DNA of 64,000 bases, taken from positions 14,818,001-14,882,000 of the forward strand of contig OX344764.1 in assembly GCA_947034895.1 (NCBI GenBank), written 5' to 3'. Origin of the DNA: Rhytidiadelphus loreus (lineage: Eukaryota; Streptophyta; Bryopsida; Hypnales; Hylocomiaceae). Below, one piece after another: positions 1 through 64,000 of the stretch (positions are counted from its first letter, which is position 1; each line of letters starts with the position of its first letter). Made by a program: the position numbers and the translations under genes. The notes under the pieces are model-generated. The model had not been told where the DNA came from. It searched no databases and was given only the letters and a program-made list of their open reading frames with translations.

Positions 1-779
1 GACGCTTAGTCACCCGTTAGGTTAGAATTTAGTTAACCCCTAGAACCTGGTTGTGTCCGATTAATTACCAAGGGTGGGTAATTAAGCGCCCACAACGAGG
101 TTGCAAGATGGCATTTCTGCTAGCTCTGACTCTGTAAGATCTTGAAAGAAAAAAAGATTCATACAACACAATCATTTTCCAACATCCACATATATGCTCT
201 AAACTTATTCATAGGATCAATGGTTTCCAAATCTTAATCCTTTAGCAGTGCCTACGCCCTACATCAGTTGCACAATTTGGGTACTGTGTATCAAAATCAT
301 TCAAAGAGATATAATAAAGTTTTAAGACTGAGACCACGGCAGCACTCCATTTGGTACCAGGTACGAACACCATGCATCACCCATACGTTATTGCTTAATG
401 CAGAACACAATTGTCCTCCCTATAAAATTAAAATCAGCAAGAGCTAGCCCAGCGGTGCTATTCTGTGAGCGTGTGAGCATGAGCCTGTGAGCGGTGAGTA
501 GGGATTATGTGAGCATTGAGCTCAAAAATTTGTAGAAGCACTAAAAACTTAATAATATTTCTAAAAATAGATTCCAATTAGAAAATTTAGTCAAATTTTA
601 TTATTTCTAGTAAAATTTTGCACCTATTACTATAGACCTATTACCATGGACCTATTACCGTGGTTATGTAGAATTTAGATGAAAATTATAATTTCCAATG
701 TTGTCTAAAATATTAGAAGTATACATTATGAAAATGATGAACTTAATTGATATGAAAGATGGATGGAGATGGAAATAAA
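1..779. other. Gene-free AT-rich stretch
   Basis: I see no exon-like open frame here. The only local structure is a short tandem around 620-663, where a unit close to ACCTATTACCA is repeated about three times. Confidence 0.5.
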
Positions 780-1400
780 TTTGTATAGAATATTGATTGA
801 TCATTGTTCTATAGCAATGAGGGTCTTTACGGGGCTGATAGGAGGGTATCAATAATATTCTCTTGATGCGCCATCGTTGGACTTGTTTAGATTTCTTTTG
901 AAATTGTTAATAGGAATTATTTTTATATCTAATGATCTTTGTCATAGTAAATTTTATTTTGGTTGATCATTGTCTTGTAGCATCATAGATCTTCTCATGG
1001 TCAATGAAAAGGTACCAACACTTCTTTGTGGATTTACAAGTCAATGAACTTGTTTAGATTTTAGAAAAGAAAGATTGTTAATTGGAATTCAATATATTTG
1101 GAAAAAGCTTGGCTCCACCAAATTTCATTTTTGTTGATCACTATCTTGTAGTAGCGTGGGTCCTCTTGAAGCCGACGGAGGGTAACTATACTTCTGCCTT
1201 GATGTATTTACGTGCTGGTAATTGGACTTATTATGATTTTGGAAGACAATATTTGGTTGATAGGGATTATTTTGTAAAGAGTGAGCTTAGTTACACCAAA
1301 TTGTTGATTAGTTGACCATTGTTCTCTTGTAGGACCTTTTAAAGATCCAACTCTTCCATCTTTGATCAGATAGTCATTTGGTTAATCACTCCCCTCTTGT
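780..1400. repeat. Degenerate ~170-bp tandem repeat
   Basis: A block beginning close to TTGATCATTGTCTTGTAG recurs near 796, 962, 1132 and 1311, with a weaker copy near 1380. A second block, ACTTGTTTAGATTT, recurs near 877 and 1047. The spacing of 166-180 bp fits a decayed tandem satellite. The short ORF at 1082-1315 is read through these repeats and is not supported as a gene. Confidence 0.6.
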
Positions 1401-1409
1401 TGCTTGATA

Positions 1410-1427
1410 CCTCTCGGCGCCGAGAGG
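1410..1427. repeat. 18-bp perfect palindrome
   Basis: CCTCTCGGCGCCGAGAGG is a perfect palindrome. It resembles the TCTCGGTACCGAGA palindromes clustered at 6.1-7.6 kb but has a different centre (GCGC instead of TACC). Confidence 0.6.
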
Positions 1428-1517
1428 AGGATCAAGCACTTATCTTCAAGTTGATGTGCTACTTATTGAACTTTAAAGAAAAAAAATGATTATTAATTAC
1501 GATTCGTTTGAAATCGA

Positions 1518-3332
1518 CTAAGGTTGTCGTTCGAGAACAGAGTTAAGATTCTTCCAAAATAAAATTTGAGCCTCGCCATCTTCCGATTGCATGTCACAAA
1601 CAACGATGGTCATTACACGACAATATTCGAAATCATACACATGACACGCCATGGTTGTCCAACTCTTCACGCGTTTGACATGATCGAATATAAGCCACGC
1701 ATGTTGAAGGTCACCTCCACTTTGCATTCGTTTGACAAGGTCCACTCCACTTCCAGATCCAACTTCAGACATCTTAAAAATGAAAACTTTGTCCACATCT
1801 ATTCCTTGCCCTGGGAATTTACTTTCCTGAACAAATGCCCACGTGCTTGACCCCCTCAACTTGGTAATACTATCAATTACACCAAATCTCCTTAAATACT
1901 TGAATGATGTTACCTCATTCCGAATACTTGGGGAGCTGAAGTATTTGCATTTGTCCAGTACTGGGACAAGTTCATCGAAGTCAAGGGTCTTGGTCGGCAC
2001 TCCATCCGGGCACAAAATAAGCTCACCCAACAGTTCTTTGGTAGCCGCCATGACAATTGAGGAGTTGGTTCCAGTTGGTGTTCTCTCCAATTGTTCTCCA
2101 ATTAGAGTCCGAGTCCTGTCCTTCATGTCTCTAAGTTCACCATCTTTCACCGGATGTTGGTGAGTGCCCAGATGTACAAAAGCACGAGTATGCAACTCAG
2201 GCCCAGTGACATAGTAGACCTTGACACTACACCTGGCAATACATGAGGGAGGCATCTTGCATATTTTACAAACAAGAGATGATCCAGGAGGGTGGACTTC
2301 ACCCACAGCAACTGGAATAGGTGATAGCCCTTCCCATTCCAGTTCATTCATGGCCTCGGTTCGGTGTACGCGACTAAAAAACTCACAAGAGGAATTCATG
2401 CAACGAAGATGACCTAGGCAAGAAGCTGTGCGAAAAGACAACCCCATGGGGTTAGATATGTTTGTGGTCACCATCTTAGACCACACATGACCATCACAGC
2501 GCCGATCCATACCAACCATGTTTTTAACTTCAGATTGCGTAGGATAGGACTCTAGTGCAGGCAATTCAAATATTACGTTGCTGTTGAACTTTGGAGGCAA
2601 TGCTTGGACTCTCTCGAAAGGAATAGTATCGTAATCGACTTTGGACAACACATTTCTACATCCCTTCAATGTTGGAAGTTTCTTCAAACAGTCTATAACA
2701 GAGACCCTTGTGACACGAGCTGCAGATTTAGTGGTTGTCATTGCAGGGGGCAGGTTCGTGAAGCTTGGTAATATTGACTGAGAAGGAGTGTTACTAATCT
2801 TGTCGTCCCGAGGGGGATCTCCGTCTGAATCATCACTAAGAATGGTGACATGATCCGGAAGTGCCTCTCTCTTGACACGAGATGAGGGTGGGGTTCGAAA
2901 TGATGACGAAGAGGATCGATGGGGCGTGAAACCATCTGTAGAAGAGGGTTGCTTTGAATCTAATACTCCAAACGCCCTATATTTCCCAGGCTTCAAATGC
3001 TAGTAAGTATCTTCACCAACTGCGGCAGGAACTTGTCCTAGGCTATGAGTGATTTGCCCAGTGTCGAGGTCAAATATGTCTTCATCAACGTAGACGGACT
3101 CTATCTTAAAATTAAATCGTAGACTTAATCTGCAAGCTGACACAATGGCAAGTCCATCTTTGTCTAGTGGAAATAGGATTGGAACATCATCTCCACTTGC
3201 ACTAAGCACTACCATGTCCTTGAAGTCTACCATTGCGCATAGTCCGTGTTTCCTGGTATCAAATTGTCTACAAACAGAATTCAAGTTGGTTAAAGAAGAA
3301 TTGCGTGACAATGAAGAGCGTCCACAAAACAA
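1518..3332 (-). pseudogene. Transposase-like ORF with in-frame amber stop
   Basis: One minus-strand frame is open from about 3332 to 1518 except for a single TAG at 3002-3000, giving about 110 codons before it and 493 after. The apparent start of the downstream part is a TTG, not an ATG, so the two parts read as one interrupted frame. The frame also stays open upstream to a candidate splice acceptor near 3377. The downstream part has a Ser/Asp-rich N-terminus, a Cys-rich segment (GHLRCMNSSCEFF, then CKICKMPPSC) and an end reading VYDFEYCRVMTIVVCDMQSE. I associate this arrangement with the N-terminal half of MULE-type DDE transposases of non-seed plants. That family call is from memory of the architecture. 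The catalytic C-terminal half is not seen before the stop at 1518, so the copy is probably broken and truncated. Confidence 0.5.
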
Positions 3333-3377
3333 CTTTGATATTCTACAGCAATCGAGGCCTACTCCGTAAAAGGTGAC

Positions 3378-4430
3378 CTAGGCAGAAAAACAACCTCATT
3401 CATAGAAAATAGGAAAGGAAATGTAATTCCGCAAGTATTAGGAGTTCAGGACAACCTTCAGGTATTCAAATATAGGAGGGACAATTGTACCATTGAAATG
3501 AACATTTGAGTTTGGCGGCGAAGTAAATGTTACAACTGCTATAAAATAGTATATCCTCCATATAAGATGGTCTCTGCCGTCAGTACATACTGAACATTCA
3601 AAAGTATAAAGGCAATCACTCATCTCATTGCCATGCGTTGGCATTGGAGACCCCAACAAGAAAGTAATCAATACAAAGTAACCTCCAAAATCTACATGCC
3701 TCATTAACCCCTGAGCGCCCAGGAGGAAATCACCAAAATAAGCATGCTACAGACATTGACAGAAATAAGAGGCTCCCGCAGATGCAATACTTTCATCCAA
3801 CAAACTTCACCGTTGGAACTTTGAGAGGGGTAGAGTCCGAAGGTCTGCTGAGAATCTGCAGAGACTTGACCATTTGGATGCAGAGATTATAGCAATCAAT
3901 TCTGTGTTGACTGCCTTGTTTTAGGCGATTTTTGAGAGGTCCGTGCTATTCGGAGGCCTCCCCCACCCTAAAGAAGTGACCAATGCTGTCGATTTTTTGC
4001 TAGTGGCTGGGCCCTCTCATGATCGTGTGGTGTGTAAAATTGCTTCGATTTCTGATGCCTATAGCTTTAGTCGATGCCGCATTGAATTTGGTGTCCTCAC
4101 ACTGGAGAGACGAGTATGGACCGGGAGCACGAAAAAGACAACTGACAGGTGGGATAGGGGCCCAGTGGTATACATGCCATCCACGTAGCCTAGTTAGCAT
4201 TCCCGCAAGTAGAAGCAACTACCCATACCAGCTGAATCGTGGTTGGATTGGCTGGCTTCAAGCGGGTCCAAATATGGAATACTATTTGCACGTCAAAAAT
4301 TCCGTGTTCAAAACCACATGACACATATAGGTAAGGTAAGAGCATCTCCTGCGGCCCTTTTGGTTTGAGCCTCTCAAATGGGTTTTGGAAGGCAATTGGT
4401 AGAATCATACTCAGTGTGGCTAGAAAATAA
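3378..4430. other. Gene-free spacer
   Basis: No coding exon can be supported. An 88-codon minus-strand frame at 3704-3438 begins with a true ATG and lies just upstream of the transposase-like ORF. It could be an earlier exon of that element, but it has no recognisable domain. Confidence 0.35.
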
Positions 4431-4431
4431 T

Positions 4432-5102
4432 TGCCTTCTCAAAATCAAAACGGTCAAAAAACTTCCATACCCTTATAGAGAGTCCCAAAAAAACACACCA
4501 TGAAAAAAAATAGAAACAAGAAGGTCCAATCCTATTTTTCTACAAATAGACAACTAAATCATTCAAAAAAATGTAAAAAATTTCAAGAGCGTCCAATGAC
4601 TCCACAACTTTCCATCTAGGTGCAACCTACAACCACCAACATGTGCACCAAATTTTGCACAATTCCAACGATCCAATCAAAAGTTATGGCCCATTTGGTA
4701 AACTGTGACTAATGTGTCTAATGCCTCCTAGGGGCATTAGACACATTAGTCACAAGTGCCCAAATCTCCTAAAATAATAGCCTTCTCTAATTCAAAATGG
4801 TCCCAAAACTTCCATACCCTTATAGAGAGTCCCAAAGAAACACACCATGAAAAAAAATAGAAACAAGAAGGTCCAATCCTATTTTTCTACAAATAGACAA
4901 CTAAATCATTCAAAAAAATGTAAAAAATTTCAAGAGCGTCCAATGACTCCACAACTTTCTATCTAGGTGCAACTTACACCTACCAATATGTGCACCAAAT
5001 TTTGCACAATTCCAACGATCCAATCAAAAGTTATGGCCCATTTGGTAAACTGTGACTAATGTGTCTAATGCCTTCTAGGGGCATTAGACACATTAGTCAC
5101 AA
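4432..5102. repeat. 347-bp unit in tandem, each ending in a 49-bp hairpin
   Basis: The sequence from about 4432 to 4755 recurs at about 4779-5102 with an exact offset of 347 bp and few mismatches. Each copy ends in a near-perfect palindrome, at 4705-4753 and 5052-5100. The arms GTGACTAATGTGTCTAATGCC and their reverse complement are 21 bp and flank a loop of about 7 bases. No coding frame is present. Confidence 0.85.
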
Positions 5103-5319
5103 GGCGATATTTTCGCCTCTGGAGCACTCAGAGGTTAATGGAAGTTTTCATCAATTAAAATATTTGATTTTGGTTGAAATAATGCATCATGGATGTGCAA
5201 ATCATGAATATCTAGCTTTTGAAACATCAGGATTGTAATTATACTTGATTATCAAATGTGCATTTTAAGGGTAGATTATAACTTTTTATCATACGAAATC
5301 AAAATACAATTGAGGGAGA

Positions 5320-5560
5320 GTGGGGCTTACCAAGTTAAGAGCCAAATGTACAAGACTTAAGGGCAAAATGTACCGGACGAGTTGGGCCAACCATAATAAG
5401 AGAGAAATGTACAAGACTTAATTTACAAACTTAAGGGCTTAATTTAAAAAACTTAAGGGCTTAATGTAGAGTCTAAGTGGGGCTTATCATATGAAGTGCA
5501 AAATGTACAGGACATAATGTACAGGTCTAAAGGTCATAATGTACAAGACGAGTGGGTCTT
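5320..5560. repeat. Degenerate short tandem repeat
   Basis: Variants of ACTTAAGGGCTTAATGTACAAGAC recur about eight times. It is a low-complexity tract with no coding value. Confidence 0.55.
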
Positions 5561-5699
5561 ATAGTATTATGAGCCACGACGCCGAAGCGGAATCCATTGC
5601 TTGGTACTGAGTCCCCCACTTTTGCATGATTTTCGGAACCCTAAAGCCATCAGTGTAGATGTAAGGACTGTCTCCCGCAGAAGGAAGTCTTTTTGTTCC

Positions 5700-5787
5700 G
5701 ACACACTTCTGTAGGTTCCCGCTGCTGTACTCGTGACACACTTCTGTAAGTTCCTGCTGCTGCCCTCGTGACACACTCCTCGATTCC
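5700..5787. repeat. 35-bp tandem repeat upstream of the ParB/methyltransferase gene
   Basis: The word GACACACTTCTGTA starts at 5700 and 5735, and GACACACTCCT at 5770, a regular 35-bp period with about 2.5 copies. It lies within 180 bp of the first coding exon, in the probable promoter or 5' UTR. Confidence 0.65.
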
Positions 5788-5877
5788 ATCAACGTTCATT
5801 GCTAGTTTCCAATGCTTGCCGAGTGTTGCTCACTCATCGTGGAACTTGGGGTTCTGTTTTGCTTGAGACAGGTGGAG

Positions 5878-8800
5878 ATGGCAGGGTCTGGACCAAACAC
5901 GCGGCCGAGACGCCACCAACCGAGCCAAGCTCTTCCGGATGCTCCAGCACCGATGGCAGAAGACGTCGAACTTCAGGTGAGAGTTTCCTCAATCGCATCC
6001 TGGTTGCACGAGATGAGAGGTTTAGGGATTCCGCGTGTGTAACATATCATCATTAGGTTTTTGCAATGAGTGAGTGTATAATAAGTTCAGTTGCTGGGAT
6101 GCATACACAAATCGTGCAATAGCCCGTCTCGGTGCCGAGACATTCTCAGCTAGAAGGTGATTATACACAACAAATGTGAGGACTGAAGCTTTGGGAGGCG
6201 ATACGTCAGTTCATTTAGTAAATTATAACACTGCTTCGTGAGATTAGACACTAAACCACACAAATTTACAATTCCTTTAAACCTATAGTGTCATCCAGAT
6301 CTCCCAGAATACGGAAAGAATTCAGTCTGAGGTCGCCGTGAGGATTACAAGCTAAGGTCACCGTAAAATATCACATAACCTCTAGTTAACACGGAATCTA
6401 AATTCAACGTATTATTGATAGCTTATAGCCGTGGATGATTGTGTGATATACTAGATTGGTTTGCTTTTAAAATTCCAATGCACGCTAATCGACAGTCTCA
6501 CTCAATCTCGGTACCGAGACGAGTTTCTCGTGGGGTTTTCCTTGCATGAAATTTAGAACCCTGCTTCAAAAGGCCTCTCCGTCTCTGCATGTAGTTCCGG
6601 GATGCAGGAGCATGAGTCATTTACTGACTGGGCTTCCCGTCCCCATCTCGGTACCCTTCTTGCATACAAATCTTCTTCCCGTCCCCTTCTCGGTACCGAG
6701 AGATTAATCTGACAGTACAGTCTGTGCATAGAAACTATGCATCGGGACTTAAATTTTTTTGGTACTGCTAACAGAAGCAAGTGCTCTTCAGAATTCCACA
6801 TTGCATATCTACAGTCTTGTATGTAGAGTCGTCATCGTCCAATCCTACACGAATCAATCGTGACCAAAATATATCTATGATACTGTATGCATATTGAAGA
6901 TACTGGGAACCCTCTCTCGGCACCGAGACAAGGTCAGTTGATGGAAATTCATGTATGCGATACCAGTTTGATTTCCGCAAGTTTGGAATCTTGTAGTTCC
7001 TGATGCACTGGCATTTCAGGTCTGAGTCCGTCTCGGTACCGAGATTAAGAACTCAGGAGATGATAATGCATGAAGACACCACGGCCAAATATTATTTTGA
7101 TGTTTGCCTTGAGCGATTAGTATCTGGACAAAGCATGAGTTGATCGCTTCGAGGATTGTCTCGGTACCGAGACTAGTTTGTGAGTAGCCATCTGATGGAC
7201 AAGCATGAGAGCGACACGCCTCAACGAACTTGACAAAACATCCTAGGCATAACTCACATAGTCGAATGTACTCTGTCAATTGGACGAGGTTTCAGTCTTA
7301 TGCATAGCTAGTTTCTGGATATGACAGTCTCGGTACCGAGACAAGTTTTATTGTCTGATAACCTTGCGCCTGAGTCGGGTGCCGGTACCTAATAATTTGT
7401 TGTTTGACTGAAATCAATTGTAGGTGGAGAGAACGGAGCAAATACGCGAGACTCCTGTTGAAGCCAGTATCTCGCCGACCACATCACCTGGTTCTGTAAG
7501 ATTCACGCTTTTGTCATTTCCAGTCATGGATTTTGGATACTCATTCAAGAAGGATCATTGCCTTACTTGAAAAGAATGCATACCCTGTGCGTTTGTTCCA
7601 CCATCTCGGTGCCGAGACAATCAAGGAGTGATGATATGTGTGCACAATTTGTGGATTACTATTCTTACAATGTCATGTGCTCTTACGATGTTGTGGTATT
7701 CTTCTTCTCAGCTAGAGGCCGAGACTGAGCCTGCACCACTTTCGGTAAGTTGCTTCTCACAATTCTACTTGATATTATCATTTGCTCTATGTCACGGCAT
7801 GATTTAGACTGTGCCAGTCTTGTAGATAGATTACACCATGTCAAGCTATATTCAATTCAGGTGGTTGATTAATGCAACAAATTTTTGGACAGCGTCTTGT
7901 CTCAGTACAGAGAGTACATGTGATATCGACTGCTTAAGCAAATTTTGGACAAGTATTCTACATATTCAGTTCAAGAAGTTGCATATAGTGCTATCATGAT
8001 CAATTTTGTTATATGATGTTTGGATGAACTCCCGGTATGATCACGAGTTCCTCTAACCCGAAACTTTGACTATATTGGTAGGCTCCTGGTGTAGCTAAAG
8101 AGACGAATATGCCTCACCAAGTTCATGTGGGTGAACATGCTAGTGATGTTGATCAAGTAGTTAATTTGGACAATATTGTCATGGAATCCCAAGGTCACGG
8201 CACTGAAGATGTTTCGGTCCCTGGAGTGGGACATGGATTTATGGAGGAAGATATAAGGCGGACGCATACCCTAGACACCGTGTCTGTAATAAATTCCTTG
8301 AAGATGATGAGCAATGACCTGTCACGCATGAAGATCCCGTTGTGTAGGCTGGTCCTGATGCCTATGGTCAGGCCCACTTTATCCTGTGATTTAACGCAGC
8401 TCGACAACCAGTTCAGCCGAGGATATGATGAAGGTGCTCGGGTTTTCTATGTGTTGATTTCGGACGAGCAGGGAAACATCGAGGTTTTCAACGATGCAGA
8501 GAAGATGGAGTGGGGGACGATTTGGAACTCGGTTAACGACTCTTTCAATGCGCACCTGCAATCTATACCAGCTTTGCAGCATCTTGTGGACTACAAGTTC
8601 TTCGTCTGTGATGGAAATCACAGGCGAATTGCTTGGATGAACCACATTGAGCGGCTCCATAAGTTGGAGCGGGATTGGCATATCAGTGTGGATACCATTG
8701 TCCTTGACACAAGAGGAAGAATCGGCATAGCAATGCAAGCTATGCACGATATTAACATATAACGATTTCATCACATATTACTAATGAGTTTATATATATT

Positions 8801-11800
8801 TTTTAAATTAGAATGCTCTCCGGTAATGTACTTGTTCCATGATCTTACTTTGTTGTGATGTAATTTTGACAGGCATACTGAAAATTCCCATGTCAAGACC
8901 AACCTAGTCCACACCCTCTACCGGGTACAGAAATATGGAGTCATGGAACTCCAAAAATTTCAGGAGTTACTAAGTGCAGATGAGGTTCAGTCATGTCACA
9001 TGAACTCACGGAAGACCTGGTATACTATGCCCTTGGACGTCTTCACCAGCTTCATCTTTAAGGTTTCATTCTCACTTCATTCGATTACTGCAAGTTATCT
9101 TTCTGTCATGATCAATCGAATTTAGGACAATATATTCTTACTTGATTATCATATTCTCCTCCAGCAAGAAATAGCGGCTGCAGCTGATGTCGGAATTCGA
9201 AAATTCAAAGAGGAGACTCCAGAGATCGAGATAACCAGGGAGGCGGTAGCAGCCGCTATGAGATCTTCTATTAAAGACTCCACTGAGAGGCATTACAAGA
9301 AGCTCTCCAAAATTGTAGTTGTAGCTAATCCAACACTTGGTACAGATTGGCTCCTCGAGGTATGATTCCAATAAAGTTCATTGCAATTTCATTGATCTTG
9401 TTCTGTTTGCATGATTCTGATTTATTGGTAAATTGAACTTGGCAGATAGAGAGACATTGGAGCCATAATGCGATTCCCGAATTGACATTAGAAAAGTTGC
9501 AACTCATTGCAACTGCAGCTGTGAGTCCACTGTATAAGGTGAAGTGGTTGAAATGGATGAACTCCAGTGCACCCACGAGGGAGGCACGCCGATTCCCACC
9601 GCGCCCTATGAATGAGGACAAGTTAGGGGTCTTCCTTGCAAAGGCGTGTTACTATGCGGGGGTATGTTCTCTCAACGAATGTTGAATATCCGAATTCAAG
9701 GTTTCATATGGCATAGGTTGTAATTCTTATATCACCTGCACAGTCGTTCAGTACAATTGAATTCAACAATTTTGACAATTTCATGTATTTTTCAGCTTGA
9801 GGAGGAAGCTCTGGAGATGTTTGACTCCATCATGAAGGCAGACAATATTTCAATCGACATGACCGTCCCCACTGAGCCACTGTCATTGTTCGAGTATATT
9901 GAGGCGTGGCGGATGAAGCTGTGGGATCAGGCCTACATAGGGGCGTTTAAGGGCACTGATGCCTTTAAAAAATCGGATACATTTGCACTATACCGGAGGT
10001 CCCAACAGACAGTCCGTCGAGTGATTTATAGGTAACATAGTGGTTTTCTCTTTGTATTTTTTTCAGAACCATGATACGCATCTCTATTGTCTTGGTTTGC
10101 ATGTAATTAGTTCTAATATCTCCATGTCTTCCAAGATTTAATCTATTGTATTGTGTCTGCAATAAACTATTTATTAGTTGAATTAATTTTTGTGGCCAAG
10201 CACTCATGTTGTCTATTTCCACTGAAACTAAGTTCCATGAATCACTATAACTATGTATAGGTACTTCAAGTTTGAGTTGTATGGGAAGAAGGCCATTAAG
10301 AGGGAGGATTTACCATCTTTCCTTACTACTTGGTTGGATCGGACCTCGTCAGACTGTATGTTCTCCTCAACACAGTTGCAAAAGTGGACTAGTGCTCATC
10401 TCCAAGCATGCCCTTGGTATCTCGAGTGCTCCATTGGTGTCACTCCACCAGAGAAAGAGGCCTTGTTTCAAAAGATGAACGAGTTAGTGGGGGCTGACAC
10501 GGTGTTCGATGAGTTTGCGGGACTTGATCCAGAGGCCCGTGACAAGGCCATGAAGAAACGGGAGTTAGCCGACAAAAAGAAGGTGGAGAAATTGGAGGAA
10601 GCTAAGAAGAAGACTGAAGAGAACAAGAAGAAAAGACTGGCCGTGCAGACTGAGAAAACCCAAGAGAAGGAGAGGAAGAAACGCCGTACTAGAAAGGATG
10701 AGCTTCCAATACCTGAGCCAGCTACAAGCGCAGTTGGCGTGAACATCTCAACATCCGGTTTTTCACTTACCCAGGAGCGTTTGGTGCATCGTTTGACGCC
10801 AACAGCTAGGAGTGTGGACACTATACCTGACGTTGATGAGTGTATTTTGAACTACTCGTTGGGTACTCTTGATATGATGTCTGAGTCCTTCAAGGACGTT
10901 GAAGCCTTCTTGGCCATGGTAAGGCCGTTCAATCATTTTTTCAGTTTAGTTGTTTCTACATGTTTTAACATTATGTATTGAGTATGAGTTTTTGCATTCC
11001 CTATAACTATAATAGTTTTATTGATTTAGACCTAAGGGGATATGTATAACGATGCTTGTCATATTAGTTTGTCTTCTAATGCATTTTGATTTGCAAATAT
11101 AATGCAGCATTCCAGTGACAAGAAACGTTCCTTCAATGGAGTCATTGGATCAGAGCCGGCAGTGGACCTGATGATTGTCGATGTGCCAGAAGGACTCCAT
11201 GTTCCTACCGTTTCATTACCACCTCAGCCCATTCCATCTTGGAATGTGTTTAAAACCGACTACTTGTTTCCAGTCTTTGATTTTGCTCAGGAGTACCTCC
11301 ATGATAGTGGTGGTCTATTCTTGATGTATCCAAGCCCTTCTCCTGCACACAGAAGCCACATTCTAGGATGTTGCAAGGAATACAAGTTTCGCATACTCTA
11401 TACTTATTTTGGCACGAATCATCTACATACAACGTCACCAGCAGACGCTTCGAGAACGGTAATTCACATTCTATTCACTTGCTTGTTTTTTTTACAATTA
11501 ATAATGGTTTGAGATATTCTAACATTTTTTTCATGCAGACTATGAGGTTCTCCATCTCCCTTCTCGTGAAGGAGTCAGGTCCGAAGACCCTTGAAGACTA
11601 TCCATTCCAGTTTGTTCCGTCCCATGACGAAGTGGGTGTAAACCTTGCTAAGGACGACATTCTCCGGAACATGTTGTTCAAAGAAGATGTCACCATGAAT
11701 GGAGACATACCTTGGCGTGGGCCTCATGAAAAAGGCCGAGAGTTCATGCAGATGCTCGTGGAGGCTTCTTGTGCACCAGGGGATGTGGTTGTTGACTGCA

Positions 11801-12441
11801 CCGCAGGCACAGGTTAGTTGTTGACATGAAATCGTCTTTCTTATTCGCACTATACCAAGCGCAATTTCAAATTAACACTCTTGTGAATGTTTATTTGACA
11901 GGTTCCAGTATTCACGCATGCCAGGCTACGCGTCGTCATATTCTGGCATTTGAGGAGGATAAGGCTATCTTTGATGCCGTCATTGCTCCAATTTTACGAC
12001 CAACTGCTGTTAATCAGCCAGAACAAGACACCTCTATGGTAGCCTTAGGAGGTGATGAGGAGGAGGATATAGTAATCCAGAAAGTCCAGAAGACCAACCG
12101 ATTCAGTAAGTAAGTCATCCATTGAGCTCCTTTATTGATACAACATGTTTCCATGAACTTCCAGTGATCTAAAACATTGTTTACTGTTGTGCAGGCAAGG
12201 CTAGAAAGTGACTTCTAGAAGGCACGTACCTTTTTATGCGAATCCTGACTTCTTTCGGAGCCCACCGAAACCTTTTGTATTGCCTGTGTATGCTGAGGCT
12301 CTCTCCCGGGATTTCGTCGCCCTAAACCCACGGCCATCATCGAAGGCATGTTCGATAGATCCTCGCGCACTGCAGTTTGTAGATGATCATGCAATGGAGT
12401 CTGATTCTCATACATCTGATAGTGAGGGTAGCTCCATGTGA
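5878..12441 (+). CDS. ParB-like / DNA amino-methyltransferase-like fusion protein
   Basis: Exons with matching phases: 5878-5976, 7424-7495, 7712-7744, 8082-8758, 8873-9062, 9165-9359, 9446-9661, 9796-10031, 10261-10918, 11108-11458, 11539-11812, 11902-12105 and a last exon ending at 12441 (about 1,145 aa) or at 12211 (about 1,073 aa). The fourth exon encodes FFVCDGNHRRIAW, the ParB/sulfiredoxin-type D-G-x-H-R core. Exons 5-9 have no domain I know; exon 9 contains a long Lys/Glu coiled-coil-like basic tract (10540-10700). Exons 10-12 resemble a beta-class amino-methyltransferase: DLMIVDVPEG takes the place of motif IV (D-P-P-Y), then HEKGREF, then PGDVVVDCTAGTGS as motif I. The motif order IV then I fits N4/N6 DNA methylases. 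Motif IV is degenerate, so activity is doubtful. One splice donor (8759) is ATAACG instead of GT. ParB-methylase fusions are known from phages; which DNA or role this one has is unknown. Confidence 0.75.
6127..7913. repeat. Cluster of TCTCGGTACCGAGA palindromes in introns 1-3
   Basis: Perfect 14-bp copies start at 6506, 6688, 7031, 7159 and 7328. Copies with one central change (TCTCGGTGCCGAGA or its complement) start at 6127, 6915 and 7604. A half copy lies at 6646 and a degenerate one (TCTCAGTACAGAGA) at 7900. Most are followed by C. The sequences between them are not alike, so this is not an ordinary tandem array. All lie in introns 1-3 of the ParB/methyltransferase-like gene; I found no other cluster in the window. 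Confidence 0.85.
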
Positions 12442-15180
12442 GCTCTTTAGCTACTGAACTTTGCTTGTTCTTCCCACAGCATACTTTTGATTTGTGGTTG
12501 CTCGTTTTCCTAATTCACTTATATTTTCTGCTTACTTTGTATTACTTTGGCGCATCCTTCTCTATCTAAGTTCACATGCTCTAAAAGCAACCATTCATGT
12601 GATGATTTACTTTTTTTTTATGCTGGATTGGACTGAAATGCTTCTATATCAGTTTTCAGAGGAAGGCAAAAAAAGAACGAACCTATTATAGTCGGTTTTG
12701 TATTTTTCAAAGACTTTTTTAATTACTAATAAATTTTCAAAGATTCAAGTGAAAGCCACCAAGTTGCGAACATACGTCTCTCAAAATACGTCTACTTGCA
12801 ACTTGTAAAGAGATATGCCGAACTGGAAGACACTGAATTTTTCTTGTAGTAGAAAAAGTACCTTTTCCCAATTCATTCAAGTGCTACAGTGGTCCGTTTT
12901 AGGATCACACCATTTCTATTCTTCACCTCAAAATAGGAGCAATTTAAAGAAGATGGGCACTTTTAGAACATCCTACATTATTACTCTTGGTTGTCTTTTC
13001 TTTTGCCTACAAAACTATATCTGCATTTCTGGTAGGTACAAATATTTTTTGTTATTATATATAATGCATCTCTAGTAATTACAATTATTCCATTTTTTTG
13101 TATAGTAAATGTTTTTCTACATGGTACTTGGTCCTAAATGCCACTCAGACCCAAGAAGAGTCTATATAGGTCCTAGGCACGCTTTTTGGATCATTGAAGC
13201 GACCCCGCCTATTGGTTTGCTTGTTCTGTGGACGACATTTGTGCCCAAATTAGGATCTGCATGTCCATTGGATGAGCAACCTATCTCTTATCCGCTCCAA
13301 CCCAAACAAAGATGGTCCACTCGTTGAACTCCCAACGTGTCTAGCCCAGGGACGGTACTCTTTGTAATAAAGGAGAAGGGCTCCTCTACCGCAAACCATT
13401 CGATTCTTATGACGATGCGACAGGAGGTCTTGTTTCCATGGTCAATATGGTCGTCAGGGCGTGAATTTGAGGAGAGGTTGGTTTCCTTTGGTTGTGTCAT
13501 CATGGTCTGCACACAGGCAACGAATTTTTTCTTCCATCATTTCTCTAAGACCATCGTTCAGTGTTTCTAGCCCAAATATTTTGGCAGTCCATTTACTGCG
13601 GCTACATATACCACTCCCTTGTTCTTCCTTACGTGGATGAGATGCACCTAGAGTTCGGACAAGGTAGCGATGAACCAACTGTGCCACAAACATTGAACGA
13701 TTTTGTAAGTTCAATTTCCTTTTCTGTGTTCATGATATTCTTATAGTTGAGTACTTGTGTATAGTTGGATTTGATTTAATTTAGATTTGTAACTTCTATA
13801 GTTAAGGTCCAACAGGTCTGGGAGAGGTAGACATTCATCTTTTTCATAATCCAACATCCTCACACTGTCCATCCTTCCATATGCAACAACATTCAGATAT
13901 GTTGCTGAAAACGGATATTTACATTGCCCTATAGGACCACCCACTCCATGTCAATCATCATGCATTTTCTTCAGTCATGTTGTGTAATTCTCCACTACCG
14001 CTTTTGAAATATTGAACTGTTGTTCTACTTAATGACAACGCAAAGAGGGTCCAACTCAATATTGGAAGTAGATGAAAAAATATGACCTCCAAATTGCGTC
14101 TAAACATTATGATTAGGCAAGCACACAATTTTTTAGTTCAACGGTGTTAGTGGGGGTTTACACAATGGGGCGAAGGCAATGCATGGTGATTGACAAGAAG
14201 TCGGTGCGCTCATGGACACTGAATGAGTCTTCAATATCATCACCTTCCTTGGCACAGGGGTTTTCATCTCCATAGTGTTTCTGGTAAAAGCTAGGACCTG
14301 GACTTCTACAATCATTGAGTGTAGTTGGTCTTTTAATTTGGTCTACTACAGACGCTGCACTGATTATGCTTCAGTGGAACTCCATGTCATTTTTCGAAGT
14401 GGGTTCTTTGTAAAACCAAAGAATGCTCATTTGTTGGTAGTGTTTCTTGCTTATGAATAAAATAAACTTTTATCCTCTTTGACCGTTGAACGCACTTGTC
14501 TACAATATCTTGTAGTATCTTTTTGTATTGGATTATTTATATCTTTGTTTTCAAAAATGAGTCATTCACGCGTTTGTCATTCACTGCCAAATGCATTGAA
14601 GGGCAACAATTCTAAGTCCAATGGGCATGCCCCATCATCAGGTAGACTTTCAAGGGAAAAATTCTTATTTTCAGACCTTGCTCAACAGGGCCAGTAGCCT
14701 AAAACTATTCTTAGAGTGAGATTGGTACACTACACATGTTTGTTTTACCATTTGGACTTAGCATGATGTAAGTTACAAACTCAATTCAAATATCAAAAGT
14801 AAAAGAGGAGTTTTTCAAACCAGCCTGAAGGTGCCTAAGCTGGCAAAAAAGTGTAGGGTAGCATAACTTTTGATTGCTTAAACCAATCACAAAATTAATG
14901 AAATTTCCAATAAAAAGGTACATATCTAGACCCTGTGTCAATATTTCGTGAACATAATCCCAAAATTTGCTTCATTGGAACCTTGACTAGATTTTTAATT
15001 GTTCGTTCAATGGACAATTGTCCATTAGGAATTAATGAAAAGAGCCTATACCCAAATACGGTGCCCATTTCTGGTGGTATGCGCCGTTTTTCTAATTTTC
15101 ACTGCATACGTTTTCTCTTCTTTAGCATTCTACAGTTTATTAAATCTAAGATTGAAAACTGTTTTTTATCATCCAATCTT
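12442..15180. other. Gene-free spacer
   Basis: Only short open frames occur on either strand. None has a domain, a codon pattern or splice context that supports a gene. Frames around 13100-13720 look like decayed coding sequence but I cannot assign them. Confidence 0.45.
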
Positions 15181-15330
15181 TTCATCCAATTATTCATCCA
15201 TTTTTTCCATCCATTTTTTTCATCCACTTTGTTCATCCAATTTATTCATCCATTTTATTCATCCAATTTGTTCATCCATTTTGTTCATCCGATTTGTTCA
15301 TCCCATTCGATCCATTTCATTGAACTACTT
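15181..15330. repeat. TTCATCCATTTTG minisatellite
   Basis: About eleven degenerate copies of a 12-13-bp unit close to TTCATCCATTTTG. The 182- and 137-codon plus-strand frames over this tract are translations of the repeat, not genes. Confidence 0.8.
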
Positions 15331-16831
15331 CCATCCACTGTCTCGTAATTGTCTTTACATTTTTTTACTAAACTTTCATCCTTTATTTCCTAAAACTCTC
15401 ATGAACTTTGACCATAAATTCATCCATTTTCTCTTAAATTTACGTCAATTTCTTCATACTTTTCTTCCAAATTCTTCAATAAATTTCCCATATTCCCGCT
15501 CACCGCTCACCGATCCCCGCTCCACACTCGCATACAAGAATTGGAAAATATTGTCAAAATTGCCAAAAATCATCACTCTTTAAAAAAAGATTATTGATTA
15601 GATTTCATTTATTTTTTAGAATTTATAATTGTAGGATCTTATTCTTGACTAGTATTAGGGACACACATAAAAAATTTGGGGTTTGAGGATAAATATGTGT
15701 GAAAACAAAGTTGGCAAAGTAGAGCAAAATGTCTTCTTCAAGATTTCCTAAAATTTTGACAATGTAATCCATATCATAGATTCCCTTTGCAATGAAGATT
15801 TAGGGACATCAAATTTAAATAGGATCTCAAATTAGGAAGAAACATGCAAATTTTCAAAGCAAAATGATGTTGCCCTCCTCCTATCCAAGTCCCCCCCCCC
15901 CCAATAATGCATAACTTATTTTCAACATAGAAATTATTTTCTTCAAAAGTTTGTTCATTTTCTTAATCTCACTAAAAAAAATGAAGAAAAAAAATCCAAA
16001 ATCTCATACTTCATTTTAGTGCTACCCAAATATCTCAAAATCCATTTAAACTTGCAAGAAGATTTAGGGATTAAATATGCAATCAAAAAAAACATTAGAA
16101 AAAAGTTTTGTTCTTTGCAATAGAAATAGTAGTTTTGAGTGTTCATTGATGAGAAAAAGGCCTTGGTCCTTCAAGAATCAAGTGATGTGAAGCATGCCAA
16201 CTTATAATTGGACTATCTCTTTATGGAATGAAGTTCTCTTCATTTATTTCAAATAATTTATAAAATGTTTCACCATCAAAATAGAATGATAGATTTTATC
16301 TAAATAATAAGCTATCTTCAGTAGATAAGTTTGCCTTTGATAAGGAAAGATGTCTATATGAAAGTATCACTTATTACTATAGATGTATCCTAAAGTGTGC
16401 CTTAGTAAATCTAAAAAATAAACAGATATTTATTATGTATAGAATATTCAAAGTAGGGCATCAAATTTAGGTCATGGATTTGAAATCTATAATAGCACTT
16501 TGTCCTGTTATAACATTGGCATACAATATTCAAACATCATTCTTGAATTTCAACTTAGTTTAGCCACATTTTACAAATATGTGATATAATATCAAACTTC
16601 ATGAATACAAAATTGTAGTTGTCGAAGGTTATATGTAATGATCAAAACTTCAAAATTCAAGCTTCTTGCTTTGGTACAATCCTTTTAGCCTTTGATAAGT
16701 AATTCATGACATTTGAAGTCATTGTAAGTTTCATTTATCCTTTAACTATACTAAATTTATGGCAATTCAAACCTTGTAAATATGTACTCATCCAATTAAA
16801 GACCTAGTGCCATATTAATTTAACCTTGGAA
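15331..16831. other. Gene-free AT-rich spacer
   Basis: AT-rich sequence with no supportable exon. A homopolymer of 12 C lies at about 15891-15902. Confidence 0.5.
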
Positions 16832-17010
16832 CACTATAAGAGAAAGGGGTGTTTTAAGTATAGTCCTAGAGATAAGATATTAAGTAATGACCTTTATGTT
16901 GACCTTTATGTAGTTTTTTAATAAAATTTTACATAAAGATCATTACTTAATATCTTATCTCTAGGACTATACTTAAAAACACACTTAAAACACCCTTTTC
17001 TCTTGTAGTG
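16832..17010. mobile_element. 179-bp CACTA-type foldback MITE
   Basis: The element begins CACTATAAGAGAAAG and ends CTTTTCTCTTGTAGTG. Arms of about 70 bp are nearly perfect inverted repeats, and the whole element folds back on itself. It is flanked by a 3-bp direct repeat GAA (16829-16831 and 17011-17013). CACTA termini with 3-bp target duplications are the hallmark of En/Spm-type elements. There is no coding capacity. Confidence 0.88.
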
Positions 17011-18207
17011 GAAGGATGCCAAGGACATTTTGTATCCTTTGAATGGTCAACAAAGTTTTGTACATATTGAAGAATGGATGATTTTCATTCAATTTTTTGC
17101 AAGCAATTTTATTGATGCAATAGATACATCATTGAATTAAGTTCAAGACGTTTTGGTTGATTTTAAATTTTGCATGAGGTAGTTTATAAGAAAAATGGTA
17201 CACTATCCAATTTTTTATTTATTTTTTAATTTGAGATTTTTTCCCTTAAAACTTGATTTTGACATTTAAAGCAATATGGAGTGACATGGATATTTTCTTT
17301 CAACCACAATACTCTACACTACAATGTACTTCTATCCTGAAAATTTTAGTTTTTTGAATGTGATTTGTATTTGATATGAATTTTCTTCATTTATTCTTCA
17401 AAAATTCATAGTTATTTGAAGTTTCACAAAGAAGTTATAATTTTCTAACAAATATTAGACATGTGATTTCATCGTTGAAAAGGAAAGCCAAAAAATTTCA
17501 GTCATAAATAGAGAAGAAATGGAGGATATAGAATGACAAATACATTTCATTAGTAATTGCCAATCCTTGTTTTAAAAAAACACTTATGAAAGTCTCTCTA
17601 AGAATCTCTACTAGCCACATATTCTTAGTCACCTAGCACATCAATCAATAAGCAAATCCAAAGTTTTCCACAGGTTGTGCATATAGGAAACCAAGAACCT
17701 TTGGGTGAAATGACTCCATAATGTCAATGCAAGAGAATTTCTCCATTATGGCATGTTTTGATTGGTTAAGGAGAGGCGAATTAAGAGTAATAATACTCAC
17801 TACTTGCCTTGTGCAAATTAAGATTGATAGTGCTCACTACTTCCCTTGTGCAAATTTTCAACAAGGGAGATATGAAGTAGAAATTTCATTGGTTTAGCAA
17901 TGAGAGAAATCTCTACTACTACCAACTAGTATTAATTTAGTGAGTGCGAATTCATAATCTAAACACACAAGACTTTCACCATTGTGGCATGTTTTGATTG
18001 GTTAAGAAATCAAAGAAATCAAACGGCTCAACTCTCCTACATTGACACTATATCCAATAATTGCAAAATAGGCCAAGTCATCAAAAATAATCGTAGGTTA
18101 GTACTAACCTCACCGCCCAAGGCTCGATAGGTCCCTAACTGGCAATTATTCTTGATAGCTTGGCCTTGCTTTGCAATTACCTAGTCCAGAATTTCTTCTA
18201 ATACTCA
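17011..18207. other. Gene-free AT-rich spacer downstream of the VEF gene
   Basis: I searched the minus strand here for VEFS-box exons (the H-M-W-N-S-F type motif expected at the end of EMF2 proteins) and saw none. A direct repeat close to GGCATGTTTTGATTGGTTAAG occurs near 17750 and 17983. Confidence 0.5.
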
Positions 18208-21200
18208 TTAGCCCTTTGGACGAATTCTCATCAGACCTGATCGCAAATATGAAGCAGTCTCCAGTGGCGTCTTATCAGTTTCATGAGGTTGGATCTCGTC
18301 ATGAAAAGTGGCTCCCACTTTTCTCCTCTTCCCAGGTGATTGACCTTTAGCGTTTCTGTAAACAGAAACGGAACCCCTCTTCCTCTCGACCCCCTTCACA
18401 GCCCGTTTTTTGGAGCAACGTAGCTTCTCAAGAACCGTCACTGGAGGACCGGTATAACCACTTTTCTCACAAATCTCCTGACACTGAGAAACAACAGTCT
18501 TTTTGCATGGTCTGTGCGACCTGTAAACAAAACGGGATAATTTTTATGATTTAAATCTGGGACAGTAAGAGTACGAGTAATACTACAGTAGAGTATTACG
18601 GTGTGTCAGTCAGTAGATTATAATCTGGGACAGTAAGAGCAGGACACTCTATGATTGAATACACAGTAGGCTTAACCAAATTCCATCTTGACCAAATATC
18701 CGTTCAGTGACAGTCCAAATGTTAAAGTGAAGGATCTCACCCAAATATCCAGAGTTTTGTTTTCAAATCTGGCTTTGATTCTTGAAGAATTTCCCCCTGT
18801 AGCAAAGAGCACATTTGCTACGTAAGTTAAGAGAATGCTAAAATCGGTGGGCACCTGATACCGTCTCCTGTACTGACCATTACGAGGATTACGACTAGAA
18901 ACTCATCTATCTATATATACTCTTGGTTGGACTTAATTATTAGCAAATGGCGTAAGCATGACTTGGTTAAATCAATGTCTACGGGCATTGATCTTTGAAT
19001 GGAAATGGGATATTCTACTGTCACTTATATTAATCTGCAACCTCCCACATTGAAATTGCATAAGAAAATCATTATTAGTTGTCCAGGAATACATTCGATC
19101 TCTTTGGTTTGACTTTTGTACCGATCTCTTCACACTCGCCAAAATCAGACTCCTGCTTATGTTAAAATGTTGAAACTGACGCAAATAGTATTCTCTACCT
19201 AGCTAATGCTGACCAACAGACAACCAAGCACGTGCAGTTCTCAACTAAAGACGCAGAGAAAAACAAATTCAAACCCAAGTTGGAAACCTCACTGAGGTAG
19301 ATTAGTATTGTTTCACATTTTGGAATATTTCGCATATTGTTGCTGCACATTTCACCACAGTTGAAAGAAGAAAATTTGTGATGGCATGTTGATACAGTCG
19401 CTACTTTCTCTTACCAGGTTCACCCACCAGTGTAAGATTTGAGGACTAGAGCCTAACCTCAGGGTCCAACAATTCCGTCCGACAGGTAACATTCACAACT
19501 GGTGCATCTGCATTCAGCTAGTCAAAGAAAGAACAGAACTGTTTAGGCTATAATTGTTAAGCTTGCAAGAAGAAAATGTAGAGCAGCACAAACAAATGAC
19601 TTAATATTCACCAGCAAACAGGTCCTTACTGAGTGCTTACAAGATATTCGAAGTTGAATAAATCGTGTGTACAACTCAAGTGACATTGTAGGCACTGCAA
19701 AATCAAACAAAGGATGTGAGACATATTTGACAAGAAAGATGAAAAGGAGGGAGTAATAAAAAATTGCACTAGATTTGAATCAAAACATGTGGCATGAGTG
19801 AAATTCCCCATAAATGGTTGTCTGACATCCTCAGAGGTTTCACTTTTTGGTTTTCCAGGAAGGAGAGGTTATATGGCATAACCTAGTCACTTCTTGTGCA
19901 CTTCTGATCAACCAAAAAGTGAGATCTCAATGCCCATAATTGCATGCATGCCACCCAGTTATGTCCAATAACCGTCTCAAGCCTCTTAGCTCTTGACAAG
20001 TTGTCTATTTTATAGTGGTCCTCATTGATAGACATGACAGAATACGAAGACTATTGTATAAGCACATAACAGTGCAGAGAGCATTTGTAAAATAAAATGA
20101 GTATCAAATATAACCTTAAAGGTGTGACATTGCGTAAGGCAAAATGGACAGGAGTACCTCTCCATCACTGTAATCATACCGTTTACATATATGTCAGAGA
20201 ACACCTGAAACTACAAATATGTCCAGCTCAATATATCTGAAAATATTTTGCACGTACTGATTCTTCTCATACAAACTACGGCATCCAAATATATTTCTTA
20301 GACCTATTCTGGACACAATAAACAATATCTTGTCTATGATGATTGTGTCCACTTTGGATCATATAGGGCACTTAAGGGATGAACAATCGGTCACCTTCTA
20401 TCTTCTCACAGCGATTGAAGTAGTAAAGGAAGTGGAATTCCACGCGGCCTCTGTAATTCCTGGTTATAAATCACCCAACTTCTTGTAAGTCAAATCTTTG
20501 AGCCATTGAATGCTAGACAAATAAACAAATAGTGGTTAGTAGGCAGAATCGAATCATTCATAAAGAAGGCATACCCAATACCATACCTAAAACGAACTTT
20601 ATGTACCAATATCAAACATCTAGGGACCTTGAAGGTATGGCTGTGGTACATGTGTTGGTATTAGGTTCAAAGTTAAATTGGGATATTCCTATTTTAACTA
20701 TATTTGCTGAAAAATAGTTGGGCAATAAGAAATTGCACAATACACTAGTTAGCAATATGAGTACCTAGATGACTGAGATGAACTAAGTTCCTCAGATGTT
20801 CCATTCAAAATAGGTTCATTTAGAATGTTCAACCCTATTTCTTCAGCACAAATACGCCCTTGCAGCCTCATCTATAGCACCATCCAGATTGATTCACACA
20901 ATTTTCAAAACTTGTTGCAGATCTAAAGAGAGTTCAGATCATGGACATTTTCTGTTAAATTGATTATTTTATCATTCATTCAACATGCAAAAGTGGAGTA
21001 CCTCACTTCTCCTAAGGGAAGTTAGTGCCTCTCCGAGTAACGGCCTCACTCGGATCGTGAGCCCAAGCGCTTTGTCAAAATGCTGCAAGTTCCATAGAGC
21101 TGAAATAATGAGAAACAGGTCTTGCATGATTCATGTTTCAACTAAATTTTAAGTCCAGTGACTTTCTTATACACTCGATACTTATGTCACTAACTTCACA

Positions 21201-24200
21201 TATGGTTTCCCATTATAGTAATATAAAGACATGCATATATAAGAAGAATACGAAAACATAGAGCAACAAACCTAATCATTAGTAACAGCTTGTACCTGCA
21301 ACTTGCCCGGCCAAAAGTCCAGAGTACAAACAGCATGAAAACAGGGACTATGAATTCCTGATGGTGATGTATCCCAGTTTGCATTCCATAACCACTGCGT
21401 GCAAAGCGTTGTTATACTCAGCTTGCTCCACAGCACATTCCCAGAGCAGCTTGCTGAACACAAAGACAATAAACATGAGTACAAAACGTCTCATAATCAG
21501 GCGTTGTTGTGATAAAGACGCAGACAGGAAAACGCCAAGAAGACAACCAAGGTAGAGGATACTAAAATCGTTATAAACCTGATCCTGTCTACAAAAGTGA
21601 TCCAGGTTATCCTCTATTCATACATTTGGTTGGACTCATTAGCAAGTGGCCTGAGCGCAACTTGACTAAATGCCTATTGCCACAGATCTCTGAATCGAAA
21701 TGGTTTCCTACTGTCACTTATAAAGGTCTACAGACGCTCACATTGAAATTGCATAAGAAATTCATTCATGGTCATAACAATTTGATCTCAAAGGATTTGG
21801 CTCATATACCCAATGATCTCTCCTGAGTTCAATACATTTGCCAAAAATTAGACTCCTAAGTATGCTAAAACGCTTAAAGAGTGGCAAATAGTATCTCACC
21901 TAGATCTCGTATTTGCTGTCTGGCTGTATCAAACACATCTCGTGGATCAACTATACACATGTTGCGAACAAGTCATTTAGTATTAGTTATAAGCGATTTA
22001 TCTTAAATGCACAAGAAGCTGCTCCAGCTTGGTCTTACTATTGTCATTGCTATTTTGGACTGAAATCTTAATTATCCTAAAGACATATATCAGTGGTCAG
22101 ACAAGCTATTATTCGTTGCTAACAAAACATTATTGAGTAGTAGTGGCATGGAACCTCTTGAGAATGGAGCCATCAAAGAGTTATTAGAACAAATTCATGC
22201 CAAACAAGAGCAAATCAAGCAAAATTAATCTCTGGCCTACTCTCACATGTGAAGGCAATGATTCATTGACTTGAGATGCTCACTTGATCAATTTAAGTTG
22301 AACTTTGCAAAACAATGTGCTTAGATTTATAGTTTCTCAACAAGGATTCTCTAGAATGTTATGAAGGTTTTTAAGTCGATGCATACTGTACAAACATGGT
22401 ATTCTGTTTGTGGAAAAAGTTTCTGAATAAATTTCAGAAAAAGTGGAAAATAGACTGGCCGGAAATATTCAAAGGCAGTACAAGCAGTTGCGAGAAATAA
22501 TACTAGAATTTGATGTATAGATGTCATGCCGTGAGATGACATACCAAAAGCAAAAAACAAAATGAGGTGTCTGTTTTGGGCATGCACAAGAAGTTTTGCG
22601 AGCGGTGGTAATAGGAAGGTCACTTGAGAGCTAAGAGCACCAGCATCCCTCAGAGGCACCCTTGCCACCTTGTAGACCTTGCTTAGAGGAAAAACCTGAG
22701 TTGAAGCAACAAGGTCATTAGAAATTGTGGGGTCTTAAAAAATGGAATAGCAAAGGCCGTGCTTCTTGAGACTTCCGTGATGTAGCCTATCTCTTGACAA
22801 TTTTCTAAAAGCAGAAATCAATTAGGTGTCAAATACAACATATGGTAGAGGATACTAAACCCTTAAGGACGTCATTCCGTCCTTTATCCTAACGCCTATT
22901 ACGTATTCCAACGACAGCTCATTTGTTCATGCACTTGGTTGGACTTATTTGCAAGTGGCGTGATCATGACTTGGGTAAATGTCAAAAATCTGATCTTTAA
23001 ATGGAAATGGGGTTCTCAACTGTCACTTGCAGTGGTCCAGAACGTCCCACTTCGAAATTACATGAGAAATTCATAGTTAATGACCAAAAAAATTGACCTG
23101 AATAGATTTGACTCTTGCATCCAATTATCTCTTCACAGTTCTACACATCTACACTCTTGCATATGTTCAAATAAAGTGACGCAAATAGTATCCTTTGCTT
23201 TAAGTAGAGTGGAATCAGTGGCCGTAACAGAGTTCCCTCACAAGTAACATTGTCAATGTAAGACATCCAATTGAGTTCACAGTATTACCCCTTGTGGAGA
23301 CAAAGGCTGGTTAGTCACCATCACAAATATTGGTAGAAAAGGATTTGATGGTGCAGTGCTTGAACCAAGGTCGATATAATCTCTGCAACTTTTCCATTGC
23401 AAAACAGGTGGCATGTTGACAAGTCCCTGAACCTGGAGCGCTACTTTCAGGCTGTGAAGAAACACAATATCAGTACACCATCAAAGAAATCTTATGTGAA
23501 TGTCATAAGATTCCAAAAAGAGAAAATAAGTTTAGTAAATTCGTAATCAACTGAAATCCAATTATAAAAGGCTTATAGATGAACTCCAAGTGATCAGAAT
23601 TCAGTAAAATTCAAAACCAGTCTCTCTCACAGCGACACTCACCGTTTCTGTCGCAAAGCATGAATCCTGTAATTGAGACATCTTTGAAGGAAGACTGGCT
23701 GCGCACACACATTTAGACAGAATTTAAACGTAGTCTTTCACTTGACTGACACTTGGAATCAGCTGAATTCTAACTACTTGCCATGGTCCATCGCCACCAA
23801 TTCTTTGAGATGGTGACAGTTGAACTATAAGTTGTGATGGTCAACATTTCAACTATTTGTTGAAATGTTATGTGTTGATCTGAACATCAATGGTTCAACT
23901 TTATAGTAATTTTTAGGTGGTGACGATGGGGCCAATGTTAACACCAACTTTTGGTTTCTCCTCAATTGACCTAAGGGGGGTGAAGATCCACTAAGTACAT
24001 ATTTGTCTCCAGACCATAATCTTACCTGAAAATATGCCAAAAATTTCCTACAATGAATTCCAAGAAATCTGATGTAAACCTAATTAGAGAGAACCACAAG
24101 AAATATTGCCTGGCACCTTAGAATAGTTGAACGCAAAGGTCATGAGATATCACCGTACTTGATGTTTGAACCTGTCCCGAAGAGTATTGTACAGCTCCAC

Positions 24201-24359
24201 AGGTTTGCAATACAGGGCCAGGCTCTTGGCAGCAGCTTCCTCATCTATGAACTCATCATCACTGTTCTCATCATCTCTGGCACTAGCTTTCTCATCTATG
24301 AACTGGTCTTCACTATTCTCGTCATCCCCGATGACCTTACTTCGATACGGGTCCCTCAT
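18208..24359 (-). CDS. EMF2-like: VEF-family Polycomb protein (EMF2/Su(z)12-like), no VEFS box
   Basis: Thirteen exons with consistent phases encode 502 aa: 24359-24159, 23698-23643, 23451-23289, 22695-22545, 21453-21296, 21082-21002, 20871-20765, 20450-20395, 20167-20115, 19694-19641, 19517-19458, 18796-18741 and 18520-18208. Landmarks follow plant EMF2 in order: LALYCKPVELYNTL, PVFLQRCLNYRIHALRQKR, FLPIFVMVTNQPLSPQ, VTFLLPPLAKLL, SGNVLWSKL, RICAEEIG, GRVEFHFLYYFN, then the C2H2 finger (YSCPFCLTQC with HLSCTHDLFNFEY) and VNVTCRTEL. EMF2 proteins are subunits of Polycomb repressive complex 2, which places H3K27me3; the C-terminal VEFS box contacts the catalytic subunit. Here the last exon is Lys/Arg-rich and ends in LMRIRPKG with no VEFS box, so the protein is about 130 residues shorter than Arabidopsis EMF2. 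Whether it works in PRC2 is open. Introns 3, 4 and 11 each hold a MITE. Confidence 0.88.
18828..19200 (+). mobile_element. MITE copy A, in intron 11 of the VEF gene
   Basis: A 350-370-bp element with ends close to GGTAGAGGATACTAAA and TAGTATTCTCTACC (inverted). The core shares TTGGTTGGACTTA, GATCTTTGAATGG, CTGTCACTTA and CATTGAAATTGCATAAG with copies B-E. No ORF. Confidence 0.8.
21551..21901 (+). mobile_element. MITE copy B, in intron 4 of the VEF gene
   Basis: Begins GGTAGAGGATACTAAAATCG and ends GCAAATAGTATCTCACCTA. Same order and strand as copies A and C. Confidence 0.82.
22844..23202 (+). mobile_element. MITE copy C, in intron 3 of the VEF gene
   Basis: Begins GGTAGAGGATACTAAACCC and ends GACGCAAATAGTATCCTTTGC. 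The internal blocks are the same as in copies A and B. Confidence 0.8.
24240..24329 (-). repeat. 51-bp in-frame duplication in exon 1 of the VEF gene
   Basis: The word CTCATCTATGAACT occurs at 24240 and 24291 (period 51 bp, 17 codons). It encodes two acidic copies, DDENSEDQFIDE and DDENSDDEFIDE, just before the conserved VEF N-terminal motif. Confidence 0.8.
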
Positions 24360-25263
24360 AGCTAGAAACTCTCCATTCCAAAGCTTTCTCGACTCTAACA
24401 CTCATAATTTAATTTCGTTTTTACACAAAACGGAAACATTTTATTTCAAGTGCAACAGACAATTTTCAAACAGACATATTTAAAACTATGCATAAGCTTC
24501 ACCCAGTCAGTAACCAATGCAAGCAAACAGAAAAAGCACCAGAAATCCTAACGCAATCTCCTATAACAAATACTGAACCATCATCCCTTCCCTCTTAACA
24601 AACACTCTGCCATTCTACATTCTCATCCCTTCCATCTTTTCTTTTTCTGAAACGATATCCAGATAAATCGAACCTGCCAAACAACATATTCCACACTAAA
24701 AGAAATTCAGTAAAGGAACATCACAATGCATGAGTACAGGAACAGCTTGACATCACTGCCGGTAACTTATTGCCGCAATGTGAGAGCAACTGTTGATACA
24801 TTTGTGGATGCATCTTAGAACTTAAAAACTTTTACATCAAAAGAGCATGTCAGAGAGCTTGTAAACTTCTCCAACACAACAGTGTTTCATTTCAACCCCA
24901 AACGATAACACCAGAATACAATGCACCTCAAAAAATAGAGCTGCACACAGAACCGCATTTCAGCATTCAAATTTGTCATGCACAAGTTGTGATTTCTCTA
25001 TAAAATTAAGAGGATTACAAAATGCAAAGCACTTCAAAAACTCATGCACGAAGAGGATCGGATTCTTCACTACTCACACTTTACGATTCCGTCAATGGCT
25101 CTTCAAAAACACAGATTATGCCAACCACCAAACCCTACTACAACAACCATGCGGCATCGAAGGCCAGTTGATCTCTATAAGTGCTTAACCTAAATTTAGT
25201 ACTGTAAAATTACTTTTGAAAGTTTATAATAAATAATTGAAACTCCTACAATGACAATGAATG
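24360..25263. other. Probable 5' region of the VEF gene; otherwise no gene
   Basis: No further coding exon is seen upstream of the ATG at 24359-24357. The minus-strand frame extends to a GTG at 24401 but has no earlier ATG. The promoter is presumably here, but I could not identify a defined box. Confidence 0.4.
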
Positions 25264-25810
25264 TAAGGTAAACCAGCCCATGACAGGCAAACCACCCATG
25301 ACAGACACCTACTGACCCCCCCATTACAGTCATTTATCAATCTATGAGAGACTTTTTCTGAAAAATGGAGTTAAGACTGCATTGGGCTGATTTGTAGTTG
25401 TTATCAAAGCCTTGGGGTACAGTCATGAAGTTATTAGTAACTGTCATGGACACTTATACCAATCTAGTCTAAATTGGTAGTAAAAAATAGTTTTTTTATT
25501 TCTTAATGTCATGTCCATGTTAGAAAGTCTTGTAGCCATCTTAGAAAATGCTATGACTGTTTTAGGAGGGAAGATGACCATCATGGAAACACTTTTTTGC
25601 TGATTTGGGGTAGTCTACAGGGTGTTTTCGGCTTACTGGACAGCACACTTCAAAAATTCACAAAAAATTCATATTTTGTCCAAAAATTAAAATTTCAGTT
25701 GCTTTCTTCATTTCTCACATGTGTCTTTGTATGAAAAAAAATTTGATTATTCTTGCTAATGGCAACAGACCACATCAGGCAATTTGCCTGTCATAGGCCG
25801 GTTTACCTTA
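25264..25810. mobile_element. 547-bp non-autonomous TIR element
   Basis: Imperfect 28-bp terminal inverted repeats: TAAGGTAAACCAGCCCATGA on the left and, read on the other strand, TAAGGTAAACCGGCCTATGA on the right, both continuing CAGGCAAA. Related ends occur at 40430 and 41978-42138. No ORF. Confidence 0.7.
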
Positions 25811-27177
25811 TATGATCGATTCATGTAGAGCATTCTCTTCTTTTCATTGATATATTACTTAATTTTTTACGAAGTTTCATCAATGAATATTAATGGGATG
25901 AAGTGCATTTTTCATAACATTCTTCATCCCCGGGGATGGTTGAATACAAAAAGTAGCCCTTCAATACAAAACAGATGCATTTGTTTTGTTTTGAATTACA
26001 ACTCTTTTAAAAGCCTCTCAAGTAATGTATGAAATGTATTATTTACCCTTGAACATGTACACACATGTCTTCCCACTATCTTATAATACTAAAGTTAATT
26101 CAATGAGTGCGCCATACAAAAATAACACTAACTCATAATAGCGCACCAAGGAGCGCACTTTTAGCTTTTTGAGAACTCAGGTAGGCTTTGTTGACTTCGT
26201 AATTTGGAAGTTGTGTATGAAATTTTTATGGATGCTATTCATCGTAATCTACATACACATTATTGATGTTTCACATCATTCCAATAATTATTGTAAAAGT
26301 TAGAAGTTTCTTTTCAATTTCAATTTTTAAATGGGTAGCAAAAAATTATATATATATATACTTTTCTAGGGTTTGTATAGATTGATACGTACTTAGAAAA
26401 ATTTGAACCATTCAACTCAAAATAATGAGGTAGAAGTTATGAGGAAATTTATTTTGCAAGTAGTGGAAGTAGAAAAAACATATGACGTTGTCTTTTCACT
26501 CTTTTGCTCTAATTTTGAAGATTTTCAAATAAAAATAAAATAAAAGATATTAATTGTTTATTAGGGCATTATTAACACTAGAATTAACAATTCTCAATTT
26601 CTTATAGAAGTTATTGGCATATTAGTTTTTTCTTTCATTTAGTATTACCTTCTACTTTATAATTTTTTTAAAGATGAATTTGAAAGTATTTTTGGTTAAA
26701 ATTTCTTATATAGGTTTTGAACCAAATTTTTTATGTATTAACAAAATGCACAAGTTTCGTATGTGGTTTTTTCTTGAAATGTTGAAAGAGAAGGTATTAA
26801 CCTTTTGGAAGGGCTAAGAAAGCCTACATTTTGAAGTTTAGGCACTTTGAATTTGCAATCAGTGGGGTTATTTGCTCTAAAATTTTAAGACAATGTAGTA
26901 CCAATAGTACTTGAACAAGTCAACTCCAAGATCCTATGGTTGAATTTGTTAAAAAATAAATATTGATGAAGATTTTGACCTTGCTTTGGAGAAGAGTATT
27001 TTGAAATAGTTTTGGATTCTAAATATGATGGTCCTTTAGGAATTAAGTGAATTTATGAGGCTCACTAATATGGTAATTAAAAATCAATATGACATGGTTT
27101 ATATTATTTTCATGATTATCTCACATATCAGATGACCTACTTTCAATACCCTTCATCCAAATATGTCTAGTTACATC
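25811..27177. other. Gene-free AT-rich spacer
   Basis: No supportable exon on either strand. There is a short (TA)n tract near 26345. Confidence 0.5.
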
Positions 27178-28394
27178 CACTATAAGAAATCCGCGTTTTT
27201 TCCTGCGTTTTACTTTAATGCGCGATGTTTTTTGTGACGTCAACGCGTTTTTTTGACGTCCACTTGTTTTTCCAAAAACATGAGAAAAAACGTCACATTT
27301 TTGCGTGACGTTCATTGTGACGCACTTACAAAAAGCAACATCTAGATGAATGTCAGTTCCAATGCGCTATTCAAAGTTATGTCCAAAACAACATTAGGCC
27401 TGTTTTTTGTGACGTCCAAAAAAACAAAGACTGCCACGTCAGCAAAAAAAATTTGGACTATGGATGAATTAGTGAAATGATTATGGTCAATGCTAAAATG
27501 TTGACCAAATTGAAAAGAATTTAAGAAAAGGGCAGCTACGTGGCATATTTTGAAAAAAAAATAGTGGATGGATGTGCACAATGGATGAAAAAGAGAAGTT
27601 CCTTATACTAATGGGGTGGTAGGAGGATTGACAAACTATATGGGATAAATAAAAAAGAAGTGTCATCATTGCAAAATGTCAAAAAAAACATCAACATGTC
27701 AAAAAAAACATCTACAGTCAAGTGCCTTGTTCAAATTATCCCATATCTTTTGTCACACATTAGACAAACTATGGATTTTAGTATAAATAGATCTTCTCTA
27801 CCCTTCATTTTTACATTCAATGAAGTAATTCATTCATTTGGCCATCAAGATTTTTCTTAAGGTAAATGGGTAAGTTTTCTTTAATTCTTATTGAATTCAG
27901 TAATTTTGTTTGTTCATTTTCATTTTAATTAATTTTAATTAATTATTGCCAATTGACTTTGTTACAGTATGTTCCAGTTGATGTCTACAAAAACATCAAA
28001 AACAATGTCAAAATCGATGTTTCAAAAAACATTGTAAAATTTTGAGAGTTTTGAAAGTATGCTGACGTGGCATGCTACATCACTTTTCTTCCTAGTCCAC
28101 GTCATATTTATAAGGGGTCCACGTCAAAAGACACGTCATGGATGAAAAGTGATCCTACGTGTTGCTACCCGCTCAAAAATGCTGACATGGCAAGCCCATG
28201 CTAAAATTTAGACATCAAGTTTGACGCGCGTCAAAAAATGTGTTTTTTGGTTTGACACCGCGTCAAGCGCACGTTCATGGACGTGTTTTTGGCTTGTCCA
28301 TTTTGACGGACTTTTTTGCACATCACAGTTGACGTCAACGTGTCAAAAAAAACGTCAACTTTGACATTTTTTTTTCCTGCGTTTTCTTATAGTG
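27178..28394. mobile_element. 1,217-bp non-autonomous CACTA-type element
   Basis: Begins CACTATAAGAAATCCGCG and ends CCTGCGTTTTCTTATAGTG. A 3-bp direct repeat ATC flanks it (27175-27177 and 28395-28397). Both ends are crowded with TGACGTC- and CGTTTTTT-like words in both orientations, which resemble the subterminal repeats bound by TNPA in En/Spm elements. The small frames inside have no transposase features. Confidence 0.88.
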
Positions 28395-29198
28395 ATCTTC
28401 TCTCATCCTAAATATCATCCAAATATTTGCAATAATTACATCACATTCATCCATAATTTCATTCAATTCCTCCAAAGGCCTTGCAAACTCTCACACTAAT
28501 TAAATTAAGTTGACTAGTATTGGTGCTTGTCTCATCTTTGTTTAAATTATCTTTTATTGGATATATTCAAATAGCAATCCTTTCCATTCTTAAACAAGCA
28601 ACTATACTACAAGGGCTACTAGTTGATGTTAGCCTAAGAACCTAGGCACCTATATTTGCATTTCTAGGCTCATACACTAGTGTTGTTGACTATATTATAA
28701 GACGTTATGTCTTTGTAATAGTTCATCATTGTTTGAGCGAGGACCTACTCAAACTTTGTAATTTTGTAAATACAAAGCTTCTTCTCCTATGATCCAAAAT
28801 CAATAATGTTATTTTGGTAAGCCCACCTTCACATGGAAGTGACCATAATGGGGATTATTTTTGCCTTGCCTCCACTTTTAGTAGTATTCTTGGTGTCACT
28901 CCAATAAATTCTTTGGAACTTGACATGGCCCCCTAGACATTTCATTCATGTCAAGGTAAACCTTGTTGAAGTTATTTCTTCTTATTTTGGTTGAAAGAAC
29001 CTTCTTTCCAATAATTAATAATGCATTCCAGCATGTGTTATGTATTTATTGGCTTTAGATTGAAGGAGAGGAGAATTTGCATTGACAAAAGCTATCTTGA
29101 AGAAGTTTGAATTGCTACCTAGTTTGGAAAAATGAATTACTACTCCAGAGTAGTTTTTTTTTTTTTTTCATTTTCCATGAAATGGAAAAGTGGCGATA
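28395..29198. other. Gene-free spacer
   Basis: No exon can be supported. A run of about 17 T ends near 29169, shortly before the next element. Confidence 0.45.
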
Positions 29199-29843
29199 TT
29201 AACCCCTAAATGCCCAAGGCACCACAATATGGTGTTTGCAAAACTTTGAAGTTAAATAAATCCTAGCCAATTTGCTTTTTTAGTAGTTTATATTTTTTAA
29301 ATGTTCTTCCTAAAGTCTAGTTTTGCCTCCAAAAGTTCGATCTTGAAAATAAATGACAATGATTTTTCTATAAGAGATTTTGTGCACGGGTACCTTGTGC
29401 AATCTTGACTTTCCATAGTGTTAAGAGCTCTTGGAAATGAGCCTCATATACACTAGATCTTGGAGAAAAAATCACATTCTAAATTCATTTAAAAAATTTG
29501 TAGAATGAATTTTGAGAAGTTGTAAATTGATTTGAGTTCTTCAAGTTAGGCCCGTTAACCTCATATTTTTTTGGTCGTCAACTTTTTAGATTTGACTTGC
29601 AAAAAAGACTTCAATTCCTTTTTGCAATTTTAGCACCCTCATAATCAAACGTTATAATTTTTCACTTCATAAGTGATATTGTTGTGCTTTCTTTTCCTAT
29701 GCAATCTCTAACAAGTCTAGTTTGAATTTGTACGGTTACAATTTCAGAAAAATTGAACATCTTATCAAAATGTTGGCATTTTGTTCAATTTAGAGCAGTT
29801 TTCAGGAAGCTGAAAACATGCCTTGGGCATTTAGGGGTTAAGT
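29197..29843. mobile_element. TTAA-flanked TIR element 1 (about 640 bp)
   Basis: Perfect inverted ends of 23 bp: TTAACCCCTAAATGCCCAAG (continuing GCA) near 29199 and its complement ending near 29841. If the TTAA at each end is a target duplication, the TIR proper starts CCCCTAAA, as in piggyBac-type elements. No transposase ORF. Elements at 47.0 and 48.2 kb share the TIR. Confidence 0.8.
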
Positions 29844-31252
29844 GTTACGGTGGTGCTTCAAGTTTCAACATTCATCCACGTATTGGATAGAAAATGTGAT
29901 ACTATGTATCTATAATTCTATTTTCATTCACAATGTGGCGATTTCATCCAATATTTTTCTTGAACTTGAAGTTTTTTTGGCGATTTCATCCAAAATTTTA
30001 CTAAAAATTTCTTATAGTTTGGTGGTGGCCTAAATTTTTTGGTGCTTGTGAGCACCAAATTGCCAAAAAAAAAACCACTACTCTTGAGATACAACATGTA
30101 CAACGCATATTACAACCACAATTGTTTTTGCATTATAGTGCTAGATTACACTAGAAAAAAATAATTTAACTAAAAATGGCAACAAATCATGAAGTTTTGG
30201 GCCAAAAAACTTCAAATTAAAAAAAAAATCTTGGATGAAATTGCCAGGTTGTGGATGAAAAATAAAATTATGGACATGTGATATGTGCTAATGTGATACG
30301 GAGTATTTTCTATCCAATATGTGGATGAATGTTGAAATTTTGGAACACGAATAAAACATATTATATTGCCACGTTGTCACTTCTTAATGAAAAAATGAAA
30401 AAACAAAGAACAAAAAAAACTAGTGTAGCTACTTGTTTTATATTTTATTATATTAGTGTCGACACAGGTGATAACTTAGCTTTATTCTAAAGCAGAAGAA
30501 AAAGTCTCCAGCGTGTTTTTGATGAAGAATCTTTGAATCCTCAACCGAAGTGACATCAAAAGTAAGATTCATCAACAAAAACAAAGCAACAAATGCCTTT
30601 CCCACACTGCATTCCACTTGGCCGGTTTTTCCTCTCCCGGGCCCGGGTCGGGACGGGTCAATGCGCAGTCCACGACTTTCCCACCCGCTCCCCCTGTCAC
30701 CGCCCAGTCCCCTCTCGCACGAGCTCCTACAGGAGCAAAACCTTTGTGAGCTCCATGTATCCCAGTAGTGTCCACTCCCGTTTTTTGAATCTTCACAGCA
30801 GGGTTGAATCTCCAGAAATTCTGTCCCAGCATTTCATTCTGAAAACATGAAATCTGAAGAGAGACTCACACACCAAGCGGTGGTGCTTTTGTACTACGCC
30901 ATTCGCTCGTCCGCTCAATTTGGGTCCAGAAATTTGACCTATTTTCAGTTGTAGGTTGCGATTCAGCCAATTTGCAGTAACCCCAGTGGTGCGAGTGGAA
31001 ATTCCGAGACTTTGGATCGTGCGTGGAGTGCGAGGAATTTCGAACGAAGAAGTATCGGTCGATTCGTGGACTGGGGTTGTCGTTGTTGTTGCTGGCGATC
31101 GATCTCAAGTGGTGCATGCTTTCCTTGTGAGCTTTCAATTAGGTCAGTTCTACCTCAATTCATGCTGACGTGGCGTTTGAAAAAAAAGTCTGATGAGAAT
31201 TAGGAGAGGCTTGTGCACTCGGCCATTTTGTGACTGATTGAATCGCATTTAA
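29844..31252. other. Spacer with GC-rich patch upstream of the F-box/SEL1 gene
   Basis: Position 30630-30730 is markedly GC-rich (CCCGGGCCCGGG and polypyrimidine tracts) against the AT-rich surroundings. It and 30860-31140 may be promoter and leader sequence. The overlapping short frames on both strands lack domains. Confidence 0.4.
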
Positions 31253-31600
31253 AGTAGAGGATACTATTTGCGTCAGTTTAAGCATTTTAACATATGTCGG
31301 GGGGTGAGTTTTGGGAGATGTGGAGAGCTTCACTTTGCGGTATTAGAGCCAAATTTGTGGAAAGGAAATTATATCTCCATGTCTGAATTTTCTTGTGTAA
31401 TTGCAAAGTGGGAGGTTGTAAGTGACAGTAGACCACCCCTTTTCTATTCCAAGATCTGTGGCTATAGACGTTCAGCCAAGCCATGCCTCTTAATAAGTTT
31501 TAACCAAATGTATGAATAGACGAGCTTTTGTTGGCAGAAAGCTCAGTGTAGGAGCAGGAATCAGGAATCAGGTCAATAACGGTTTTAGGGTCCCTTACCT
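31253..31600 (-). mobile_element. MITE copy D, upstream of the F-box/SEL1 gene
   Basis: The same family as copies A-C, inverted: it begins AGTAGAGGATACTATTTGCG and ends GGTTTTAGGGTCCCTTACCT. It ends about 290 bp upstream of the proposed start codon. Confidence 0.78.
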
Positions 31601-31886
31601 CAGGTTTTGAATTTTGGATGTTGTATGCATGGCGGAGAGAGAGCATGCCAATAGATTGAGCTATGCTTACCCGAAATTTAAGTCGGAACTGGCCGATCTT
31701 GCTGGGTTTAACAAAATTGCTTACCTGCTCTGTGAATCCAGCGCGGTTAACCTAGTTTTGTAAAGACAGATCCGTGGAAATATTGTGTGACGCTGATCTT
31801 GTGTGCATGGTTTCTGTCTTTCTGTGATGAAACAATGGGTGGCTTCATTCAGGATGGTCCAGTCCGTGCAAAGAGGTGACGTGGGT

Positions 31887-34800
31887 ATGGAACGGAATAC
31901 CTGGCCTGCAGGATCGGATGGAAAGCAGATTCATGAGATTTGTTTGTCAGCTTCAGGCTCGCAAAGGCGCATGAGATCTATCTATTCCAATGTTGTAGGT
32001 ATTGCGAGGACTCATAGGTATGCAACTTGTTTGGACAATGACTAAATGTTATAATGTTGCGGTGTCTACTTGAATCCTAGTCTTGACTCTTTGAACTTAG
32101 GGTTGCTTATATATTGGGCGTGTTGGTAGCTTTGGTACAAAGTCACGTGCTTCAATCTCTGCCTTACCCTCTTTTTTTGGTGGACTCTTGGAGACTGGGG
32201 TCTATCACTCACACACAAAATTAATATGGGGGTGTCAGAGCTTGCGACATCTACTCCAAGATTTCACTGTTTCTTTCCATTTGGGTCGTGCATAATTTGA
32301 GCACCAGAGACACTACCTGTGCTTCGAGTTTTCAAATTGCATTTGATAATTGCTTCTTATTGTGGAATTGAACAAATTCTTATTGCTTGCACTTCGACAT
32401 GCCCAAATAGGGGGTGTCAATAGCTTGCAACATCTACTGCGAGATTTCAATGTCTCTTTCTATATTTGGTCCGGTTTAATTTTGAACTCCAGAATAATGT
32501 CCCAGAAATACTAAACTCTATCGAATTTTCAATTACATTTCAGAATCGCCTCATTGCAGAATAGAAAGTTCTCATGCTGACACCCTCTATTGATCTTTGA
32601 CACAAGCAGACAACGACACCACACACGAAAACAGGACACACGTCCGAGAGAGCCTTCAACAAGAACGTCTTCTCGGACATCATTTTGGGAAGGGGATTCT
32701 CCATCTGCGTCACAAGACCATGGAATGCATGTAGCGCGTGTAAACGTGGCACCGTCACACAAAATTCCAGCTGCAATTGGTTCATCTTTGAGTAGGAAGA
32801 GCAACATTAGTCCTGATGACTCCAGCAGATTAGTGAAAGATTCTTCGGTTCTCCACAGAAGATTTTGGACAGAAAAGAATGAGAATAGGCCAAAGGATGG
32901 GAATAGTAGCTCAGGAATGTTGCGATGTTCTGTTGAGGTGACTATATCCTCTGAGACAACCACTACTGCAGCCACATTTTTGCCTTTTGATGTCTTGCAA
33001 CGTATTGCGGGGTCCTTTTCATGGCACGACCTCTGGTCTGCCACATGTACGTGCAAGACGTGGAACAAGGCTCTGGCTCCACTTCGAGAAGGAATGCATT
33101 TTTTACACTGGGGTAAAAAATTTAAACACGGCCATGGAGTTGCCAAAAACCTAGACAAGGCTCTGCAATCGTTCACCAAGGGTGCTATTCGTGGTTGTGC
33201 TGCGGCTATGGTGGATGCAGGCCTGCTGCTTTGGGAATTGGTTAGTTGTTTGTTCCTTATCATGCTTATTCATGCTTCTTGTTTTTTGCTCCACTCTAGT
33301 ACGTTGCATATGTTTAATGATTACCAGAACAACCAGCTTTTATTGAGGACAACTATAGCCACAGTAGAGAATATCTTCTGTGAGCATCTATCCGATTATT
33401 AAGGAGCTGGTGTTTGTTGAATGTTTTAGGGGAGGCGTGATGAAGGGATTAAATGGTACAAGCAAGCCGCAGAGCTTAGACATCCAGCTGGAATGTGCAA
33501 CTTAGGTCTTGCTTACCTACAAGGTTCATTTTCTTCTTCTTTACTCTCAAACTTGGATAAGCAATAGTGTTTGGTGGAGGAAGATGCTAATGCTTCAGTT
33601 TTTAAGAATCATTCGTTCCTTTGACAGATTTCAGTAGTCCAGTAGAAGCAGTAAGGTGGCTTAAAATAGCAGCCAAGGCTGGTCATGCTCGAGCGCAATA
33701 CAGCTTGGCTTTGTGTCTGCAGCAAGGCAAAGGAATTGAGTGTAACATTCAGAAAGCTGTAAGTCCCCATCCATCCCATCATTCCATGCTTTCTGATTTG
33801 GAAATTGTGAGTTTGAATTATGAAGCTTGGTGGTAAGTTAGAAGATAGTAAACTGTTAGGGACCTAATTCTGTCTCCTATACTATACTAACAACTGATGC
33901 ATTCCTACTCGGTTGAACTTATTAGCAAGTGGTCTTGGCTACAGGTCTATGACCACTAATCTTTGAATGGCAATGAGGCTTGTCTTCTGTCACTTATAGT
34001 GGTCTATAATCTCGCACTGTGAAATGGAAATTCATGCCCAGTGATAGATATTCGATCTCAATAGATTTGGCTCCTGTATCTGAAGTGGTCTCTCCACAGC
34101 TCTATAAATCTCCCTAAAACCTCACTCCTACATATGTTAATATGCCTAAAATGATGAAAATATTATACTCTACGTTAAACCTGGAGCCCAATGATAAGAT
34201 GCATCTTGGATCTTAACAATTTGAGCTTGTAAAACCTATGCGAACTTCAGTTCTACTGATATGCTACTGCGGTGCAGGCCTGGTGGTACTTGCAATCTGC
34301 CGAGGGGGGTAGCTCACGAGGCATGTACAATACCGCATTGTGCTTACGATCGGGTGAAGGTGTAACTAGGAATTTATTCGAGGCTAAGCGTTGGATGCGT
34401 CGAGCTGCAATGGCTGGCCACGGCAAGGCCATGTTTGAGCATGGCCTAACTTTGTTTGCGGTATGTATTGAAGTTTGAATGTCAGACTCCTCTCCTACAG
34501 CCATTGTCATCTTATGTCTCCGAGATAAGTGCATGACATTCTTGAGGAGCTTCCTGACACCTTTGGAATCAGAGAACAGTGAGCGAGGGAAGAAATCCAG
34601 ATTTGTTTTGCACAATCTTGAGCTTATGATATGTTTGTGGAGGCAGTTGCGACTTTTACTAGAATAACTGATTTCGTTTCATCTAGCCTTAGCCTGCATG
34701 TGGGCTCACATAACAGTGATTGCATGCCTGGAAATGGATTAAATTGCTCCAAAAGGGAGGTAGTTCTTCAGTATTTAGTGCTCCATATTCTTTTTTGTTT

Positions 34801-35130
34801 TTGTGCTACTGTGGAAGGCGTGCAATCTGTATACTACTCTAGAATTTGATGTGCATTGGCTATGAATGTCGATCTAAAATTTAGCTGATAGTTTGCAAGC
34901 CATTGTTCGATCCCCTTTTCCCACTGGACGACTTAGTGTGGCATTTTTTCCTGTCTCAGGAAGGGGAAGGCGGGCCGGCGTTGGTATTTTTGGAGCTGGC
35001 TACAAGGGCTGGTGAAACCGGAGCCACACACATCCGAGATGCCTTGTTGGTGCAATTGACTCCGAGACTCCGAGCTCATGCACTCGCATGTGCTGATAAT
35101 TTTCACACCGGGAACAAGTTTCAGAGATAA
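31887..35130 (+). CDS. F-box protein with SEL1-like repeats
   Basis: Exons: 31887-31998, about 32651-33240, 33430-33523, 33628-33758, 34278-34460 and 34960-35130; about 426 aa. The first exon (MERNTWPAGSDGK) resembles the start of the Arabidopsis F-box/SEL1 family protein At1g70590. The second contains the F-box, LPFDVLQRIAGSFSWHDLW followed by TCKTWNKAL. Exons 2-5 hold SEL1/TPR-like repeats: WGKKFKHGHGVAKNLDKAL, IKWYKQAAELRHPAGMCNL, AVRWLKIAAKAGHARAQYSL, AWWYLQSAEGGSSRGMYN, KRWMRRAAMAGHGKAMFEHG. F-box proteins are substrate receptors of SCF ubiquitin ligases and SEL1 repeats bind partners; the substrate is unknown. Exons 3-6 have clean GT..AG borders. The acceptor of exon 2 is uncertain; 32651 is the phase-compatible site but has a weak pyrimidine tract, and an in-frame ATG at 32725 is an alternative start. 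MITE copy E lies in intron 4. Confidence 0.85.
33841..34177 (+). mobile_element. MITE copy E, in intron 4 of the F-box/SEL1 gene
   Basis: The most decayed copy: ends GAAGATAGTAAACTGTTAGG and ATATTATACTCTACGTTA, with the core words GTTGAACTTATTAGCAAGTGG (split by changes), ATCTTTGAATGGCAATG and CTGTCACTTATA retained. Confidence 0.7.
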
Positions 35131-36564
35131 GCTACTTTCGACAAGAAAGATCATTCAACAGAAGCTGTCCTTGTTCTGTCCTTGTTCATTTCGTACAGAA
35201 TATAACCTCTGCATTGCAAGTTATTACCCAGAGTTATTGATTTTCTGGAGACAACAAAATGGTACTGGACGATGTATAATTGTACAAATTGAAGCTGCCC
35301 GGTTCAGTTTTTTATTATAAAAAGAACCAGTCATTCGATTACAGTATGAAGTTTTGCTACTTTTTTGAACAGTTGCAGGAATCGTTAGTAGAATGCACGT
35401 GCAGGAATATCACAATTGGTCAAGGCTTGTACTTAGATGTGCATCTTTTTTCACGGTACAGTATGGGATGCATCTTTCCAGACTCTTATATAAGTTCACT
35501 TTAGGATTCTTATCCAGCTCTTTGCAATGGTGGGGCAATCAGGCTGCAGCCGTTGGAAGTTGGTATGTTTTCGGAATATGGGCTTGGAATAAAGGGTTTA
35601 GGGTGAAAGCTGGGCTTTTCAAAGCTGGCCTGGCAGTGCAGAAGATGTCCATTTCAGAATTGCATTCAAAGATACAATTGTCATCACTGCACCTAATTGT
35701 GACCCGTTTCTAAAACCAACTTCTAAAGATTCTTGCCTAACATGCCTACAAACTTTTTTCATGAGTCCGAGCTTGTGGTTGATTTTTGGTTACACCCATG
35801 TTTTGCACTTTGAAAATTCATAGATTATTCATATAGTGTCTTAAAAAAATGCATTTTAGGAGAATCTAAAATCTCCTTTTGATTACCAACAAGATTCGAC
35901 AAAAACTTTGGATAGTTTAATAAAAGGAACCATGCTCAATAGTTTATCCTTGAATTTCAATTTCAAGTGTTGTTACTTTAGAAGCCATACTACAATTCTC
36001 CATAGTCCATATTAGGTCTTGTCCATTTGATTGGCTTTAGGCTAGCAAGCCTTGCATTGACAAAAATTACATCTATAGGAAACTATAATTATTTATTCAA
36101 CAAGGAATGTTGATTGACTTTTTTTTTATATAGAGAGACGATATGTTGCTCCTATTAGATCATTTTGGCATATGCACCATGCTCCTTCCTTATATTCTCC
36201 AATGCTAAGAGTACACAATCGTTGTATTGTTTCAACTAAAAAATGCAATTGCTAACCTTGATCAACAAGTCCAATGTTTGAACCAAAGTTCATTGGGTTT
36301 TTTATTTAGTTTTATCAATTATTTTTCTTTAATTCCCATATATCAAAGTAATTTTTCCAATATGGAGTCTATGTGTGTTTTTCTATTTTTACTTCTAAAT
36401 AGAAATTTTATAGATTTTGTCAAGGGGGTGTCCAATTTTTTCAAATTGCAATCATTTGTTTTTCCAATCCCACCGGGTACTGAACTGAAAGCCAAAGCAG
36501 TTTGCTCTGAAAAACGAACCCTCGATAGATTGATACCCGGGAAGGAGAGGGGTTAGCAGCCGCC
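35131..36564. other. 3' region of the F-box gene and gene-free spacer
   Basis: Probable 3' UTR followed by AT-rich sequence. Short frames at 35280-35713 show no domain or splice support. Confidence 0.45.
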
Positions 36565-36793
36565 ATGGTATCCAACATAGGGCACAATCCCCAGAAAGCT
36601 GAGGAGCTGCCACTTGCGCACAACCCGCTGCTTTTCTATAGAGTGAGTATCATCGCGAGGCACGCACGCAGGCAGGCATCCATGATCCATCATCATCATC
36701 ATCATCGTTTGTGGTGTGTCTGATGAGTCACTGATGACTGCGATTGCCATTCTGTTGCAGCAGCTGAACAGAGCAGATCGTCCTCCTAATTAA
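36565..36793 (+). CDS. Possible 36-codon two-exon small protein or upstream ORF
   Basis: ATG at 36565 in a strong context (GCCGCCATGG) opens 26 codons to 36642, followed by GTGAGT. The intron ends TCTGTTGCAG at 36760 and the second exon (36761-36793) adds ten codons and a TAA in phase. The product would start MVSNIGHNPQKAEELP and end RADRPPN. I do not recognise it. It lies about 1.1 kb upstream of the CBSX3 start and could be a separate microprotein gene, a uORF in a long CBSX3 leader, or chance. Confidence 0.4.
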
Positions 36794-36970
36794 GTCTCTC
36801 AGAAGAAGCCGATGCAAGCCGTGGTGGCACTTAAAGAGCGTTTCCTGCAGCTTTTCTGTCTGATTCTTAAACAAACAAGTGGGTGTGTTGCTGTAACATA
36901 ACTGAGCTCTTCCTCGATCATCTTCTACCATTTTGTGGAGCTTACATTACATTCCCATCGACATCTGCGG

Positions 36971-37800
36971 GTGAGTATGGTGCTCGCAAGTGGTGTGATT
37001 TAGGCCCCTGATTTGGGTGTAGGGTGATGTGATTCTTGCGCCACTCTCACTGTCTTATGCATCGAGACTCGTTATGCTATTTGCATTTGATTTTGCGTTT
37101 GGTTTTAGAACTCGGGTTGCTCTCATTGTCATCGAGACTTGCTGGTGAGTGTGGTGTGTTCAAGTGAGGGTTGTTTTTAGGGCCCTCATTTTGGATGGGG
37201 TTATGCGGTTCTTGTGTCACTCTGATTGTCATCGAGACGCGCTGTTGTGGCATTGGGGAGTAGGAGTAGATTTACGGACTCAAGTAGGAGGAGATTTGAG
37301 TTCGGTGTTGGTTTTAGAGCAGGGTATGTTGTTCTTATGCTACTCTCATTGTCATCGAGACAAGCTGGTGAGTGTGGTTTGCGAGTTGAGGGTTGATTTT
37401 TAGGACCTGATTTGGGTGTAGGTTTTGGATGGGTTATGCGGTTCTTGTGCCACTCTCATTGTCATCAAGATTTGCTGGTGTGGTGTGGTGTGGTTGTGAG
37501 TGGGAGGTGATTTACGGTCTGCATTGGATTTTGGTCTGGTTTTATATCAGGGGATGTAGTTCTCTTGTCGCCCTCCTTGTCTTCAAGACACGCTAGTGAG
37601 TGGTCTCTTGTAGTGCTTGCGATTGGGAGTAGATTTTATGTACCTGATATGGATTTTGGATTTAAAAAAGTCTATGTAGTTCTTGTGTCACTCTCCCTGT
37701 CGATCGTGGTGTTTTCAAGGGGATGTGATTTAGGAACTAGTTTGTGTAGGTTTTAAAGGGGTTGTGCAGTTTATGTGTCAATCTCACTGTCCTGGGAATT
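36971..37800 (+). repeat. Degenerate ~110-bp repeats in the CBSX3 leader
   Basis: After a good donor (GTGAGT at 36971), a block close to GGTTCTTGTGTCACTCTCAT followed by TGTCATCGAGAC recurs about eight times, near 37025, 37115, 37207, 37329, 37439, 37557, 37677 and 37767. The region is probably a 5' UTR intron of CBSX3; the acceptor was not fixed. Confidence 0.65.
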
Positions 37801-37918
37801 TTGAAGTGCGACCTTGACCGAAGAGACTCAAAATGTTCTCGAAAGAGGTTGGAAATGTTTCTTTCTCGAGGTTCTGACGATCGGCGGTTATGGCAGCGGT
37901 CATTTGCGTTCAGGCAAC

Positions 37919-39815
37919 ATGCAAGGGCTTGTGAGACTCGTGCAGGCTCAAGGACGAGCACTCTCTGGAAGTGTGCTGCAGCACGTCCGGGTATCGACTC
38001 CCTATTCCTTTGGCATCCAGATGCGGCAGGAGTCGGGACAACCCAACAAGAAAGAGAGCTTGGAAGAGCACGGGTTTGAGAGCACCACCATTGCTGATAT
38101 CATCAAGGAGAAGGGCCAGAAGGCCGATGGATCCTGGTTGTGGTGCAGTGTGGATGATACAGTGTACGATGCCGTGAAATCGGTAAGCACTTTTACGTTT
38201 ATCTCTACGAGCTTTCATAACATTTATGGAAGGTGATGCGCACCCTTTGGGTCTAATGAGTATCCAAGATGCCCCAATTCTCTGACATCTTCTTTCTTTA
38301 AGATAGATCCTCACATCATGGGTCCAAGAATGAAAACGTTGGTACTCAGCCTTCTTCCATATGGAATTGTGATGTAGTCACAGTTCTAGTGCAGACAACG
38401 GGCGATGAACGACTGTTATGTAAAGAATGCGATCTTGCTTCTCAATTATCTTCTCACCAATATATATACTCTTGGTCCTCTGACTGTTCCTTTTCAGATG
38501 ACTGCAAACAATGTGGGGGCTTTGTTGGTGGTGAAGCCGGGAGCAGAGAGGAAACTTGCTGGCATTATCACTGAAAGAGGTGAGTTCAAACCCTAAATCC
38601 TAGGCAGCGGAAAGGAGCATTGTATGTGCTGATCCCTGTACGCCCAGGTGGTGTTTTGATTTTTGACATTGCGTTGGTGACCTGTTTACTTTCCTTTGGT
38701 TTCCACCTGTTTTCATTGTTCTCTGTAACGAGAATAGTAATTTTTGGTCGTTGTTGTCTCCATTCTTGAGAGGATTCCAACACATTAAAATATGCATTAT
38801 TTGGATTGTTGAGGTTATGAATTGTTGAAGTTTGAAGTAGTGAGGTCTTAGTTACGGGAGCATCTTTGAGCATATAGACGTATCTCATTTCTTACAAGCC
38901 ACATATTTGGATGACACTTGCATCATAAAACGGGACCTCCCCCGTACTTGGTGTGCGTGTTCACGTTGTTGTGGTAATGTTGTGCACGAAAGTGAGAAAA
39001 TGTGTGTTTCGAGGATTGGTTTATTAGCAGATAGTAATGTAAAGGTCGTTTTGCACTGTGTACAGATTATCTCAGAAAGATCATCGTTCAGGGTAGATCT
39101 TCTAAGACAACCAAAGTCGGAGACATCATGACTGAAGAGGTACTATTTTGGCACAACTGACTTAGCCCCTAGGCAGTGCCCCTTTTTACTGTGGAGGTTT
39201 CTTATTATCTGAAGCCAGTTGCTTCAATCTGTGCTATCTAAAGACAACTACAGGCTAATTCTCGTTGATTTGACCTTACCAATCTAAAGTGACCCTATAT
39301 TGTTGACATGGGACGGTAGTAAAATTCATTTACAACTGAAGGTGTCAGACTTGATTGTATCTTAATATTGTATCCTGTTCTCGGCATGCAGAACAAACTC
39401 ATCACAGTGAGCCTGGACACCAAAGTGCTGCGTGCTATGGAGCTGATGACCGGTAGGGATCTTTCAACTTTTGGAATGATCTTGTAATGGGTTTTTTTTT
39501 GCTATCACTTTTTGATGGTCTTTCCCAGGATAAGATGGTAGTGGTTTTGCGTATTACAGCCTAAATTGGGTAGCACCATTTGGTAGGTATTATTCCTCCG
39601 ATGTTGAATTTTGATACTTCAAACAGTTTTTTCAGTATCACAACCCTGTTGAGATTCTCCCGATTTGTGCAGATAACCGCATTCGGCACATTCCTGTGGT
39701 GGAGGACAAAGGAATGAAGGGCATGGTGTCTATTGGCGACGTGGTGCGTGCTGTAGTGCACGAGCACCGTGAGGAGTTGGACCGTCTGAACTCCTACATT
39801 CAGGGCGGCTACTAG
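37919..39815 (+). CDS. CBSX3: Mitochondrial CBS-domain-pair protein CBSX3
   Basis: Five exons (37919-38182, 38498-38579, 39066-39139, 39392-39452, 39673-39815) with matching phases encode 207 aa, nearly the length of Arabidopsis CBSX3. The protein follows that family from end to end: MQGLVRL, GSVLQHVRV, GFESTTIADIIKEKG, DGSWLWCSVDDTVYDAVKS, NVGALLVVKPGAERKLAGII, TKVGDIMTEENKLITV, DNRIRHIPVVEDKGMKGMVS, VVRAVVHEHREELDRLN and a C-terminal IQGGY. Two CBS motifs lie at about residues 65-115 and 130-190. CBSX3 binds adenosine nucleotides and regulates mitochondrial thioredoxin in Arabidopsis. The N-terminus, rich in Arg, Gln, Ser and Val, fits a mitochondrial presequence. All introns are GT..AG. 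Confidence 0.96.
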
Positions 39816-41977
39816 CTTCCTTGCTCATCTTATAATGACGAAAACTTTTGGATCAGCAGTCGTCGTAGCATGAACAGCAAGCAGAGCTCAGGCTCGTGAG
39901 ACGTGCACAGCAATGTATATACAAAAAGTTCAATCAGTGAGTGCATTGCAGATGAATGTGCAAAGTGTTTAGTGTGCAGAATCCGTGTAGAGAGGGACTG
40001 GAAGGACAGGGAACTTGTTTAGGGTGAACTAAAAATGACGTAACGTAGTTCCTGTTTAGGTTGGACTGGAAGACATGCCACTTGTTTATGAACTGATGAC
40101 CTGAGAACTTGTTTTAACAAGTTATGATGAAATGGAGTAAAGGATGATCACTCTGCATCTGGTTTTTTTTCTTATTTGAACTTCCCTTATGCAGAGCTTC
40201 TCTATCCTAGTTATATTGATGCATCTTTGAAGTCGGATCTGCATCACATAGCTTTCCATTCAAATTGTTTGCACCCTGTGCCACCCCGTGCCATTATTTT
40301 TCAAAAATTTCAGGGATTATTATATGTAGAAATCAAGTGAGTGAGAATTAGTGTATCTGTATCTACATCCGTGTGTGCATATATGTACGTACATATATTA
40401 ACTACATCTTTATATCCATCTGTATATGTATGAGGGAACTCTGCCTATGACAGGCAAAACTTGGGACCAGCCTAATGCAGGCAAAAAAATTCATGAGTAG
40501 TACATGTGTCCTTGTAGAATGGTAATTGCATGTGCGATGTTAAATCAAACATACAAAGGTGGGCCCAGCCTATCTCAGTGGCTGGGTCAAACCATGGAAC
40601 CCAGTCAGCCCACCTCCATCCATCTGTGCCCTTGATGGAGTGCTGGTGACGGAATGACCCCGTCAACGTCCTTGTCTTGCACAAACATAGGACTGCAACC
40701 CACAGGACACAATCCTGTAGGACAACAATTTTGGAAAACTTAATTCACGTCCTACGTAGGGTGGTGGGTTTAGGATTTAGAGTGGTGGTTTAGGTTTTTA
40801 AAGTCTTCTTTTAACTATGAATTTATTTACATATCCCATATTTTTTGTGTTACCTCTTACCACCCCGTGTGTATATAATAAGTTGTCTTTTCAACTCATC
40901 CCACAAATCATGCATGAATGGCTTTTGAAGCAAAGGAAAATAGATGTGGTGGCATGTCACATCAACATGGACCTATTTCAAATGGATGATTTTTTTAGTG
41001 AAGGACAAAGTCCAAACAATTTTTTTCAAAGTTTTACAAAAACAACATTTTGTGAAACAATTGGAACAACATTTTTTGAAGTTCTTGTAGGACTTGTAAA
41101 AAAATTGATAACACTTAAAACAAATAAAGTGTTCATTCATCTTTCTATAAGTCTTGCACAAAATGGACACTTTAAAGGACCAACATGCATTTTTTGGCAA
41201 CATAGAAATTTTGGGCAAGTATGTGTGATTGGAGATTTGCATATTTAAGGCTGAAATTTTGATTGACGGTGGGGACGAGGAATATGCACTAAATTTTATG
41301 ACATTTGGAAATAAGAGTCAAAGTTATGGTCTAATATTTTATTTTTTCCATAAATGGGCAATGCAAGGCACATTAGAAAAAATCACTTTCTTCTTAAACG
41401 AAAATTTGAAATTGATTTTTTAGAGTTATATGTATATATGTAGAAAGCCTTGAATCATTCCATTTTGATCAATGAATCAAAGTTACGAGGAGTTTTAGTT
41501 TGCAAGCAATTATCGATTCTCTACTTTGAAATAAACTTTGAAATCTTTTATTTTACTCAATTTTCAATATTTTTTGAAAAAATAAAATCATAAGATGTAG
41601 ATTTTTCATTACAACATTTTGACCATTGGAATTGGAATTTTTCAATTTCATAACTAAATTCTTAACAATTTTGTATTTTGGATCATTCTCTACTTCTTTC
41701 TACTTACTATTTTTTCCCTATATGTTGTACAATCCTAAATGATCTAAAAATTTTCAAGCATGTAACCAACTTGCCTTGAAGAATATCCAAATAATCACTA
41801 CAATTTTGGACATTTTTTCATACAAATGTGAGCTTGTGAAGTGCAGCTGCCAAGTTATTCTCAAGGCTCAAAAAACTTCAAAATTTAGTATTTGAAGTGA
41901 CAAGTTCAAACGCTAATATCTTGCTAGACACATGGTGGAAATTTTTGAAATTTTTTCCATGTGTTCTGAAGTCAATA
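39816..41977. other. Gene-free spacer downstream of CBSX3
   Basis: 3' UTR of CBSX3, then AT-rich sequence. At 40430-40500 there is one arm of the foldback family seen complete at 41978-42138. A 143-codon plus-strand frame at 40817-41248 has no recognisable domain. Confidence 0.45.
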
Positions 41978-42138
41978 TAAGGTAACTCTACCTATGATAG
42001 GCAAAACTTGGAACCAGCCTAATGTAGGCAAAAAAATCCATGAGCAATACATGTGTCTTGTGAAATGTACTGCTAATGAATTTTTTGGCCTTCATTAGGC
42101 TAGTCCCAAGTTTTGTTTGTCATAGGAGAGTTAACTTA
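41978..42138. mobile_element. 161-bp foldback MITE
   Basis: Left arm TAAGGTAACTCTACCTATGA and right arm ending CATAGGAGAGTTAACTTA are imperfect inverted repeats extending over about 65 bp each, so nearly the whole element folds back. The ends resemble those of the element at 25264-25810. Confidence 0.68.
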
Positions 42139-43927
42139 CTACAAGATCAGATGACGACAAGTGTATACAAATGTTTTCTTTCTAGAATTTGGTACTTGTA
42201 CTAGAAATGACAGTTTGGGAGCATTTTTAGTGAAAACATAGTCACACTCCTTTAGGGGTTAAATTATGAGGATTTATGATTTTAAATTGACTTCTTCCAT
42301 TGATCATGTTGTGGAAAGTATAATAAAATGGAGGATTTTTAATGTCATTAGTTGAGTGAAGAACATTGCATGTGTTGGTTTAAAAAAATAATTATTTGAG
42401 TGAATAGAAATCCCAATATAAAATCTTCAAAATTGCTTAAAAGAACATGAGGTCCAATGTCGGCTTTTTTACTACTTAAAAGGTTAAACTATCAATTAGA
42501 AATCAAATCCATCCTTCAACTTCAAGCAATTGGTTAAATCAATTTACATGACCTAACTAACTAACATTTACCTCACAACTAAATACCTCCCATCTTTGTA
42601 AAGTATCACAATCTTTTAACCATGTCATAGACACAATATACTACTAGACATAGTAAGAAAAAAATTAATAAACACCTTGAGTTTGGAGAAGAAAAGAGAG
42701 AAGTCTTTCATCTTCTAAAATACAAAATTTAGGGTGGACTTCTATGCACACAAAATCAACCAAAATAAATAGGAAAGACAAATTAAACAAATTATTGATG
42801 GATTTTTGCATTGATTTGTACAATAGTTATAAAAGGAGAATTGAAATTTTTGGGCAAGCAAAAAATTTGGGAAAGGCTCTTGAAAAACAAGGGAGTCTTT
42901 TGACTTCCAGAAACCTATTTTTGACAATTGGACTTGAACTTTTTGGTTACTTTTAGTTTGACTGCAAGGCAATGCAACGACTCCTAAAATGTAATTTAGT
43001 GCTACTCAAGTAAGAGTGAAAGCATCATTTGGAAAACCCCACTTTGAAACATTGAAATTCATTTATGATTCCAACACTACATGAAAGTTTGCTCTTACTC
43101 TTGAGACAAAGCCAAAACAATCAAAATTTCTGAGCATTCCCATTGACAAAGAACTTAGAAATGGTCCACCCTAAACAATGAGAGTGTTTGATTTTCTTGG
43201 CTTAGGTCACAGGTCGCTCCACAGATTTCTGGAGAAGATGGCTGTCGCCTTCAATGGAACTGACGAAGTGTCCAGTTGTGGTAATGAGCCCTTGCCGCTC
43301 GATTGATGCTGCATTGCTGCAGCTTCAATTCCGGCAACGTACTTCCCTTTTGATTCCTGACTCCGAAGAAATGGCAGTAATCTGCGCAAGTGTCGATGGT
43401 TTTAGGTCTTCATGAAATCACATATTATACTCCAAATTCCGAGCACCGTACATCACATTTTTGGAACGGTTGACATGGCCGGTCCATGCACCGTGGAGTC
43501 TTGGCAGCTGCTCACTCGTTCACGAGATCTCACTCTGTGTAGATCTTTGCACGATAGAGTGCTGATCGTCTCTCGGTGGGCGTGAAACGGTGATCGGATC
43601 GATCTATTTGGAGCCGTTTTGGTGGAGCGCAGGTTGGAGCTTGTTAGGGTTTGGAAATCGGGAGGTCGGAGGACTTGCACGAGTGTCAGGACTCGGACGA
43701 CTTATTAGAGGATCTGGTTTTGGTTGTGAGAGGCGATGGAGGATTTGATTTGGTTTAGTGATTTAGTTGAGCTTCGTAGATTTTAGGGTTTGGTGTGTAG
43801 AGAGTTTTGGTAAGATTAGGGCTGAGTGGAGATGACTGCATTGAAATTTCATGTCTTTTGAGTTTTTGCAATTTTAGGGTTTCGGAGGTGGAGAGAATGA
43901 GTAGGGAGGCGAAATTGAGCCACTGTG
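42139..43927. other. Gene-free spacer and 5' region of the DUF218 gene
   Basis: A solitary CTTTAGGGGTTAA end at 42250-42262 matches the terminus of the TTAA-flanked family, but I found no partner end. 43400-43927 is less AT-rich and is the probable promoter and leader of the next gene. Confidence 0.45.
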
Positions 43928-44917
43928 ATGGACGGGGGCCGGGACTCTGATCTAGAGACGGGGCTTTACTCTCGCCGGTTACGAAAGAAGCGATCGCTCA
44001 CGCTGTGGCAGAAGATGACGCTCACAAGCCGGCGTTACCGGAAACTCCCCGCGCCTTTCGTGGTATGCGTCTCCCTCTCCGTCTCGGCTCTCCTCTTCGT
44101 CGCCGTTTTCATGTACAATGAAGCTTTCGGGACGCAGTTCGCAACCATTAAATCGAGCAGCCAGCTATTCTCCGAACACGACTCGCCCTACACGACTCTC
44201 TCGAGTCTCGTGATGGTTGCCGGGCACGCGGTTTACACGAGCTCGAAATGCGAGAAACCCGAGGGGGAAGGCTCGTGGCATTTGGAGCCGTACCAGAAGC
44301 AACCTGGCCAGGCGAGCACTTTCGTTCACCACATCCAAGCAGGTGTGGAAGCCGCGGCCCAATCCGAAGAAGCTTTGCTCTTATTCAGCGGCGGCGAGAC
44401 GCGTCAAGACGCCGGGCCTCGCAGCGAAGCGCAAAGCTACTGGAACGTGGCCGAATCCAAAGACTGGTTTGGAAAGCGCGAGAGTGTGCGATGGCGTACA
44501 CTTACCGAGGAATTTGCTCGCGACAGCTTCGAGAATCTTTTGTTTAGTCTGTGCCGGTTTCGTGAGCTCACGGGACACTATCCTTCGAACGTTACCGTGG
44601 TGAGCTATGATTTCAAGGAGCGAAGGTTTACGAAGCACCATCGCCTTGCATTAGGGTTGCCAGAGTCACAATTCTCCTTTGTAGGGGTGCCAATATCACC
44701 GACTTCCCAGGTGGCAGCTATGAAGGGAGAGGAGAAAGTGTTGGATATGTTTCAGGAGGATCCGTATGGCTGTAAAGGCGAACTTCGGAAGAAGAGAATC
44801 AATCGCGATCCGTTTCTACGCGCTCTTCCTTACCCTGTTGGTTGTCCTGAAATGCGAGGGCTATTTGGTTACTGTGGATCCGATTATTACTTCGGCAACC
44901 TTCCGTGGAAAACATAG
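43928..44917 (+). CDS. DUF218 (YdcF/SanA-like) membrane protein
   Basis: A single exon of 329 aa starting at the ATG at 43928. The N-terminus is very basic (RRLRKKR, then SRRYRK), followed by one membrane span at about residues 43-63, which suggests a type II membrane protein. DUF218 landmarks follow: LVMVAGHAVYT (about 94-103), LLLFSGGETR (150-159), EFARDSFENLLF (195-206) and VTVVSYDFKERRF (222-234). The first two are the conserved loop and SGG motif of the family. Bacterial members act in envelope-related processes; the plant members are uncharacterised. GC content and codon use are richer than in the surroundings, as expected for an intronless expressed gene. Confidence 0.85.
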   Translation: MDGGRDSDLETGLYSRRLRKKRSLTLWQKMTLTSRRYRKLPAPFVVCVSLSVSALLFVAVFMYNEAFGTQFATIKSSSQLFSEHDSPYTTLSSLVMVAGHAVYTSSKCEKPEGEGSWHLEPYQKQPGQASTFVHHIQAGVEAAAQSEEALLLFSGGETRQDAGPRSEAQSYWNVAESKDWFGKRESVRWRTLTEEFARDSFENLLFSLCRFRELTGHYPSNVTVVSYDFKERRFTKHHRLALGLPESQFSFVGVPISPTSQVAAMKGEEKVLDMFQEDPYGCKGELRKKRINRDPFLRALPYPVGCPEMRGLFGYCGSDYYFGNLPWKT

Positions 44918-47005
44918 TTCGGGTTTGGAGCTAGTAACTCGACAACTTCGTCTCTTCATCTTGCTGTGGAGGTGGAAGTCTCTCATGGAAAATTGTGATA
45001 ATTGCACTACTAAACCAATTTGATCAGCCGATCCTGAAAGGTACTCGCTGAAATAGCGGAACTTTCAGGACTTACTTACGATGTTCTCCTCAACTTCACT
45101 ACCACATAGTTCCATTCTCAGCAACGAAGATCACAACAGGGAGGAGATGCTGTGACGACATTCAGTGTGGTTCGGTAGCGTCCTCGACCTTTGGCTTTAT
45201 TCTTTTTCTTCTGCCTTCATTCATTCCTCGCTTCTTCAAAGTTCAAGCTACTACAATGGTGCTACTCACGCTAGCAGCATGACTGACTTCTGAGCAGAAG
45301 CCAGCGTCTGTACACTGGGATGCTCAATCGAGACAGTTCAAGGACATACGCAGAAGAGTACTGTACGAGAATCTTCCAGAGGATTTTTGGACAGGATTTA
45401 TGTGAGAAAAATCTCTGGTGCTCTGCAGACAATTCATTATTTTAGATTACTATAGCCATGATGCGACAAGCGACCTGATGTACCAGTATTATTGCATTGT
45501 CGCAATGAGCCATGAACCATGTTGTGAAGTTACTGCCTGGTTCTACCGTGCAAGTCACGTTTATGTGATGGGTGTTATCTTCTCGACCGGCCTCCTGTAC
45601 CTTTATTTTCTCACTCTGTAAGTTCGTTTAGATGAACGATGTTTGCGATTTCACGGTTTAAATTATGTGTTGGTGGCAGCTCCATGGAGGTGCAACAATC
45701 AAGCATTCATCAGAAACTGGTGTAGAAGCGTCGGTGCGGAGCTTGAGCAAGAATGATTACCCAGATTTTGAGACGCAACAGAAATTGAAGTACACTCACC
45801 CACTCACTTGCTCCATGAGTTTGTCGGTCATGCAGCACAGCCCTGTGCTACGCCTGATGTAGCCTGTCACTTTCAACAGTGTTAGAATGAACATTTCCCA
45901 AGGAAGCAATCATAGTAAAACAGGGGTTTTACCTTTTAAGTGATGGAAAGAGTCGGTTCATGTATTCGGGGTTGGTAACCGAGTACCATCGTCCGTCTTC
46001 AAGCTGTCACTGTTCTACAGTAACACTCAGAGCTGTAAAACAGTTCTGCAAGACATCACGACAGCTAGCTATTACTTCCCTAATAACTCCATTGTCGGTT
46101 TGAAAGCTCCTGGGTACCCTAACTCTTGCAAGAGACACCAAAGGGGAAGCCACGCTTGTGTGAGTGTTCTGCATCACCTGCACTGCCACTTGCTGGCAAC
46201 CCAACAGCAGTATCCTCTAGTGATGCAGTGTATCTTAATTGTGGATTCTCTGTACTCTTCTACTGTAGTAGCAACTTTGCATCAAAATTAGCGCTTCACT
46301 GACTCCAGTAGTTGCTCTCTCTAACAATTGCCGTATGAAATGGTCAATTGTGCAGAAAAGCTCGAGATCACACGCGGTTGTGTCATTGGTATGGTGCGAC
46401 TTTGCATCAAAACTTGCGCTGCCTTACTGCAGTAGTCGTATTCTAACATTCGTCTCATGAAATCGACAATTATTCAGGAAAGCTCAAAATCGCACACGGG
46501 TGTGTCATTCCTGGAGTGCAACTCTTGCATCAAAATTTGCGCTCCTCTGACTAGCGCCCTGAGTGAGTTCATTGCATGCGGCAATTGCAAGAATGCGAGA
46601 ATTATTCAAGAAAGCTCAAAATCATAAACGCACGGATCTGACATTCGTAGCCAGAGAGACCATAACGTCAACGGAGCCCATTCCTGTAACTTCGAGAGGT
46701 GGCAACCAACCCTTGGGGGTATGGAGAGCACCCATTATATCTCATTACCTTTGCCTCCATTCAGTGACTTGAATGTACAGCACCAATTACAATTTTGTCC
46801 ACGATGGGCTTGTTCCCATTTGTGTCTGCAATGGGCTCATTTACCTTAATTCTTGGTTGGTGAAGTGCACTCTTCAATAAAATACTAACTTTTCATAGGT
46901 CTATAATTAGAATAGGGTACAAGAGAACTCAAATCTGTAATGAAAATAAACTACTTCAAAAGCAACACTAAAAATATTATTTAGTGTCACCTACACTAAT
47001 TGGTT
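44918..47005. other. 3' region of the DUF218 gene and gene-free spacer
   Basis: No exon supported. A small hairpin (GAAAGGTACTCGC.. with its complement) is visible near 45035-45070, in the probable 3' UTR. Confidence 0.4.
46265..46640. repeat. ~123-bp tandem repeat
   Basis: ACTTTGCATCAAAA recurs at 46274, 46399 and (as ACTCTTGCATCAAAA) 46521. Each is followed by ACTGCAGTAG- and CAGGAAAGCTCAAAATC-like blocks. About 2.8 degenerate copies. Confidence 0.7.
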
Positions 47006-48044
47006 TTAACCCCTAAAGGACCAAGGCCTTTTTCTGCCAGAAAACACTCAAAACTGCCGTACTTATAGCAAGGAGTAAAAAAATTGAAAAATTGTTTTTT
47101 TTCTTCATATCTAACCATAGGATCTTACACCTAACTAGTATGAGAGTGTGTGAAAAAAAACTCAGAATTTTTGATCGCTCAGATTGCAAGATATCTGCGT
47201 TTAAAGTGGAAAAAACAAGTTTTTCTACACATTGCGGGACTAGATTTTTTGACTTTGAACATTTTTAACTTAAAATTTTTGCACTATAGAGTTTTGAGCT
47301 TTAAATCTTTATAGTGAAGAATTGAGTTGAGAGTCTAGGTAAGAAAAAAAAATTCAAAAAAAAATTAATTATCATTCTTAAAAAAAATGTTAAGTAGAAG
47401 TAGGTATGAGATAGAAGGAAAATCTAAAATATTCATATATTTTAGATGGAATTAAAATGCACTAATCCCAATAGCAAGATTGTTCTAACAAGTAAATCAA
47501 ACCATGCAAAAAAATAAAAATTGAAAAATTTGAAAAATTGCATTCAGAAATGAATCCTACAAGTTATTTTTTTCAAGAAGATGCTCTAATTGCATTACAA
47601 GGAAATGGGGGTAAATGTAACCATAGAAGAATGACTGCTTGTCCGAAACGACTTGAATATGACTCATATTCCCTAATTGCCTGAAAAACAAGAATGTCCA
47701 TAACTTTTTCATAACATATCCAAATGAAATGAATAAAAGCTTTCCAGATAGACAAAAATACAATCTATGAGAAAATATAATATTAAAAAGAAAATTCAAA
47801 TTTTTTTCCATTTTTTTTGGCTGCTTGAGCTGCTCGAGCTACCCGCCGTCCCCTCGTTTGAGCTTATTTGGTCATAACTATTGTTCCCGGGCACCGATTT
47901 TGAAAAAAATTATATCCCCACGAAGATAATCAACTTTTCTACCTCCAAAAAAAATTCAAAAAATTAGGAGAAAATTTCAGCCAGCAGGTACTTGCCCAAA
48001 AACACATTTGTCTCCCGAAGGGACAATGGTCCTTTAGGGGTTAA
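47006..48044. mobile_element. TTAA-flanked TIR element 2 (about 1.03 kb)
   Basis: Begins TTAACCCCTAAAGGACCAAG and ends ATGGTCCTTTAGGGGTTAA. The body is AT-rich, with no transposase frame. It shares internal blocks such as AAAACACTCAAAACTGCC with element 3. Confidence 0.82.
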
Positions 48045-48162
48045 CTGTGAAAGTTCTAAAGTTTAGAGGCCCAAAACTACTTCAAATATTAGTCTCCAAA
48101 GCAAAAGCTAAAATCTTCATCTATATTAATTTTTTAACAAATTCAACCATAGCATCCTTTAA

Positions 48163-49082
48163 TTAACCTCTAAAGGCCCAATGCCATTTTTCTATCAAAA
48201 AACACTCAAAACTGCCATTTCTACTGCGTTTGTCCAAAAAATAAAATAAAAATACTTTTTTTGGATCTGAACCGTAGGATTGTGAACTTTACTTGTTTGA
48301 AATCATGTGGTAAAATTTTCATGAAGTTTGACCGTACATATTGAGAGATATGAGCATTCAAAGTTGAAAAAACAAGTTTTTTTGAACAGTAGACTGCAAT
48401 TTCAGATGACTTTGACTGCTATTTGTCGAAAAAATTTGCACTGCGGAATTTGAATTACAAATTTATTGTGTTGAAGAATTGAGGTGGGAGTCTAGGGGAA
48501 AAAAATTCAAAAAATAACAACTTGATTTTCATACTCCAAAAAATTGTCAAGTAGAAGTAGGTCCAAGATTGAAAGAAAAACTAAATCTTTAATAGCTCTT
48601 AGATGGGATTAAAGTACAATAATCCCATTGGTGAGATTGTCCTAGCAAGCAAACTCAACCTTTTCAAAAAAGAAATTTGAAAAAATTTGAAAATTGCATT
48701 CTGAAATGAGTCCTATAAGTTATTTTTTCAAAAAGATGCTTAGATTGCCCAAAAAATAAGATTGTTCATAACTTTCACATCACTAATCAAAATGGAATGA
48801 ATCAAAGTTTTACAATAAGTAAAAAACATGGTCTACAAGGAAAAAAATTGGAAAATATAATTTCAGGATTTATTTTTCTGACCACTGAGTTAAAATTTGG
48901 GCTTTTTGTGGTATAACTTTTGATTCCCGGCACCAAATAAAAATAATAATATTCCCACAAAGATTATCATATTTTCTATTTTCAAAAAAAGTTTCAAAAA
49001 ATTAGGGTAGAATTTCAGCCCATAGGAACATGCCCAAATTCCAAATTGTCCTTTGAGAGGACAATGGGACTTTAGGGGTTAA
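48163..49082. mobile_element. TTAA-flanked TIR element 3 (about 920 bp)
   Basis: Begins TTAACCTCTAAAGGCCCAAT and ends ATGGGACTTTAGGGGTTAA. It is in the same orientation as element 2 and only about 120 bp from it. The internal sequence is diverged but collinear over most of its length. Confidence 0.8.
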
Positions 49083-49726
49083 CTTATAGAGTACACCCTC
49101 CTAAAACTTTAGAATAAGAAACCTTACCAATTACAAGATTATGATGCTTGGATTACAAAAAGAAGTATTTTCAATTCTTCCAAAATGGTTAGATTACACC
49201 TTTAAACTATTTATCCAAAAATGTGTAGATCCTACAATTTGTTATTCTCTATAATATGTCAAAGATAAGCTGGGAATACATGTAAAAAATTTCAACAATT
49301 TTTTTTCATATTTATGCTTGAAAAAAATAGTAAGTAGAAAGAAATAGAGAATGATATAAAATACCAAATTGTTAAGAATTTAGTTATAGAATTGAAACAT
49401 GCCAATCCAATGGTTGTTATGATGTAATAAAAAAATCTATGCCCTATGGTTTTATTTATTTTTCTAAAATTATATTGAAAATTGAGTTAAATAAAGAACT
49501 TTAAAGTTTATTTTAGAATAGATATTCTACAACTATCCACAAACTAAAACTCCTCATAACTTTCATCTCATTTATCAAAGTGGAATGATTAAAAGCTTTC
49601 TATGTATATACAAATCTTGAAAATCTATTTCAAATTTGTATTTCTTAAAAAAGTGATTTTTCTTAGTTGCTTGGACTACCCGGGCTCCAAAAGAAACTAC
49701 ATATCATAAAATAATTTTCCCACTAT
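49083..49726. other. Gene-free AT-rich spacer
   Basis: Nothing codable is seen. Some sentences of sequence, such as AACTCCTCATAACTTTCATC, resemble parts of the neighbouring elements and may be diverged relatives. Confidence 0.4.
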
Positions 49727-49971
49727 ATGGTCAATTTCGTTAAAATGGCGGTATTCCGCACGCCATTTTAATGGAATATCTTCTACAAAAGAGAATAAGT
49801 GTGCCGCGATAGGGTCATACATGTGCCAATTTTATGTCTAGCACATTCAAATCACTCCTAGTTCACACATTTTCACTCCCCTTGGACAATCTTTCCATTG
49901 TTTTCATTCTTTTAGTGGTTTCATTTTGTGCCATTTTAATGGAATACCGCCATTTTAACGAAATTGACCAT
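49727..49971. mobile_element. 245-bp MITE with perfect 31-bp TIRs
   Basis: The left arm 49727-49757 starts ATGGTCAATTTCGTTAAAAT and the right arm 49941-49971 is its exact complement over 31 bp. The flanks share CTAT, a possible target duplication. A second, shorter inverted pair (CCATTTTAATGGAAT) lies inside. Confidence 0.78.
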
Positions 49972-50530
49972 CTATGTAGTCAAAAGTTATGAAAATTGTT
50001 GTGCCTTAAAGCTACCCTTTGCCCACATATCATGTGAAAATTTTAAATAAAATAAAATAAAATATAGTTCATAAAATGAATGACCAAAAATCCTATGTTG
50101 TCAAAAAAATGCTACTTGTTTCCCTTTAGGGATTAGCCCTTGTGCATTAGAGTGGATGTTTTTTGGACATTGGAAATCAAAATCTGCAAAAAATCGTTTG
50201 TTTGCAAATGTTATAATCTCCAAATTTGCTTGTTAGATTCTGGTGGAAATTGCTAATCCAAATAGTTGGTATAAGATACAATGGTGAAATTTTTAGGAAT
50301 CAAGTAGTTTTGAAGTTATTGCATTTTTTCTCAAATGTGTCAAGATGTGACGCACTATGCACCCAAAAGAGGCAATCACACATTTGGTTTACCATTAGTT
50401 GCCCCCCCTCTCCCAAAAATGAATAGGCCGTTGATTTTTTTTTAAATGCTTCCCCTCCAAAATGTCGTTGATTTCTCAAAATTTCTTAAGCCGTTGATCT
50501 TTGAGATTGAATCTAAGTCATCCATCCAAA

Positions 50531-50640
50531 TACGGATACGGATACGGCACAGATATGATACCAAAATATGGATACAGATACTTGATATTGGAACATTGTA
50601 CAGTATGGATACGATATATGGATATGGGATATGGGATTTT
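50531..50640. repeat. Degenerate GGATAC/GGATAT short tandem repeat
   Basis: About ten variants of GGATACG or GGATATG follow each other. The short frame across it is repeat-derived. Confidence 0.6.
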
Positions 50641-50799
50641 CATTGTCCCATATTGTTTGTCATGTTAACTTCATTCAAAAAATTACAAGTAGGGGGAAGG
50701 GGAATGAAAAATTAAGAAATTAATTTTAATTAAATTTCTTTTTTAAACCCAGGGTGGGGGGATCTGGAGAGGAGTTTAAAATTAATTAATTAAAATTTT

Positions 50800-50833
50800 G
50801 AGTGCATAGTGACAAAAGTGTCACTATGCACTC
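50800..50833. repeat. Perfect 14-bp-arm hairpin
   Basis: GAGTGCATAGTGAC and its complement GTCACTATGCACTC are separated by 6 bases. A further ACTATGCACTC copy follows directly. Confidence 0.7.
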
Positions 50834-51138
50834 ACTATGCACTCAAAAGTGGCTGTAACAGCTACAATACATTGACAATAGGGGTTAACAATTAGATTGT
50901 CTTACCTCCAAAAGCTACCTCATGATTCATTGCTTGTCTACATGGAGGCACACCTGACTCTTAGAACCAAGCCTTGAACTGGTGCACTGACCCATGCCAC
51001 ATACATGGTTTGGGGTTTGATGAAAATGACTGCATCCTTGTATAGTAACAACAAATATTTATATAGTGTAAAATGTGGAGAAATTAGTGAGGGGCAACCT
51101 AATTTCACTATTTAGTGTAATATAAATTCATTTTTAAA

Positions 51139-51261
51139 GTATGTTTGCACTCGGTGTTAAAGAGTGTTGTTACTCAGGGTCTTAAGAACGAATTTAGACC
51201 TACTTATAGACCGGATTCACATTGCAAACATCACACCCCTAACACCAAGTGTGAACATACC
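51139..51261. repeat. Imperfect inverted repeat, possible 123-bp MITE
   Basis: GTATGTTTGCACTCGGTGTT and the inverted GTATGTTCACACTTGGTGTT bound the segment, with three mismatches. Confidence 0.5.
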
Positions 51262-51782
51262 TTTTCCACTTTCTTAACAGTGTAAGCTTATCTTGTGTAA
51301 GCTTAACTTAAGTGAAAACTTGGTAAGTTAAGGCATTAGTACGTGTAATACCAGTCGTGAGAATGAATTCTTAACGGGCAATAATGCCAAAAACAAGCAC
51401 TGAAGGGAGTTTGACTGTCAGTACACAGGCTCACTTACAGAAGCTGCAATGACGGAAGCCGCCACTACTGTCGAGTGGCAGACGTGACATGCTCCACCCT
51501 TTATCTCTTCTATGGAGCTCATGGCCGTTGTGCATAACTTTCATTTCCTGTTGCAATAAGTTAGCTAGTGTCTGTTGCATGTTAGCTAGCTGTTGCCTGC
51601 ATTGCTCTACAGCTCTCAGTCCCTCACCACCGCCTCGCTCGCCTCCAGATATTGTCTTCATCTCTCAGAGTTTTCTCGATCTCTCATTGCGCGGATCGAT
51701 CTCTCAGACATATATATCTCGTGTTCTGTGGTTGGAGCTTTGATTTGATCGATCCCAACAGACATATTGCCCGTTCAATCAG

Positions 51783-52363
51783 GTATGAGCTTTGTTTCCG
51801 CAATGTAGCAGGGCATGACTCGTTTTTGCATTCATTGGCAGCATTAAGATGTGTCCATGTGTCCAGGACTTGGTAGCTTCCTTCTCACACCTTCCAATTG
51901 GCAGTGTAGAATCTCTGTTTTTCATGTGTTGGACAGCTTAAGAATGTCAGGTTTATTGGACGGCTAGCTAACACCACTATGTCGCCTGGTTCCTGTGACG
52001 TAGTTTTGAATGTGTGACAAGGGTGCCACAGCGCTTGGAAATTACGTATGCAGGATGTTCTAGAATGTCGTTTTTAGAGAAGGCCGTCAACATGCAGGAA
52101 GTTCGAGTGTCTCGAATTCTCTTTCGAGAAATTCTGAAATTGACCGGCGTTTGGATAGGCCAGCCGTTTGGACAGAACTGAATGATGTCTTAATGTGTGT
52201 TACTTAGCAACTTAATGTGCCGAACTTGGAGAAGTTGATATAGCCACAAGCTAACTGCAACTTTCTTTGCCAGGGTATGGTACATGCACCAACATTGGGC
52301 CTGAATTTTCATGGCCGTTTATACAATTCTCTGACCAATTTCAACGCGTGTTGCTGTGTGCAG
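51783..52363 (+). other. Probable leader intron of the Pro-rich protein gene
   Basis: A donor CAG|GTATGAG at 51782/51783 and an acceptor GTGTGCAG|GATCGG at 52363/52364 lie 11 bp upstream of the start codon. Both fit the consensus. The upstream transcribed part would lie around 51650-51782. Confidence 0.5.
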
Positions 52364-52373
52364 GATCGGAGAC

Positions 52374-54243
52374 ATGGCCGCTTTAGTTTGGAGCTCATTG
52401 TACTTCACCGTGTTGTTGAGCTCACTAGTCTGCAACTTAGCGAACGCCGGGTAAGGATTCGCAGTTTGATCTCCTCAGCATGTCTCTGGCTTTGAATTGG
52501 AGCTAATTCAACTTTCTTGTCTAAGAGAATGCTTTGGACTGACTCTAACTGTCTTGCGCGTTTCCTTCTACAGACCCCTCCCAGCTCCTGTGTATGCACC
52601 CTATTCTCCTCCCACGACATGGGCTCCCTACACTCCACCTGAAGCTCCAACTCCGGTTTACGTTCCTACAGCGCCTTCTCCATTGTACGCCCCAGAAATT
52701 GCCCCTTCTGTTCCATTGTACGAACCCGTGGCAGCTCCTGAGTTTTCTCCAGTCCCAACTCCCTCAGAAACCCCGACCCCGACCCCCACCCCCACGCCTA
52801 CGCCGACTCCGACTCCGACTCCCACTCCGACTCCGACTCCGACACCCGCTCCTACTCCAGTTCCAACACCTTCTCCTACTCCAGGTATGTTACTGGAAGC
52901 GCTTGCATGTGAGTTTCACCATTTGTGCTTGAGAATGTCAGTAAGGTATTGTATTCCATGTGGATGAAGAAGCTGTGGAGGGTAATTCATCTGTCTACAC
53001 CATATGGACATACCCATGCTTGTGTGATGCCAAGCTATTGTGCAAGGGCACTGTATCAGTGGTCTATGCATGGGGCCTTTGGAACCATGCCCTCACATTG
53101 TAAGTTGGTGCTTGGAAGATATTGTGCGAGGTCATTGTATCAGTAATGGTCTGTGTTGGTAACCAGCTTGGTGCTTGTACGGTGCTTGTATGGGCCTTTG
53201 CAACTATGCCCTCACATTGTAGTGTATGTATGTGTGCTCATGTTTATTGATTTTGCAAATTGGTTGTACACTCAACTTCTCTAATGGCACTTACCAGAAT
53301 TGCACATTCTGTGTATATCTTGAGAATCTCGCTTGTTGTGTTCTGGAATGATTGGACAGTTTTGAATACGTGTGCCACGAGCTCATCTTGAGGGAGAGGC
53401 CCCAGAGTGGGCTGCATCAAATTCACGTGGTTTACGCATCTGATGGGTCTTTTTTTGTCTCTGTTTCAGTTCCATCTCCTGAAGTTTCACCTGTACCAGC
53501 ACCGGCACCATTTGGATCCCCACCTGCTCCATCGACCTCAGCAGAAGCTCCAGTCTCCCCTCCACAGGTGGCGTCTCTTTCTCTCTATCCCTTGCATTCT
53601 TTTATCTATGAGTACGCTTTTTAGTATCATCCAAGATTGAATGTAACCCCAAAACGTATTCTTTTTGTTGACTTGTGCACCTTGGGATGACCTTCAAGAA
53701 ACCATACTTGAGTTAATATTCACTACCGTACCTGGTGATGAACACGAGCGAAAATGTTTCTAAGAATAAATGTCAAAATTTGGGGGAATTCCTTTTTTCC
53801 AGAACGGCAAAATCTGAATGAATCTTGCAAAATATCTCTATTTTCAATATCTATCAAAATCACTTTTCTCAACCTAAATGAATTATTCGGCCGAAAATGC
53901 CACAATGAAAGGACCGATCATGAGATTCAAAGCGCAACAGAATGTTATATTTCATCAATAGGTATACTAATAAATGGTGTTCATAGTGTCTCCTAGGTCT
54001 TGAAAAAAACAAGGGTATTATGTTCTATACCAAAAAAAGTATTTGGTGCAACAATTGTATCAAGTTCTGCACTTGAAAGGTCTTTGAAATATTTACGTTA
54101 TTCTTGTTGAGCTGGAATGATGCTGATTTTGTCTCTCGTCTGTGAGTTTTTTGCAGTATGGGGGATCGAGTTTCTTCTTGCCATCTTGGAGGCTCTTGGC
54201 AGTGACAATGTTCGTGAGCCTTGTTACCACAGTGATGTTATGA
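52374..54243 (+). CDS. Secreted Pro/Thr-rich protein, arabinogalactan-protein type, probably GPI-anchored
   Basis: Four exons with matching phases: 52374-52450, 52574-52884, 53470-53567 and 54157-54243 (190 aa). The first encodes a signal peptide ([19 protein letters not shown]). The second and third encode Pro-rich sequence with [11 protein letters not shown]- and [12 protein letters not shown] motifs and a long run of Pro-Thr dipeptides (about 52771-52850, a CC-N-AC-N microsatellite), typical substrates for Pro hydroxylation and arabinogalactan addition. The fourth ends in a hydrophobic tail ([17 protein letters not shown]), which fits a GPI-anchor signal. Such proteins sit on the outer plasma membrane or in the wall. 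I chose the last exon because exon 3 has a good donor (CAG|GTGGCG) and the acceptor TTTTTTGCAG at 54156 restores phase. Without it, translation would run to a stop at 53624. Confidence 0.82.
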
Positions 54244-56340
54244 GGTGCGCAGATAGCTTGCGAAACATTTGCAACTACAGTAGCTAGGTGTCCGGCTCCG
54301 CCCTGTTTCTTCTTTTCTGTATTTTTTTTGACCAATTTCCCCGAAAATACAAATTCAGGACTTAGAATACCGGAATGTTTTTTTGGAGTTATGAAGGCCA
54401 GGATTGACAACATCAATTCAGATAGATCAGTGAGAGTAGATGGAACTTCTTTATCAGATGAGCGAGCAGACGTAGATAAAATTAATCTTGTGAAAAACAA
54501 GACTTTTGTTTGGGTGGAAGACTGTACCAATAATAGTTCTGAGACTGAGGAAAGTCGGAGAGATGATGACGTTTCGAGAATAAAGTAAGCACCAGCTGCA
54601 GAACGTTTTGATCTGCCAAGCTGGTACCAAGTTTGCAAATTCAGTGCTAAGGAAGCTTTTTTTCTTTGTGAGTCCCAAGGCAACAGGCAGATAGAGAATG
54701 GATGCATGGATTGAAATTGCTTTCGTTTTCGTGAGTGTAAGATGGGTAACTTACCCCCCAAATCGCCACTTCTTGCTACTAACTGTGCCTGGTTGCTACT
54801 ACTATTAGACTGGTCAAATTTTCATTGATTTTCTTGTTGGCAATTGAAAGGAGGCTAAAGAATGTAACAATTGGATGCTTTATGCAAAAGTTAGGAAGGG
54901 TCAAAAAAATAACCTGGTAGATGTTAAGGAATTTTTTTTGAATCTGACAGACATATTGATTTTGGAGTTGCACATGGAGTGATGATGGTGGTTTTGGGCA
55001 GGGTGCTATTTTGGGTGTACCCACCTCACATTGAGATTGACTTCATGTGACTTTTTGAGACCATAATTTTATGACACATTTGTAGTACAATATTTCAAGT
55101 CAAATCCAAAATCCCCTCCAAAAGAAAATTGTTTGTTAATGGAATGGTTACCAAAGTGAGACTTGTTGAGAAAGTCCACTTGAAGTGCTTATGTTTTGTG
55201 TGCCTTTAGGTTTGGTAATGTAAAGGTTGTCCCTATTTTGTCATTTGAGGAAGGGCCCTTCTTTTTCCAAGGATTGATTACAAAGTATTGTTGTAGGCTG
55301 AAGTGCACATTGAATGCACACATTGAAAAGATTACCTCACACTTGTAGGATGTAAACATTTCAACTTTGCACTTGCATGTGTCAATAGAATGGATCTTGT
55401 GTTGGCATTAGGCTTCCAACAACTCTACCATTAGAAGAAATTTAAGCCCTCAAAGAAACCTTAATTGGATTTAAATGTGTACTTGTCAAGGAAGGAATGA
55501 TATTTTCCCCTATTTTCACCCATTTTTGGCATCATGATGTTTACAAAATTGCATGCCTTTTATTGGACAATGGGACAAGAGGTACTTCTTGTCATTCAAA
55601 TCCTAAGTACATCGAGGGAATACTCTATATAGAAAAGGACAAATTCGGTGCAACTAAGTATTAATGGCTCATGATGTTTCCACAATGAAATGCTTCCTAG
55701 TTATTGGACAACGAGAGATTAGGTACTTCTTATCATATGAGTCTTTAGCAGGGCTTTTATTTTCAGATTTTCAAAACCAATGAGAAGGCGATTTCTGTAA
55801 GTATTGGGGTGCTGCAGGGGCGAATTTCGTGATGAAATGGGAGTTCTGGCATGGCGATAGGGGTTGCCTTGGTGGCAGATTACTTGGCGAATTTTTTGTG
55901 GCATTAAATTCTTTTTGGGCGATTTGCTTTCATTACTATATTTTTTTTGGGCGATTAGTTTTCATCACTATATTTTTTTTGGGCGATATGGCAGTGATAT
56001 GGCACCGATATGGCAAAGTTAACATGCAAGTGAAATAAAAAATTATGAACTTTGTGCATCTTGCTCTATCAAACCTGAACCTGTGCCCACCCAAACACCC
56101 CTCCGACGCCCAAATAAGTCCAATGATCCAACATGCATTGAAACAAGACATACCATCATAGGCATTGCATTGAAACAAGATATATAGAGGCATTGAAAAC
56201 AACATTTATGAAATTCATTTCTTACAAGTCAAGTTCTCCACGATGATCTGCGTCCACCCAAATATCCCTCCGACGCCCAAGTCAGTCCAATGAAGCAAGC
56301 GACAGTTTACAAACAAATCATGTTATCAAACCAAACCAAA
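54244..56340. other. Gene-free stretch with short repeats
   Basis: 3' UTR of the Pro-rich gene, then AT-rich spacer. At 55916-55990 a ~35-bp unit containing TTTTTTTTGGGCGATTAG is repeated about 2.3 times. A direct repeat around CCACCCAAACACCCCTCCGA lies at about 56085 and 56251 (166 bp apart), just outside the CACTA end. Confidence 0.45.
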
Positions 56341-56624
56341 CACTACAAAAAAACAGAGAAAAATGTGACTACGCAAATGACTGCAATTTAGTCGCGTTGC
56401 AGTCGCAAATCGAAAGAATGACTCCATGGCGCTGCAGTCATTTCGGACAAGTCATTTACAAGAATGACTGCAGTAGTATTATCACCGAACGAAGAGGGAA
56501 CGGATGAGAAAACGGATGAGATGAGGCTTGATAAAGAAAGACAGTGTTGGAAAGATGGTTTTGAGCTGCCATGTGGAAAGGAAGGGCTTTTGGGGACTAG
56601 GTGGACAACAACTTGACCCCCGAT

Positions 56625-56980
56625 AAATCTGACGTGGACAATGGAATCGCAGTCACGGTGAAGTCATTTTGGAGTTGTGTCTGACCCCTTCTAAATCTGA
56701 CGTGGACATTGTCAACGTAGTCACGCCGCAGTCATGATAAAGTTGCAATTGACCCGTATAAAATCTGACGTGGACTTCCTGCTGTAGTAACGGAGAAGTC
56801 ATTTTAGAGTCATAGCCGACTCCTTGTAGATCTGACGTGGACATAACTCGGATTGTAGGTGCGGTAGTCATTCTACAGTTGCGTTTTACCCCTTTAAAAT
56901 CTGACGTGGACATTCCTCTCGCAGTCACGGTGCAGTCACATCACAGTCACGAGTGACCCCTCGTGAATCTGATGTGGACG
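56625..56980. repeat. 68-bp tandem array in the CACTA subterminal region
   Basis: AAATCTGACGTGGACA or a close variant begins at 56625, 56693, 56761, 56828, 56897 and 56965, spacing 67-69 bp. Between the cores lie AGTCACG and AGTCATTT words, so the putative protein-binding motifs are phased by the array. Confidence 0.9.
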
Positions 56981-57439
56981 TTTTCCAAAAGTCATACTAC
57001 AGTCATTGTGTAGTCGTGGAAGAGTGTGATGGTCACAATAGGGGGTGGACATGAATGCAGTCGCGGAGAAGTCGTGCTACCGTTACCCTAGAGTTGCGTA
57101 CCAGAAGCATGTGCAGTTACTTTGAAGTAGTGTTGAAGTCACGACTACAAAATGTGGAGACATTTGGGTGACTTCATCTAAACTACATGCGGACATGCTA
57201 CCAGCTAATCGAAGGGTTGAGAAATTAAAACACATTGCTAATATGCAAGGAGTAGTCCAAAACATGAATGCACTTCCCTATTGATAGAAACATGACATAT
57301 TACAAGGCATGCAGTTTGAAAGAAGGTTCTGCATTTTACAAAAAAAGGAGTGGGAGGAAACCGCAGCCCCTATATACATGGCGTCCACAAAGTCGTCCTC
57401 AAGGCTCCAATGTTAGTTGACACAACTGAATGCCCTATA

Positions 57440-59203
57440 TCAAGTCACATTTGCCTGCTTGACGTACTTTTGGTCCCAGATTGCGGAGGACCCCTTTGCA
57501 TGCTCTACCAACGACATGTCCGCTGCTTCATTGGGGAACATGAGGGCCACCCCAGTTTGAAGCGCTTCACGGATGTCCACCTTCAACCACGACGGTGGAA
57601 TTTCTGCTCCATGAAACTTGTAAGACCCATGAAGTCCACTAACCTTTCCAATTGCCACCTTTTGTCGCACAGCACGTGGGTTCATCAGGAACACTTCGTC
57701 GCCAAGGCTGAAACCCTGTGGCATGCATGAAACCAAAATTATTTCACTTAAGGTGTAATTACTGAGACTGCGTCTGTGAAACTAGAACCTCTCTAGCACT
57801 ACATCCCCTGTGAAAGTAGTCATTCGTACAAACAAGGACACCCTCATGGAGACTACAGTGACTTCCTCCCTAGAAACCGTGGCAGCACTTTGTTAGTCCT
57901 TTGAATAAAATACAACCTGCTGCCCTACATATTGTAGGGGCTACCATCACATGAGAACAAATAAGCACGATTAGGTCCAACCTAACGAATCCATTGGATT
58001 GCATGCCCTCATGCATCCACTTCTTCAATTACTCTAAGCAGAATGCAGCGTAATAGAATCCTTCTTCCACTTGTGAAGAGAGGAATAAGTGAACGGTGAT
58101 TACACTTCACGACATCTTGAGAACTGAACAGACGTCAGACCCGGGCGCATAAGGGCGACATTGAAGAATACTGCAGTCATGATGCAGTGACGGACGGAAT
58201 TCATGACTGCAACCTCACTCAACAATAGCTGTAGAGAAGTCACGATTGCTACACGACTTCAACGTGACTCATACACGACAACAACGCCACTGCAAGGTGG
58301 GCAAGCTGCATACGACATGAAGGGAGTGTCTAAACAACCGTACCTTCTTTGATGCAGCAGCATGACGTTTCTTCTCCGTGACAGAGGTCGTCTTCGACCT
58401 GGTATTCTGCTTCCCCGGCCTTACCTACACAAACACGGGACAAAAGTTAATGACGTGAAAAAAATGAAGGTGAGGGTCACCTGCTGTTTGAAACCGCCTG
58501 GGAGGCCAATCCCCTCACCTCCCACTGTATCACGAAAATGATATCCAATTCCACGGATCTTGGTTTCAAGCCACTCAGATTTGGACTCGTTGTGCACTTC
58601 AAGGTACTTTGCTTGGAAGGTACTGACGTCCGAGCATCTCCAAAAAGCGTCCAAGAGGGGCCACAGATAAGACTTCAGATATTCTCTGTCGTCAGCTAAG
58701 GTGCGCAGCCACTTCACATAGAATGGATTCGTGATGAGTACATTTTTGGCCGCATTGCAGGCCACCTTACAGATCTTACTATCCACAATTAACGTGTTCT
58801 CCTCCGTGAACTCAGGGTACCGGCTGTAGATTACGGATAAGTGTTTCTCCCCCAAATTCCCATTCACAAGTTGTCCTCCACTTGGAGTATTACTGGTACA
58901 GGACCAACAGAATAGGGGATCCTTATCAAAAGGATGACTGTAGAATCCTCCCAACATTGCAAGAACCACATCCGACATGTATGGAGCGCTCCTTCTACCC
59001 CAAAATGCTACTTTGAACTGTGAGAAACAATGGGCCAGAAAATGTTTAAGCCAGGGACGATAAACTACTCTATGGTACTCCGTTGTCGTGGACACATGGA
59101 TGCTAGTATTTGGGTTGGCAACAAAAAGCATTCTATAGTCCAAAAGGGTTCCTTGAACGTTGAAAATGATCAACTTCGAAGTATGTGAACTACAACCATC
59201 CAT
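57440..59203 (-). CDS. FCP1/NIF-phosphatase-like domain joined to a TNP1/En/Spm-type C-terminal domain
   Basis: Three exons in phase: 59203-58481, 58424-58344 and 57715-57440, together 359 aa. Exon 1 (about 241 aa) has the layout of FCP1/NIF-type HAD phosphatases: LIIFNVQGTLLDYR at the nucleophile position, YRPWLKHFLAHCFSQFKVAF, WGRRSAPYMSDVV, then NTLIVDSKICKVACNAAKN. The usual DxDGT(L/V) motif is replaced by N-V-Q-G-T and the later D-D by D-S, so catalysis is very unlikely. Exon 2 is a 27-aa basic, NLS-like linker. Exon 3 (VAIGKVSGLHGSYKFHG, ..WLKVDI, MFPNEAADMS, IWDQKYVK) resembles the C-terminal domain of the plant TNP1/En/Spm family. The start lies only 19 bp after the TNPA-like stop codon. 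A phase-compatible splice from 59289 to 59173 could fuse the two. Whether this is one gene or two is unresolved. Confidence 0.68.
58160..58290. repeat. Internal cluster of CACTA subterminal-type motifs
   Basis: CTGCAGTCATGATGCAGTGA, ATGACTGCAACC, GAAGTCACGATTG and AACGTGACTC occur within 130 bp of an intron. They are the same words as in the terminal regions. Confidence 0.6.
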
Positions 59204-59222
59204 CCTATTTAGTCACAAGGTC

Positions 59223-62200
59223 CTACAAGGTAAGGGAAGGAACCCCGGGAACGGATGCAGAAGGACTTGGAGGCTGTGAGATACAAACCTTAGAGGGAGA
59301 CTTGGGAGCTTTCTTAGCCTTCCGACCAGGCGCAGGTGCAACATCAGCTGCTGTAGCGCGGTCAACAGAGGCATCCTCGAAACCTCCCTCGCCTCCTTCA
59401 TCTGGGCTGACCTCCGCATCGCCACAATCCATGTTGCGCTCCTCGGAGGAATGGGCGTCGGCATCACCAACCGGATTCCCTTCCACCACCTTTGTAGGAG
59501 AACCGTCAGCACCTGTCACAGGAGAAACAACAGCTTCTGGTGTCATAAGAGGAACCGCAGCTTTTGGTGTGGAGCATACTCGCTCTCTCTGGTCCACAGA
59601 AGTATTCGACTGATCCGCAGTCTGGCATGTTTCACGGGCAGCCTCAGTCGCAGGACCTACAAGTAGTTTAGGCTTCTCCGGCGACAAAATGTAGCAGTCG
59701 GGGGAACCTGCTACAACTGGGGTTTCCACATCCTCTGCCACAGCATCGGCGGCTTTGCCAAGTTCTTCAAACGGCAGGACCTCTCCCGGCAACTTTGGAG
59801 GAGACTTTGGAGGAGAGGGGTCGCGGTCCTCCACCTTCCAGCGCGGCGACAGGGGTTTAGGCAAGTCTACGGCCGGCACTTCAAAGTCTTCAGACAATGT
59901 GACTGCTTCCTTTGCGGCCAACTGGTCACCATCGTCAACCACCTTCCTCCGCAACTTACCTACATGCTGAGCACTATGTTTCTTGATGAGGTGGCCCTTC
60001 CTCCGCGGGGGTGGCTTCCCTGTTAACGCACCTTCCTGTACAACCCCAGCTGAGTCCGAAGTTTCAAGCACTGATTTAGCAATCGATGCGCTGCCTACTG
60101 TAGTCCCTTTTGACTTTCCTAAGAAATCGGAAAACATCAGCTTCAGCTCGTCAATTGCAGATGCTTGGGCCGTGGCAGTTGTTACAAGTTTGTTGAACTT
60201 AGCGTCCACATCGCGCTTCAATGACTCCACCGTGGAGCGCAGACTGTTGTCCCCTACTTCAGACGGCTTATGAACAGACAAGAAGACAAGATTTACACAA
60301 TAAGTCATCCATGTATGGCAGGAATTGTGCAGTCATATTACAGTCATGCCGTAGTCACACTATAGTCATTCCACAGTCAGAAGGGAAAAAAATGACTTTC
60401 CTAGAACTGCAATCAGGTCATACGACTTCAATGTGACTGCACTGCAACTACAAAAATAAGAAGCCCCTGCAAATTGCGAAATGACGCGCTCACGACTCAT
60501 GTAACAAAAACGGGCTAAACATGCTAGCATTCTACGCACGCCTGCATCTTCAATCATTACAGTTTTGCATTGCCCTGAATACAAACGGCAACGTTGCAAA
60601 CAAATCCTGTGTGGCCACAAACACTTCCTTCCCAACAGAGGAGAATCTAAAATTACTAAGAAGTAATGAAGTCCCCACCTTCTCCATACAAATGGCAAAC
60701 AACTTCATATTTCGGAGCCACATCTGCACATAGATCTACAACAATAAGACAATGGAGGGAATGGTTACAATGCTTGACTAAGCACTTACTGCTCTCCCTT
60801 CACAGTCGGGTGGAGTGAAGTTGAGTCCTTCCGCTAGATCAGTGATCCCTGGAGTCGTTTCCCGGGATTCTCTCTACACAATCGAATGCCAGAAAAGGCA
60901 CATCAATGCCATTTTGAGTTTGATCCAGTCCTCTGAAGTCCACGCATCTCAGAAAAAATAAAGGCATGAAGAAAAACCACACGGTCCCAACCCAAGGCAG
61001 CAAGGTACTTACCAAGGCGGCCTCCTTGCCAGCTTTCCCTTTCCTTCCCACGACGTGACTTGGCTTCACACTTTGCCGAGCTGTTTTCATTTTTAGCGAC
61101 TTCATTCGCTGGGCAGGTGTCTCCCAGTAGTCTTTCAATCTCCCCCACTGCGAACTGTTGATGTGGTCAGGGCAATCGACCTGTCCTGTTAGCCACTTCA
61201 CCTTCAACTGAGAGCGCTCAGACTTCATAAACTTGATTATGGCGGTTTTGAATCCCACCAAGCTCAAGGGTTGGCCCCTGTATTCAAACTCACTTTCCAG
61301 AGCTTCCCTGAGTTTACGAACAGCAAATGGGTCTTGCTTGGACCAAGTAGTGCATGACATATCCAGCATCCGTGGTGTATAGTCCCGGATTGCCTCATCC
61401 CAGGCGTTCTTCCCCCTACACCCTGCATCCACTTTACCACCTTCGCCAACAACAATATAATTTGGCTTCTTCCCTTCCGCTTCGCGATTTCTGTTCCCTG
61501 CATCATACGCTTGACGCCTCTTTCTCCGTGAAGACCTATCTTCACTGTCCTGTACAGATCCTCCAACACTCTCGAACCATGGCACTCCACTTATGGGTGG
61601 TTGAGGCCCACTCCAAGTGGGTGGTGGCTGTGAGGGCTGTGCGGGCATCCACTGAGCCGGAAGCCATGTCCAACCCGGTGCGTACGCATTGGCAGCAGGT
61701 GGATGTCCCGGCTCCAACGCCGGCACTGCCGATTTGGATGGGCCACTAAATTTCGCCCGCTTGGACCTTCGATTCACCAAAGGTTCGCTTTCCTCCATGT
61801 CGTCATCGCTGGAGTCTTCTCACAACTGAAGAGCATCTACACAAAGACTCCGCACCGCACGTGCTAGTCAGTTTATGTGCCAAAAAGTGAGTGCCACTAA
61901 AGTGGGCCAATAAGCCCGGTGCTGGATCATTACTAAATTCATGGGCTAGACCTCCAGTAACTGATTCCAAAGCGCGGGACTAGGACCCGCATGTTACAGG
62001 CGTGAGCAATTCACTAGCCGCCTATGTCCCAAACCCATCAACAAAGAAGGCAGTGCCTAAAACCCTAAGCCCACAACAAAGAATCCCTGTCCAAGAAATT
62101 ACCTGCGCCATCTGCATCCTTGAATTGCTGCTCAAGGTCACAAGCGATTGCAAGGCGCAACATACCTTCTGCGATGGCCTCTTCATTGGATTCTGTCGCC

Positions 62201-62229
62201 TCAGAGGAAGAGTCCCGCTCGCTTGTCAT
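59223..62229 (-). CDS. TNPA-like protein of the CACTA transposon
   Basis: Five exons in matching phase: 62229-62103, 61818-61013, 60873-60790, 60735-60679 and 60266-59223; 705 aa. The start is the ATG of MTSERDSSSEATESNEE; the frame upstream has a TGA unless an earlier exon exists. Residues around 215-300 (RKLREALESEFEYRG, FKTAIIKFMKSERSQLKVKW, HINSSQWGRLKDYWETPAQR, then KTARQSVKPSHVVGRKG) follow the layout of the Ptta/En/Spm transposase family (Transposase_24 type), the DNA-binding partner of CACTA transposition. A Pro-rich segment precedes it. The last exon encodes a coiled-coil-like stretch (SLRSTVESLKRDVDAKF) and then a long acidic, Pro-rich tail. The subterminal motifs around the gene are the expected binding sites. 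Family assignment is from motif layout, not a search. Confidence 0.72.
60310..60460. repeat. Second internal cluster of CACTA subterminal-type motifs
   Basis: GTCATATTACAGTCATGCCG, TAGTCACACTATAGTCATTC, CACAGTCAG, AAATGACTTTC and TGTGACTGCACTGCAAC occur in 150 bp, in the last intron of the TNPA-like gene. Confidence 0.6.
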
Positions 62230-63079
62230 TTCAAAATTTGGGCGATCTCCTCGGTTGGTTGTTGCTCTCCGCTGCTGCAATGTACGTCCTCAAAGGCCTC
62301 GCCCCCCAAGAATTGGCCGCTTGTGGAGAAGCGCATCCTTCCTCTTTCTCTCTGGAATAGGATGACGGGGCGGCTTCTTCTTTGCTTCGGCCTCGTCCCT
62401 GCAATACTAGTGCACAGCAAGTGGATAATCGACACCGTGGAGAACTTCAACAACTCCAAGAAATCACGCGACACGAAAGCGTAGACGACCACCCCAAAAT
62501 TCAAGAAGAATATGTTACTACGAGGGCATCTCCAGAAGACAGTGCTTACTTGTGCCATTAGGGTTTGTCGGTCGCCTATTCAAGGGCGCACACCCAGCGG
62601 CACTAGGTTCCACGTGGACCGGCAACGGAAACGGCTCCTAGGCCCATTCTTCCATGCGCGCTACTCTCTCACGACTGCTTCCTCACTTCATTGGAGTCAC
62701 GTCCAAGTCGTAAGCTGAGGAACGTGACATCATGGCGACTAGGGAATGACTTCGCGCCCCCCAAGAAAAATGACGGCGGCGAAATTAATGCACTGACACA
62801 AAAAAAACCCTACAATGCCGATACAGTAACCCCTCCACTCGAAAAATTTCAAAGCAACATTACAAAGCCTACGTTGAAGATGACCAAACGTCTGTCTTAG
62901 CGTATACACAGTAGGGATACTGGTCGTGGACTTTGGAGCCTCAAACTTGTAAAGTTGTAATCCGTGGTGTACAGAAATAGTGACGAGGGGGAGGCACTGC
63001 ATGCATGCACCAAGCTAAACAAGACCGTTCATGACTTTGGGAGGGGCTGCATGCATGCAAGAACCACAACTTCGCCAAG

Positions 63080-63232
63080 TTAACAGCACTTCAGAGGGGA
63101 ACAACCACTCACAACTCCTGTCTGGCGCGCAGTACGGGTTCCAGAGCCTTCAGCATCTCCGCCTTCTTTTGCAACGCAAAAAAGCTCGTAATCAATCTTC
63201 GGATGAGGCGGGGTCTCTGGCGGTGACTCCAT
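63080..63232 (-). CDS. Possible short upstream exon in the CACTA element
   Basis: ATG at 63232-63230 opens 50 codons with a protein-like composition (MESPPETPPHPKIDYELFCV) to a stop at 63080, with a donor-like GTGAGTGG near 63114. It lies upstream of the TNPA-like gene in the same orientation and might be a first exon, but no phase-compatible link was found. Confidence 0.22.
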   Translation of the reverse strand: MESPPETPPHPKIDYELFCVAKEGGDAEGSGTRTARQTGVVSGCSPLKCC

Positions 63233-63699
63233 GAGCGGTGCAAACGCTTGGATTCACGTATTGTGTTCAATTCACTCCCGATCAGAGCTTCGCCAAATAA
63301 ATTGCCCAACCTATTGCGGAGCGCGCATTGTGCTTCCTGTGCTGAAGACGTCGAACGCGTGATCCATCTGTAAGTTCCTCCAAACTCTGTGCTGCGAAGG
63401 CAAATTTGCAAGTGAGTGACCATTATTAATGTCGATGTGTTCTAAGCCAATCGTAAATGAATGGATTTGGCGGCGGGAGTGCTGCGCTCCTCCGTCGTAA
63501 ACACGGCCCACTCCACCGACCAAGTGATCATTGCCATTGAAGTGCGACTCTCCCGGTTTTCAAATCAATGAGGACCCAATGATGAATGCCACCTATATTC
63601 TTAGCTGTCGGCGTGGAAATTAGTGTACACAAGCCGGAAGGCGGCGGCCTCCCCGCCTGTGTAGTAGCATGTGGAGAAAACAGTAGGATGTCAAAGCAC

Positions 63700-63800
63700 A
63701 ATCGCCATGAAGTCACGATGAAGTCATAGGAATTACTTCACGACTCCTAAATGACTTTGTGGAGTCATTTCTCTGTCACGATATGAGGTTCGTAACTTGT
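63700..63800. repeat. Right-side cluster of subterminal motifs
   Basis: CCATGAAGTCACGATGAAGT, CTTCACGACTCC, AAATGACTTTG, GAGTCATTTC and AAATGACTTC lie within 100 bp. This is probably the start of the right subterminal region. Confidence 0.55.
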
Positions 63801-64000
63801 AAATGACTTCTGTATGTAATTCCGAGTGTAGAGGCGTTACTTGTGTGTCGGCCATGTTGGTGCTTCACTTTGCAGAGGTACAAGTCCGAATGGTCTGGGA
63901 TTGTGTAAGTTATCCCTGAAAAGAGGATCCTACACATTTATGAGATGACATCACAAGCATCAACCCTTGTGAATATGATGTATTCTTTCTGTCAATTGTT

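Follow-up and report, generated by a model that had tools for sequence, protein, structure and literature searches.

Background

ParB-fold proteins carry a box II P-motif of the pattern G-x-(H/R)-R-x-x-A, and parS adjoins parB. DndB proteins have the motif DG.HR and, to our knowledge, no methylase domain. Fusions of ParB to an N6_N4 methylase are known from phages, as the initial annotation of the locus described here had stated and as one paper documents, in which ParB-fold proteins are also reported to lose NTP binding upon an R-to-A change in the box II P-motif (PMC12704722). For bdelloid rotifers, the report on the amino-methylase N4CMT describes loss of 4mC addition when SPPY is changed to APPA, and gives as that paper's own statement that N4CMT has no eukaryotic homologues (PMC8885841). 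4mC has also been reported in Marchantia sperm (PMC8566409).

Here we analysed a nuclear plant-type gene in a 64 kb window (the whole stretch of DNA under study). We assign a probability of about 0.5 to the reading that its protein of ~1145 residues has three parts, namely an N-terminal DGNHR domain that probably belongs to the ParB/DndB superfamily, then a linker and a C-terminal domain from a permuted DNA amino-methyltransferase, and that it probably acts as a DNA-associated factor that does not methylate. The observation in the initial annotation was partly confirmed: the methylase half is real and the ParB half unproven.

Gene structure and relatives

The gene model comprises 13 exons on the + strand between 5878 and 12441, encoding 1145 aa with zero internal stops in the spliced reading (Table 1), and an in-frame ATG at 5812, upstream of 5878, provides an alternative start that would give 1167 aa. 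Exons 1–3 were modelled from splice sites and phase alone. The interval proposed earlier, 8082..12441, correctly gave the start of exon 4 at 8082 and missed the start of the gene, since exons at 5878–5976, 7424–7495 and 7712–7744 precede it. GT-AG borders were present at 11 of 12 introns, the exception being intron 4 (8759–8872), and the GC content at codon positions 1/2/3 (0.54/0.40/0.51, against 0.38 in introns) fits coding DNA.

Table 1 Positions of the modelled exons, two introns and the palindrome cluster in the window
Feature	Position	Strand	Remarks
Exon 1	5878..5976	+	ATG at 5878; donor CAG|GTGAGA; phase compatible with exon 2; no homologue coverage
Intron 1	5977..7423	+	1447 bp; holds 7 palindromes TCTCGGYRCCGAGA
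Palindrome cluster	6127..7617	.	6127, 6506, 6688, 6915, 7031, 7159, 7328 (intron 1); 7604 (intron 2)
Exon 2	7424..7495	+	GT-AG, phase 0; no homologue coverage
Exon 3	7712..7744	+	GT-AG, phase 0; no homologue coverage
Exon 4	8082..8758	+	Start of ParB-like domain: IPLCRLV, then DGNHRR (residue 245); no family match
Intron 4	8759..8872	+	Non-canonical AT...AG; donor probably lost (CAT|ATAACG)
Exon 5	8873..9062	+	Remainder of ParB-like domain (HTENSHVKTNLVHTLYRVQKYG); aligns with P0001–P0003
Exon 6	9165..9359	+	GT-AG, phase 0; P0001 alignment extends into this exon
Exon 7	9446..9661	+	GT-AG, phase 0
Exon 8	9796..10031	+	GT-AG; partial match to Adiantum P0001, pairwise E 1e-4
Exon 9	10261..10918	+	GT-AG; linker, charged Lys/Glu-rich stretch; P0001 match of exon 8 extends into it
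Exon 10	11108..11458	+	Methylase-like domain, motif-IV half, DLMIVDVPEG
Exon 11	11539..11812	+	Motif-X-like segment and start of motif I (VVVDCTAGT)
Exon 12	11902..12105	+	Remainder of motif I (GSSIHA), then acidic FE
Exon 13	12209..12441	+	Frame open up to stop codon at 12441

The model bears out the intron-rich eukaryotic structure described initially (13 exons, 12 introns), and all three motifs fall in one spliced frame as claimed, with DGNHRR at residue 245, VDVPEG at 816 and DCTAGTGS at 995, the last being split across the exons at 11539–11812 and 11902–12105. The spacing did not hold: DGNHRR and motif IV had been placed ~700 residues apart, and the measured distance is 571 residues, or 750 from DGNHRR to motif I. 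The linker between the DGNHR and methylase-like domains spans ~500 residues, including a charged stretch, and a Pfam scan of exon 9 returned nothing above family cut-offs. Neither a tRNA (bacterial settings) nor an Rfam match at the gathering cut-off was found in the window.

When the spliced protein lacking exon 1 was used as query, one of 7841 candidates passed E <= 0.001, namely P0001 (E 1.4e-12; 25% identity over the DGNHRR domain), which has 839 residues and comes from the fern Adiantum nelumboides. Searching with the window sequence and P0001 aligned, and scoring only the 7994 candidates with most shared words, added P0002 and P0003 (identities of 55% and 50% in that search), which are ~50–59% identical over the same domain. 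Two further sequences, P0004 and P0005, show 66% and 62% identity to exon 10; both seem to continue into intron sequence at identical exon 10 borders, and they resemble genomic fragments, either of paralogues or of other species. A fern as the sole relative of named origin, along with the introns, makes a land-plant host plausible, probably outside the seed plants.

Descent of the methylase-like domain

Spliced exons 10–12 scored 30.7 bits against the Pfam family N6_N4_Mtase (PF01555), above the curated cut-off of 26.7, and matched the DNA methyltransferase family phrog_3008 at 1.7e-12, a family that exon 11 alone reached at 1.8e-4. The 8 PHROG rows obtained with the spliced domain also included five more methyltransferase families (5.2e-10 to 3.3e-4) and, beyond these, one family without assigned function (0.015) and one of endonucleases (0.11). 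All 14 PADLOC rows were methyltransferases (best 1.2e-7), and the PDB methylases 5hfj (0.0018) and 5hek (~0.002) were matched as well.

Of 50,697 records in the phage collection, 349 matched the domain at E <= 1, with 23 covering at least 80% of it. The best match by coverage and identity (E 0.01; residues 17–240, 89% of the domain, 23% identity) placed phage 'LIIADIPYNLG' opposite 'LMIVDVPEGLH' of the window and, in a second block, phage 'DVVIDPVAGSGSTIRA' opposite 'DVVVDCTAGTGSSIHA'; DCTAGTGS...FE of the window stands opposite phage DPVAGSGS...FE. Profile comparison by hhalign of the spliced domain with nine phage methylases gave a probability of 97.6 and a pairwise E of 2.6e-12 across the motif-I part. 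The motif-IV half alone, a profile of the window, P0004 and P0005 set against the same nine enzymes, scored 28.4 with a probability of only 24.6 and a pairwise E of 8e-4; none of 100 column shuffles reached that score (shuffle maximum 23.5). The order is permuted, with motif IV (residue 816) N-terminal to motif I (residue 995).

The permuted DNA amino-methyltransferase-like domain named in the initial annotation is thus upheld by PF01555 (30.7 bits), by phrog_3008 (1.7e-12) and by a motif-IV score above 100 shuffles. Given the phage profile matches and the motif-IV half that outscores its shuffles, we regard descent from a permuted (beta-class) DNA amino-methyltransferase as established at the level of sequence comparison.

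Ancestry of the DGNHRR domain

All four sequences share the D, G, N and R of DGNxR without exception, along with the upstream PLCR block. The window reads GNHRRIA, and the full G-x-H-R-x-x-A pattern is present in three of four members (GN.R in 4/4). DG[NQH][HQ]R, a pattern picked after the motif was seen, turned up in 25 of 20,000 shuffled versions of the protein.

Scans of the domain against Pfam, NCBIfam and PHROGs gave no ParB family match of weight. The weak rows, each in one of four members, were DndB (0.0038), GmrSD_N (0.063) and the ParB-like phrog_1033 (0.27), the DndB row being barely better than unrelated-looking rows of that scan (0.0052, 0.0082). A PDB search returned zero matches at E <= 10; hhalign against 11 ParBs scored 17.3, not above shuffles (2 of 60 equalled it), and the scores from an HMM of the 11 ParBs were reached by 46, 18, 47 and 119 of 500 shuffles for the window, P0002, P0003 and P0001, respectively. 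When the N-terminal part was compared with phages and plasmids by tblastn, only noise resulted (six records at E 0.9–3 and one at E 5), and of 5 and 123 pattern matches from searching viral contigs with two domain alignments, 0 were confirmed. AlphaFold models were of low confidence, both for the alignment headed by P0002 (pLDDT 36) and for exon 4 of the window (pLDDT 48), and both have a strand ahead of DGN and a helix behind. Foldseek and VIA-align yielded no usable fold match for the exon-4 model, whose pLDDT is only 48.

As for the ParB-type core that had been read in DGNHRR, the motif stands and is conserved in 4/4 sequences, and a ParB profile or fold match was not obtained. We consider ParB ancestry somewhat better than an even bet, because the motif is present and conserved and phages offer a precedent for pairing the two domains (PMC12704722). 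The leading rival holds that the N-terminal domain is plant-specific and unrelated to ParB, with prokaryotic relatives for the methylase part only. That ParB profile and fold matches are missing and that tblastn in phages and plasmids gave nothing credible speaks for it; the conserved DGNxR, G-x-H-R-x-x-A in 3/4 members, the strand and helix flanking DGN in two low-confidence models, and the N6_N4 methylase as a fusion partner of ParB in phages (PMC12704722) speak against it, and we lean against this rival while taking it seriously.

Intron 4 and the state of the copy

The junction of intron 4 reads AAC AT|ATAACG, with AT where a GT donor is expected. Over this junction the P0002 protein reads DIN-Q-HTEN (spliced), and the P0003 protein runs from DINK through an in-frame intron-like stretch to HTED (read-through). 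The two protein sequences, from which their donors were deduced, imply that both relatives carry a GT donor at the site. An in-frame GC donor at 8735, 24 bases upstream of the intron border, would give a protein of 1137 aa. Since intron 4 has no GT donor, the copy in the window may be splice-impaired, or the GC donor may be used, or the assembly may be in error.

The same missing donor would fit a gene that is part of, or a recent descendant of, a mobile element, with the present copy decaying within a repeat family. Neighbouring ORFs are transposase-like or unannotated, and prophages are described as enriched in ParB-methylase fusions (PMC12704722). Against such an origin, a comparison of the flanks 3000–8100 and 12441–20000 revealed no terminal inverted repeats (best inverted match 15 bp, E 0.11), a range beyond which the ends of an element could lie; a second copy was absent from the 64 kb window, all 11 matches falling on the gene itself, and every exon is open. 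We judge this explanation unlikely.

Motif IV and catalysis

Motif IV reads DVPEG in the window and in P0005 and DMPEG in P0004, i.e. D(V/M)PEG in 3/3 members of the plant family, and the catalytic motif (D/N/S)PP(Y/F/W) is absent from all three. The phage enzymes keep (D/S)-x-P-(Y/F), with an aromatic residue at the fourth position in 9/9, two of these nine being near-identical Streptococcus phage proteins. Phage DIPY aligns opposite DVPE of the window, and DPPY of PDB 9c3u likewise, in a stretch that by itself is insignificant (-3.9 bits). The initial annotation had described motif I as intact and D-P-P-Y as degenerate, which agrees with the retention of DCTAGTGS and FE and with D(V/M)PEG in 3/3 members.

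With D(V/M)PEG in the plant members against an aromatic residue in 9/9 phage enzymes, the domain is likely non-methylating; it may bind SAM, since GxG and the acidic FE are retained. We infer that methyl transfer to DNA in the usual way is absent from the plant family. Loss of the catalytic aromatic in the three members examined weakens the suggestion of a role in DNA modification; the 4mC in non-seed plants on which that suggestion drew has been reported for Marchantia sperm (PMC8566409).

Different residues serve other methyltransferases, and an active enzyme with the unusual motif IV DVPEG, working on DNA, RNA or protein, would account for the retained motif I and the acidic residue after it, for the D and P kept in motif IV and for conservation of the motif in 3 members. 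We hold such activity to be improbable from the residues concerned, because all nine phage relatives (two of them near-identical) have the fourth-position aromatic and the bdelloid enzyme is dead once Ser and Tyr of SPPY are removed (PMC8885841).

Evidence for one fused gene

The C-terminal end of Adiantum P0001 reads PVIDVLLVDV and is positioned where exon 10 starts motif IV. The exon 10 profile did not recover this tail and P0001 ends there, so that P0001 weakly supports the fusion in a second species. None of the relatives' sequences spans the two domains completely, as expected if two adjacent genes had been wrongly joined, but that is very improbable given GT-AG junctions with matching phase except at intron 4, stop-free exons 1–13, and the succession in P0001 of a DGN domain and a motif-IV-like start in the tail missed by the profile.

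Palindromes in introns 1–3

Introns 1 and 2 hold eight 14-bp palindromes TCTCGGYRCCGAGA between 6127 and 7617, of which five are perfect TCTCGGTACCGAGA and three have a single centre base changed. A ninth site TCTCGGCGCCGAGA lies at 1412, and intron 3 contains a looser one (2 mismatches) at 7900. Nine exact matches to the palindrome with a free centre were counted in 64 kb against 0.00 expected (100 dinucleotide shuffles). No other perfect palindrome of 12, 14 or 16 bases (more than 2 base kinds) recurs at least 3 times in the window. Window positions 1–20000 contain at least 60 repeat families; of the 20 largest, those bearing the palindrome extend just 22–25 bases, so the palindromes look like dispersed binding sites and not like a minisatellite. 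In viral contigs the exact palindrome occurred in 43 stretches with one site apiece in the DNA covered, where no cluster was seen, and the 12-base core CTCGGTACCGAG was not found in the literature searched.

That the palindromes are exclusive to the methylase-like gene is weakened by the ninth site at 1412, and on account of that site a parS-like reading of them, prompted by their nearness to the gene, stays speculation. In its fullest form, a eukaryotic ParB/parS unit, the catalytically dead protein would bind the eight 14–16 bp palindromes in its first introns, load there as a clamp, and regulate or silence its own locus and other palindrome-bearing loci; by analogy alone, we regard this as a long shot.

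Functional reading

The functional reading moves from DNA modification to a probably non-methylating, DNA-associated protein. In the preferred three-part reading, the methylase-like domain would keep its SAM pocket (GxG and FE) and DNA-binding surface without methyl transfer, the DGNHR domain may bind nucleotide via its conserved arginine, and the whole protein, which would probably attach to DNA and leave it unmethylated, would serve as a DNA-binding factor, or as one that silences or regulates, and not as a methylase. Capture from a phage or mobile element, the origin suggested in the initial annotation, may account for the gene.

Eukaryotes with acquired permuted prokaryotic DNA amino-methylases appear rare, and the known bdelloid case stayed active (PMC8885841). 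If our reading is true, the plant family, with a conserved non-catalytic motif IV beside a possible ParB-type switch, would show that such a domain can take another route and be reused as a regulator that binds DNA or senses SAM. No description of the plant family was found among the literature matches listed, a scope outside which subscription papers and preprints mostly lie.

Comparison with known systems

DndB/DGQHR proteins resemble the plant protein by a weak profile match that covers the DGNHR region (0.0038, insignificant among neighbouring rows). Phage beta-class DNA amino-methyltransferases (phrog_3008, phrog_67; Streptococcus phage CHPC879) share the placement of motif IV ahead of motif I, but have DIPY where the plant has DVPEG, and the gene of Streptococcus phage CHPC879 stands alone. 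A Pfam scan of exons 4–13, exon by exon, found no chromodomain in the plant gene. Bdelloid rotifer N4CMT is likewise a permuted bacterial/phage amino-methylase inside a eukaryotic genome, yet it has SPPY and a chromodomain and makes 4mC, in contrast to the plant protein with DVPEG (PMC8885841). Marchantia MpDN4MT1a/b are likewise from a non-seed plant, one for which amino-type (4mC) DNA methylation has been reported; they differ in that MpDN4MT1 is reported to make 4mC, a comparison drawn from description, not from sequence (PMC8566409).

The phage and prophage ParB-N6_N4 methyltransferase fusions also combine, within a single protein, an N6_N4 methylase with a motif of box-II type (PMC12704722), whereas the plant gene is eukaryotic, with 12 introns and ~570 residues between the motifs, and its protein has neither the catalytic motif nor a recognisable ParB profile. 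If the ParB half is real, the plant protein would be a new, eukaryotic variant of this phage-type architecture.

Repeats and palindromes

Nine copies of the palindrome TCTCGGNNCCGAGA were found in the window (at 6127-7617 and 1412), where none would be expected by chance; eight of the nine lay inside introns 1 and 2 of the gene combining a DGNHRR domain with a methylase-like domain.

Upstream of the gene, two directly repeated 300-bp copies were 96% identical at a spacing of 347 bp. Each copy terminates in a hairpin whose arms, 22-33 nt long, surround GGCATTAGACACATTAGTCACA, and this pair looks like a duplicated MITE-type element. Downstream, nested inverted repeats (58-nt arms 11 nt apart, 91% complementarity) likely represent a foldback element, and a tandem array was built on a 13-base period around TTCATCCATTTT.

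Other features and putative coding regions

Features of the window outside the gene
Feature	Position	Strand	Evidence
Open frame, 493 aa	1518-2999	-	
Direct repeat	4424-5101		
Tandem array	15165-15319		
Nested inverted repeats	16832-17010		
F-box-like match	32581-33402	+	Pfam, weak (0.0016), below family cut-off
DUF218 match	43919-44917	+	Pfam, weak (0.00025), below family cut-off
Three adjoining open frames	58421-61819	-	Pfam scan

The F-box-like and DUF218 regions are likely host genes of an ordinary kind. Among the three adjoining frames, one carried a NIF-type phosphatase domain (4.8e-8), another was without annotation and the remaining one weakly matched the plant transposase PF03004 (0.0034); together they possibly constitute a single mobile element. 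The 493-aa frame, with no Pfam match at E 0.1, may resemble Mutator-like transposases.
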